This document shows, piece by piece, positions 1 to 64,000 of a stretch of DNA of 64,000 nt. The notes beneath the pieces are model-generated. The model searched no databases. It was not told where the DNA came from and worked only from the letters and a program-made list of their open reading frames with translations. Positions within the stretch are counted from its first letter, which is position 1. The number at the start of each line of letters is the position of its first letter. Origin of the DNA: Vitis vinifera (taxonomy: Eukaryota > Streptophyta > Magnoliopsida > Vitales > Vitaceae); assembly GCF_030704535.1 (NCBI RefSeq), contig NC_081822.1:31517001-31581000 (forward strand). Direction: 5' to 3'. The position numbers and the translations under genes were made by a program.

Positions 1-324
1 GTGTCAAAGAAAAGGATTTCAAATAGTGTTTCACTTAATAATATGAAAGTAATTATTTTAAAAGAAAAATAAAAAAGATGAATGACTTCTTGTACAACCA
101 CTCTTTTCAAATATATAAAATTTGCCTAATAATTTAGACCAAATATTACAACAAAAGGCAAAATACAGGTCAAGAGTGTAAGAGAAAATGATTTCAAATA
201 GTGCGCCATTCAATAATATGAAAGTAATTATTTTAAAAGAAAAATAAAACAGATGAATGATTTCTTGTACAACCACTCTTTATATATACATACTTTTGTA
301 TTATGCCAAAATCATTGTTGGCAT

Positions 325-784
325 TGTGGGCACCCCCGTAAATGGGGAAAACGGGCCTACCCAAAGAAATATCCATTGAGTTGGGCCAGTTTGGGCCATG
401 ATTAAAAGCCCATCTAGCCTAATGGCCTAGTTGACTTAAATAGCCCAACAAGTAAAGTTGGAAATAGAATGTGGGAGGACAACCCATGGGGAGTACTAGA
501 GGCAGTTAATGCTTGGGACGGTAACCGCTTGAAGTGGCTAAAAAGTGGCCCCACGATCTCCATGCTTATTGGTAGCTGAAAGGTATATGAATACAATTGG
601 CAAGTCTAAAAAAAAAAAAAAAAGATTGTAGCATGAGAAACATTACCTTTTCTTGAAAACCCCAACTAATTTAATCATCGGAGGAAGTGATCCCGAGGTA
701 AAACCGAGTGAGCCTTATGTGGTAGGTATAAGGAAGTGCGTGACAAGGAAATGACTATTGCTCAAGAAATTCTCAGCTCCAACA
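325..784 (+). repeat. 5' LTR of truncated Ty3/gypsy copy 1
   Basis: The LTR begins TGTGGGCA and ends CTCCAACA, 460 bp, matching the LTRs at 53,815-54,273 and 63,023-63,480. It is preceded by GGCAT, the same five bases that follow the 3' LTR at 63,481. GGCAT is therefore the likely original target-site duplication. No matching 3' LTR exists for this copy inside the window. Confidence 0.85.
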
Positions 785-805
785 AGTGGTGCCGTCTATG
801 GGAAA
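785..805 (+). other. Primer-binding-site region, copy 1
   Basis: The bases just after the LTR (AGTGGTGCCGTCTATGGGAA) match the fuller copy's AGTGGCGCTGTCTATGGGAA. The consensus TGGCGCCGTCTATGGG resembles plant gypsy primer-binding sites complementary to a tRNA 3' end. I cannot assign the tRNA without a search. Confidence 0.6.
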
Positions 806-840
806 ATTCTACATTAATGTAACGTTTTTACTTAGAGCTG

Positions 841-2150
841 AAAAGTAGACCCCCATTTTTGTTTGGAGTTGGAAGCTTCGCAATGAGAGATAGTCAACTG
901 CGGGATTCAATTAGTATAATAGCTCCTTGGAGGGCCACCACACTAGAGTTTATTCTTGAGGGTTTCGAAAGGCGTTAAGCAGAGTAAGAGAGAAGAATTG
1001 AATCCATCATTGTCTAAACAAAGTTGCTAAGGCAAGAGAATGCCTTGTTGCGGACACAACTTGAAGATCAGCATGGTCGCATTTAAGCACTGTATTAGTT
1101 AGTAAGTAATCTTGATCACTTATGCTATCAAGACAATAATGACGTGGTGGAACCTTTAGATCGTGTAGTTCCTTTTGGTCAAGTTCCCCACATCATTTTA
1201 AGTTCGCATGAAGGATGCCGCCTATTTGACCTCAGGATTCCGAGAATGCTAGTCACTGAAGGCGTAGATGAGGTAGACAACACTCCCGGCATGGACCCCA
1301 ATCCCCAATGTATTCAAATCCTTACAGCCAACAACAAATGAGGTTCCCCCATGTGGAGGTTGTAGGAGGGTTGACTCGACCCTTGTCTTTGGTAGCTTGG
1401 CTCCCACATGGGTGATTGAATGAGTTGCCTTTAGGAGCCACAACTCGCCACCTAAATGATATGATGACAACACCATTCGCCCAACATATTTTGATGTATA
1501 AACCCCTGAGAGGATATACCATTCCTAAGTTCGTTATGTATGATGGAACGTATGACCCCTTTGATCATCTGATGCATTATCGACAAATGATGACACTTGA
1601 TATCGACAATGATGAGCTTCTATGCAAAGTCTTCCCGGCTAGTCTCTAAGGCACTACCTTAGCCTGGTTCCACCAACTTCCCCCTAATTTCGTTCTCTCC
1701 TTTAGGGAGATGTCAGAAGTCTCTGTAGCTCATTATTTGTGCTCAGCAAGGTAGAAGTTCAATATCAACAGCCTTTTTAATATGAAGAAGACAGAAAGTG
1801 AGACTTTACACTAGTTCATGCACAAGTTCGACCAAGAAATGCTCTAAGTAGAAACACGCAGTATGGATGCTCTGTTATAAGCCTTCAAGCATAGCATTGG
1901 ATCAGGGATCCCATTTTTTGAATCTCTCTCTAAGAATCCACCAAAAATGATTGATGAATTGTTTAGAAGAGCTAAAAAGTATGCTATGTTGGAAGAGGAC
2001 TTGCAGGCTGCAGCAAGTCCCGTCTTAGTGTCAACACAAGTGGCACAGACAAAAAAAGATACAGGGAATAAACGCCAAGGCTCGGGGAACCCTTCACAGG
2101 GCAAAAAGCCATTTAGGGGTGGTGAGGGCCAAAGACCACCCCAACGATGA
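841..2150 (+). pseudogene. gag remnant of Ty3/gypsy copy 1
   Basis: This is the N-terminal part of a retrotransposon gag polyprotein, broken by several stops and frameshifts. Recognisable open pieces lie at 1144-1341, 1416-1649 and 1947-2150. The middle piece holds the typical gag core: PLRGYTIPKFVMYDGTYDPF, then DHLMHYRQMM and LLCKVFPASL. The last piece is basic and glutamine-rich (VAQTKKDTGNKRQGSGN), as near the C-terminus of plant gypsy gag. Stops are mostly TAA, TAG or TGA where CAA, CAG, CGA or TGG would be expected. Protease and pol are absent because the duplicate ends at about 2187. It is non-functional. Confidence 0.8.
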
Positions 2151-2314
2151 ACCTCGCTCAATCTGACCTATAGATAGTTACTTCCAATATCCCATATCCC
2201 ATATGGAAGTAGTCTTCCTCACCAATTGAGTTACTTAACCTCTGTACATATAATTGGATACAATTCAATATATAGTTATTCTTTCTTCCTAAACTTTAAT
2301 TAAAATTAAATAAA

Positions 2315-2433
2315 GAGTATGTTTGGCAGTGATTCTAGAAAACGTTTTTAATCTTTCTAACACTTGAATTATAAAAAATTTCAAGTATTAAAAATATTAG
2401 AAGCATTTCCTAAAATCACTGTCAAACGAGCTC
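2315..2433. mobile_element. Small MITE-like inverted-repeat element
   Basis: About 119 bp with near-matching inverted ends: GTTTGGCAGTGATTCTAG on the left and CTAAAATCACTGTCAAAC on the right. The interior is AT-rich and partly self-complementary (CACTTGAA against TTTCAAGT). There is no coding capacity. A small non-autonomous DNA transposon is the best reading. I could not define a target duplication with confidence. Confidence 0.6.
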
Positions 2434-4288
2434 TAATTTTAATTATTATTTAACAAAACCTTCTGCTAGATTTTTAAAGTAATGGTTAAGCATTAGTTCT
2501 TGTACTTCCGCTTTGTTGAAATATTATTTTCAATACATATCATTGCAATAATTGCAGTAAATATTTTTACATTTGGTTCCAACATTGGTAACCTTTTCCT
2601 TAGTTATGTTGCTTTTCCATTTTTAATTTTTTTTATATAGGACTTTATGAGAATTGCCCTAAATAATTTTTATTTTCAATAATTTCTGTTTGGATCCGAA
2701 TTAATAAGAGAGAAATTACCATAAATTAGCTTACTTCAAATATAAATAAAATGATAACTTATACCACTAGAAAAGGTTTGGAAGATGGCAAACAAATCAA
2801 TGGGTGGAAGTGGAACAAGAATGAAAAATAATAAATAAATAAATAGATAAATAAAGGGGGAAATCCAATTTTATAAGAAGGATTGACCTGGTGATACTTG
2901 TACCATTAAAAAAGGATGTGGTTTGGGATACATCAGACATTGGTTGGACATTTCTTAAAAGAGAATATGTGAATTAGGCTAGAAATTAGAGAACTGAAAA
3001 TTAAGATCATTCATGTCAGTAAATGAATATTTTTTAAGAGATCAATATTTATTTTTGAAAAGATGAGTTGAGGTTTTCATTAACGAATTCCTAGTAGTTT
3101 TTATGGAAACAATTATAAAAATCTTAAATTTTTAATAGTTTTTAGAAGTTTATAGATGTCATTCCTATAAGTTTAACCACATTTCTTTCGATATAATTAC
3201 AAAATTAAAACTAAAGAGAGAATCTCATCCTACCTTGTTTACTATTATTATGAAATTCCAAATCTCTTTTCTTGATATGTTAAAGTCTAAAAAAATTTAA
3301 TAAGTAATATTTAACTAATTGCTTGGTGAAAGAACCGTCATTACTAATTGGAGTGGAAAAAATGAGAACCATGACATAAATTCAAGGGAATAGCTAGATC
3401 ACTACAAATAATAAATTATGTCGATTATTAAATTCTAATAATATATTATAAATATGTAAAAAGATATACCTTCCATCAACCATCCTATATAATGGTTTAG
3501 AAGCATGAAAGAGGGCAATGCAAGTTTTGTACATAAAATTTTAAGTTGAATAGAGGGAAGGAAACATGAAAATTTCACAAATTTTTCACGAAATTTCCTT
3601 CAAAAACTGGTAATGGTAAGAAGTTAATGAAGTTTAAATTCTAAACATCCTTTTACATTACATGATTGATTAGTCCGAAATATTGTCCTTAACATCCTCC
3701 ATGTGACCAAGTGGAGGATCTCATACAGTTTATTGAGAGATGATAAAGACTTTGTTAGTCTTCTCTGATTATAATCCTCAAATGGCAAAAAGAGAGCAGG
3801 CAAGCTTCATGTGCTAGTAATAATTTTTTTTTATTTAGTATTTGTTGTTTGGATTGAAATAAAATCAAGGATATCATATAAAATTATAATAAACTATTAA
3901 ATATTTTATTACTTTTAAATTGATTAAGTGTATATTATATTATACACAATGCTAAATTATAGATTCTTCAAAAAATTAAGAAGGATAACTAATTATCTTT
4001 CTATTAAAAAAATAAATGGTGCCATTAATTGTTGCAAAATAATTTACAATATTGGATGATGAGTTGGCTAATAAATGTAGTCCAATAATTAATGAATAAA
4101 TAAAAACATTTCTTTTTCATTTTTTGAAAAATAAAAAGTTTTATTTTAATTTCTTTTAATCCCATGAGGTGACTAGTAAAGGTGGTTAAGAAACCAAATG
4201 CTTGCTCATATTTTGTGTTTTTCTTTTCTTTTCTTTTAATATTTATATAAAATTTATCTTCTTTTTTTTTTCTTTCATGTATTAAAAT
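2434..4288. other. AT-rich intergenic DNA, nothing recognised
   Basis: Strongly AT-rich with many homopolymer runs and no sizeable ORF. I see no coding motif, tRNA-like fold or clear transposon end. It lies between the truncated gypsy duplicate and the TNL block. Confidence 0.6.
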
Positions 4289-5811
4289 TTTTAAAGGTGA
4301 GTTCCTTATTTAATAAGAGAAGTAAGTGTGTCTCTCTGTTAGAGTTTAATAATACTCCTTGACTTTTTATTATAGAAAGATGAATAATTTAATCTTAAAA
4401 CAAAAACAAGTATGGAAAATTATAGTAATTCCTATATAAAATGTAACGGTTGTTAGAAATTTATCTTGAAAAAATAATGATTTTCAAAAATTAAGTTTTT
4501 GTACAAAATCAAGTTTTAATTTTTTTTTAACTATATCATAAAGTAATTTTTATTTAAATTGATATATTTTATTTAAATTCCTTTTATTATTCCACAAATT
4601 TTCCCTTCTTTTAGTGATATGAAAAATATGCATTAAATGTTTAATGAGACAAAAATAATAAGAAGATGACGATGACCCTATAAATACATTGAAACAATCA
4701 TATAAAAATGGTCATCAAGCAAAATAATGTTTGTAATTAACAAAATAATTTTTTCAGTTTAGGTTTAAGAGAGTTTAAACTAGAGCTCTCAAAGATAGGA
4801 TTTAATGATACTAGTTGAAATTATGGTAACATTTTTTTATAGTATTTGGATTATGATAGACTACATTTGTAATTAAAAATTGAATATATCTCTTTTTATA
4901 AGACACTATGAAATAATTTGTAACATAATTAAAACACAATAAAAAAATTTAAGCTACTTTGGTCACTATGCATATGATCTTAATAAATAAATGAGAATAA
5001 TTTATCAATGTGTCAAAGTCATTCTTGAAAGTACTTGTGGATAATTTCTAATAAATAAAATTATCCACACTTAAAAACATACAAATTAAAATCAACAATT
5101 CAAATCATCCATGCTTAAAAACATACAAATTAAAATCCACAATCCAAACCACGAGTCTTTTTAATGGTATTCTTATTCTGGTTCAATACTGCATCTCTGC
5201 CACCACTTCCAATTCCAGGACCAATAGCTAGTTTCCATTAGCATCCTGACCAATGTTCCATGAGTATATCATAATATCATATTTAAAAATAAAGCAAAGT
5301 AAGAGCAAAATAAATATTAATTCATGCTTATAAGATAATTAATGCAATTTGAAAGACATGATAATCGTTTGGCCTACCAATTCATAAATGAAGCTCTAAA
5401 TAAAAATTCTAGTTAATTGAAACAAAAATTTTGCCATGCCAAAATAGCTATTGTAATATGATCTTTCTTTTTAAATTCAATAGTTCATTCCAAAGATAAA
5501 GCTTTGATAAGGTTCTAAGATATTTATTACAAAAAATAAAGGAGTTTTAACCTTAGATAGACCTAAGAATACGGGATCTCCAAATTTGATAAGATTTTGG
5601 GGTAATAAAAAACAAATAAATTAAAATAAAAGTTGAAAGAAAAAAAAGAAGAAGAAAAAAACCTATTTGAATGACTTGAGCATATCTAATCTCGTATCAA
5701 ACTTAATATTCTTCCAAGCATGTAATCTTATTAAAAATTGTCTAGACATTTTTTCCACTAATTTTGGTAAATATTTTAACCTTCAATAATAAAACCAAAG
5801 ACAAAGAAGAC

Positions 5812-5850
5812 ATACCTTGCTGAGAAGAGTTGGAAACTAGAGATGTCTTC
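5812..5850 (-). other. Exon-end relic resembling the TNL 3' end
   Basis: The minus strand reads CTCTAG, TTTCCAACTCTT, then CTCAGCAAG|GTATGTCTTC. This echoes the end of the last TNL-A exon (CTCTAGTTTCCAAAGG at about 8090-8075, then AGCAAG|GTATGTCTTC at 8045-8056). The same second copy occurs downstream of TNL-B near 34,236-34,280. It may be an alternative 3' UTR exon or a remnant of another TNL 3' end. Confidence 0.4.
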
Positions 5851-6907
5851 AGTTTTTTTGATTTGATTTCTTTGCATAACAACCTTTTTATTTTATTGTA
5901 ATGACTAATTAAGAAAAATAGAATCTCATAATTTTTAATATATTTTAATGACTAAATAAAATTAAAAAAATGTAAATTTAAAATGAGAAGTCAAACTATC
6001 TTGATATGGCCTCAAGGGGGCAAAGTAAAAAAGAAAAGAAAAAAAAATCATGAATTATAATAAACATGCAAAAAAATTTATATTTCATGATCATTTAACG
6101 AAATAAGTGATTATTGATATTAGTTATGAAACAAAAAATATAAAATAAAAAATGGAACAAAAAAAAATTAGATAGAGAAAAGCTTTGATTATTAATATTA
6201 GTTATGAAAGGAAAAAACTCTGAACTATGAAATGAAAAAAAAAAAAAGATAATTGTTTCAATTTTATTTAAAAATTAACTAAAATGCAAACAATATTTTC
6301 AAAGGAATTTTTTTTTAAAAAAAGAAGCTAGAAATGTGAATATGAATTTTTAAGAATTTTACATTTTTTAGCAAAACTTTAAAAATTCAATAATTTCACT
6401 AATAAATTTTAAGATCTTTTGTAAATAATTAAATTGATAAAATTTTATTTAAAATTTGTTTCTAACAATATAATATAAATGTAGTACCATCATGCATGAA
6501 TAGACCTAAAAACTTAGGTATTTTGAAAATCATAGGGTCAAGCAAAACAACCTACCACTAAGAAATTTATTTAATAAAATATAAATTATTTAAATAAATT
6601 AAATTTTATCAACAATTAAGTAGAATATAATCTAAATAATCCATCTAGTATTTTTTTTTCTCACATACAAAATGATTTTCTTAGGAGTTGATCAAAGTTT
6701 GTACTTTTGATTTTTATTTTTTAAAATTCCTAAACAAATGAAAGAATATTTTGCTCCAAGCCCACCGTGCTCCGCCACTAGCCTTAAGTCATGCTCTCAC
6801 CTTTTAGGTTGTTTATTGATGGATCCTACACTTTCTCACATGAAGAAGTAGACCAAAGGGAGGACAAAATAATTACTAAATTATAGCCGTTTCATGTAAA
6901 CAAAGTT

Positions 6908-7684
6908 GGGAAAATTGTGTTTTGGGCTCATTTGAGATAAAAATTAAGGTTTGGTTCATATGACTTACATAATTGATAGAAATAATATAAGGTATGAAAA
7001 GACCAAAATACCCATTGACCTTTCACATAAGTTTTTTTGGTCTTTATTGCACCACTATTCATGCAGTTATAATAATTCTATTTTAACCATATGAATTTTT
7101 CATTGTTTTTAAAAATTTTTTTATAAATAATTAAAAATCAACATTATTTTCTATTTTAAATAATAAATAAAGAAAAATTAAGTTGAAAAACTATTTTAAA
7201 AAATACTTTCTAAAAAAATGGTAATATAATTTATATTTTTTATATTTTCTTTTTGAAAAAACATTTAATTAAAAAATGAAATTAAAAATAAAAATTGAAA
7301 ACCTTGTACTATTTTTTTATATGAAAATAATAAAAAGAATTAAATTTCATTCATTGATTATCCATTAAATTTTATATGAAAAAATTTTATCCTGATTTAT
7401 AATAAGAGTAAAAAGATTTAATATCTTTAAAAAAAAAAGTTAGAAATGAGTAATACTTAATAGGAAATAGAAAAGGGAAAAAAAACACAAAAAAATAAAA
7501 ATAAAATTGAAATATACGCTCACTATATGCCTATGTAGGGGTAAAGGGTATTTTAGGGATTAATGAAGGATAATATCCTTCAACTTAATTTTTATACTTT
7601 ATTTAGGTTTTGACCTTAAATGTGCATGATATATAGATCTTTGGTCAATTTTGAGGTCATCTCACCTCAAAACACAATTCTCCC
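6908..7684. mobile_element. 777-bp TIR element, Mutator-like family
   Basis: The ends are inverted: GGGAAAATTGTGTTTTG at the left and CAAAACACAATTCTCCC at the right. The interior is AT-rich and non-coding and matches parts of 15,739-16,260 and 17,960-18,300. The TNL-B flank lacks it at the corresponding spot near 35,407-35,430, so it inserted after the TNL duplication or was lost from the other copy. The target duplication is unclear, so the superfamily is an inference from family members carrying subterminal repeats and an Ulp1-like remnant. Confidence 0.65.
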
Positions 7685-7914
7685 AAGATTCTAAACCATA
7701 AATCAATCATTTAAGAAAAGTATCATAATTGTTAAGATCTAAATATATAATTTTACATGAGAATACTCACCTTCCATTTTGCCTTTTAAAGTGCATGACT
7801 TTCTTTTAAAATCAATAATCTTCCAAATATAATACCTAAATAAGTCCTAAAATATTTTTTTTAGAAAAAAAAGAAAAAAAAAAGTTTTACCTTTAAGACA
7901 GTCCCAAGTTGCGG

Positions 7915-7944
7915 GATATATATATATATATGTGTGTGTGTGTG
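7915..7944. repeat. (AT)n(TG)n microsatellite
   Basis: An AT dinucleotide run passes directly into a TG run. The paralogous site near 35,687-35,700 has only a short AT run. It would be a polymorphic marker distinguishing the two gene copies. Confidence 0.9.
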
Positions 7945-8054
7945 AGTCGCTAGTATACGATTTTAAAATTTATTTAGATATTTCTTTTTTCAGTAATTCC
8001 ATCTAATAAATATATTAACCACTCGTGAATAAAAAAGAGAGAAGACATACCTTG

Positions 8055-11000
8055 CTAGGGTTTAAATAAAGCTTTGATCCTTTGGAAACTAGAGAATCCT
8101 TTCTTGGGTGGGTGATCTTCTCTATCACCAAGGCTTCCTCTTGACGGCTGAGGCCAATGGATCTGATCTTGGGCGTACAAGAGATGTATCCCACAACTTT
8201 TCACTTTAAAGCATGCGTTATCGCCACACTTAAAAGAGCCAACACCGATTGGAGTGTGGAAGTGATCCTTAAAGTTGTTCCTCCTTCTGGATCGATACTC
8301 ACTTGGAATGTCAATCTGAGGGAAATACGTCACCCAAATTGCTGGATCTGGTGTGCTATCACTGTCGTAGCAGTGTTTGCCAGATAATAAATGACTAGCC
8401 AAGTAGGTTTTACATTTAAAATAAAATGATATCTCCTCCAGTCGTTCAGATTGATCACCATGGGATATTGTCAATTCACAATGTGGAATACTACCTTCTG
8501 TTGTCTCACATTCATCATCATCAAGGGGAACATGATGGAAGAATAGAACAAATCCCAAGAAGTTGTCATCTTCATACCAATTCATTGGGAGCTCTATACT
8601 TACTTCACATCCCATTCTCTGATGGCTTACCCACTCTGGTATTCCATTACTTCCTGGAAGTAGAATACTAAATCTTTGCGGATAAAAATCCAGGTCCAGA
8701 AAAAAATTCGGCTCAAAAAATTCTGGCTGCAGAAAAAATGTCATGTAAGTTTTTGTTTTAAAAAAAAGAAAAAAGAAAAAAGAAAAAATAATTATGCCAT
8801 GAAACTGATACCTGAATTGGTGATTTGAAGCGTTTGAGCAAAGAAGACCAGAGTAGACTTGAGAAAGTTTCAGTTTCCAGGGATGGACAACCATGTGCCT
8901 CCATCACTGTTAAACTTGATGGAACCTCTCCAATTTCTTCAAGCATCGGGCAGTGATTCATGAAAAGGGCTTTGAGCTTAGAAAGTTGAGTGATGCCAGC
9001 AGGTATGCAACGAATATGGTTTTCACTTACATCTAAAGATACCAGTAAGGATAAGCACCACAAATCACTGGGGATTTCTCCTTCCATCAGATTGCAACCA
9101 CCTAGATCTAGCCACAGTAAGCAACATTGCAGGCTTCTCAAATTGTCAGGCAAGTTGCGGAGCTTTGTACAGTTACGAACACGAAGAGTAGTAAGACATG
9201 TCAAACTACCAATGCTATTGGGAAGAGCCACAAGGTTCTCACAATTGATTAATTCCAAAGATTCAAGACCTCTCAGGTGTCCAATTAATGATGGCAGCTC
9301 TGTTATACCCGTTTCACGTAAAAAAAGGTGTTCTAATCGTTCCATATCCTCTGTGATCTCTGAAAAAGCCTCTAGATTTGAACAACCATTGAGAGAGAGG
9401 CGTTCGAGGGATTTCAACCCACATATACTATTTGGAAGACTTCTCAAGTTTCTACAATTTTCCAAATCTAACCATTTAAGTCTAGTGAGATGACCTATAG
9501 AGCAAGGTAATTCTTTAATAGGAGTCTCATCTAGAAAAAGAGCCCATAGCTTCCCCATCTGGATCTCAGGAAACCTCTCAAAATTTGAGCAACCACTGAG
9601 AGCAAGACTTTCAAGGGCCTGCAAGCACCCAATGCCATTTGGGAGTTCCTTAATAGCAGTATTCTCTAAACAAAGCTCCTTCAAGCATTTCAGATTCCCT
9701 TGGATCTCTGGGAATTTCTGAAAGTTTGAGCAATATGAGAGATTAAGAATTTCAAGAGATTCCAAATACCCAATGCTGTTTGGGAGTTCCTTAATACCAC
9801 TCTCACGTAAATATAGCTCCCTTAAAAGTCCCATATTGGTAAATATATCCGAAAATTTCTCAAACTTCAAACATTCTTTAAGAGAGAGAATTTCGAGAGA
9901 TGTCAAAGACCCCATGCTATTTGGGAGTTCCTTAATAGCAGTGTTATCTAAATAAAGCTCCTTTAAACATTTCATATTCCCTTTAATCTCTGGAAATTTC
10001 TCAAATTTTGAGCAATATGAGAGGTCAAGAATTTCAAGAGATTCCAAATACCCAATGCTGCTTGGGAGTTCTTTAATACCACTCTCACCTAAATGAAGCC
10101 CCCTTAAATGTTCCATATATGTAAATGTATCCGAAAATTTCTCAAACTTTGAACATCCTTCTAAATGAAGCTCCCTCAAAAATTTCATATTCCCATGGAT
10201 CTCAGGAAATTTCTCCAAATTTGAACAATTTGAGAGATTAAGGACTTCAAGAGATGCTAAGTACACAATGCTACTCGGTAGTTCTTTAATCTCACTCTTG
10301 TTTAAATAAAGCTCCTTCAAATGTCCCATATTCCCATGGATCTTAGGAAATTTCTTCAAGTTTTGACATCGATCAAGATAAAGAACTTCAAGAGATTCAA
10401 ACTTCATGCCAGGTGGGAAACTTTGGAGCTGTTCACATCCTCCCAAATTCAAGTAAGTCAACCTTTTGAGATCGCCAATAGATAAATGAAGTTCACGCAA
10501 ACTTATACAACCTTCAAGATTTAGTCTCTCCAAATTTGGCATGCTTGAGAATTTTGGCATTTTGACAAGTTGTTTTGAGTCACTTAGATCAATGACCTTT
10601 AATTTTCCAAGAAACTGTAACAGAAGACATTCTTTTTAATAAATTTTTTTTGCTTCAACTTAAAAATTAATATAAAGAAAAAAAGCATTAAATAATGATC
10701 ATACCTTATCCCCTTTCCAAAGTTGTTTTATGTTGCTAGACTTTAAGTTGATTTCAACAAGGTTCTCTCCATAAAACTTTGAAGGCAAAGACCTCAAAGT
10801 GCAGCCTTGCCAATGAAGATATCTCAATTTATGAGGAAATTCAATGTCTTTAGGAAGAAACACTTTATACTCCTCTCTTGTCAAACCATCATGATCATTG
10901 CAATAGACTTTAAGCAACCTAAGTTTATTCATCTTGGCAAACACTTCTGTAGTGAACTGCATTTCTTTTGATGTAGACATGTCTAGAGATATGGTTTGAA

Positions 11001-14000
11001 TATTTTCCATCCCCTAGAAATCAATAATAAAAAAATAAGGGAACAACACAAGATAAAAATCCTAACTATTAATTATATAGACAATTAACCATTAAATTTA
11101 AATAACTATGTTTAGGCATTTAATTCGTACCTCTTGTCTAGAAAACGCATCATAAATATCATCTACATCCCACAATCTACTCCATTTGCTTGGATCTCCA
11201 GGATATTCATCACGAACAATTGCCCAACCCATTTGTCGTATCAAGTCATGCATTTGTATGATGTTGTCTGAAATAGTTATTAGACATTTATCATGGAGAA
11301 TTGTTATACCATGTGTTGCAAATAAATTGCAACCATCTAATATTCTTGACACAAAATCTTTGCATTCCTTTTTGAAAAACCACGCAATGTCCAAGAAAAC
11401 ATCCTTTTCCAAATTATCAAGCCCATCAAAACTTATTCTAAGCACATCATTAATTTCCTTCACAGGGTTTTTTTTCAATCTATCTAATGCACTTCTCCAT
11501 TCATCTATTGTCATGCCATGAAGAGAAGAACCTAGAACTTTGAGGGCTAAAGGAAGACCTTGAGCATAATCTACCATGCAATTTGAGAAGTCTACATAAT
11601 CTTCTTTAGGAACATTTTGTTTAAAGGCATATCGGCTGAAGAGTTGAAGAGCTTCCTTATAATGTAACTCTGTAACCCTATATGGTATATTCACTCCATA
11701 CTCACCCAACAAATGTTGGTCTCTGGTTGTTATGATAATTCTACTTCCTGGACCAAACCATTTAGGACTTTTTGCCAATGACTCTAATTGCTTCAAATGA
11801 TCCACATCATCAATTACAATAAGAATTTTTTTTGAGCCAAGTCTGCCTTGTATTATATTGATTCCTTCATTGATATCACTAAATGCTATATCTTTCCCTA
11901 GTATACCACGAAGAAGTTGTTTTTGTAGTTCAAGTTGACAACCATTTTTAGATCTCTCTTTGACATCTTGAAGAAAGCTAGCACCAGAAAATTGACATTG
12001 GATCTCATTATAAACAATCTTCGCAATGGTAGTTTTACCAATTCCACCAGTTCCATAGATCCCAACCACACGAACATCATTCAAGTGACCACTTAACAAT
12101 AATTTAAGTTTTTTTAGGCGAAAATCAATCCCAACTATATCATCATCAATGTGCAAAAGCTTAGGATTCAATCTTTTCAAAATCTCGTTAGTAATTTCCT
12201 CAATATGCATTGACTCATACCTGCCCATTAAAAAGTACAATTTAACACCTCATGAGCTTTAATGAATTGCAAAAGATAACAAATATGAAGTAAATGTAGT
12301 GATGTTTACTTGATTTTGTCTACAACAAAAGTAAGGGCATGTAGGATGTAAAGTACTGTAATGGACCAAAACATATTTGTTAAATTATATATCTAAGTAC
12401 AATTCCACTAATGTTATAACAAGTGTACGTGCCAGAGAATAAAGTAGAGGAAAAATATGAGATACTACTTGTATTGGCTTACGCTACTCAATGGCTTGGA
12501 AGGTTTATTAGGAAGTTAATCTATCTAGGATATTATTATATTTAACCCTTGTTTGTAAGAAATTCTAGTGTTGGGGCATTAGTGGGGACAACTACTATTT
12601 TCCACCGTGTCAAGCTGCCATTTTGTCATCAAGCTTACCAATCTAATAAAGTTTTTTTTAAAAAAAAAAGAAAAGAAAAAAAGAGAGAGGAAGAAATAGC
12701 TTTTTTATTTTAAAAAATAAGTTGCTCTTGATCCAATCACAGTTCTATTGATCTAGAGATTCTATCCACTTTCAATCACTGGGTAAGTTAAAATGGTTGT
12801 GTCCCCTTTTTGCCAAAAGAGATAATATTAGTAGAAAAATTTTAGAGTTCTAATTCTTTGTTGACAAAGATTGCTAATAATAGGTTGTTTGTTTTTTCAA
12901 TTAAGTTTTAAAGTAAGTTGCTTTAAGACTTATGATATTTTTTTAGTTACTTATTTTTTAAGACAATTTGGTCTTAATGAAAAAATTAATTTTTTTAACT
13001 TTTGTCTTTACAATAAAAAGTTGTTTTTCCTCCCTTCTTTTATTTTTTTTTTTTCAAAAAAATAATTTTGTTATAATACTTAAATCTTTATTTTTTTTAA
13101 ACTATGCTCACATCTAATTTCTTATATAAATAATGCCAAATTTATTTTTTAAAATTTTGGATAGCTCTATGTTTTAGAAACAAATTAAGCTATTGTAACT
13201 TTATTGAACTTTAATGGGTAATAAATTAGTAAAGCTGTCATCAAGAAAAAATCAACATGATTGAAATAAATTTTACGTTTATCTATTCTTTCTGTGTTCT
13301 CAAGAAAATTAGATCTAAAATTATCTTATAAATTGTTGTGTAAAAATGAAACTAATATAAAAAATCACTTAATCTAGATAAGAAATTAATAGCAAATAAA
13401 TACACAAAATTCCAAAATCAAACTGACATGCCAACATAAAAATCACTTAATTTGGATATAAAATTAATAAAAAACAAGTACACAATATCCAAAATTCCAA
13501 AATCCAAACTGAAATTCTACCATATTGGCCAATATTTTTACCTCATAATTTATCCAATTCTTTGTAAAATTAATTTTCATAAATTTCTATAGATCCTTCA
13601 TTTAGGAATGAAAATGATAACACTAAAATCATAAAATTTGATTAGAAATTAATTTAATATAAGTTTTTAGAATTCAACCTCTTATATCTTATAACAAATC
13701 CAAAATAAGTTGCATCAATTCCAATGAAAATTTTAGAACCTCAAAAGATAATTTACACTCATCTAAATTTTCATAAAAATCAATAATTTCAATTGATTTT
13801 AAAAAAATAAAAAATTAGAATTTGATACTCTTTCCTAAATTAAAAACTTAAAAACTAATCAATTAATCTCAATAATGAAACACATATTTTAATTATAAAT
13901 CCATATGAAAAGTATTAACTTAGAAAATTTTCTAATTGGACAATAATTTATCCACTTATCAAAATTTAAACATGTTACATAATAAATTATTTTAATGTTT

Positions 14001-14874
14001 TTAGTAAGGTAATAAATTATAATGTGTTGAGATATTTGGAAATATGTACAATTACTATTTTTGAAATTAAAATAAGAAAAAATTAATAATTAATTTCATA
14101 GATGTTTTAAATATGTATAAAACCAATATTTAGCATTCAAACATATATAAAAATAAATAACTAATACTTAATGATATTCAGATATATTCAGACTTAAGAA
14201 ATTCATATAAAAACCAAATGTCACCTTTGGTGAAAAAATGATTATAAAACAAAATTAGAAGCTACTATAAGTTGTTGATTTAAGACGGATCTAAATTAAT
14301 AACTTGTTAATTCATGATTTAAGACAACTAAATCCTTATAACTCAATTAAATCAAAAGCACAAATTAAGGAAGTTGAAGTTACCCATCATTCACATGGAA
14401 ACCACTTAGATTGCTTGCTTCAGTTAAGAAAACCCTCCACCTCTGCACCTTTTTCTCATCCACATTTCTTTCATGAATGGAAAATGCCTCTCCGAAGCTC
14501 CCTGTTTGCTTTCGCACATCAGAAGGATCCACGTGGTAGAACACCGGCAAGACTATTTGTTCCATTTCTTCCCTGCACTCCATGATCTTCGCTAACTCAT
14601 CCAAACACCACTTGGAATGCGCATAGTTTCTTGAGAACACAACTACGGAAATTCTTGATTCTTCAATAGTTTTCAAAAGTTCTGATTTGATCTCCTCTCC
14701 TCTTTCAAGTTGATCATCCCTAAAAGTATTAATCCCCCTCCCACCCAAATTTACGAATAGATGATCCGTAAAAATGGTGCGGGTGTCTTCACCTCTAAAA
14801 CTCAAGAACACTTCGAAGTTATATCTATGGATTGAGGTCGAAGAAGAAGAGGGTTCTTGGGTGGAGGAAGCCAT
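8055..14874 (-). CDS. TIR-NBS-LRR (TNL) immune receptor with C-JID, TNL-A
   Basis: Intracellular disease-resistance receptor. Five exons join in frame with GT/AG introns: 14,874-14,384; 12,220-11,131; 11,013-10,705; 10,614-8812; 8726-8055. The sum is 4365 nt, 1454 residues. TIR domain about residues 18-164: FEVFLSFRGEDTR, and the conserved glutamate of WCLDEL at 93, as needed for NADase activity. NB-ARC about 165-527: P-loop GIYGTGGIGKTT 217-228, kinase-2 ILIVIDDVD, RNBS-B GSRIIITTRD, GLPLAL 385-390, MHD 487-489. RNBS-D reads FLDIAWFF, where FLDIACFF is usual. LRRs run about 560-1225, then a C-JID/post-LRR domain in the last exon (ILLPGSNGIPEWVSHQRMG). The ATG precedes MASSTQEPSSS, a usual TNL start. 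Introns are 2163, 117, 90 and 85 bp. No disabling change was seen. It resembles N and grape RPV1/RUN1-type receptors, but orthology is not shown. Confidence 0.92.
9480..10400 (-). repeat. Tandem LRR-coding repeats, 141-bp units in 282-bp pairs
   Basis: The LRR exon is built of about 47-residue units, each holding two LRRs (IKELPSSIGYLESLEILDLS, then KFPEI-GNMKCLKELYL). Units alternate between an SGIKELP...GYLES type and a TAIKELP...GSLTS type, so the DNA has a 282-bp higher-order period (compare 9771 with 10,053). This points to unequal exchange inside the gene. It expands the predicted ligand-sensing face. TNL-B keeps the same pattern at about 37,400-38,130. Confidence 0.85.
12221..14383 (-). 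other. Intron 1 of TNL-A, long, with about 1.9 kb extra
   Basis: The donor is GATGG|GTAAC after HVNDG and the acceptor is GGGCAG|GTATGAG. The paralogous intron of TNL-B is only 327 bp (40,005-40,331), and both of its ends match this one. About 12,360-14,290 is therefore extra here: AT-rich, without coding motifs or clear transposon ends. It is either an insertion in A or a deletion in B. Confidence 0.8.
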
Positions 14875-15270
14875 GGTTGGACAGTTTCTGGATGAAAGCT
14901 TAAAGAGAGTTGAGGATTAACTTGTGCTCACATGTAAAAAGCAAACATCGGTTCTGCCAATGCATGCAAGCATGTGATTCTTTTTCCATTCTTTGGGAGT
15001 TTTATTCACAATTGTGCGAATGAGTGGAAAGGTGGGTGGCTTTTGAAAAAATATAATGAAGGACCCACCCTCCACAAAATTCAAAAGCAACTTTGTTTCC
15101 TAGCATTTGGATATCGAAAATGTCGTTCAAGTATAACAACATTTCCATGATATATCGAGCTTCTCAAGTGTTCAGGAATATTGGGCAATATTTCCACGCT
15201 ATATGTAGCTTTGGTGGGCTTGAACAGGACATAACGTGGAGAGATTTCCCTTGGTCTATTTTCAGGGCTT
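14875..15270 (-). promoter_or_regulatory. TNL-A proximal promoter / 5' UTR region
   Basis: This is the upstream DNA of TNL-A on the minus strand. A weak TATA-like stretch (ATTATATTTT on the minus strand near 15,045-15,056) lies about 175 bp before the ATG. TNL-B has a similar TTATATTTT near 41,035. Bases 15,000-15,115 contain one copy of the roughly 110-bp unit that is tandemly tripled at 42,190-42,530. The transcription start cannot be placed from sequence alone. Confidence 0.45.
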
Positions 15271-15329
15271 TTTTTCTCATCTGACATTCTTTTTCCGATT
15301 TTCCGATACTATCGCCATGGGCCTTTTTC

Positions 15330-15738
15330 CTTTGACCAATCAAAGCCTTTCGATATTATCACGATGGGTCATTGATGTTATCGCCATGTGTCCTTTCCCC
15401 TGTGACACGTCAAAGCGTTGAATTAAAATTTTGATTTTTCGGTATTATCACGATGGGTCATTGATATTGTCGCACGTCCAAGCCTTAAATTAAAATTTTG
15501 ATTTTTCTATATTCCTTTGACCAGTCAAAGCCTTTCGATATGATACGAGGGGTCATTGTTATTATCGCCATGTGTCCTTTCTCCTGTGACACGTCAAAGC
15601 CTTAAATTAAAATTTTGATTTTTCGGTATTACTTTGACCAGTCAAAGCTTTTCGATATTAAGATTATCACGATAGGTGATTGATATTATCGCCATGTGTC
15701 CTGTCCCGTGCGACACGTAAAAAGCCTTAAATTAAAAT
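15330..15738. promoter_or_regulatory. Tandem promoter minisatellite with W-box and TGACG motifs
   Basis: Four units, three of about 117 bp and one partial, start near 15,330, 15,447, 15,513 and 15,631. Three carry a palindromic W-box pair: CTTTGACCAATCAAAG at 15,330, and CTTTGACCAGTCAAAG at 15,515 and 15,632. Two carry TGACACGTCA (15,403 and 15,587), which includes the TGACG core bound by TGA bZIP factors. They sit about 450-770 bp upstream of the TNL-A ATG. WRKY and TGA control is inferred from known binding motifs. Related single copies occur near 41,070-41,130 and 51,967-52,065. Confidence 0.6.
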
Positions 15739-16877
15739 GGGAGAATTGTGTTTTGGTACGAACCTAAAATTAACATTTGATCTATATAACTTTCACTTTC
15801 ATAATTGATGGAAATAATATAAGATATTAAAAGATCAATATATCCTTCAAATTTATATATATATTAGCTTTTAAAGATAAAATACTAATGGATTAAAATA
15901 CTCAATGACCTTTCACATAAGTTTTTTTGTCTTTATTACACCACTATTCATGCAACCATAATAATTCTATTTTAACAATTTGGATTTTTCATTGTTTTTA
16001 ATTTTTTTTTATAAATAACTGAAAATCAACATTATTTTCTATTTTAAATTATAAATAAAGAAAAATTATGTTCAAAAACTAGTTTAAAAAAATACTTTCT
16101 AAAAAATGGTAATATGATTTATATTTTTTATATTTTTTTTGAAAAAACATTTAATTAAAAAATGAAAACTATTTTTAAAAATAAAATTTGAAAACCTTGT
16201 TTAGCAATATTTTTTATATGAAAATAATAAAAATAATTAAATTTCATATATTGATTATCCATTTTTATTTTTTTCCATTCGTTATTTTAATAATAAAAAA
16301 AATAGTATATTTACAATTAAACAAATAAATTGATCAATTACGTTTTTTGTGGGACTGTCTTTTACATGAAAAATAATTAAATAACTAAATTAAATATATT
16401 TATTACTCTTTTTAATTGTATTTTCTTTATTTATTTTTTGTCTTATAGAAAATTTTAATATATCCATAATTAACAAAGTAATAAATCAATTATGCACATT
16501 TTAATCTATTAAAATAAATTACTTTCTAATTTAAATAAATAAAATGAAATAAGTAAATAAATTTGAGGTTATTTCTATTTTTTAACATATCTTATATCAA
16601 TATTTTTTATGGTTAAATAATTTTTTTATTTTTTATTTCTTTAATTCCAAAAATAAAATGAAATAAATAAATAAATAAATTTGGTATTTTCTAACTGGTC
16701 TTATATTCATATTTCTTATGGTTAAATAAAATTTTTTTTATTCTTTTTTCTTTATTTCAAAAAATAAAAGGAAATAAATAAATAAACTTGGCTTAAATAA
16801 TAGTTTTTAAATAATTTCTTGGTTTTAATTACATTTTACATTGAAAATAAAATAAAATAACGTTTTATTTGAGTCAT

Positions 16878-17252
16878 TGTACAAGGTATTTACACTAAGT
16901 GTACATGACAAATACACTAATTGTATAAGGGTATATAAGACTATTAATTATGAAGAATTTTAAGTGATTCTGAAAAACTTGTTTGTTTATTTCCTCTAAT
17001 CGAGGATAAATGACATTCCTTACACACATTGGTTAAGCATACATTCATCTCATGCACTTTATCTAACTTGTATATGGTTATTTGAATAGGTATCTCACTT
17101 ATGATGATTGTAAAACAAAATTATACAACAATTTTTCTTATTTTTTAAAACCAAACCAATGTAAACATGGTTAATCGACCTATTGTTAGATATTCATGAG
17201 ATGATGTATGAAATTTGAGTTATTGTACAAGGGTATTACACTAATTGTACAA
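16878..17252. repeat. Left subterminal repeats, TGTACA-rich
   Basis: Two copies, 345 bp apart, of a core like TTGTACAAGGTATTTACACT, each followed by TGTACA-type sequence. The core is the reverse complement of the right-hand array (29,128-30,760). Inverted subterminal repeats of this kind are typical transposase-binding regions in large DNA transposons. That role is inferred. Confidence 0.6.
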
Positions 17253-18295
17253 GACAAATTTACTAATTGTACAAGAGTGTACAAGACTACTTTTTGTTAA
17301 GGATTTCAAGTGATTTTGAAAAACTTTCCCATTTATTTCCACTCAAAGAGTTTTTTTCCCCACTCAAATTCTCTCACTCAAGAATTGTTATGAATTTTAT
17401 TTTTAAATTTCATCATCAAAATTTTGTAATTGCAGATTTTATTTTTGTAGTTTTAGCAATGCTTTTTTTTTTTTGTAAACATATTCTATTACATTTCAAG
17501 TAAAAAATTAGATAAGTTTGAAAGTCAATAAAAAAAATTAAATATCACTTTCAATAATTTTTAGATAAAATTTTATATAATAAATTTTATTTGAAATTAA
17601 ATTTCTAAAGTTTCACTAAAAAATTGTATTGACAATTTTCTTGTTGTGAATCAAAATACTTTGCATTAGTCTATCTAGATAAGAAAAATTATTAATATAA
17701 TATTAAAACTTCATATCTTAGTTATTTTTTTCAATAAATTTATCTTTTTAAAAATTTTAAAATAAAAACATTAAAAATTAAAAAACTAAAAGGATATATA
17801 TATAAAATAAAGTGAAGTGATAGTCAATTTTAAAATTTTTTAAAATATGGTTAATGTAGAAAATATAAAAAATAATTAAAAATAAGAGAAAAATATAAAT
17901 GAAAGGGTAATATAAATTTAAAATAAAAAATGAAAATTAAACTAAAAGATAAAAAATATTTGGATGAAAAATCCCAAAATTTTTATCATTGCTTATAATA
18001 AGAGCAAAAAGACTCAATATCTTTAAAAATGAAAAACAAAAAAACATTATTGCTTTTTATTTGACATAAAATAGAAATATAGATTGGAAGAAAAAAAAAA
18101 GGTTAGAAATGAGTAATACTTAATAGGGAATAGAAAAGGGAAAAAAACACAAAAAAAATTTAAATTCATACTCACTTGTCCTTGTGTAAGGGTTAAGGGT
18201 ATTTTAGGGATTAATGAAGGACAATATCTTTCATCTTAATTTTCATACTTTGTTTGGGTCTTGGGCTTAAATATGTATGATATATGAACCAAATG

Positions 18296-18329
18296 TTAAT
18301 TTTTGGGCCAAACTGGGCTCAAAAATTAA
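18296..18329. repeat. Palindromic junction of two element ends
   Basis: A 34-bp near-palindrome with perfect 10-bp arms (TTAATTTTTG and CAAAAATTAA) around an imperfect GGCC/GGGC centre. The left half matches the inward part of the right end at 32,083-32,105. The right half, with the following GGTCCATGTAACT, matches the inward part of a left end. The outer GGGAGAATTGTGTTTTGG is missing on both sides, so two ends seem fused head to head. Confidence 0.55.
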
Positions 18330-21300
18330 GTTTTGGTCCATGTAACTAAACCATTTAAGTTGAAAACCTATAGAAAGTGTCAAAATTGAGTAGAAGGATA
18401 TGCACTTATTAATTCCTAAAATAACCTTTGCTGATTGTGAAAAAAATAATAATAATAAACCAAAATATCTAGGTTCGAATTTTGCCCTAATTTTGCTCTC
18501 TCTTCAGCATTTCAACCCTAGACAATCGTTTTCTTCTCTTCCTCCAGATTTCCTCCATCGCTTGCATCTCATCTTTGTGCCTCTTTCATTTTTGCTCGCA
18601 TTCGTCTCTCTCGAAAATTTGAATTAAGGCGAAATATATTATTTTAATCAAGCTCTCGATTTCAATTGGGTGTCTCTTGTTCCATCATCAATCCGCATCG
18701 GTGTTGCTGTTCGTGCCGAGCGTCGTTGGCTATTTGAGGTTAGTAGGTTCTTCAAATTTGTTTTCTCTCAATTTCGTCTTTGCCAAGAATTTGATTTCAT
18801 CCCAAAATACATTGATGTAATCTCTCTCTCGATTGCAGTTCGGCGTGTTCGTCTCGGTGCAGACTCTTGTTGCATATTTGAGGTTAGTAGATTGCCTAAA
18901 TCTCAGCCTAGATTTTCTTAGTCCTATATTTTGTTTAATCCTCATTGGTATGAGGAGAGGGATTCTTGTTTTCTGCTAACCTTTAATTTACGAAGTGAAT
19001 GTTGAGTGTTATTTTAAGGACATTAAATGAACAGTTGAGGCAAAGTAGGTGACTTGGAATTCCTTGCTGCAGAAATATCTTGGAAAGGGATTTCCATACT
19101 CCGTAATTCTAAATAAGACATTGTAGATTTGTGGTAATGTTTTAAAAGAGAAAATTTTTGCTTTTGGAGCATTGTTATTTTGAAAAATATTTTGGTTGGA
19201 AAGACTTCAAAATCTTGGTGGAATAGCAGCACAAAATTGGAATTAACTCTTTGATTTTGATAGATCTCATCTCAAATGCCCAAAGTTGGTAGTCAGACAG
19301 TTTGAGTTATTCTAAGTTGTGCTAGTCCATCTACAAGTTGTATACCAGTAGGAGGAAGTATGCCTTTGTTTGTAGCTTATGCTAGAGCTATCAAGAGAAA
19401 GAGTTATAAAGTTGAAACTTTTGAAATCAGCCAAGTCACTTTATACTGCATGGTCAAGGAATCTGATTCAACCTAAATTTTTCTTATGGTGCCTTGGCTT
19501 GAGATGTAGGCACAAGTAACAGATTTATCTCTTTTTATTTATTAGTTTTTTTGACCCTTAAACCTTAAATGTGTTAAACTATTGTTTATGGTTTTGTATG
19601 AATCATCTAAAGTAAGACATGATAGTTTAGAAGAGAATTTTGCATTTGTTGCATTTTTTAGGCTATTATCTCTTCATATTATTTTGCAAAGCAACGCTTT
19701 ATAATTAATATTTAAATATCTCCATTCTCTTTGAATAAGTTTGTAGGCATGTCTGATATAGTAGTACCAATAGAAATTGTCTAAGGGTTTGAGTGAGAAT
19801 GAGAATTTGTTTTCTACCTAGTGTAAGTACAGGTCAGAGCTTAATAAAACATGGAGGATTAATAAAATGTGTGACTTTGCTGAACACTTGACCTTCTAGT
19901 TTTGAATTCTGTTTACTTGCTTTGTAGATCACCTTGAGGATCAAATAAAATTTAAATAGTTGGTAATAGTTAAAGCCCATTTGCACAATGTTTTTTCCTT
20001 TATTTAGAATTTCTTTTGAAAATGGGTTATTATCAAGTTTTTATGAAATATTCTTAATAATAATTGAAAATATAAAAACTATTTTTGAATTTTTGGGTTA
20101 GTATAGTTTATAATATCTTCATAGAAAATAAGCTAAGAAAAATACTTTATAGAAAAGATTTTATCTCTAAAACTAATTAAAAAACTGTTATCAAATTTTC
20201 AAATAAGCCAAACAAGTTGTTGGTTTGATCTGGATCATATTGACCAAGGGTCATCTGTTACTGGAATTTATAAGAGAAAAAGAACAAGCACAACCAATCC
20301 TAACCCTTTTTTTTGAATTCTTCCCTTTGTTATTTATATTTTTAGATTTTGATTGGTAATGTTTTTAAAAAGTAATTTTATCCTAACAAGTTTTTTTCCT
20401 TTTTTTCTATTTTTTAAATTAAGTATTTGATAAAATTTGAAAAACATTTTTAAAAAAGTAAGATTTTATTTATAGTGTTTTTCTCCCAAAAGTAGTTCTA
20501 TTTCCATTAAGAATAGTTTGAAAAGAAACATGTCGTAAAATAATTCTATAGAAAATGTCTCCACTAAAATTGCTTAGACCATGGCCATAAAATTCATTTT
20601 GAAAATAATTTTAAGGCACTTATTAAAGAAATCTTGAATTTGGATTTGTCAAAACATGAATTTAAAAATTGATAATGCTAAAATTTACTTTACTCTGCAT
20701 AGATATAATATTTGGGAAAAAGAAAATCATTACCCCTTTGAATAGATTTAAAAATTGTTCATTTTCAAATGGAAATGGATTAAAAGAAGACCAGCTATTA
20801 ATAGCTTGTTGGTGCAACCCTGGTGTCCTCATATGGTGACCTAATCAATCAACTGCCCATATGTCAATTGCCCTAACCATAGGTTCACAATCTCTTTTCA
20901 ATCAATTTTAAATTATAAAAATAAGTTTTATTTATTCCCATTTGTCCCTCAATTTAAGGGCAAATAATGGGTATTTGATATTTTCGGCTCATTAGTTTTT
21001 AGTAGCTTAGGAATATATTTAATTATAAATTTTGTTAATTTAAATTCAGGGTTGGGATTAGTTTTTTCGAGTATTGATGTCATATATTTAAATTTTTTAT
21101 TAAAAAATTAAATAGTTGAAAATATAAAAAAATTAATCCTTGTGATGAAAATTTTTAATTTAAAATTTAAGATTTGAAATTTTGAAATATATATATATTT
21201 CTTAATGGAAGCGGGTGGTGAGTGGTTGGCAGTAGGAGAGAATGGTGTAAGCAAAGAAGGTAGGTTGGGTGGTGATAGCAGAGAGAGTGGGTCGAGTATC

Positions 21301-21433
21301 TAAAAATATCAAGTCAACATCTCCATATGTGAATGTTAACGAGGTGGAGTGCAGTGTTTTATGCTTGGAATTTTTTTTATTGCATGAAGGTTCAATATTT
21401 AGATTTATGTTTAACGACGGTCTATTGGTGCAG
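18330..21433. other. Transposon interior, leader-like and AT-rich DNA
   Basis: 18,470-18,920 is less AT-rich and C/T-rich, like a plant 5' leader with short exons. It includes a degenerate duplication about 160 bp apart (each copy ending ATTTGAGGTTAGTAG). I could not assemble a credible protein. 18,920-21,433 is AT-rich with no gene recognised. It may be the untranslated 5' part of the Ulp1-like gene or a captured host leader. Confidence 0.4.
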
Positions 21434-21980
21434 GTATTCTTACCGGTTCTTATAAAGAACCGTTGGACACTCTACGTATATGACCTATCAAACAAGAGAA
21501 TCCAACTACTAAATTCTCGTCCTAGTAGGAAGAAGACAACTTTGAGTGGAATACAACAAAATTTGGTAAAGTAACAAGTAACAACTAACAATTTGTTAGG
21601 TATGTCTTCCTATAAAAATCTCAACTGTTGCATGAATAAATGTTTCAGGCTATGGTTGTCCTATGGTTGGCTGCACACAAGAAAGAGGTATCACCTTATG
21701 AATTAAGGACATTCAATTTCCTAACACCTGATGTACCCCTCCAACCTAATGAGTGAGTGTTGACCTTGCAGTCCGGGATGATGTTAAAATGGATTGCAAC
21801 TTATTTTAAGTTCCTCTATTATTTATAATTCCACACTGAATAACGTTTTGGTCATGATATTGATGTAGGCACGATTGCAGAGTGTTTGTAATGAAATTCA
21901 TGGAGTTGCGATCAATGGGTGGGTTCTCCAAATCAATCTATGTGTTACGTAGGAGGAATTATGTATTATCCTCTCATTAA
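21434..21980 (+). pseudogene. Ulp1/C48-like SUMO-protease domain remnant in transposon
   Basis: Three exon-like blocks join in frame with GT/AG borders: 21,434-21,565 (after TTGGTGCAG), 21,649-21,752 and 21,869-21,980, about 115 residues to a stop. Motifs in order: RWTLYVYDLSNKRIQLL, then VVLWLAAHKKEV, then HDCRVFVMKFMEL. These fit the Ulp1/C48 cysteine-protease core, where HW, D and DCGVFV carry the triad. Here the expected His before W is Arg and the Gly after Cys is Arg, so activity is unlikely. Plant Mutator-like elements are known to carry Ulp1-type domains, which suits this location. Only the C-terminal part of the family is present. The family call rests on motif resemblance. Confidence 0.6.
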
Positions 21981-23739
21981 TCTTAAAATAGTTAGAAAAG
22001 CCTAATTAATTAATTTGTTGATTTGTTGCTATAAACTTGAATGAATGTAAGGGAAATTGAAACATTATAGGTTGAAGATTATGGGGAGTTTGTTATTTTC
22101 ACCATAGAATGCACACCGACAACGTGTCCGGAGGGATTAATGGGGATTGTAATTTGTGATGGACTGTATAAAGTTAGCACATTTGCATGTAATTTATGGT
22201 GGACAAACGTAGTTCTTTAAATGTTTTTTTATGGTGCCACATGTAGAAATGAACACTGGGAGTATGGGATTAGTAGGAGTTTGATTGTATTTTGACTTAA
22301 GTTGATTGTCATTGCATTATAAGTGAACAGGGAGAATTAAAGCCTTCATTTGTGATTGTAAATGTATGTTCATTGTTACATGAACCTAATGTAATTGGAA
22401 TTATACAACAGAATGAAAGACCCTACTCTTTGTCACTCTTAGAGGGTGCATGATGCTTGTATTTGTAGGATAATTTGGAATGTAGAGAAGCAATTTTATA
22501 CAAAGACCAACAATAAACAATTTAGACAGCAACTTCGTAATTGAGTTTTTTAAATTGATTTTTAAACATCAATTTTATGGATAACCTTGAAGCCTTTGAG
22601 TATGGGAATTTTCATGTGATGATTGTAGCCTTGGAAATTAGTGTTTGCTTGACATTCTTAAGACAATAGAAAAACTTTAGTCCTCACAACTGGGAGCTCA
22701 GAAACTTTAGTTACATTTTAAGCTTGGAGTTTCTCTACCCATACTAGACTGTAGGAATACAAAATTAAGAATACATCAATTTTCACATTTGCGAATTCCA
22801 AAAAATTATTACAACTCATATCCAACATACATATATGGCCCAAACAAGTATAATACTGATAAAAAAATTCAACATTTGTTTTTCTTTTTTCACTCGAGCA
22901 CTTAAGATAGAAAACTCAATAACATATCTTAAATCATTAAGATATTTGGCAAAACAACATAATATAACAACTTTAGAAATAAAATAAGTGATAAGTTCAA
23001 ATAATTAACTCTTTTTAAATCCCAAATATCATTGACCTTAATAATCCATGTAGGTTTTCCTCTTTTTTTTTTCTTTTTATATATCTAATTATTTCATTAA
23101 TGAAACAGACGTGTCAATTTAATAGTATTAAAAAGAACAAGTTCATTTTTTATAAATAATCTTAATACTTAAAAGAATTAAATAGTAAGTTTTAGAAGTT
23201 CATAACTTTAAAAGCATAATTCAACATTAAGTACTAAGTTTGCTTGCACATCCACTTAGTTCCTATACATACAAGAGAAAACAGATGATAATAAAATAAA
23301 ACTCTAAACTCAATACATTACTTTCTAAAATTCACCTAGTGTTTTCCTATTGCCACCCAATTGAGCAGAAGATACAGTAGGCATAAATGCAAATGGTGTT
23401 CTAGAAACTCCTAAGTACAGTGATCACACCATTAAATATATATAGCCTCTGGAAGGTCTACCAAGAAACATTCTCACACAAGTAGGAAATACATTAAAAC
23501 ACAAATGTAAAAATAGACAAATGATATACCTCACTTAAAGGGTTGGTAATGATGTCAGTGGCAAACAACATGACAATTTGCAGTAAAAGATATTCCAAGC
23601 TTTGTACTAATGGGAATGACACCGTTCAGGCACAAAACACCTTCTTAAGCACTAAGTACTTGGTTAAGAAACTAATCTATCAAGTCAATTCTCATTAGAT
23701 TACAGACAGACTACCTCTATAATTCCTGACTTACAATTG
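21981..23739. other. Transposon interior without recognised gene
   Basis: This lies between the Ulp1-like remnant and a convergent minus-strand remnant. It is AT-rich with only short ORFs. I see no coding motif, though 22,060-22,400 may be the 3' UTR of the Ulp1-like gene. Confidence 0.4.
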
Positions 23740-24338
23740 TTACAATTTTTGAAGCACATGTTTCTCATACAAAGCAATGATGTCTCTCTTGTTGGGATTC
23801 CTGAACTGAAGCAGCTCAACCCCATAATTATGTTTTGTGAGTTCTTCCATAAGTTTTAGCACAATGAATTTTGTATAGTCCTTTGGGTTCGTATGTTGGC
23901 TGTTGTTGTCTTTGTTGGCCTTGAATATTTAAACACCATTTTTTGACTGCGTGAACTTCAGAGGACCAGTTGTGATCCTTGACATCTTATTTTCTCTTGT
24001 TATTCTTTCATTAACATCCATATCTTGAACAGATTCAATAGCCAAGTCAAAGTCATCTACTCTCAAACGTTTCCCATGGGAAATAGTGTTGAGCTTACTG
24101 TCCATTGCTATTTTATTCAAACAAACTGATGTTAATTGTTGCTGAAGTAAATCAAGTTTTCCTTGTGTGGATTGTAGTTGAATAGAAAGAGCTTCTATCC
24201 TGTTGTTTGCTTATGCACGTGCTGCACGCTCACTCTCTAGAAGGCCTTCAAGGACTTGAACTGTACAAAGTGTTAACCTTGGATCAGATTCAGAACAGAG
24301 GTTGGGCTTTGGTGAATAGTTGTGTCCTTTACAACTGC
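23740..24338 (-). pseudogene. Unrecognised helix-rich coding remnant in transposon
   Basis: The minus strand reads in one frame from a possible acceptor (TTGTTGCAG at about 24,339) to TAA at 23,740, with two internal stops: RAARA-stop-ANNRIEAL, and a TAA after FTQSKNGV. The longest open piece is 23,929-24,120. The first half is rich in Leu, Gln and Glu (LSIQLQSTQGKLDLLQQQL), suggesting a coiled coil. The last part ends FIVLKLMEELTKHNYGVELL. I do not recognise the family. It is convergent with the Ulp1-like remnant and probably belongs to the same transposon. Confidence 0.4.
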
Positions 24339-24656
24339 AACAACATTAAATAACAATCATTCCAATAATGCAAGCTTTCTTCAGAAAACCAAGGTGGAAA
24401 GAAAAAGCTTGGAAAAGAAAGGAAAAAATGATCAAATTCAAAAAGACTTAAATCTCAAAATTAGTGCTTATTGGAGGCTACTTTACAAAGGCTTTTAACA
24501 TCATCAAACACCAACCAGTACCTGCTTGGCAGCCAACATACTCGTCTCTATATTATGCCTTTATTTGCTTTCTCACTAGGGGAAAAAAAACACATACCCT
24601 TTATCAGGTTGAAGACAATCATGAGGAGGGCCCACGTGGATATCAATCAATGAAAG

Positions 24657-27600
24657 TGTGGACCCGCATTTTTCACGTGTGTCCCCACTCAATCGACGAG
24701 ACTCGCTTTTCTATTTGTGAAAAATTAATTTTGGAAAAAGTCAGAGTCGCCACTTATTTTATTTTTATTTTAAAGGGAAAATAAAACAAGAAAGAAAAAC
24801 CCTAAAATGTGACTCCATAATTTTTGGAAAAAGCATGTCTTTGAAAAACCTGAGTCTAGGTCCGGGGATCAGGTTACTTACTGGGAAGGTACCTCTAGGA
24901 GGTAGCACCCTTCTAAGCCCTAAAGAGGTCTCTACTGACTAAGTTAAGGGAAACGTGGCAATTAAATGGTTGATCACGGATACCTAGGTAGGCTAGGTGA
25001 TTTCAAAAAATAGCATGCCAAATAAGAAAGTCTGATCTTAAGAGAGAACCAAAGTGCGTACCTGAACGGCTTCACAAGTGCTATCATGAAACATAAAAGT
25101 TAGTATAGAAATATATCACAACATGTGTTTTTGTCAAAGATAATCAAACAAGCATCAAATATATATATCAAGGCAATCAAATAGGATAGCAAGCATGGGC
25201 ATAGTACGCAATGACAATCATGTTCACGGGGTTTAGAAAGTGGGTATTAGGGAACGTACCTGGATAGCATATATAACTCATAGCGTGCTTCCGCATGAAC
25301 AAAGAATACAAAATCATCAATTATTACACACATCTTATGTACAATTCTAAAAAAATAGATATGATTGTAACAACCAACAAATGTGGTAGCAAAAATAAGT
25401 TTTAAAAAGATTTTTTTAAATTTTTTATGTAGGGGTTTCGCCAATTCCCCAATTGATACACACAAATCAAACCTGGAATTATCCCATTTATGTGGGACCA
25501 CAAGCTTGGATTCGTGTTTGATTTAAAACCAAAATTTTGGTTAAAAACTGAGAAAGATGCAAACCGATAAAAAAAAATGGTTGCATATTATTTTAAGAAA
25601 ATGAGATTCTGATTCTAAGAACTCTAAATGATTTTTTTTAAAAAAAATAGAATTTCTTAAAGGGGTCTTCGGAGAAAAAGGTTTTAATTTTAAAATAAAA
25701 GGAATTAATTTTTAAAATAATAAAACGTAGAAAACAAAATACCAATCAAAATAGAAGCGAAAAACACAAAATAAAGATTTAGAAAATCATGTCAATTAAA
25801 GTGGTGAGGGTAAGACCAACCTTCATGAGTTTCCAGTGTGGCCTTCAAAAAATAAGAATTTAACTAACAATCACTAAGGCACCAAATTTATGACTTCCTA
25901 ATCAAACAAACTAACAAAATATTACCCAAGACTAACATTTAGATTTCAAGAGACACATGAATTAAAATAAAAATAACCAATCAAAGATTAAAGCCAACAA
26001 ACTTAGCATATGGAGATAATAATATGGAATCAATTAAGGTAAATTAGCATTTTAACAAAATATGATAAATCAAAGACCAAAAACCAAAGTTCAACAATCT
26101 TGAAGGTATGAAAACAATGACATGCAATTAACTAGAGTGATTATCTAAAATTCCTAAAGCTCATACTAAGTTTCAATAGATCAAAGCCAAAATTACCATA
26201 CTTAAAACATGAAAATAATTACACGTGATTGACTAAATTAATTAAACAAAATTATAATCAACTGCAAAATTGGATATAAATGGATTAAATTCAAAGTTAA
26301 TGAAATAAAAAACACACAAACACATTCAATACTAAAAATAATTAATACTAGATTAAATTAAGGACATCATCATCATCTAATAAGATTGCCTAAACTATCA
26401 AATTGAAATCACAAATATATTTAAACTAAAGCAAATAAATAAATTAACAAAATAAAATTAAACTAAGATTGAAATTAAAAATATGGAATTTGTCTAAGAG
26501 GGTCAATCAGACAATTGAATTAAAATCATGAATGCATTTAGATTATAAAATAAATTAAAATCAAACTAAATTGAAATTAAATTCTACTTAATAAAATTAT
26601 TGGAATATTAAAAACTCAAACTTTATTTGATACAATCATTTAAACTAAAGAATTAAGATCCACGAATGCCTTTAAGTTAAAAATGAATTAAAATTAAAGT
26701 AATTGGAATTAAAAACACAAACTTTATTTAATGTGATTATTTAAACTAAAAAATGAATTAAAATCAAACTAATTAGGATCACTAACACATTCAAATTAAA
26801 TCATAAACGAAAACTAAGTTAATCTGAAATTAAAAAAAGTAAACTTTATCTCACAACTTATTTAAACTAAGGAATTGAAATCAGTAACGCATTCAAATTA
26901 AATTATAAACTAAAACTAAATTAATCCGAAAAAAAATAAACTTTATCTCTTAAATTGTTTAAACTAAGGAATTAAAATCACTAACATATTTAAATTAATA
27001 GCTAAATTAAAATTTAAACTAATTTGGGATTTTAAAAATATGAACTTTACCTATCAGGAATACTTAAACTAATGAATTAACATCTGAAACACATCTAAAC
27101 ATATAGGATAGATTAAAATTGAACTAAATTGAAATTAAAAATAAGAACTTTTCTAATATGAATAATTAAATTAAAATCACAAACATATGAGATAGATTAA
27201 AATTGAACTAAATTGAAATTAAAAACAAGAACTTTTCTAATATGAACAATTAAACTAACAAATTAAAATCATGAGCATATGGGATATATTAAAATTGAAC
27301 TAAATTGAAATTAAAAATAAGAACTTTTCTAATATGAACAATTAAACTAACGAATTAAAACGACAAACACTAAACATAAAAGGTAGATTAACAGTGAACT
27401 AAATCAAAATTAAAAATAAGGACTTTTATAATAGAAACAGTTAAATTAAAGAAAACTACAAACACATCTAAACATAAAAGATAAATTAAAACTAAATTGA
27501 ATTGGAATAAAAAAAAAAGGAACTTTATCTAATGGGATAAATTAAACTAAAGAATTAAAACCACAAACATATCCAAACTAAAAAAAAAAAAAATTAAAAC

Positions 27601-29015
27601 TCATTCGAAATTAAAACAAGAAATTTATTATATAGGATTAATTAAATCAAAGAACTAAAGTCATTAAAACACTCAAGACTAAAAAGGATGAATCAAAATG
27701 AAATCCAAATAAATTTGAAAGCGTACACTTACCTATAAATCGTTATTTATGGAGATTTTGTGGGCTGTTCCTCTCTTTTTTATGGTTATGTGTCAGCTCC
27801 TCAAAGTTCTTTGCGCGTCCTCTCAAAAGAATTGCTCTTGTGTTCTTTCTGCCTGAAGTCCCTTGCTCTCCTCCAAAGTTCCGCATGAAAATTATTTCCG
27901 CCTATTCCCCTCCGAAAAAGGTTCCCATATGCTCGGATTCTCTCCTTTATTTATAAGGCAACCCACTCCTTATGGAATATCTTATTTCCATTTTTTCCTA
28001 TGTGCGCGTGGATATGAGAAGCCCATTATGTGTGGCTCACTTGGAGATTTCCCCAAGGATGCAGTCGTATCTTGTTTGGTAAGTGATCAGATCCCCTTTA
28101 ATCTTCTTTCCATATGCTCTCGGATGTGCCTCAACCGTGATCTGCCCACTTTCTATATGCAGCCTGAATTCTTTCTTCAAACAAATCATATGCAGCCCAG
28201 ATTCCTTCTTAAAGTCGTGATCTGCCCATTTTCTATATGCAACCCGGATTCCTTCCAAGTTTCCCTATTTGGTCGTGATCTCCTCTCCTTGATGGCTTCA
28301 AGTCTCATGCAAAGTAAAAATAAAGTTGAAATAAGAAATCATGTAATTGGAAATGGAATAAAATAAAATAGAAAATTAAAGCATATAACCACAAAAATCC
28401 AAAATGTCAATTCATGGAATTAAAGAATAAATGAATAAGTGAGTAAATAAACAAATAAATTGATAAGGGTATAAAAATAAATATCAGACGTATGCAATTA
28501 GAAAAAATCAGGAAATTAAAGTAATGCAACGGATTATAATAATTTAATGTCAAACTCAAACCCTCAAAAATAAAAAATAAAATTCATTTCATGCAATAAA
28601 TAGTCAAGCCAATACTCATCCTATCTCAGAAAAGAAAGTAACCAAAATCAAGAACACGCCTAAGTGGGCTATGCCAAAAGAAGTGTCCAAGTGACCTATT
28701 CTGAAATATTGTCTAAGTAACCTAGGGTGAATGTGTGCAAGCTAGAAGGTGTCAAGTGCATCTAAATGGGCCTAAGGTGATGCCTAATGGGCCAAGTGTA
28801 TCTAAATGGGTCTAGGGTGTCTAAGTGGGCCTAAGTTTAAATTAGGGCTGCCAAAAGTCACAACGGGGTTAGATAAATCCCTCAACCAAAGTCTCCGAGG
28901 TGGCTCAAAAAAGGTAAGTAGTATGAGTAGCTATGGGCTACCAAGGAACTACTGTACAGTATCGAACAAGTATCTAATAGGACATGTGATAGGAGGACAA
29001 AATTGAGGGTCTACA
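24657..29015 (+). mobile_element. 4.36-kb LTR-like element (family TGTGGACCC...GGGTCTACA)
   Basis: Begins TGTGGACCCGCATTTTTCAC and ends GAGGGTCTACA. The flanks GAAAG and GGAAG fit a 5-bp target duplication with one change. The first 350 bp match the starts of two other elements (43,417 plus and 51,673 minus). The start is not repeated before the end, so no LTR pair is visible. A solo copy of a long LTR is the likeliest reading; a non-autonomous element is possible. The interior has an AT-rich minisatellite and, near 27,860-28,370, a GC-richer part with repeated TATATGCAGCC-like words. It is inserted in the transposon block. Confidence 0.7.
26400..27720. repeat. AT-rich minisatellite, 85-105-bp units
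   Basis: Degenerate units of the form AACTAAATTGAAATTAAAAA, AACTTTATCTAAT and a following AATTAAACTAA recur about a dozen times. They vary in length and share no codon periodicity. The array lies inside the LTR-like element. A different array occupies a comparable place in the related element at 49,160-50,560. Confidence 0.75.
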
Positions 29016-29049
29016 GGAAGGTTATTATCATTTGATTTGAGGAATGAGT

Positions 29050-30780
29050 AGGCAATTTTTTCAAAAGCATTTGAAATCCTTCAAGATAAGTAGCCTTGTA
29101 CACACTTGTACAGTTAGCACATTTGCATTGTACACTTAATGTAAATGCCTTGTACAATCACCAAATCCCACATAGGTACATATTTTCAAGTGAATATGGG
29201 TGGGTAACCAATGTTTCCATTATCATGGATTAGGGAAAATGAGAAAAAAGTTTACCCGAATTTTGGTTCATATTCATCATTACTAGGGAAGCTAATAGAA
29301 TGAATTAACATGGTAGACTTCAAATAAAATGCATGCAATGAGTGTGTTATCAAACAATATGTTTGAGGAATGTTCCCCACGATTGAAAAAGTAAGATAGA
29401 CACCCTTGTACATTTAGTACATTGGCCTTGTACACTTAGTGTAAATGCCTTGTACAGTTGCAGAAATTCGACCTAGATACAATAGAACTAGTGCATATGG
29501 GCGAGTTAACCACGTTCCAATGTCATGGCTCACTGAAAAAGGGGAAAATGACACCCAATTTAGGTTCCTATTCATCATAAGTGCGTTATCTCATCCAATA
29601 AATGTGTACAAAGAGAAATGAGGAATGTCTATGAGGAATGTCCCCCTTAGAAAAAATAAATGAGCAAGCAATTTTTTCAAAAGCATTTGAAATCCTTCAA
29701 CATAGGTAGCATTGTACACAGTTGTATAGTTAGCACATTTGCATTGTACACTTAGTGTAAATTCCTTGTACAGTCACGAAATCCCACATAGGTACAACCG
29801 AACAAGTGCATATGGGTGGGTAAATGTTTCCATTCTCATGGATTAGGGAAAATGAACAAAAAATTTACCCTAATTTCGGTTCATATTCATCATTATTAGG
29901 GAAGCTAATAGAATGAATTAACATGGTAGACATCAAATAAAATGCATGCAATGAGTGTGTTGTCAAGCAATATGTGCGAGGAATGTCCCCCACGATTGGA
30001 AATAGTAAGATAGAAAGTTCTTCAAAATCACTTGAAATCTCATAAGATAGACACCCTTGTACATTTAGTACATTGGCCTTGTACACTTGGTGTAAATGCC
30101 TTGTACAGTTGCAGAAATTCGACCTAGTTAGAACAGAACTAGTGCATATGGGCGGGTTAACCACATTCTAGTGTCATGGCTCAGTTAAAAGGGGGAAAAT
30201 GAAACCCAATTTAGGTTCATATTCATCATAAGTGCGCTATCTCATCCAATGAATGTGTACGAAGGGAAATGAGGAATGACTATGAGGAATGTCCCCCTTA
30301 GAAAAAATAAATGAGCAAGCAATTTATTCAAAACCATTTGAAATCCTTCCAGATAAGTAGCATTGTACACAGTTGTATAGTTAGCACATTTGCATTGTAC
30401 ACTTAGTGTAAATGTCTTATACAATGGCAAAAATTTGACATACCTACAACTAAAAGCGTGCATATGGGTGAGCTACCATGTTCCAATGTGATGCCTAAGG
30501 GAAAAGGGGCCGGGAAGTGAAACCCAATATAGGTTCCTATTCATCATTACTGTGATTGGTCATCCAATGAACATGTATGAAGTAATAAAATTGAATGGGA
30601 TGAGTGTGTGATCAAAGAATGTGTGTGAGGGAATGTTCCTCATCCTTTCAAAATGGAAATGATTTTAAAACGATTGCAAATACTTCAACATAGGAACCTT
30701 TGTACACCCTTGTACATTAAGCACATGTACCCTGTACACTTAGTGTAAATGTCTTGTACATAGACAAAAATTCCATACAA
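29050..30780. repeat. Right subterminal array, six 300-340-bp units
   Basis: Six units share a core TTGTACACTTAGTGTAAATG followed by CCTTGTACA, at about 29,128, 29,429, 29,744, 30,079, 30,394 and 30,733. Units alternate between two types, giving a period of about 615-650 bp. One type includes GGAAGCTAATAGAATGAATT and the other CATAAGTGCG. The left array at 16,878-17,252 is inverted relative to it. ORFs here are incidental. Confidence 0.75.
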
Positions 30781-31690
30781 CCACTACTGAATGTCTGCTC
30801 ATGCATAGGTTAATCATGTTTGCAATCTTTTGGTTCACAAAATAAGGAAAAACTTAAGTATCAAATTGTTCCCTAACTACTACTCATCATATTAATAATC
30901 TTCTACTCAAACATAAAGGAGTTTCAATCATATAATTACTAGGGTTGTGCTTTGGATCATAGCAAAATAATTTTCACAAATATGAATGTCACAATTCATC
31001 CCTAAACATAATAAAAACACACTGAATCCTCCATCAACCTAGCTTCGAATTCTAGAAAATATACTTACCCCACAATAGGGCATATACCCTATTTAGCATA
31101 TTTCCATCTTCACAGGAGGTTGTTGGGCCACTGCCATCATCACGACTACAGTTGTGGCCGCTTTATATCTTCATCGGAGTTCTTCATTTTCTCCGTTTCG
31201 TCGGGTGGACCAACTTCTCTACTTTCGAAATATGTTTGATCTAAAGGATATCTATTCTGGATGAATTGCATCATCATTGGACAATCTTTTTCCTTAAAGC
31301 TCACCGTCTGGACGATACCCATTTATTCTCTCTGGACGATAAACCCATTTTTGAGGAGATATTTTCCATAAGATTCACTGTAAGTTTCTTGAATTTACTT
31401 ATGTTGTGCTACATTCCTATGAGCCAAGATGGATATGATCAAAACCTCATTTATCCCCCACCCTACATTTAAAAACGCTCTGTTATTAAGTTCAAAATTT
31501 TTTTAAACACCCCAACACGAGATCAAAACAACTGCCTTTCCTAAGAACTTGTACTGACCCATGAAACAAACATCGAACACATCATCAAAGGAACCAACTT
31601 GATCAAATCAAAATGTCAGAAATTAATTCAGACCCACATCATAAAACAAACATTGGATTTGGGAATGATGATAATAAAATACCTACAAAC

Positions 31691-31918
31691 GCTTTTTTGA
31701 AATGCTCACAATCCTCGGCTGCTGAAAAAAGCGATTGGGGGACAGTCACAGTTGGCGTCGTTTGTGCATATGCTATTTACGGAGGGAGAGAAAAGGGTAG
31801 GAAGGCTTTTCTGAAATACTCACAATCCTTGGCTGCTGAAGAAAGCGATTGGGGGACAGTCACAGTCAGCATCATTTGTGCGTATGCTGTTTGCGGGGGG
31901 AGAGAAAGGGGTAGGAAG
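31691..31918. repeat. Direct 114-bp duplication near the block's right end
   Basis: Two adjacent 114-bp copies start at 31,691 and 31,805. The period is a multiple of three, so a 125-residue plus-strand ORF (31,613-31,990) shows a 38-residue duplication (SDWGTVTV in each). I see no family resemblance and treat the ORF as incidental to transposon-end DNA. Confidence 0.6.
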
Positions 31919-32125
31919 GTGGTCACCCTTACAGCTTTATTTCAGAATTTTCAGTTTGGTGACATGGCATTTCAAGTTTACACCCATTAATTTACAACCA
32001 TTTGAGTTGGAAATGTAAAGGGCATTTTCGTCTGTTAACATCTGATATCCTTATCATTAATTAGGTAAGTTACATGGATCAGAACTTAATTTTTGGGCCC
32101 AACTGGGCCAAAACACAATTCTCCC

Positions 32126-35100
32126 AATTTTTAAAGGTGAGTTCCTTATTTAATAAGAGAAGTAAGTGTCTCCCTCTAATAGAGTTTATAATACTCTTTG
32201 ACTTTTTATTATAGAAATATGAATAATTTAATCATAAAACAAAAGCAAGTGTGAAAATTATAGTAATTCCTATATAAAATGTAGGAGCTCTTATAAATTT
32301 ATCTTCAAAAAATAATAATTTTCAAAAATTAAGTTTTTGTACAGAATCAAGTATTTTAAATTTTTTTTTACTATCTCATAAAGTAATTTTTAAGAATATA
32401 AAATTTATATTCCATGCAAGTTATGATATTTCATATAGATATTACTATTATTTTCCTTTTTAAACATATACATTAAAATAGAGGGAAACATGATATCCAC
32501 ATTTTTCATGAAAAATTAAAGAAATTAGGAGCCATGACATCTATGTACACAACCACTCTCCCTATTGCTTTTTTTTTTTTTAAGAATAAAATATGACACT
32601 AATTTTTGTTAATAGTTTTAACCATAGCATGGGAAATTGTATTATTTAATGAAGATTTAATCACTTTACCTAAATAATATACTTTTATCTTGATGAGGTA
32701 TTGTTTACCATAAATTTTTAAAGGATGTTGTATGATAAGCATAACCTAAAATAATACCAAACATTTTTCACTTAAACTAATTCAACATTTATAACTTCAT
32801 TACTTATAATTTAGAATAATGGTTTTTTTAGTGCTTAATTTTCAATTTTATCAAACACCATTAAGTTGAATTGGATAAATAAAATTATGATGTATTTGCA
32901 CTTATTATAAGAAAAGAAATATATTAAAAAAAATTGGTTAAATAGGTTGAGTAACAAAACTTGAATATGACTAAGCCCTATAAACATTCCTTGCAAGTCA
33001 AGTATTAAAATGTAGTCATATTAGTATATTTTATTTAAATTCCTTTTATTTTTTGACAAATTTTCCCTTCTTTTAGTGATATGAAATAGGTGAGACAAAA
33101 ATAATAAGAAGAAGATAAAGATGACCCTATAAATACTTTAAAACAAGTGTATAAAAATGTCCATCAAACAAAATAATGTTTGGATTTAACAAAATAATTT
33201 TTACGGTTTAGGTTTAAGAGATTTTAAACTAGAGTTGTCAAAGATAGGATTTAATGATACTAGTTGAGATTATGGTAATATTTTTTAATAGTACTTGGAT
33301 TATGATCGACTACATTTGTAATTAAAAATTGAATATATCTCTTTTCATAAGAGACTATGAAATAATTTGAAACATAATTAAAACACAATAAAAAAATTTA
33401 AGCTACTTTGGTTACCATGCATATGATCTTAATAGATAAATGAGGATAATTTATCAATGAGCCAAAGTCATTCTTGAAAGTACTTGTGAATAATTTCAAA
33501 TAAATAAAATTATCCATGCTTAAAAACATACAAATTAAAATCAACAATTCAAATTATCCATGTTTAAAAACATACAAATTAAATTCCACAATCCAAACAA
33601 AGAGTCCTTTATGGTATTCTCATTCTGGTTCAATATTGCATCTTTGCCACCACTTTCAATTCGACCAATAGTTAGTCATGTTTCCATCAGCATCCTGACC
33701 AATGATTAGTCATGGTTCGTATATCATAATGTCATCTTTAAAAATAAAGGTAAGTAAGAGTAAAATAAATATTAATTCATGCTTATAATATAATTAATAC
33801 AATTTGAAAGACGTGTGATAATTGTTTGGCCTACCAATTCAACAAAATTTTAATTAATTCAAACAAAAATTTTGGCCTACCAAAATAGCTATTGTAATAT
33901 GATCTTTCTTTTTAAATTCAATAATTCATTCCAAAGATAAAGTTTTGATGGGGTCCTAAGATATTTATTATAGAAAATAAAGGAGTTTTAACCTTAGATT
34001 GACCTAAAAATATGGGATCTCCAAATTTCACAAATTTTTTGGATAATTAAAAACAAATAAATTAAAATAAAAGCAAAAAAAAAAAAAAAAAAAAAAAAAA
34101 CACCTATTTGAATGACTTGAGCATATCAAACTTCATATTCTTCCAAACATGTAATCATATTAAAAATTGTCAAGACATTTTTTTCACTAATTCTGGTAAA
34201 TATTTTAACATTCAATAAAACCAAAGACGAAAGAAGACACATACCTTGTTAAGTAGAGTTCAAAACTAGAGATGTCTTCATTTTTTTCTGATTTGATTTC
34301 TCAGCATAAGAACCTTTTTATTTTATTGTAATGACTAAATAAAAAATATAGAATCTCACAATTTTTAGTATATTGTAATGACTAAATAAAATAAAAAAAT
34401 ATAAATATAAATTACGAAGTATATAAGTTACATATTTTAAACACTCTTTTATGAGAAAACCAAAAGATATGACCTCAAAGGAGTGATGGAGTCAGATGTG
34501 TAGGGGGCAAAGCAAAAAATAAAAAATAAAAATCATGAATTATAATAAACATACAAAAAATTTTGTATTTCATAATCATTTTTTAAAAAAAGTTATTATT
34601 GATATTAGTTATGAAACAAAAAATATAAAATAAACGAATGGAACAAAAAAAAAATAGATAGAGAAAAGTTTTGAATATTAATATTAGTTATGAAAGAAAA
34701 AAACTATAAACTATGAAATGAAAAAAAAAATGATAACTTTTTAAATTTTATTTAAAAATTAACAAAATTTCAAACAATATTTTCAAAGGAATTTTTTTTA
34801 AAAATAGCTAGAATTGTGATCATAAATTTTTAAGAATTTCACCTTTTTTAACAAAACTTTAAAAATTGAATAATTTTACTAATAAATTTTAAGATCTTTT
34901 TTAAATAATTAAATTGATAAAATTTTATTTAAAATTTGTTTCTAACAATAATGTAGCACCATCATTATCAATAGGAAATTAGTTACGGCATGAATAAACC
35001 TACAAACTTAGGCATTTTAAAAATCTTAGAGTCAACCAAAACAACCAACCACTAAGAAAATTATTTAACAAAATATAAATTATTTAAATAAAATAAAATT

Positions 35101-35887
35101 TTATCAACGATTAAGTAGCATATAATCTAAATAATCTATCTAGTATTTTTTTTTTCTCTCATACAAAATGATTTTTTTATTCTCATATAAAATCATTCTC
35201 TTAGGAGCTGATCAAAGCTTGTACTTTTGATTTTGATTTTTTAAAATTCCTAAATAAATAAAAGGATATTTTGCCCCAAGCCCACCGTGCTCCGTCACTA
35301 GCCCTATGTCATGCTCTTACCTTTTAGGTCGTTTATAGATGGATCCTACACTTTCTCACATTAAGTAGACCAAAGGGATAGCAAAATAATTACTAAATTA
35401 TAGGCGTTTCACGAAGTTTTTCTAAACCAAAAAATATATAATTTTACGTGAGAATATTCACCTTCCATTTTGCCCTCTAAATTGCATGACTTCCTTTTAA
35501 ATTCAATAATCTTCCAAATATAGTACCTAAATAAGTTCCAAAATATTTTTTTAGAGAAAAAAAGAAAAGAAAAAAAAAAAAGAGTTTTAACGTTAAGACC
35601 GACCCAAGGGATCTCAAAACTTCCTAAAATTTTGGGATAATTAAGGACACATGATTAAAATAAAATCATGAAAAGAAAATAACAAAATATATATATATAT
35701 ACCTGTCACTAAGATATGATTTTAAAAGTTATCTAGATATTTCTTTTTTCACTAATTCCATCTAATAAATATATTAACCACCGGTGAATAAAAAAGAGAG
35801 AAGACATACCTTGCTAGGGTTTAAATAAAGCTTTGATCTTTAGGAAACTAGAGAATCTTTAATTTCTTGGCTGGGTGATCTTCGCTA
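32126..35887. repeat. 3' flank of TNL-B, paralogous to 4289-8054
   Basis: Collinear with the TNL-A 3' flank from its first base after the transposon end at 32,125. It is AT-rich and non-coding. A poly-A run of about two dozen bases sits near 34,077-34,100. It lacks the 777-bp element seen in the A flank. The start of homology coincides with the end of the transposon block. Confidence 0.75.
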
Positions 35888-38800
35888 TCACCAAGGCTTC
35901 CTCTTGATGGCTGAGGCCAATGGATCTGATCTTGGGCGTACCAGAAATGCATCCCACAACCTTTTCACTTTAAAGCATGCGTTATCGCCACACTTAAAAG
36001 AGCCAACACCGATTGGAGTGTGGAAGTGAGCCTTAAAGTTGTTCCACCTTCTGGATCGATACTCACATGGAATGTTAATCTGAGGGAAATACGTGACCCA
36101 AATTGCTGGATCTGATGTGCTACCACTGTCGTAGCAGCATTTAGAATAAAAGCTTATCTTCTCCAGTTGTTGAGAGTGATCCCCATGGGATATCGTCCAT
36201 TCATAATGTGGAAGACTACCTTCTGCTATCTCACATTCATCATCATCAAGGGGAACATGATGGAAGAATAGAGCAAATCCCAAGAAGTTGTTATCTTCAT
36301 ACCAATTCATTGGGAGCTCTATTCCTACTTCACATCCCATTCTTTGATGGCGTACCCACTCTGGTATTCCATTCCTTCCTGGAACGACAAATCTCCAATC
36401 CTGAAGAAATTTCGGCCGCACAAAAATTTGTCATGTAAATCTCATGTTTTTTTAAAAAAGAAAAAAGAAAAAAGAAAAAATAATTATGCCATGAAACTGC
36501 TAACTGAATTGGTGATTTGAAGCATTTGAGCAGAGAAGACCAAAGTAGACTTGAGAAAGTTTCAGTTTCCAGGCATGGACAACCATGTGCACGTATCCAT
36601 CCTAGACTTGATGGAAGCTCTCCAATTTCTTCAAGCATCGGACAGTGATTCACGAAAAGGGTAAAGAGCCGAGAAAGTTGAATGATGCCAACAGGTACGC
36701 AACGAATATGGTTTCCGCTTAGGTTTAAAAATTTCAGTGAGGATAGGCACCATAAATCACTGGGGATTTCTCCTTCCATCAGATTGCAGCCACCTAGATC
36801 TAGATCTCTTAAGCAACAATGCAGGCTTCTCAAATTGTTGGGAAAATTGCGGAGCTTGGAACAGTTAGAAACACAAAGACGAACAAGACATGTCAAATTA
36901 CCAATGCTGTTGGGAAGACTCACAAGCTTCTCACATTTGTTCAATTGCAAATGCCAAAGTCCTCTTAAATGTTCAATTGAAGATGGAAGCTCTGATATAT
37001 CTGTTCCACATAAATTAAGTTCTTCCAAATGTTCCATATCCTCCATAATCTCCGGAAAAGCCTCTACACTTGAACAACTATCGAGACCAAGGGTTTTGAG
37101 GGATTTCAACCCACAAATTGTGTTTGGAAGACTCCTCAAGTTTCTGCACTCTTCCAAATTTAAGGTACTAAGCCTGGTGAGATGACCTATTGTGTTTGGA
37201 AGACTCCTCAAGTTTCTACAGTTTTTCAAACATAAGTAATCAAGTTGGGTGAGATGACTTATTGAGCAAGGTAATCCTTTAATAGCAACACCGTCTAGAA
37301 AGAGATAGCGTAGACTCCCCATACTGTTTTGGATCTCAGGAAACTTTCAAAATTTAAGCAACCACTGAGAGAAAGAGTATTAAGGGCCTCTAAGCACCCA
37401 AATGCTGTTAGGGAGTTCCTTAATAGCTATATTGTCTAAAGAAAGTCTCTTCAAGTATTTCTTTTTCCATTGAATCTCTGGGAATTTCTGAAAGTTTGAG
37501 CAATCTGAGAGTCCAAGAGTTTTAAGAGATTCCAAATAACCAACACTGTCTGGGAGTTCTTTAATACCACTCCTATATAAATGAAGCTCCCTTAAAAGTC
37601 TCATATTGGTAAATACATCTGAAAATTTCTCAAACTTTGAACATTCTCTAAGAGAAAGAATTTCGAGAGAAGTCAAGGACCCAATGCTATTTGGGAGTTC
37701 CTTAATAGCAGTCCAATCTAAAGAAAGCTTCTTCAAACATTTCATATTCCCTCTTATCTCTGGAAATTTCTCAAATTTTGAGCAATATGAGAGATCAAGA
37801 ATTTCAAGACATTCCAAATACCCAATGCTACTTGGGAGTTCTTTAATAACACTCACACATAAATAAAGCTCCCTTAAATGTTCCATATAGGTAAATATAT
37901 CTGGAAATTTCTCAATCTTTGAACATCCTTTTAAATGAAGCTCCCTCAAAAATTTCATATTCTCATGGATCTCAGGAAATTTCTCCAAGTTTGAACAATT
38001 TGAGAGATTAAGGACTTCAAGAGATGCTAAATACACAATGCTACTTGGTAGTTCTTTAATCCCAATCTTGTTTAAATAAAGCTCCTTCAAAAGTTCCATG
38101 TTTCCATGGATTACCGAAAACTTCTTCAAGTTTTGACATTGATTAAGATAAAGAACTTAAAGAGATTCAAACTTCTTGCTAGTTGGGAAACTTTGGAGCT
38201 GTTCACATCTTCCCAAATTCAAGTAAGTCAATCTTTTCAGATTGCCAATAGATGAATGAAGTTTACTCAAACTTGTACAACCTTCAAGATTCAATCTCTC
38301 CAAATTTGGCATGCTTGAGAATTTTGGCATTTTGACAAGCTATTTTGAGTTACTTAGATCAATGCCTTTTAATTCTCCAAGACACTGTAACAGAAGATAT
38401 TCTTTTAATAAAAAAAATTCTTCAACTTGAAAATTATTATAAAGAGAAAAAACATTAAATAATGATCATACCTTATTCCCTTTCCAAAGTTGTTTTATGT
38501 TACTAGACTTCAAGTTGATATCAATAAGGCACTCTCCATAAAAGTTAGAAGGTAAAGACCTCAAAGTGCATCTTTGCCAATGAAGATATCTCAAATTATG
38601 AGGAAATTCGAAGTCTTTAGGAAGAAGCACTTTATACTCCTCTCTAGTCAAACCATCATGATCATTGCAATAGATTTTAAGCAACCTAAGTTTTTTCATC
38701 TTGGCAAACACTTTTGTACTTAACTGTATTTCTTTTAATTTAGACAAGTCTAAAGATATGGTTTGAATATTATTCATCACCTAGAAAAAAATAATGAAAA

Positions 38801-40822
38801 ATAAGGGAACAACACAAGATAAAAATCCTAACTACAATTATACAGACAATTAACTACTAAAAAATTATTATAAATATTTAAATAACTATACTTAGGCATT
38901 TAATTCATACCTCTTGTCTAGAAAATGCTTCATAAATATCATCTACATCCCACAATCTACTCCATTTGCAGGGTTTTCCAGGACATTCTTCACGAACAAT
39001 TGGCCAACCCATTTCTTGTATCAAGTCATGCATTTGTATGACGTTGTCTAGGATAGTTACTAGACATCTATCACAGAGATCTTTTATGTTGATTTCTGGA
39101 TATAACTCGCAACCATCTAATGTTCTTGATAAGAAATCTTTGCAGTCACCTTTGAAAAAACACGCAATGTCCAAGAAAACCTCCTTTTGAGAGTGATCAA
39201 GCCCATCATAACTTATTCTAAGCACATCATTAATTTCCTTCTTAGGGTTTTTTTTTCAATTTAACCAATGCGCTTTTCCATTCTTCTATTGTCATGCCTT
39301 GAAGAGAAGAACCTAGAACTTTAAGGGCCAAAGGGAGACCTTGAGCATAATGTCCCATGCGATTTGAGAGGTCCACATAATCTTCTTTAGGACCATTTTG
39401 TTTAAAGGCATGTTGGCTGAAGAGTTGAAGAGCTTCCTCATAATGTAATTCTATAACCTTATATGATATATTCACTCTATACTCAACCAATAGATGTTGG
39501 TCTCTAGTTGTAATGATAATTGTACTTCTTGGACCAAACCATTTAGGACTTCCAGCCACTGACTCTAATTGCTGCAACTGATCCACATCATCAATTACAA
39601 TAAGAATCTTTTTTGAGCTAAGTCTGGCCTTTATTATGTTGATTCCTTTATTGATATTGCTAAACTCTACATCATTCCCCACTGTATCATGAAGAAGTTG
39701 TTGTTGTAGTTGAAGTTGACAACCCTTGTTGAATGTCTCTCTAACATCTTGAAGAAAGCTAGCACCAATGAATTGATATTGGATCTCATTATAAACAATC
39801 TTGGCAATGGTAGTTTTACCAATTCCACCAGGTCCATAGATCCCAACCACACGAATGTCATTCAAGTCACTACTTAACAATGATTTTAGTTCTTTTAGGC
39901 GAAAATCCATCTCAACTACATAATCATTACTGTGCAAAAGCTTAGAATTCATTGATCTTTTAAAAATCTGGTGAACAATTTCCTTAATATGCTTTGACTC
40001 ATACCTGCCAATTATAAAGTACAATTTAACACTTCATGAGTCATAATGAATTGCAAGAGATAACAAATATTAAGTAAATTTAGTGATATTTACTTGATTT
40101 TGTCAATATAACCAAAGTAATAGGATGTAAAAAGTATTAGAAGCTAAGAACCCAATATATTGAGCATTTTACGGATAATAAGAAGGCAACAAGTTTTGAG
40201 CCAAGTATTAATAAGATCACAAAGTAAGCTTTACTATTCAAAATTATTAACTTGTTAAGTCATGATTTAAGACAACTAAATCCTTACAACTTAATTAAAT
40301 CAAAAGCACAAATTAAGGAAGTTGAAGTTACCCATCATTCACATGGAAACCACTTAGATTGCTTGCTTCATTCAAGGAATCCCTCCACCTTTGCACTTTT
40401 TTCGCATCTACGTTTCTTTCATGAATGAAAAATGCCTCTCCGAAGCTCCCTGTTTGCTTTCGCACATCAGAAGGATCCACGTGGGAGAACACCGGAAAGA
40501 CTATTTGTTCCATTTCTTCCCTGCACTCCATGATCTTCGCTAACTCATCCAAACACCACTTCGATTGAGCATAGTTTTTTGAGAACACAACTATGGAAAT
40601 TCTTGATTCTTCAATAGTTTTCAAAAGTTCTGATTTGATCTCCTCTCCTCTTTCAAGTTAGTCGTCTCTGAAAGTCTTAATCCCCATCCCATGCAAATTT
40701 ACGAATAAATGATCCGTAAAATTGTTGCAGGTGTCTTCACCTCTAAAACTCAAGAACACTTCGAACTCATATTTACGGACTGAGGTAGAAGAAGAGGAGG
40801 GTTTTTGGGTAGAGGAAGCCAT
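35888..40822 (-). pseudogene. TNL pseudogene, TNL-B (paralogue of TNL-A)
   Basis: Same exon plan as TNL-A: 40,822-40,332; 40,004-38,911; 38,780-38,472; 38,394-36,505; then the C-JID part to 35,888. Breaks relative to A: TAA for CAA in the TIR (40,658-40,660); one extra T in a run, T9 against T8, in NB-ARC (39,248-39,256), giving TAA at 39,242-39,244; TAG for CAA at the start of the LRR exon (38,340-38,342); TAA for GAA (38,157-38,159); one extra base near 37,400 and one missing near 37,345; last-intron donor GT to TT (36,502-36,503) and acceptor AG to GG (36,416-36,417); one extra base near 35,960. P-loop GIYGPGGIGKTT, kinase-2, GLPLAL, FLDIACFF and MHD remain readable. It cannot make a full receptor; short TIR or NBS products are possible but unsupported. 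Confidence 0.93.
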
Positions 40823-41150
40823 TGTTGGACAGTTTCTGGATGAAAGTTTAGAGAGAGTTGAGGATTAACTCGTGCTTAGTCAATACTTGAAATGCCCACA
40901 TATGAAGCCATTGTATGAAACAAAACTTTATTTTTATTTTTTATTTGGGGTGGTGGGGGTGGGATGGGGGTTGGATTGTAAAAAAGCAAACATCGATTCT
41001 GCAATACATGCAAGCAGGTGATCGGTGGCTTTTAAAAAAAATATAAAGGACCACCCACCACAAAACCCGTCAAAGCCTTAAATTAAAATTTCATTTTTCG
41101 GTATTATGGCCATTGGCACTTTCCTTTGACCATATGAAAGCAAAACTTCC
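40823..41150 (-). promoter_or_regulatory. TNL-B upstream region with G-rich insertion
   Basis: This is the upstream DNA of the pseudogene. It is similar to the TNL-A promoter but with about 100 bp extra (about 40,878-40,978) whose start resembles 41,980-42,050. The insertion contains a run of G-tracts at 40,947-40,970 (GGGGTGGTGGGGGTGGGATG) able to form a G-quadruplex. A single relic of the 15,330-15,738 unit lies near 41,070-41,130. Confidence 0.5.
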
Positions 41151-42100
41151 ATGGGCAATTTAATATATAGTTTATTCCTCCCTCCTAAATTTTAATTTAA
41201 ATTCAATTAATTTATTTTTCATATTCTATTTAATATATTATTAAAAATATCATAATAATCTTATCAATGAGTCTTTATTAAAAATAAATAAACTTGGATA
41301 TAAAATTGTTAACATTTTTAAACATAAAAATATATACATATATCATTATTTCTTTTATATTTTAAATAAAAATCATATGCTTGATTACTTAAAAAATAAA
41401 ATTTTAATAAATTAATTAATTTAATTGTCTTATTATTAAATTTTATTTAAATTTGAAATTTCCATCTTATGCAAATTTCATAAATTTGAAAGCACATCAT
41501 ATTAAATTTTCCAAAATTAAATTATATTGTATGGACTTAGAAATCTTTCAGGAACTTTAAAAATATTAAAGCCATTATAAATTTTATTTTATTCAAGTTT
41601 TAAAAATAAAATCGTTATAGGTTTTATTTTATTTGAGTATATTAAATCACTTTTTAAATACATTTTAAAATGAAAAAGTCTGTTTTGTTTGAAGTTCTTA
41701 ATTAATTTATTAGAGAAACATTAAAATTAAAAATTGTCTATTTTTTATTTTAAAATATATTGGTTTCATTCAAAATTTTAAAACCATTTCTTGGTAAAAA
41801 GAACAAAAATATAAAAATGAATAAATTAATTTATTATTTTAAAATTATTTAATTGAAATTATTTTTTAAGATAAAATTCAAGATTGATAGAAATAACTAT
41901 TCAATTCGTTATTCAATTTAATATAAAATAGTACATTCTCAAAATTTTATTATTTAATTATAAATGATAAACTTTTGCAGGTCAATACTTGATATGCCTA
42001 AAGAGCATCCATCTTTGATTCTTTGGGTGCTTATGTGAAACAAAACCACTTTGGTTTGGTCATTGAAGTGGCTCAAGGTACATCGGCAGAAAAAAAATTT
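41150..42100. repeat. AT-rich DNA paralogous to about 52,110-52,440
   Basis: From GGGCAATTTAATATATAGTT onward, 41,153-41,450 closely matches 52,108-52,440, with small indels. A shorter relative lies at 2187-2310. It is non-coding. The shared pieces suggest further, partly lost, duplicate boundaries of the TNL cluster. Bases 41,450-42,100 are AT-rich without recognised features. Confidence 0.65.
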
Positions 42101-42189
42101 TAACTAAAACAATATTTATTATTTACTTATATAACTAATATTTATTTAAAATTAAATATTCATCCTTTTATGAGATGTACCAAGAGTCA

Positions 42190-42530
42190 TTTATTCACAA
42201 CAATAAAAGGGAGGTGTGTGGCTTTCAAAAGAATATGAGGAATGACCCACCCACCACAAAATTCAAAATCATTTTTGTTTTCTAGCATTTGCATTTTATT
42301 TACAATAGTAAAAGAGAAATGAGTGGGAAGTTGAGTGGCCTCCAAAAGAATATAAGAAAGAATTCACTCACCACAAAATTCAAAACCACCATTGTTTCCT
42401 AGCATTTGCATTTGGTTCACAATGGTGAAAAAGTAATGGGTGAGAAGTGGTTTTATTTAAAAGAATATAAGGACCCATCCACCACAAAAATTCAAAAGCA
42501 CCTTCGTTTCCTATCATTTACATACCAAAC
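42190..42530. repeat. Three tandem copies of a TNL promoter-derived unit
   Basis: Units of about 110 bp start near 42,190, 42,300 and 42,413. Each contains AAAGAATATRAG, then ACCACAAAATTCAAAA and TTTCCTAGCATTTGCAT. The TNL-A promoter has one copy at 15,000-15,115 and the TNL-B promoter part of one near 41,020-41,065. The array lies 1.4 kb upstream of TNL-B. The function is unknown. Confidence 0.65.
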
Positions 42531-42599
42531 AATTTTATCTTTTTCTCTTCATTCCTTTTCACTGTCCAATGGTAGATTGGTTCATCTGAACCCATCATG

Positions 42600-43230
42600 A
42601 TGAACAATTGGTAATCTACCATTGTTATAGGGAAGGTTGAAGGTAATGCTTGAGTCATTTCTTCACTTGAAAAAAAAAAAAGAGAGAGAATTGAGTTGGA
42701 TTTTTCTCATCTTGGAAAATTCCGAGATCCTTAGTGGGTAGAAAACAAGACTTCATAAAAAAATAAAAAAAATAAATAAATAAATAAAAAAAATTCCTTT
42801 GTGCATTTTTTCCTTGGCTTTTTTCCTTTGTGCATTTTTTATGTGACTTGGTGAAAAATTATTATTTATTTTGAGTTATATTATATTGAGTTACCATTTG
42901 ATAGGTTGCACTAGTTTTTAGTAAGCAAGTTTTTCATGGTATTTGTTTGTTGGTGTTACAAGTTCTTGATCATATTATTAATATTATTTTATCATAAATT
43001 ATTTTGAATATAAATATAAATAAGATGGTAGCTTAATCAATTTCTTAGGTTGTAAGATAAAGATAATAATACCACAATTCTCATCATAAAAAATGTTGAA
43101 AAAATAAAATCTGAAAAATGAGAATGGTCCAACCTTGTTGTTTCCACATCTCTACCTATCAATAAATTAAACTGAAAATAAGTACATATGTAATAAAACA
43201 AATGAAAAGAAATATCTCTTATTCATATTT
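42600..43230. other. AT-rich intergenic DNA
   Basis: Contains poly-A and AAAT runs (about 42,670 and 42,760-42,790). I see no gene or element end before the LTR-like element that starts at 43,236. Confidence 0.5.
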
Positions 43231-44328
43231 ACAATTGTAGACCCTTTTTTTTTTTTAAAACCAAAGTTTTTTTTCTTCTTCTTTTTTTATTTTTTACCAC
43301 CCGGAAGGAGTTGAAGGGCATTTCATTTGAAGTGGGGGACATCTTCCATGAAGCTCCATGCATGGACATGTGGCAAACATCACCATCTCGCCATGGTGGT
43401 GGTTGAAGATGGTGACTATGGACCCCGCATTTCGCTCAATGCGTTCCCACTCGATGGCGAAACTCGCTTTTTATTTTAAAAAATTGATTTTTACTGTTTG
43501 AAAAATGACTTGGAGTCGCCACTTATTTTTATTTTTATTTTTAAAGGGTAAACAAAATAAGAAAGAAAACCCTAAGTGTGACTCCTTATTTTGGAAAAGG
43601 TGGTCTACGAAAAACCGAATCGGGTTCGGGGGTCAGGTTACTTATCGGGAAGGTACGGTAAAGACCGTAGCACCCCTCTAAGTCCCTAAAAATGGGTCTC
43701 TACTAATAAAATGAAGCAATCATGACAATTGATTAATCGAGCATGGATACCAAATGAATATAACTCAAAACAAAATAACTAAATGAACAGAAGAGGCAAA
43801 GAATGTCCCTGAAGTGATGAACCAGTTTAGTTCAAGGGAAAACAAATGTTAGCAATCAAACACAAAATAATAGCATGCATGCCATAGTGTGGAATAAATC
43901 AATCATGCATAGCTATCAACCAATCAACCAATCAAGGAATTAGAAAATCACATATGTCGAGCCCTACCAAAGCCCGATTTATTTTAGCACAAATTGATTT
44001 CATGAATTCCATTATTTGAAATTATGAAATTTATTTATGCTTATTTAAAAAAACATTTAAAAATTAAGGAAGGTGTGAAAATTGCTTGCCGGGAAGAAAG
44101 TGGCAGCAAAATTTTAATGAAAATGAAGATCTTTGGTGAACTAAAGCTTTAAGAAAGAATGAGGAGTTGTGGGATTAAAATTATTTGAAAACATGATTTT
44201 TGAAAATCAGTTTTTGAAGGCAATGAGGAAGAGTAAGGAATGAGATGCATGTGCTTTTGAGGTGGCCATGCAGGACCTATGAAGAAAGACACGTGGGAAT
44301 TGGATGGACAAGTGCTGGAAGTGAGTAC

Positions 44329-44480
44329 TGGGGGTTTAATTGAATGCAGATTTATAATCTCAGCACCGACTCTGTCCTTTGCAAGAATATCAGCAGCCTT
44401 GAGTGCGAGGCCTCCCATTCTTTTGAGAAGACTGTGATAGTCACATTCCTTCTTTCTCTCTCAGTCTTGGCTTTCCCTCT
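44329..44480 (-). pseudogene. Captured fragment of pyruvate dehydrogenase E1-beta
   Basis: The minus strand reads GKAKTERERRNVTITVFSK, then, in a shifted frame, GGLALKAADILAKDRVGAEI and INLHSIKPP. This matches the plant E1-beta segment that typically reads [49 protein letters not shown]. The frameshift lies just after FSK. Only about 50 codons remain, so no enzyme can be made. The intact E1-beta forms part of the mitochondrial or plastid PDH complex. Assignment is by recognised family sequence. Confidence 0.75.
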
Positions 44481-44789
44481 TCGGTGAATATGGGGACAGC
44501 ATTTTCGACCCAGAGCAAGAGTCAGACCAGGCTGTATAACTCAGGGAGTGCTGGGCGCCAACTCTAACCGCAGCACCATTTGGTTCTCAACAAAACGATA
44601 GGTACGGATATCCCATCAGCAGACATGTAACTTGATTTTTGCAGCAGAATCAGGTTTGCTCCCCGCAACTAGGTGGGAGATCTTCACCGAGGCAGGGGCT
44701 TGTTCAGCAACAGCCTCATGTGTTCCATGCTGAATAGGAAGGTAGGGTTTTCCTTCCACATGAATCTCATTTTGAAATATTGGCCGAAT

Positions 44790-45094
44790 CAGTTGCTGTT
44801 GAATTTTGTTATTGTACATGAAGATACAGTGTCTTCATGCCATGGATGATCAGATATGCGGCATTCGGGTTGAGAATACCACCCAGAACATGAGGCAAAT
44901 TCCTAATTGTTGAGACCAACTTTTCAGAACTACTAATGCAACCTGCAATTACATCATTGTGTCCTGCAATATATTTTATTGCAGAATGCGGCACGAGAAC
45001 AGCCCCAAGAGAAAGGATCTTCTGGTTGAGAGGTGTTGCAAATGTACTGTCTATGCAGACTAGTGCTCCTTTCCTGTGCAGAACATGCATTAAT
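44790..45094 (-). pseudogene. Captured fragment of cystathionine gamma-synthase
   Basis: After a conserved acceptor (CCCCTTCAG at 45,095) the minus strand reads HRKGALVCIDSTFATPLNQK, then VLVPHSAIKYIAGHNDVIAG and NLPHVLGGILNPNAAYLIIH. This is the PLP-lysine region of plant cystathionine gamma-synthase (methionine synthesis, plastid). The family has HSATK with the PLP lysine; here it is HSAIK, with the lysine kept. A TAA at 44,809-44,811 replaces a Gln codon and QNSTA follows it. Similarity then ends. The intron border shows capture from genomic DNA. Confidence 0.8.
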
Positions 45095-45148
45095 CTGAAG
45101 GGGAGACATGTTTATCAAGTTATTCTTGTTCTCATTACCAATCTGCTG

Positions 45149-45545
45149 TCAATCATCATCAATGATTAGGAACTTAGGAGGCGCGCCCCCCATGTAGCCA
45201 CTGCCAACAGCACCATATGGTGCAATAATATAGCTGCTGCATTCAAGATCTGCATCAACAACATCAGTTTTGTGTCTTCGGAAATGAAAATCTGTTGGGC
45301 CGTTATAAAGTTCTGGTACAAAGTCATGAACAGAATCCCAGTCACTGTTTAGAGCATCCAATCTGCTGGAAACCTTACAATATCTGCTCCAGATGCATAT
45401 CGACTAAGGAAAGTGTCTTTAGTCCCCTCAAAAACTCAACATCATCAGACATGCAGCTTGTCTTGGCAATGCGTTTAATCGCAATAACTGACCCACATCT
45501 TCTAAGTTGAACATAACACTCTCAAACTTTTATCAGTGCCATTCA
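45149..45545 (-). pseudogene. Captured fragment, gene not recognised (1)
   Basis: An open minus-strand piece, 45,149-45,361, includes NGPTDFHFRRHKTDVVDADL and ECSSYIIAPYGAVGSGYMGG. Upstream DNA continues in a shifted frame (SRYASGADIVRFPADW). Its composition is like real coding sequence and unlike the AT-rich surroundings. I do not recognise the family. It lies directly upstream of the CGS fragment, on the same strand. Confidence 0.4.
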
Positions 45546-45645
45546 GAGACAATGAAAGAGGAGCAAAGAGAGGATCACTTGCCATTGAAATGGAGGGAAG
45601 AACTATGTTGGACATTAGTGACATGACTGGTACCAAAAGCACCAT

Positions 45646-46480
45646 TTACTCATTCCATTGAATTCTGTGCGTGCAAACTATCAGAAGACTTACCAACAAT
45701 AAAATCTGCCCATTTTTAAAGGTGCCATATTGATCAAACCTGGAAGGTGCCTTCTGGAGACTCATACGAGAATGCTCAGCTGTAGAAGAAACTGAATCAT
45801 TGTCACAGGAGTCATATAGAAGATTATCATCATCACAAGTCCCGAGGCCTTTTGTCCCAAAATGGCGTAACTTGGTAGTTGGTGAATGCACAAGGCTTGT
45901 TGGCTGGTCTACACTGGATGAGTCTCTATTATATGGTTAACAGTATGTGTCAAATATATCAGTCATGAGCACGTTTTGAAGGTCCAGCTGAGTATTGTCT
46001 ACCATCTATGACTTCATCACCGTCACGATCAATGACAGTTTCTTCAATGCTATCAGCTTACCGTATCCTTAAGTGTGGCCTATCATCTGAGCTGGCACCT
46101 ATTTCCTAACTCCACTTACAAGGACTTGGGCCCCATGGTTCACATGACGTTGCACGATCACCAACCTCACTACCAGAAGGCTGCCCTATCATTAGATTCC
46201 TTCCCATATCAGCATCATGCATATTTTCAGACATTGCTGTCCAGTTTAAGTGGAATAATTGGGGGAACCCTTCCTCTATCAGAATTCATTGGTTCGGCAT
46301 CAGAATGACATTTACCACCTGGAACATGCACGGATGGTAACAATGGAGATGCTTTATTTGTTGCATTCTCTGCTTTTGCATTGGAAGTTTCAACTCCTCT
46401 AGCACGGGTACAGGATGACCTCTTAGGAGCTAAAGATATATTAAATTCCACAAGCTTTCCTTCAGAAGGCTGACCCAAAG
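45646..46480 (-). pseudogene. Captured fragment, gene not recognised (2)
   Basis: Two open minus-strand pieces (46,227-46,478 and 45,646-45,891) and an interrupted stretch between them have codon-like composition. Examples are GKLVEFNISLAPKRSSCT, DSIEETVIDRDGDEVIDG and SSVDQPTSLVHSPTTKLRHF. It is rich in Ser, Asp and Arg, like a disordered nuclear protein. Stops TAG and TAA interrupt it. I cannot name the gene. Position and strand suggest capture together with the PDH and CGS pieces. Confidence 0.4.
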
Positions 46481-49159
46481 GTGTATCTGAACCTTATTTG
46501 GCATGACTAACAAGCTGTCACTTTCACACATATTCTAAGCATCTTCCCAGAGGCTTAACAAAAATGGGATCCTCAGGTTTACAGAGGAGGGAAGAGAAAC
46601 CCGGCTTAGCATTCAGAAAAGTTTGTTGCTGTCGACATCTTCACCATCCCGAGTCCTTGGGACTGTCGGTGCAAGTGTGGAACTACCAGAAGAGTTGTTA
46701 CTCAGACCTAGAATTCTCAACCGTATGAAGAGTGACCCTCATGAAACTTTCTCAGAATCACCCCCAAATAGGATGGCCAACCCAAATGAGATCCTCACAC
46801 CCCGGACTTACCAGAAACAGGGAAATGAACAAAAGAAGATGGAAGCAAGGCAAGGACTGAAGAAATAGCCCAAGGAAAATCAAGTAAATCATGAACGTAT
46901 AGAGCCTCATTTCAAGTGACATCCATGGGCCAATGCAGGTGGAATCCAAAGGAAGCAAGAGTGTTTTTTTAAAATCAAATTCAGTGATGAGTACATATTC
47001 AAATCATTCATAAAACAGAGGAATGCTCAAGTTGTTCATAGACATATCCAAAAGAGCCAGACTAGAATCAGGCAAAAAAAATGCATAAAAATGGTCTTAG
47101 ATTCCACAAACATAAATAGTATCTGATGTCCACATTCAAGCATCCAAATGAACCCAAAATCAGCAAGAAACAGGATAGAACAGTCTGAAACGGGAAATGT
47201 AAAGCGTGCTGAAATCATACTTGGACCAAAACCACAAGCTCCTCCTCTGCTCAGCTAGAAACGCCTCTTTCTCCTTTCTCACTCTCTTTGGAACCCCAGG
47301 AACCTGTAAACTTCTTTTATGTCTCAAGCAACCTACGCTCCTTTCATCACCGTCTGCTCCTCTCTCTCTCAAAGAATACCTCCATTTTCTTTCCACAGCT
47401 TTAACTCTCTCTATCTTTCTCATTCTCCTCTGTCTAGACCCCCCTCTCTCAAGAAAGAAAATCCCCCCTCCAAAAAAATGTCACCCTGCCAGTAACGAAT
47501 AAAAAAACCTCACCCTACGCACCTCCTCGTCTTTGTCCCTTACTTTTTCCTCCACCCCTCCGTAGCCAAAAGCACCACGCCTTTTTGCCAGAATCCTCTC
47601 CCTCTCTCATACGCTCCTCCAGAACAGAAACGTGCTCCTCTCCTGAAGATTCGTCCTAGGTGTCGCTCCTTGATAGCTCCTCAAAAAGCACTATCTGATT
47701 CCATAGCAGCCAACTAAAAGACACCATGTGGTCTCCTAGGGTCGCGACACTTGGCAAAACAAGCTGCATGAAAGTGAGGCCCAAATGGGGGTCTACAGTG
47801 ACATATTTGCTGAATCATTCCCAGTAGAGCTGGTGGAGGCTTGGTGGAGAACAAAACTAGTTGGAGAGAAGGACGGAGGGGGCGGTTGTTGGCGAAAAAG
47901 CTGGAGAGGGGATTCAGAAAGGATGAACGAGCTGGAGTGGTGAAGACCGGAACTGGAGGGAGGGATGTTGGCAGATTTTGGAAGAAACTATGGGATTGAG
48001 TGCTTGAAACCAAGCAATCCTTGCAGGAGGATGACTGTGGGACGGCAGGACCGACCCCATTATCTTCCCCATCGACCAATAGACAATTGAGGTATTTATG
48101 TATTGTTTGTTTCTTTGTTATATGTTTGCTCTTTAATATGGATAATTGATTTAGTGTACCAAGATAGGGTTTTGTTTCTGACATGAAAGAATGAATGTTC
48201 GCAACTGAATCAGGACAGAATTGTTACATCAGATGCTTTGTTTATAAATAGTTTAGGTGTTCAGTTTTGTAGGGAGAATAACATCATAGATTCATAGATT
48301 CACCTTATTGAGTGCACTTGACAATTAAGTTCTCTGTTCTCTTTTTCTTTCCTCGACTGGCATCAGAAAACACACAAAGTTTCATTGTTTTCTTTTGCTT
48401 CCAAAAAATAAAAATTTCCGTTGCGAGAAAATGGAACCAGAAACCAGACGGTAGAATCAAGAAAATAGTGCTAGAGATCCTCAAAATTAAGCGCGGACAT
48501 GGACGAGATGACCGAGTTCATAGATTCGAAAAATAGTTTCCCAAAAAAAAACTCGGAATCAACCTCTTCGTGCCGGACTAACTACAAGCGCTTCGTCCGC
48601 TAGGTCGTCGAGACCTTCCTCCAGTCCACCGAAGATCTTAGATGAGAACCGGAACCAAAACTGGAACCTGATCGAAAGAAGGCGAACACCGAAGCAACTG
48701 AACGGGAACCGAAAGAATAGAGGGCGGTCGGTGGATTCATTCGGGAAACAACGCAGATCAGAGCCAGATAGTGCAGTCCAGAAATCGATGGGCGGTCATG
48801 GTGGTTCCACAGTCCATACCCATAAGAAATTGTTGGAAGATGGCAAGATATGACTTGTATCCACCAGCCAGCTGCATGTCCAATAGAATGACTTAGTGGA
48901 TCACTCATGCATCACCTTGGATAGGGACATGTATCTTATGGCCCATGTCCACCAGCCCGTCCCTCCATTTTCAACCATTGGACATGATGGTCAGCTATAT
49001 GGGCCTCAGCACCACCAGTGTCCAGCCCATTGCTTTCCACTACCTACAACCAGCATCCCGGGCCTCATTTTGCTTGGCCACCTTTGGTCTGCAATCCCAA
49101 CTGTCACACCTCATTTATTTATTCATTTTCTTTTATTATTTCTTTGTGTTCTGATATCC

Positions 49160-50528
49160 AAGTTTAATCTTTTCAAAATTTCAATTTTCACATTTATTTA
49201 TTTAATCATTATTATTTTCGCTATAATTATTATTCTATTTATTTATTTAAAAAAAATTCATCTTTAAATAAATCTTCAAAATTCCGATTTCCAAATTTAA
49301 TTTCTAATTTCCAAAATTCTAATTTTCATATTTGTTTATTTAATCATTATTATTTTCGTTATTATTATTGTATTTATATATTTTTTAAAATTTTCATCTT
49401 TAAATAATTCTTCAAATTTTCCAAATTTAATTTCCAATTTCCAAAATTCCAATTTTAACATTTATTTATTTAATCATTATTATTTTTGTTATTATTATTA
49501 TTCTATTTATTTATTTTCAAAATTTTCATCTTTAAATAACTCTTCAAAATTCCGATTTCCAAATTTAATCCCCAATTTCTAAAATTCCAATTTTCACATT
49601 TATTTATTTAATCATTGTTATTTTTGTTATTATTATTACTCTATTTATTTATTTTTAAAATTTCATCATAGTTTTTCAAAATTCCAATTTTCACCTTTAT
49701 TTATTTAATCATTATTATTTTCATTATAATTATTATTCCATTTATTTATTTAAAAAAATTCCATCTTTAAATAAAAAATCAAAATTCCTATTTCTAAATT
49801 TAATTTCCAATTTCCAAAATTCCAATTTTTACATTTATTTATTTAATCATTATTATTTTCGTTATTATTATTATTATTTTTATTTATTTTTAAAATTTCA
49901 TCTTTAAATAATTCTTCAAAATTCTGATTTCCAAATTTAATTTCCAATTTCCAAAATTCCAATTTTAACATTTATTTATTTAATCATTATTATTTTCGTT
50001 TTTATTATTATTCTATTTATTTATTTTCAAAAATTCCATCTTTAAATAACTCTTCAAAATTCCAATTTCCAAATTTAATCCCCAATTTCTAAAATTCCAA
50101 TTTTCACATTTATCTATTTAATCATTGTTATTTTTGTTATTATTATTATTCTATTTATTTATTTATTTATTTTTAAAATTTCATCTTTAAATAATTTTTC
50201 AAAATTCCAATTTTCACCTTTATTTATTTAATCATTATTATTTTCTTTATAATTATTATTCTATTTATTTATTTTTAAAAAATTCATCTTTAAATAAATA
50301 TTCAAAATTCCTATTTCCAAATTTAATTTCCAATTTCCAAAATTCCAACTTTCACATTTATTTATTTAATCATTATTATTTTATTTATTTATTTATTTTT
50401 AAAATTTCATCTTTAAATAATTCTTCAAAATTCCAATTTCTAAATTTAATCCCCAATTTCTGAAATTCCAATTTTCCAATTTTCGAATTTAATTTCCAAA
50501 ATTCCAATCTTCACATTTATTTATTATT

Positions 50529-50560
<32 letters not shown>
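49160..50560. repeat. AT-rich minisatellite, about 11 units of 105-140 bp
   Basis: Units contain CATTTATTTATTTAATCATT, ATTATTTTCG, CATCTTTAAATAA and TTCCAAATTTAATTTCCAAT. The array continues as a degenerate TTCCAATTTTC repeat to about 50,870. It lies inside the outer LTR-like element and has no coding meaning; ORFs read through it are artefacts. Confidence 0.85.
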
Positions 50561-50563
<3 letters not shown>

Positions 50564-51678
50564 TTTATTTATTTATTTTTAAAAATTCCATCTTCAAACA
50601 ATTTCCAAGGTTCCAATTTTCATAATTTAATTTTCATAGTTCCAATTCTCAAATAATTTTCCAAAGTTCCGATCCTTAAATTTAATTTTCGAAATCCCAA
50701 TTCTTAAATCTAATTTTCAAAACTTCAATTTTCAAATGATTTTCAAAGCTCCAATTTATTAAATTCGACTTTTCAAAATTCCAATTTTCAAATAATTTTC
50801 GAGACTTCAATTTTCGAATAAATTTTAAAAATTCAGTTTTCTTTCGAACAGTTTTAATTCCACTCCAGTTTTCAGATATTTCTTAATTCTACCACTTTTC
50901 ATCCTTTATTAGAGCTTTTAGACCGCCAAAAATCTTGATTTTAATAATCCTGCTGCCTTTCTCATTTTGGTATGCACTTGTACAAATTTTCTTCGATTCT
51001 CAAATAATTTTATGTTTCTCTTGATTTTAAATGAGCAATAATGATTTTTTTCATAATTCCAAAATAATGGAATTTGTGAGACTAATTCATGCAAGATCAA
51101 TTGGGCTTTGGTGGGGGTCCTACATATGAGTTTTCTCTTTTGATTATCAATTGTCATGCTTAATGAGGATTGTTTGATCTTTGTCCTGATCTTTGATATG
51201 CATGTGATAATTTTATACTTGAGCTAACCTTGTTTCCGTAATAGCGCACTATTACTTGCTGCTAAGGTACGATCTCACTTCCACTTTGCTTATTCTTATG
51301 CATGATTTGCTTTATTATTTGATTATTTCATTGGTATCCATTGATTTCCTTATCAATTGTCACACTTGTCTCACCTTATTTAGTAGAGACCTTATTATAG
51401 GGCTTAGAGGGATGCTATGACTCACCACCGTACCTTTCCAATAGGTAACCTGACCCTCGGACTCGATTTTGGTTTTCCACATACTGTCTTTTCCAAATAA
51501 GGAGTCACACTTAGGGTTTTCTTTCTTATTTTGTTTTCCCTTTAAAAATAAAATAAAAATAAGTGGTGACTCCAAGTCTTTTTCTAAAAAAAAAAAAATC
51601 ATTTTTTCACAAATAAATTAAAAGCGAGTCACGTCGTTGAGTGGGAACGCACGTGAAAAATGCGGGATCCACAACCAT

Positions 51679-53452
51679 CTATAAAGTTTCTTCTTCATTC
51701 TTGAATTATTTAAAAATAAATACCACAAATGAAATTTATGAATTAGGACCTACAAATATTAAATGAAATTGATAATTATTAAAAAAAGAAGTTTTTTTCC
51801 TTAATATTTGTCTTTCTACCACCATTAGGATAATAACATTAAAGAGGAATTGTAATTATGCCTCATTCACTACTATTGTCAAATTCAAAACTCTCCAATA
51901 AATATTGGTAGTTTGAAGTCTCTCAAAGTCATATTTAATTTAACTTTTTGATCTATTTTCCCATTTGTTCGATCAAAACCTTAAATTAAAATTTCCATTT
52001 TTTGCTATTCCTTTCACCGGTTTCAATATAGTTGCCATGGCTCCTTTCCCCTTTGAGGAATCCAACCCAATATCCCATATGAAGGCAAACTTCTTGACCT
52101 ATTGGGCAATTTAATATATAGTTTATTCCTTCCTCCTAAATTTTAACTTAAATTTAATTAATTTTTTTTTTCATATTCTGTTTAATATATTATTAAAAAT
52201 ATAAAAATATCATAATAATTTCATCAATGAGTCTTTCTTTATTAAAAATAAAAAATAAACCGGGATATAAAATTGTTAACATTTTTAAACATAGAAATAT
52301 ATACATATATCATTATTTCTTTTACATCTTAAATAAAGATCATCATTTCAAACATATGTTTGATGACTAAATAAAATAAAATTTTAATAAATAAATTAAT
52401 TTTAATTATCTTATCATTAAATTTCATTTTACTTATTGTGAAAAATGTAAAAACCATCATAATGATATTTTCAAAATGATCACTTTATGTTTTTAGTATG
52501 GTATTTAGATATTAAATATATAACATAAAATTTAAAAATAAATTAAAAAATAATTATACATATATCATTAGTTATTTTATATCCTAAAATACATCCAAAC
52601 TACAAAGAATATTATTTTCATAATAAATGTGGTTAATGAATTTATTTAAGAATCTGACAAAGTTTTATCATACATAAATAGTTTTCTTTAATATAATTAC
52701 TTCAATATGTATTATTGAAGTTATGATATTATTTTTTAAAAAAAGTTTTTTCTAATATTTTTTCAATTAAATATGCAAGAAAAACATCTATAATAACTAG
52801 AAAAAGATAGTATAGTAAAATTAATTCATACTCATTTTTATTGTATATAAAAAATAATATTTTGGTAGAAAAAAGTTTTATATATCTATACATGAGGAGT
52901 TAGTAGCTACCCATGATAAAAGTGGTCTCAATCACATTCTCCTTTTAACACTATTTCTTTATTTTTTTCATTATCATTTTCATTCAATCATACGGGTTTT
53001 GTGTAAACATTTATTTCAATGCTTTTGTTTCTCTATGTTCTAATACTTATATTAACTCATATATATCTTTCTCTTCCTCCAATCTAAAACTACAAAAAAT
53101 AATGCTAAATAATAATGTTTAAGTCAAAGCATTTTACTTTGGTGAAAGAATATATAGTATAAATATCTTTGAATTTGCAAAATAATTATATAATGAACCA
53201 CTAAATTTATCCACAAAATAAACTTGCAAAATGTTGCAAGTTAAATTATATTTTTTTTAATCAAAATTGGATTGAAAAAGAATTTTATGAATATTTTAAA
53301 ATTCACAACTTTCTACTTTAATATCGTCCAAGTCACAGGTGGTGGGAATAGTTAAAAACAGAGTGGCGAATGAGTGTCTAATACTTAAGAATTTGTCCAA
53401 TAGTTCAGATCAAAGACTACAACAAAAAGCGAAACGCACGTTAATTAAGAAC
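51679..53452. other. AT-rich intergenic DNA with duplicate fragments
   Basis: 51,967-52,065 is a degenerate single copy of the TNL-A promoter unit (AAACCTTAAATTAAAATTTC). 52,068-52,440 matches 41,110-41,450 and partly 2187-2310. The rest is AT-rich with no gene seen. Confidence 0.55.
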
Positions 53453-53814
53453 GTCAAAGAAAAGGATTTCAAATAGTGTTTCACTTAATAATATGAAAGC
53501 AATTATTTTAAAAGAAAAATAAAAAAAAATGAATGACTTCTTGTACAACTACTCTTTGCAAATATATAAAATTTGTCTAATAATTTATACCAAATATTAC
53601 AACAAAAGGTGAAATGGAAGTCAAGAGTGTAAGAGAAAAAGATTTCAAATAGTGCGTCATTCAATAATATGAAAGTAATTATTTTAAAAGGAAAAAAAAG
53701 TGAATGAAAGTAATTATTTTAAAAGAAAAATAAAATATACGAATGTACAACCACTCTTTACATATATATCTATATATATTTACTTTTGTATTATGCAGAA
53801 ATCATTGTCAGCAT
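53453..53814. repeat. 5' flank of gypsy element: about 175-bp tandem repeat
   Basis: Two copies of a unit with AAGATTTCAAATAGTG, TTAATAATATGAAAG and CTTCTTGTACAACTACTCTT lie in tandem, with a partial third near 53,700. The same array is at 1-300. The last five bases, AGCAT, stand where copy 1 has GGCAT. Confidence 0.75.
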
Positions 53815-54273
53815 TGTGGGCATCCCCGTAAATGGGGATAACGGGCCTACCCAAAGAACTATTCGTTGAGTTGGGCCAGTTTGGGCCATGATTAAAAGCC
53901 CATCTAGCCTAATGGCCTAGTTGACTTAAATAGCCCAATAGGTAAAGTGGGAAATAGAACGTGGGAGAACAGTCCACAAGGAGTAGTGGAGGTAGTTAAT
54001 GCTTGGGGCGGTAACCGCTTGAAGTGGCTAAAAAGTGGCCCCACGATCTCCATGCTTATTGGTAGCTGAAAGGTATATGAATACAATTGGAAAGTCCAAA
54101 AATAAAAATAAAAATTGTAGCATGAGAAACATTACATTTTCTAGAAAACCCCAACTAACTTAATCATCAGATGAGGTGATCCTAGGGTAAAACTTAGTGA
54201 GCCTTATGTGGTAGGTATAAGGAAGCGCACGACAAGGAGATGACTATTGCTCAAGAAATTCTCAGCTCCAACA
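53815..54273 (+). repeat. 5' LTR of gypsy element
   Basis: 459 bp, TGTGGGCA to CCAACA. It is closer to the copy-1 LTR (325-784) than to its own 3' LTR, as expected if duplication followed insertion. Confidence 0.9.
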
Positions 54274-54294
54274 AGTGGCGCTGTCTATGGGAAA
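54274..54294 (+). other. Primer-binding-site region
   Basis: AGTGGCGCTGTCTATGGGAA directly follows the 5' LTR. It is the expected place for tRNA priming. The tRNA was not identified. Confidence 0.65.
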
Positions 54295-54320
54295 ATTCTA
54301 CATTAATGTAACATTTTTAC

Positions 54321-55660
54321 TTGGAGCTGAAAAGTATACCATTTTTGTTTGGAGTTGGAAGCTTCACAATGGGAGATAGTCAACTGCGGGATTCAATTAG
54401 TACAATTGCTCCTCGAAGGGCCGTGACACTAGAGTTTATTCTTGAGGGTTTCGAAATGCGCCAAGTAGAGCAGGAGAGAAGAATTGAATCCATCATTGCC
54501 TAGACAAAGTTTCTAAGGCAAGAGAATGCCTTGTCGCAGACACAACTCAAAGATCAGCGTGCTCGCATTCAAACATTGTATTAGTCAACAAGTAATCTTG
54601 ATCACTTATGCCATCAGGACAATAATGACATGGTGGAACCTTTAGATCATGTAGTTCATTTTGGTCAAGTTCCCCACATCATTTTAAGTTTTCATGGAGG
54701 ATGTCGCCCATTTGACCTCAAGATTCCAAGAAGTCTAGTCATTGAAGGCATAGATGAGGCGAACAACACTCCCGGTAGGGACCCAAGCCCCTAGTGTATT
54801 CAAATCCTTGTAGCCAACAACAAATGAGGTTGCCCCATGTGGAGGCTGTAGGAAGGCTGACTCAGCCCCTATCTTCGGTAGCTTGGCTCCCACATGGGTG
54901 ATCAAATGAGTTGTCTCTAGGAGCCACAACTCGCCACCTGAATGATATGATGATAACACCATTCGCCCAACATGTTTTGATGTATGAACCCCTAAGAGGA
55001 TATACCATTCCTAAGCTCTTTATGTATGACGGAACATATGACCTCTTCGATCATCTGATGCGTTATCGACAAATGATGATGCTTGATATCGATAATGATG
55101 AGTTTCTATGCAAAGTCTTCTCGGCTAGTCTCTAAGGAACTACCCTAGCCTGGTTCCACCGATATCTCCCTAATTCCGTTCACTCCTTTAGGGAGATGTC
55201 AGAAGTCTTTGTAGCTCATATTTGTGCTCAACAAGGTAGAAGTTCAATATCAACAGCCTTCAAAATCCGAAGAAGATAGAAAGTGAGACTTTACGCCAAT
55301 TCATGCACATGTTTGACCAAGCAATGCTCCAAGTAGAAACATGCAGTATGGATGCTTTGCTATAAGCCTTCAAGCCTAGCATTGGGTCAAGGACCCCATT
55401 TTTTGAATCTCTCTCCAAGAAGCCATCAAAGATGATTGATGAATTGTTTAGAAGAGTTAACAAGTATGCTATGTTGGAAGAGGACTTGTAGGCTGCAACA
55501 AGTCCCGTCTTAGTATCAACGCAAGTGGCACAGGCAAAAAAGATACAGGGAATAAACGCCAGGGCTCGGGGAACCCTTCATAGGGCAAAAAGCCGCGTAG
55601 GGGTGATGAGGGCCAAAGACCACCCCGACAATGAGGGACAAAGACCACCCCGACAATGAA
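54321..55660 (+). pseudogene. gag remnant of gypsy element
   Basis: Nucleocapsid/capsid polyprotein remnant. Open pieces are 54,321-54,503 (GDSQLRDSISTIAPRRAVTL) and 54,911-55,135 (PLRGYTIPKLFMYDGTYDLF, DEFLCKVFSASL). The rest continues across stops and frame changes to a basic region. A 25-bp tandem duplication at about 55,607-55,656 (GAGGGCCAAAGACCACCCCG repeated) shifts the frame and is absent from copy 1. It would form virus-like particles in an active element; here it is dead. Confidence 0.85.
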
Positions 55661-55833
55661 CCTCACTCAATCTTACCTATAGATAGTTACTTCTAATTAT
55701 GACCGACTTACTCGGCTTTAGGTGGCCCTTCGCTTTTAGGGATGAACCGACATAACAAGACCAAACGCAGCATTGCGAATACCATAAAGAGTATGGGAAC
55801 ACCATTGATGAGTGTCGACACCTCCATTATCTA

Positions 55834-56460
55834 GTGAAAGACATGGTAAGAGCTAGTTTGCTCTCTCAGTATGTCAAGAAGAGCGAACAGTCGGCTACTG
55901 GGAGTATTGAGCAAGTTGCGACCAACATGATCCTGTCAAGGGGAGCACCGCTAGTTATTCATGTCATTCAAGGAGGACCTATTGATCAACATTGGGAATC
56001 AAAGTGTCGTCATCGAGCAATGATTCAAGAATCTAGTGACGTGGAGAAGATCGGTACGGAGCACTACTCCTTTGTATTAGGGACAATGGAACCTGTAAAT
56101 GGGGCTATCACATTTAACACTCGAGATCTTGCATGAATAACAGTTCCGCATGAAGATGCCCTTGTTCTATCACTAAAAATTGTTGGGTTCCAAGTCTGCC
56201 AAGTACTTGTTGACCGAGGTAGTTCAATTAACTCGTTCCACATCTCGGCTTATAAGCAAATGGGTGTCCCCATCTCCACTTTAGGAAACCCGAGTTGAGT
56301 AATAACAGGTTTTAATAGATCAACAACCTGGACTTTGGGAGAAATAATTTTGTTGGTTGAAGTCGTCCTACAACCCTAAATGTTCGTTTTTAAGTCATGT
56401 CAGAACCTTTATCGTACAATTCCATATTAGGACGAGTGTGGATTCAAAAAATGAAGGTTA
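55834..56460 (+). pseudogene. Aspartic protease region of gypsy element
   Basis: An open piece at 55,834-56,136 (linker between gag and protease, ending GAITFNTRDLA) is followed, after a stop, by ALVLSLKIVGFQVCQVLVDR and GSSINSFHISAYKQMGV. The LVDRGSS stretch corresponds to the retropepsin active-site motif D-S/T-G, here altered to D-R-G. The protease would mature the polyprotein. Several stops interrupt it. Confidence 0.7.
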
Positions 56461-56859
56461 CCCCTCTCAATTTATCACCAAAAATTCAACTTTCTTACTA
56501 AAACGGGCTAAGTAGACTTATTTGGGAGTCAACTAACTGTTAGGTAGTGTTACCAGGTAAATGTCTTGCCTACGGAAGAGGAAGTTGAAAATGCTCATGT
56601 TGACAGCGAGTCCCAATAGAAATAATAATTATTGAAGGACAAAGGTGACCGAGAATCCCCAATCATTGACCTATTGGTTTGTGTAGAAATACAGAAAGAA
56701 TGATCAGAGAAGGTTACATACGTTAATGCTATGTTCATAGAGCAAGAAAAACATCAACTAGTAAGCCAACTGAATCTGAACGTCGGAGTCTTTGCTTGGG
56801 AATTATCTGACATGCCAAGAATATCCCCCAAAGTGATGAGTCATAAACTTGGGATCCGC

Positions 56860-57960
56860 CCAGGATCGAAACCTGTTCGACAAAAAGTAAAAAGGCTTAA
56901 TTCATAGAGGCAGTAGATAATTGAGCTTGAAGTATCCCTATTGCTCGATGCATGATTCATTCGTGAGGTCTACTACCCAGACTGGCTAGCTAATGTGATA
57001 GTTGTGCCAAAAAAATGAGGTAAATGGAGGGTTTGCATAGACTTTACTAACTTGAATGAGGCATGCCCAAAGGATAGTTTCTCATTGCCACACATTCATC
57101 AAATTGTTGATGTTACTTTGGGGCATAAGATGTTATCTTTTATGGATGATTTTTCTGGCTATAACCAGATTCCTACGTACCCTTCTGGTACTGAAAAGAC
57201 ATCATTCATAACCCCATTTGGGACTTTCTGTTATAATGTAATGTTTTTTAGCCTTAAGAATGCAGGGGCCACTTATCAACAACTAATGAAAAAAATATTT
57301 TATTCAATGCAAAGCAAAACGACAAAGGTTTATATAGATGACATACTTATAAAAAACAGGAAACAAGATAATCACTATACAGACTTGCAGTAAGCTTTTG
57401 ACTTGCTATAGCATTTTGAGATGAAATTGAATCCTACTAAATGTGCCTTTGGGGTGTTTTCCGGCAAGTTCTTTGGTTTTCTAGTCATAGAGCAAAGAAT
57501 TGAAATAGATCCTGCCCAAATAAAGACAATACAAAAGCTACCATCTCCTCAAAGTAAAAAATGATGTGCAATATTTAATAGAAAGGGTGGCTACAATAGC
57601 CCGTTTTATTTCTCGGTACATTGACCGTCTAAAGCATTTCTTTAATGTGATAAAAAAAAAAAAAAAGCTAAGGCCTTTGAGTGGACCGTTGAGTGCAAGG
57701 AAGCGTTTATAGCCATAAAAAACTATTTGGTCTCACCCTCAATTTTAAAAAGTCCTCAACTGGGAGATCCCTTGTACATGTACCTTGCAGTATCAAAGTT
57801 GGTAATCAATGCAATTTTGCTTAAGCAGGGCCCTAATGGGAGCCAGTTACCAATTTACTATGTTAGTAAGGAATTGATGTCAATTGAGTAGAATTAAACC
57901 ATGCCAAAAAAAGTGGCATTGGCACTACGAATGGCATCAAAGAAGTTGGGCCCTTATTTT
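56860..57960 (+). pseudogene. Reverse transcriptase / RNase H of gypsy element
   Basis: RT motifs in order: FIREVYYPDWLANVIVVPKK, KWRVCIDFTNLNEACPKDSF, LSFMDDFSGYNQI, EKTSFITPFGTFCYNVMFF and the catalytic box VYIDDILIK. The open piece is 57,052-57,393. Then LNPTKCAFGVFSGKFFGF and a connection/RNase H-like part with KAFEWTVECKEAF and QLPIYYVSKELMS. Stops occur before KWRVC and after TDLQ, among others, and a poly-A run at about 57,651-57,665 disturbs reading. The catalytic aspartates of YIDD remain. It is inactive as it stands. Confidence 0.88.
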
Positions 57961-58024
57961 CAGGCACACCAAGTCAATGTCTTGATCGATGTTCTTTTTC
58001 GAGCTACATTGCACGGGCCTGAGT

Positions 58025-58460
58025 TGTAGATTGCTTTGACCAGAAGATGGGAGAGTGGTGGATTCTCTATGTTGATATAGTGCCTCGCGATGCAGGTACA
58101 GGGGTAGGGCTCGTCCTGCAATCCCCCATAAGAGAATATTTGGAGCAGGTAGTCTGATTGGGCTTCCACGCTTCAAACAATGAGGCTGAGTATGGAGCTC
58201 TGCCTGTTGAAGTAAGCTTGGCACTGTTAGTCTAGGCTATCCACCTCGATATACGGAGTGACTCACAACTAGTGGTGAATTAGGTGCAAGGAGAGTATGA
58301 AACAAGGGATGAAAGAATGATAAAGTACCTCCAGAGAGTGAAAAACCAGCTTCACAAATTTAGCAAGTGGAAGGTGACTCAGATCACTAGGGAAGAGAAT
58401 GTCTGAGTAGATGCATTAGCTAGATTAGCAACTTCCTTAGCTATGACACAAACAACTATT
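58025..58460 (+). pseudogene. Second RNase H-like domain of gypsy element
   Basis: Reads ILYVDIVPRDAGTGVGLVLQ, NNEAEYGAL, IRSDSQLVVN and VDALARLATSLA across several stops (for example where a Gln or Trp codon is expected). This order fits the additional RNase H domain before integrase known in Tat-lineage elements. The first Asp, the Glu of NNEAEYGAL and the Asp of SDSQ remain. The lineage inference is moderate. Confidence 0.65.
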
Positions 58461-58689
58461 CTACCGGTTTATTACCAAGATGACCCATCAATCCTAGAAA
58501 GAGAACAAGTGAATCAAGTTTATGACATCCATGGAAGTTGGATGGAACCGATCATCAAGTATCTGGAGATAGGGGAGCTACCAAAAAATGAACTTTAGGC
58601 ACATTGAATCAAGATTAAGTTCGCATGATATAGCATGATCGGGGGTCGATTATATAGAAGGTCTTACAGAGGACCATATTTAAGGTACT

Positions 58690-59750
58690 TGGAACCAGAA
58701 GACGCGAAGTATGTCATTTCATAATCGCATGAAGGAATATGCGAAAAACACCCGGGTGGCCAGACATTTGCTCATCGAGTTTACACATAAGGGTACCACT
58801 AGCCCACCATTCATAAGGACTCCCAGGAGTTAGTGTAGATGTGTGACAATTGTCAACAGTATGCACACATCCTCTGGCTACCATCGGAGTCCCTCACTCC
58901 TTTGGTTTGGCCTTAGCCTTTTGCCGAATGGGGAATAGATATAATGGGTCATTTCCCAGTAGTCCCTGCCCAAAATAAATTTTTGTTGGTAGCAATTGAC
59001 TACTTTACAAAGTGGGTTGAGGTAGAGACTTTCGCAACAATAAAAGATAAGGACGTAACAAGATTTTTATGGAAGAGCATCATCTTTCGTTTTGGAATAC
59101 CACGAGTGATAATCTCATATAATGGGCCATATTTTGATAGCTCCAATTACAAAAAAATTTGTGCTGAGTTAGGGATCAGGAACTTGTATTCCTCACCACG
59201 CTACCCACAAGCTAACAGGCAAGCGGAAGCAACGAATAAGTCTCTTCTTGATATGTTGAAGAAAAGACTTCAAGGAGTCGGTAGGTGGAAGAGTTGTTTG
59301 GAGTATTATGGACACATCGAACCATGCGATGGTGCCCAACTAGGGAGACTCCTTTCTCCCTAGCTTATGGCATGGAAGTTGTCATCCCATCTGAAGTGGG
59401 AATGCCAACATTGCAAACGACCCAAGAACCAACAGGAAACCAAGAGATTGAAGGTAGTCTAGATTAGGCCAATGAATTGAAGAAGACAACTCTGATTCGA
59501 ATTGAAGCTTATCGCCATCAAGCTATGGCATATTACAACAAGCAATCAAAACCACAACAACTGCAAGTCGGGGACTTAGTCTTGAAAAAAATGTTTGAGA
59601 ATATGGCAGTTCCTAGGCTTGGCAAATTGCAAGCCAACTAGGAAGGTCCCTATCGTGTAATAAAAATAAGACATGGGGGAGCCTACTTCCTAGAAAAATT
59701 AACCAAGGAACATTTACCTCGTCCCTAGAACATTTAAAAGCTGAAAAATG
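58690..59750 (+). pseudogene. Integrase of gypsy element
   Basis: A zinc-binding H2C2-like region (SHEGICEKHPGGQTFAHRVY, then MCDNCQQYAH) precedes the core: WGIDIMGHFPVVPAQN, DYFTKWVEVETF, IISYNGPYFDSS and QANRQAEATNKSL. The DDE triad is broken: the second Asp, expected in SDNG, is Tyr in SYNG; the first Asp and the Glu remain. The main open piece is 58,944-59,363. The C-terminal GPYRVI..RHGGAYFLEKL and LPRP end the pol polyprotein near 59,740. It would insert cDNA if active. Confidence 0.88.
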
Positions 59751-60073
59751 TATTTTTCTTGAATAAAAATCTTTTGATTAAGTAAATAATGCAAACATGC
59801 TAGCAAAATGCATTAAAGGATAAATGCAATATTATGGAAAAACTCGAACAAAGTAATGGCAAAAAGCAATTGATAAAAATGAAAAGCTTCAAAGACTCCT
59901 TGAACAAAGTAGGGGCAAAAGAAGCAGAACACAAAGGCCTATTGTCAGGGAAAAACCCTACAAACTTTAAAAAGAAAGAGACAAAAAAAAAAAAAAAACT
60001 ATAAAACCTGCCAAATGTCAAAAAACCAGTGTAATTGTTAATTTTTTCCAAAAAAAAAAAAAATGACTTCAGT

Positions 60074-62495
60074 TCATTCTTTTAGGTCTTCAATGTGTGC
60101 AATGGGATCTAAGTCGGCCAACAAGAATTCTAGTTCTTCAGTCCTTTCTAAGGCATTCCCTTGGTCATCCAGATTACCTATCTGTTGAGCAGAGGAAAGC
60201 GCATTGCCAGTGTAAGGTAGAAGAGAAACTTCATCTGAGCAAGTGGCGATACCTTTTTGCAAAGAAGCACCCAACGGGTCTGACATCCCAACAAGGTCGG
60301 TTTCGTCCTCGTTTGTAGCAACTAGCCTCACTCTCTTGTCGGCCCTACTAGCACCCAGTGGAGAAGTTTCAAGAGTAGAACTTTCATCTTCAGTTACAAA
60401 GTCCTCATCGATATCAAAGTCTTCAATGATAGCATGTTTTTGCTTGCAACACCGATACGCATACTAATACATTTTTTCTACCTGCTCGATGTATTTGGTA
60501 GTGAACTTTGCATGTTGAGCTTTCAGTGTGGATTGGGACTGGTTAATTTGAAGATGGAGTTGTCTATCTCCTCTACCTTTCTTCTTTGATCCTCTTTCAA
60601 GTCCACACACTCGGTCTAAAAAGTTTGGATTAAAGCCTAAAGGATTTTATTAGAGTTCTCAAGTTCATCCATGCGCAATTTAGCTAAAGCCAATTCCATC
60701 TCAAGGTTCTCCTACTTGGCCATGGACTCAGCAACGTACTGTCTAAGTTTACTAGCAGCCTCCAACTTCTCGTTAGCATATTGAAGTTGGTGTTTTAAGT
60801 CTCTAACAACGACAACCCCTTGGTACATAAATGTGAAAGCGTTAAATGTATTAAAGAATTTTAAGGATGAGTATCAAAAGTGTGCTCAGTTCGTTGTAGT
60901 ACCATTTCAGTAATCTGATCTTCATCTAGTCCTCGAATAGCAGATATCATCTGAACAACCCGGACAGGAGCCCCAATGGGAACATTTGCAATAAAATTAA
61001 AGTTTGGCTAACTAAGAACTTCCGCATGATCTACTTAGTAGCAAGGAAAATAACACCTATATATGATAAAGGATGATCAGTAGTGGTAAATAAGGAATAT
61101 TGGTTTAGGATTTCTCCTACCTCCTCAATTAAAATGAAACCAATCTTGTGTGGGTGTAAACTCACCCTTGGGTGCAGGCCAGGAACAATAATCTTGCCAT
61201 GAGGGGCCACTTGTGGAGTAGTATTCGGTAAAGCCCTTTGTATAGCCGACACCTTTTGAATCATACCAAAAGCTGGTTGGGTGGTCTTCAACGGGCCGGT
61301 CTCTAGTCTTTTTTCTCTTTCTTCTCTTTCTAACCCGACTAAAGATGTCAACGGCCTCACCTTCTGTGTCATCCATGTCCTCCGCAATCAAAGGAGCTGA
61401 CTCGTTCTGTTCAATAGAATCACCGTTTGGTACCAGTAGCGAAAAGTCTGTTGGGGCAATAATAGCTGAGCCCCGGGAGAAAAGAGTGTGCTCAAGCAAA
61501 GAGAATGGAATTGTCACAGAGAGACCAAGTTGGGTAGTTTGTCGAGTAGTTGTTGGTGACAAGTTGCTCTCTCTCCCTAACAACTTCTATGCTAGTATCA
61601 AAAGAGCCAAAATGTTTGTCTATTTTAAAGTCTTTTGGAATAAAATGCACCTCAGGGATTAGGTCGCTATGAGCAATCCTTGAAAAAAATTGAGGGATGA
61701 AAGGGTCTAGGTTCTAGAGCACACTTTGAAGATTGGTCTCCGTAAATAAAAGAGAAAAACTTATTTACTTGAAATCAATGTTGAATAGCTTGGTAAGCCA
61801 TTTCTGGGAAGGTTTTTCACCCATTATATTAGGTGTCCTTGATAGTTTTCAATTGTCCGGAAGCAAGATTAAATAGATATTAAAAATAAATGGTATTAGT
61901 TACTAGGCCGTTTAAGGGTATGATTCAAGGGGTAAGGACCACGAAGATCTAGAGTTGAAAATTCCCATTCTCCATAAACAATCACGCGTCTGATGGCCAG
62001 ACTTTTCCTAGAATCTGGCATGTTTGTGATCAGTTGCAACTGCTTTCTGCAAGCAGAAATGAGGAATTTTCCTCATTTGTTTAGCTTAATAGTGTAAATG
62101 AAAAGAATCTCCAGCAATGACAACTCGAGATTGAATAACTGATTTAAAATAAAGCAACCCATGAGAATGTGGATTGAGTTCGAATGGACAAATGAGAGCG
62201 GAATTTGGGTATAATGCAAAAACTCCCTCACTAATGAAGGTAAAGGTAAGCACAGCCCAACATGGAACTGCTCCCTAGTGAAGCACATGAAGTGTTTTTT
62301 GTGTGTATCAGTTAGGAGAGGTGTGGTGATGCACAATAGTTGGATGTCAACATTGTTCGGAATATTGAAATCCTTTTTGAATTCATCAGTGGCAAAATCG
62401 TCCACAATACGAACTAAAGTGCGGGTTGTGTTGTCTGAGGAGGAACCCTTCTAGGGTCTTTTCCTTTTCGTAGAACCTTCAGATTTCTTCAACAT
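60074..62495 (-). pseudogene. Antisense ORF between integrase and 3' LTR
   Basis: The minus strand starts ATG (62,495) with MLKKSEGSTKRKRP, meets one TAG (expected Gln), then reads open over 62,405-62,073: FTREQFHVGLCLPLPSLVRE, FLHYTQIPLSFVHSNSI, HILMGCFILNQLFNLELSLL. More pieces follow at 61,583-61,125 (VRKRRKRKKTRDRPVEDHPT) and 60,331-60,074 (acidic C-terminus). Antisense ORFs here are known in Tat-lineage elements such as Grande and Retand; the role of the protein is unknown. Several stops break it. Adequate codon-like composition and an N-terminal basic segment argue that it was once coding. Confidence 0.65.
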
Positions 62496-63005
62496 TCTGT
62501 AAGGGTTTGCGTTACTAATAGGGAAAGTAAGGGAGAAAGAAACCCTAGAAAGAGACTTCTGAGTGCACTTTCGTGCAGAGTTCAAGGGACCGAACAAAGA
62601 AGAGAACTCTCTATCCAGGAAAACATGAATGTAAATGGAGTAAATAGAACAAAAACCGGAATTAGTATATAAAGATAATGAAAAATATGGGTTTTCCTCA
62701 CCTAAACACCGATAACGCAGGATTGGTAGTTTGATGTTAATGGAAGAGAAAAAAACAAGAATGTTGCGGTGTGGTAACGGTGCTGTTAAGACTCCAAAAG
62801 GAAAGATGTCATAACTTTTGGAATTTGAAAAGGCATGGTATGTGTGTCATCGGTAAGGGGCATAAGAAACTCCCAAAGGTAGCTGGAAGGTACATTGTTA
62901 TGAGCGTCCAATACAAAAAAAATTCAAGGTCCAAAAAATCAAAGAAAATATGTTCCCGCTTAAAATGAAAAAGAATTTTCCGTTTGACCTCAGCCAATGG
63001 TCAAC

Positions 63006-63022
63006 AAAAAATTGGGGGCAAT
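63006..63022 (+). other. Polypurine-tract region
   Basis: AAAAATTGGGGGCAA lies directly before the 3' LTR, where plus-strand priming occurs. Confidence 0.65.
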
Positions 63023-63480
63023 TGTGGGCATTGTGGTAAATGGGGATAACGGGCCTACCTAAAGAACTATCTATTGATTCGGGCTAGTTTGGGCCTCGAT
63101 TAAAAGCCCATCTAGCCTAATAGCCTAACTAACTTAAATAGCCTAACAGGTAAAGTGAGAAATAGAACGTGGGAGAACAACCCACAAGGAGTAGTGAAGG
63201 CAATTAACGCTTGGGGCGGTAACCACTTGAAGTGGCTAAAAAGTGTCCCCATGATCTCCACGCCTATCGATAGTTGAAATGTATATGAATACAACTGGTA
63301 AGTCCAAAAAAAAAAAAAGTATTGTAGCATGAGAAATATTACCTTTTCTAGAAAACCTCAGCTAACTTAATCATTAGAGGAGGTGATCCCGGGGTAAAAC
63401 CGGGCGAGCCTTGTGTGGCAGGTATAAGGAAACGCGTGGCGAGGAGAGGCCTATTGCTCAAGAAATTCTCAGCTCCAATA
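63023..63480 (+). repeat. 3' LTR of gypsy element
   Basis: 458 bp, TGTGGGCA to CCAATA (the 5' LTR ends CCAACA). It is followed by GGCAT, the target duplication. Confidence 0.9.
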
Positions 63481-64000
63481 GGCATTACTTTACAAAATAT
63501 TTTAAAATGATGGAGATAAAATAGGAAGTTTTAATTTTGGTAAGTAGGAAGGAAACAACTGAGAAGTTTTTTTTTTTTTTTTTTTTCAGTAAAAGTGATA
63601 ACGCTAGAGTCAAGATTTTGTAATGCCTTAATTCTATCATAAAATGAATTTATGTATACTTACACAAAATTTTCAATAGATGATTACTATAAGAAAAAAA
63701 ATCCACCTTTTTTTAGCTTTATTTTTAATATGATTCTCATTCTTAAAATAATAAAATTTAAGAAAGTGTGTGTTTTTTTCCTCTTTTATTATCAATCATA
63801 AAATTCAAAATCTTTTCATTTAATTTGTTAATGCTATGTTTGGTTTAAGAATGATAGTAAATAAAGAAAATTATTTTCTCACATTTGATTTTATTATAAA
63901 AAATAAAAAATATAATTAAAATTAATTAAAAACTTATATATTTTCAAATGATTTATTTGTTATATAAAAGTATTAAATTAAATAAAATGAGTTTGAAGTA
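63481..64000. other. AT-rich flank after the gypsy element
   Basis: Starts with GGCAT. It has a poly-T run near 63,567-63,587 and otherwise AT-rich DNA with no ORF of note. It runs off the window. Confidence 0.6.

What the first reader, a model, noticed from the sequence alone, without database searches (positions are those of the whole stretch)
43417..47797. LTR-like element that captured several host genes
A 4.38-kb element with a perfect GTGAC target duplication carries minus-strand fragments of PDH E1-beta, cystathionine gamma-synthase and at least one unknown gene. Two relatives in the window have minisatellites in the comparable place. Genes from different pathways side by side in one element, with an intron acceptor retained, mean successive or composite capture of genomic DNA. 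Capture is well known for Pack-MULEs and Helitrons, and less so for an element with TGT...ACA ends and a 5-bp duplication.
Basis: partly seen in the sequence, partly recalled or inferred. Interest (0 to 1): 0.8.

Follow-up and report, generated by a model that had tools for sequence, protein, structure and literature searches.

The report
LTR carrying many host mRNA fragments
A stretch of grapevine-like DNA turns out to be the leftover end (a solo LTR) of a retrotransposon, about half of it stitched together from spliced pieces of at least eight different plant genes, which suggests that such elements can pick up and carry many host messenger RNAs at once.

Summary
The finding is real and more striking than claimed. 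Window 43417-47797 (target duplication GTGAC/GTGAC) is a 4.38-kb solo LTR, on the minus strand, of a multicopy gag-bearing LTR retrotransposon family whose other copies show paired LTRs, 5-bp duplications, primer-binding site and polypurine tract. Its 3' 0.63 kb is ordinary LTR. About 2.0 of the other 3.7 kb traces to host genes elsewhere in the genome, in the element's sense direction: pyruvate dehydrogenase E1-beta, cystathionine gamma-synthase, a PHD gene, a C3HC/NIPA gene, a kinase and three more. Four parents have introns in the captured part; all eight testable introns are absent, so spliced mRNA was captured, not genomic DNA. The four junctions with both parents known carry 5-14 nt of microhomology, as expected of reverse-transcriptase template switching. 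A second insertion (C7) has the same mosaic, interior 95-97% identical; related copies carry overlapping combinations. A young LTR-bounded relative (LTRs differ at 2 of 2,743 bases) carries an AIM24 fragment in both LTRs. Capture by LTR elements is known (maize Bs1, retroduplication); a mosaic of this many genes inside an LTR was not found in five paper searches.

The parts
43412..43416 (.). target-site duplication GTGAC
47798..47802 (.). target-site duplication GTGAC
43417..47797 (-). solo LTR, 5' end TGTAGACCCCC at 47797, 3' end ...GGGGTCCATA at 43417
   Evidence: same type of ends, TSD length and 3' segment as LTR pairs and solo LTRs elsewhere in the genome
43417..44050 (-). 3' segment of the LTR shared by the family: 39 other places at 83-88% in a capped search (plus one partial at 77%)
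44331..44650 (-). pyruvate dehydrogenase E1-beta mRNA fragment, parts of six parent exons; four introns absent, a fifth lost inside an internal deletion
   Evidence: parent C1:26697612-26699977, 85-90%
44637..44802 (-). fragment of a gene of unknown function (parent C13:27910435-27910599, inside a 624-codon open frame), 92%
44794..45078 (-). cystathionine gamma-synthase mRNA fragment, three exons, two introns absent, 92-93%
   Evidence: parent C14:29968427-29969142
45202..45371 (-). fragment of an arginine-rich protein gene (P0076 type; parent C13:2037156-2037325), 92%
45363..45406 (-). 44-bp match to C11:3143736-3143779, 95%; not otherwise identified
45414..45529 (-). protein-kinase fragment (parent type C15:17829180-17829382; PK_Tyr_Ser-Thr) with an 85-nt internal deletion at a 3-nt repeat (TGG)
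45530..45811 (-). segment X, no parent resolved; present at 73-88% in other genomic places
45812..45921 (-). fragment of a gene at C10:2385126-2385429 (B-box-like, name recalled; no Pfam match), one intron absent, 92-94%
45912..46242 (-). C3HC zinc finger/NIPA-like gene fragment (parent C10:11922567-11922899), 93%
46235..46413 (-). PHD-finger/PF23121 gene fragment, two exons of C17:8538182-8541242, a 2.9-kb GT-AG intron absent, 90-92%
46406..46720 (-). segment 90-91% identical to three places on C17 (8635213, 8646434, 8717951); gene unnamed
46712..47293 (-). 5' leader of the LTR; related sequence at 72-87% in tens of other places, 15 of them on C18:18.9-19.9 Mb; origin unresolved
24657..29015 (-). 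relative B: solo LTR of the same family with minisatellites, flanks GAAAG/GGAAG (4 of 5)
49045..51673 (+). relative C: LTR of the same family with minisatellites; 5' end judged by eye, TSD not resolved

Best explanation
The element is a solo LTR of a Gypsy-type LTR retrotransposon family. Much of its 5' (U3-side) part consists of a chain of spliced host mRNA fragments. Most likely, during reverse transcription inside virus-like particles, the enzyme jumped repeatedly from the element's RNA to co-packaged host mRNAs and between those mRNAs at short stretches of shared sequence, and finally back to the element. Because the U3 of both new LTRs is copied from one RNA (established knowledge), the mosaic became part of the LTR and moved with it; later jumps and recombination between such LTRs added and swapped pieces. 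LTR-LTR recombination then left the solo LTR. Shown: solo-LTR anatomy, host gene origin, sense orientation, intron loss, junction microhomology, a second independent insertion and relatives with overlapping but different gene sets. Inferred: the order of events, particle packaging and the exact strand-transfer step.
For: Solo LTR: ends, 5-bp TSD and 3' segment match relatives; 16 of 20 fetched stretches could be delimited. They include pairs with shared TSDs (GCATC, ATTGT, ATAAT; a fourth, CGAAC) and solo LTRs with perfect TSDs (CATTA, GTATG, CAAAC, ACTAC; GTTTA). Orientation: a PBS follows 4 of 10 LTRs read (TGGCGACTCC in three, TGGCAACTCC in one), a tract ending GGGCATATT precedes 5 of 10, and the gag ORF (PF03732) runs the same way. 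mRNA origin: eight GT-AG introns in four parents (CGS 2, PDHB 4, PHD 1, C10 gene 1) are absent. Template switching: microhomology of 5, 6, 9 and 14 nt at the 4 of 4 junctions with both parents known; random junctions between eight parental loci reach 5 nt in 0.66%. Mobility as a unit: C7 copy, interior 95-97% identical in three queries, flanks CACGC/CACGG. Host fragment inside both LTRs of LTR-bounded relatives: AIM24 in the C6 and the C7:697-718 kb elements.
Against: No LTR-bounded element with this very mosaic in both LTRs was found: only two copies with most of it, both solo LTRs, and the first 0.37 kb of this LTR hardly aligns to the C7 copy. The 5' leader (46.7-47.3 kb) is multicopy and was not traced to an mRNA; it may be DNA-derived. 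About 0.9 kb of the LTR is unplaced. No reverse transcriptase or integrase was scanned, so the lineage within Gypsy is untested. The closest AIM24 relative (C5, 91% and 96%) already lacks the introns of the C2 gene, so that example does not by itself prove mRNA capture. The C3HC, arginine-rich and C13 fragments match contiguous genomic sequence and are silent on RNA versus DNA. At the C10 gene the stretch just after the join is divergent.
Confidence: 0.82

Rival explanations
1. Composite capture of genomic DNA by the element (Pack-MULE- or Helitron-like).
For: Several unlinked genes in one element; the 5' leader resembles multicopy genomic sequence and was not shown to be mRNA.
Against: Eight introns lost at GT-AG sites in four genes; ends, TSD and family are those of LTR retrotransposons.
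Confidence: 0.05
2. The mosaic arose first as a chimeric transcript or retrogene assembled elsewhere (for example by LINE-type template jumping) and was then transduced in one step by the LTR element.
For: Part of the chain (C3HC end - C10 gene - X - kinase) occurs in other places at 73-88%, and most of those were not read far enough to say whether they are LTRs.
Against: Where flanks were read (C5:2309-2319 kb; C5:2276-2284 kb) mosaic parts are followed by this family's LTR 3' segment; different copies hold different subsets, which suggests repeated events.
Confidence: 0.1
3. The unit is not a solo LTR but a defective complementary DNA with one hybrid end region that integrated directly, having lost the internal part and one LTR during reverse transcription.
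For: Only solo-like copies of this mosaic were found in this genome.
Against: Length is within the family's LTR range of 1.8-4.6 kb; solo LTRs are common among the copies read; a host fragment does sit inside both LTRs of LTR-bounded relatives.
Confidence: 0.12

Closest known systems
Maize Bs1 LTR retrotransposon
   Same: LTR retrotransposon carrying fragments of several unlinked host genes (three: ATPase, xylan endohydrolase, beta-1,3-glucanase; PMC13317346 section 4, read)
   Different: Three genes there, against at least eight here; that the Bs1 segments are internal rather than in the LTR is recalled; no set of alternative mosaics is described in what I read
LTR-retrotransposon retroduplication (pepper NLRs and others; PMC5664825, passages; rice and sorghum PMC3726574, passages)
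   Same: Captured genes lie within the element; in the pepper study spliced mRNA captured and introns lost
   Different: The passages describe genes inside LTR-bounded elements; here many short fragments are fused inside the LTR itself
LTR change by abnormal template switching (BARE-2; Veju; PMC13317346 section 4)
   Same: Template switching swaps in new sequence; in BARE-2 within the LTR
   Different: The donor there is another retroelement or unknown DNA; here it is many host mRNAs
Pack-MULEs and Helitrons
   Same: Carry fragments of several host genes
   Different: DNA-level capture (recalled to keep introns) and different ends; not met here

Membership tests
LTR retrotransposon (solo LTR) | TG...CA ends and 5-bp target duplication without internal LTRs | tested here: met
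   TGTAGACC...GGGGTCCATA; the last two bases are TA rather than CA in this copy, while the relatives end in CA
LTR retrotransposon (solo LTR) | relatives bounded by two near-identical LTRs, with PBS and PPT | tested here: met
   LTR pair with 2 mismatches in 2,743 bases, TSD GCATC
Ty3/Gypsy, Tat-type lineage | gag of retrotransposon type | tested here: met
   PF03732 E 6.9e-13 in the C6 relative
Ty3/Gypsy, Tat-type lineage | order and phylogeny of reverse transcriptase, RNase H and integrase | not tested
   only one gag-bearing ORF was scanned; the lineage is recalled from PBS and LTR style
RNA-mediated gene capture (retroduplication) | introns of the parent absent in the captured copy | tested here: met
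   8 introns in 4 genes:
RNA-mediated gene capture (retroduplication) | poly(A) tail at the end of the captured copy | tested here: inconclusive
   none at the four gene-gene junctions read, which lie inside genes; an A-tract follows the AIM24 fragment in a relative
Pack-MULE | terminal inverted repeats with 9-11 bp target duplication (recalled) | tested here: not met
   5-bp duplication, LTR family
Helitron | no target duplication, insertion at AT, 3' hairpin and CTRR (recalled) | tested here: not met
   perfect 5-bp duplication; hairpin not looked for

The most novel reading that the evidence does not exclude
This retrotransposon family renews the 5' part of its own LTRs by repeatedly copying spliced host mRNAs into it, so that the LTR is a modular, recombining archive of host transcripts and a source of new U3 sequences, with subfamilies defined by which mRNAs they hold and at least one still young (AIM24 subfamily).
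Probability: 0.4. Interest if true: 0.8.

Novelty: new variant of a known kind. Interest (0 to 1): 0.62.

Why it matters
Gene capture by LTR elements is known, but the captured sequence is normally treated as internal cargo. Here it makes up about half of an LTR, the part that normally holds the promoter and is duplicated at each transposition. The chain of fragments keeps a readable record of apparent template switches (which mRNAs, at which bases), so it gives a natural assay of how plant reverse transcriptases jump and which host mRNAs reach them. It also bears on annotation: one public Vitis 'Nucleolin 2' protein appears to be an ORF read from such a mosaic.

Tried and rejected
Rejected: genomic-DNA capture (introns are missing); Pack-MULE and Helitron (wrong ends and duplication); ordinary chromosomal gene order (the parents lie at separate places on C1, C10, C13, C14, C15 and C17); chance similarity (best E-value per traced fragment between 1e-10 and 1e-136). 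Early on I took the plus strand as the element's direction; PBS, PPT and gag showed it is the reverse. I first thought one short piece was a site-1 protease fragment; this was recalled and weak (Pfam E 0.12) and is not claimed. I could not place segment X, the 5' leader, bases 45079-45201 or the first half-kilobase of the LTR. Five paper searches (the last returned none) listed no paper that I recognised as describing multi-gene mRNA mosaics inside LTRs; I read one section of one paper and passages of four, and most subscription papers are not in that library.

Results against my reading: the AIM24 example has an intronless relative on C5 that is closer than the C2 gene; no LTR-bounded copy of this mosaic was found; the 5' ends of the partial mosaics on C5 and C15 were not found, so nucleolin and P450 are not shown to be inside the LTR. 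In a partial control 20 of 65 ORFs of at least 70 codons, from 11 of 12 other LTRs of the family (none from L023), were scanned, and one LTR (L012) gave a host domain above its cut-off, so captured genes are not shown to be the rule in the family. This copy ends in TA, not CA.

Full report
What is there. It has no terminal repeats of its own. A search of the genome that holds the window (495.6 Mb; window = C18:31517001-31581000) with 639 bases from its left end returned 41 matches, 40 of them at 83-100% identity including the element itself; 40 of 4,871 candidates were scored, so this is a lower bound. I fetched 20 stretches around such matches. The far end of the repeat could be delimited in 16 of 20 (L018, L022, L024 and L026 were dropped). 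The units are 1.8-4.6 kb long and share, with small changes, the ends TGTAGACC...GGGGTCCACA (read in true orientation). Some come in pairs 11-18 kb apart in direct orientation with one shared 5-bp duplication outside: C6 GCATC, C6 ATTGT, C9 ATAAT, C7 CGAAC. Others are single with perfect duplications: CATTA, GTATG, CAAAC, ACTAC, GTTTA on C11. These are LTRs and solo LTRs.

Orientation. Reading the family as the reverse of the window's plus strand, 4 of 10 LTRs are followed by AAATGGC(G/A)ACTCC, a primer-binding site (complementary to an arginine tRNA, recalled), 5 of 10 are preceded by a tract ending GGGCATATT, and a 1,283-codon ORF with a retrotransposon gag domain runs in that direction.

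The captured genes. Only the last 0.63 kb (43417-44050) aligns to ordinary LTRs of the family. About 2.0 of the other 3.7 kb is traced to other loci. In order 5' to 3' of the element: a leader related to tens of genomic places; a segment 90-91% identical to three C17 places; two exons of a PHD-finger gene on C17; a piece of a C3HC/NIPA-like gene on C10, 93%; two exons of another C10 gene; segment X; a kinase piece; a 44-bp match to C11; a piece of an arginine-rich protein gene on C13, 92%; three exons of cystathionine gamma-synthase, C14; a piece of an uncharacterised C13 gene, 92%; and parts of six exons of pyruvate dehydrogenase E1-beta, C1. I count eight genes, leaving out the leader, the C17 segment, X and the 44-bp match.

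RNA, not DNA. In four of these genes the captured part spans introns of the parent: two in CGS, four in PDHB (a fifth falls inside an internal deletion), one of 2.9 kb in the PHD gene, one in the C10 gene. All eight are missing, and each has GT-AG borders in the parent. At the first PDHB join two bases differ from the expected splice, and at the C10 gene the sequence just after the join diverges.

Template switching. At the four junctions where both parents are known the two parents share GGACA (5), TCATCC (6), TCAACAGCA (9) and ATTCTGCTGCAAAA (14), and the element is identical there. Random junctions between eight parental loci share 0.7 nt on average and 5 or more in 0.66% of 200,000 trials. 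A fifth junction (C17 segment to PHD) shares CTGTA, but the C17 segment may not be the true parent. The kinase piece has lost 85 nt between two copies of TGG.

Other copies. C7:15253138 to about 15268407 is a second solo LTR with the same mosaic, 95-97% identical in the three interior queries, interrupted by a nested insertion of about 11.1 kb, of which 1.5 kb was read and looks Copia-like (recalled). Its flanks are CACGC/CACGG (4 of 5), its 5' end reads TGAAGACTCC, and the first 0.37 kb of the window copy hardly aligns to it. Other copies share only parts. Three near-identical C5 copies (L035-L037) hold, between the leader and the LTR 3' segment, a CGS piece with an amino-acid permease (PF13906, E 1e-22) and a ribosomal L11-like piece (PF00673, E 0.002, below cut-off). 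A C15 copy (L039) holds CGS, permease (E 7e-5, below cut-off) and P450 (E 1e-6); its 5' end was not found. C5:2309000-2319000 holds a long nucleolin piece (RRM, E 2.5e-18) upstream of the same C3HC - C10 gene - X - kinase chain and an LTR 3' segment; its ORFs match the Vitis vinifera protein named Nucleolin 2, P0080, but the 5' end of that LTR was not found. GH28 and M18-peptidase pieces lie upstream of the C5 L035 copy and may be outside its LTR.

Is it in the LTR of LTR-bounded elements? A C6 element, whose LTRs differ at 2 of 2,743 aligned bases plus 11 gap columns, and a C7 element (TSD CGAAC) carry an AIM24 fragment (PF01987, E 1.3e-11 in L012) in both LTRs; a C11 solo LTR has it too. So host fragments do sit within LTRs that have recently transposed. 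The C2 AIM24 gene has two introns missing from the LTR copy, but a closer C5 relative lacks them too, so this case is not proof of mRNA capture.

Relation to what is known. LTR elements with captured genes are established: Bs1 with three genes and template-switch-driven LTR changes such as BARE-2 (PMC13317346, section 4 read), retroduplication in pepper and other plants (PMC5664825, passages), surveys in rice and sorghum (PMC3726574, passages), and a review noting that transduced sequences are usually sense (PMC7264820, passages). Retand elements have a long region between pol and the 3' LTR whose origin is open (PMC11963269, passages). What differs here is the number of genes fused (at least eight), their place inside the LTR, the base-level record of the switches, and several copies with overlapping mosaics. 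I therefore call it a new variant of a known kind.

Limits. The species is inferred to be a Vitis from protein matches. Lineage beyond gag was not tested. The origin of the leader and of segment X is open. Counts from the genome search are lower bounds.

Noticed in passing
window 43511-43525; L012 9257-9271: The LTR carries a second primer-binding-site-like motif (TGGCGACTCCAAGTC) about 100 bases before its 3' end, resembling the real one just after the LTR; possibly an old LTR boundary.
   Followed up: no
P0080 (Vitis vinifera 'Nucleolin 2') and C5:2309000-2319000: A public protein record appears to be an ORF read from a mosaic of gene fragments next to an LTR 3' segment rather than a true gene.
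   Followed up: partly
C5 at about 2.07, 2.17 and 2.28 Mb: The mosaic copies on C5 recur every 108 kb, nearly identical, which suggests a recent large tandem duplication or an assembly duplication.
   Followed up: no
window 4563-12343 and 33025-40129; 1-2188 and 53453-55697: Large direct duplications (83-88%) within the window, with 141-bp tandem units inside the first pair.
   Followed up: no
C18:18.9-19.9 Mb: A cluster of 15 places related to the leader of this LTR (capped list); what gene family or repeat this is was not established.
   Followed up: partly
L013 382-1128: An LTR next to a partial copy of its own 3' end, so that its apparent primer-binding site is LTR sequence.
   Followed up: no
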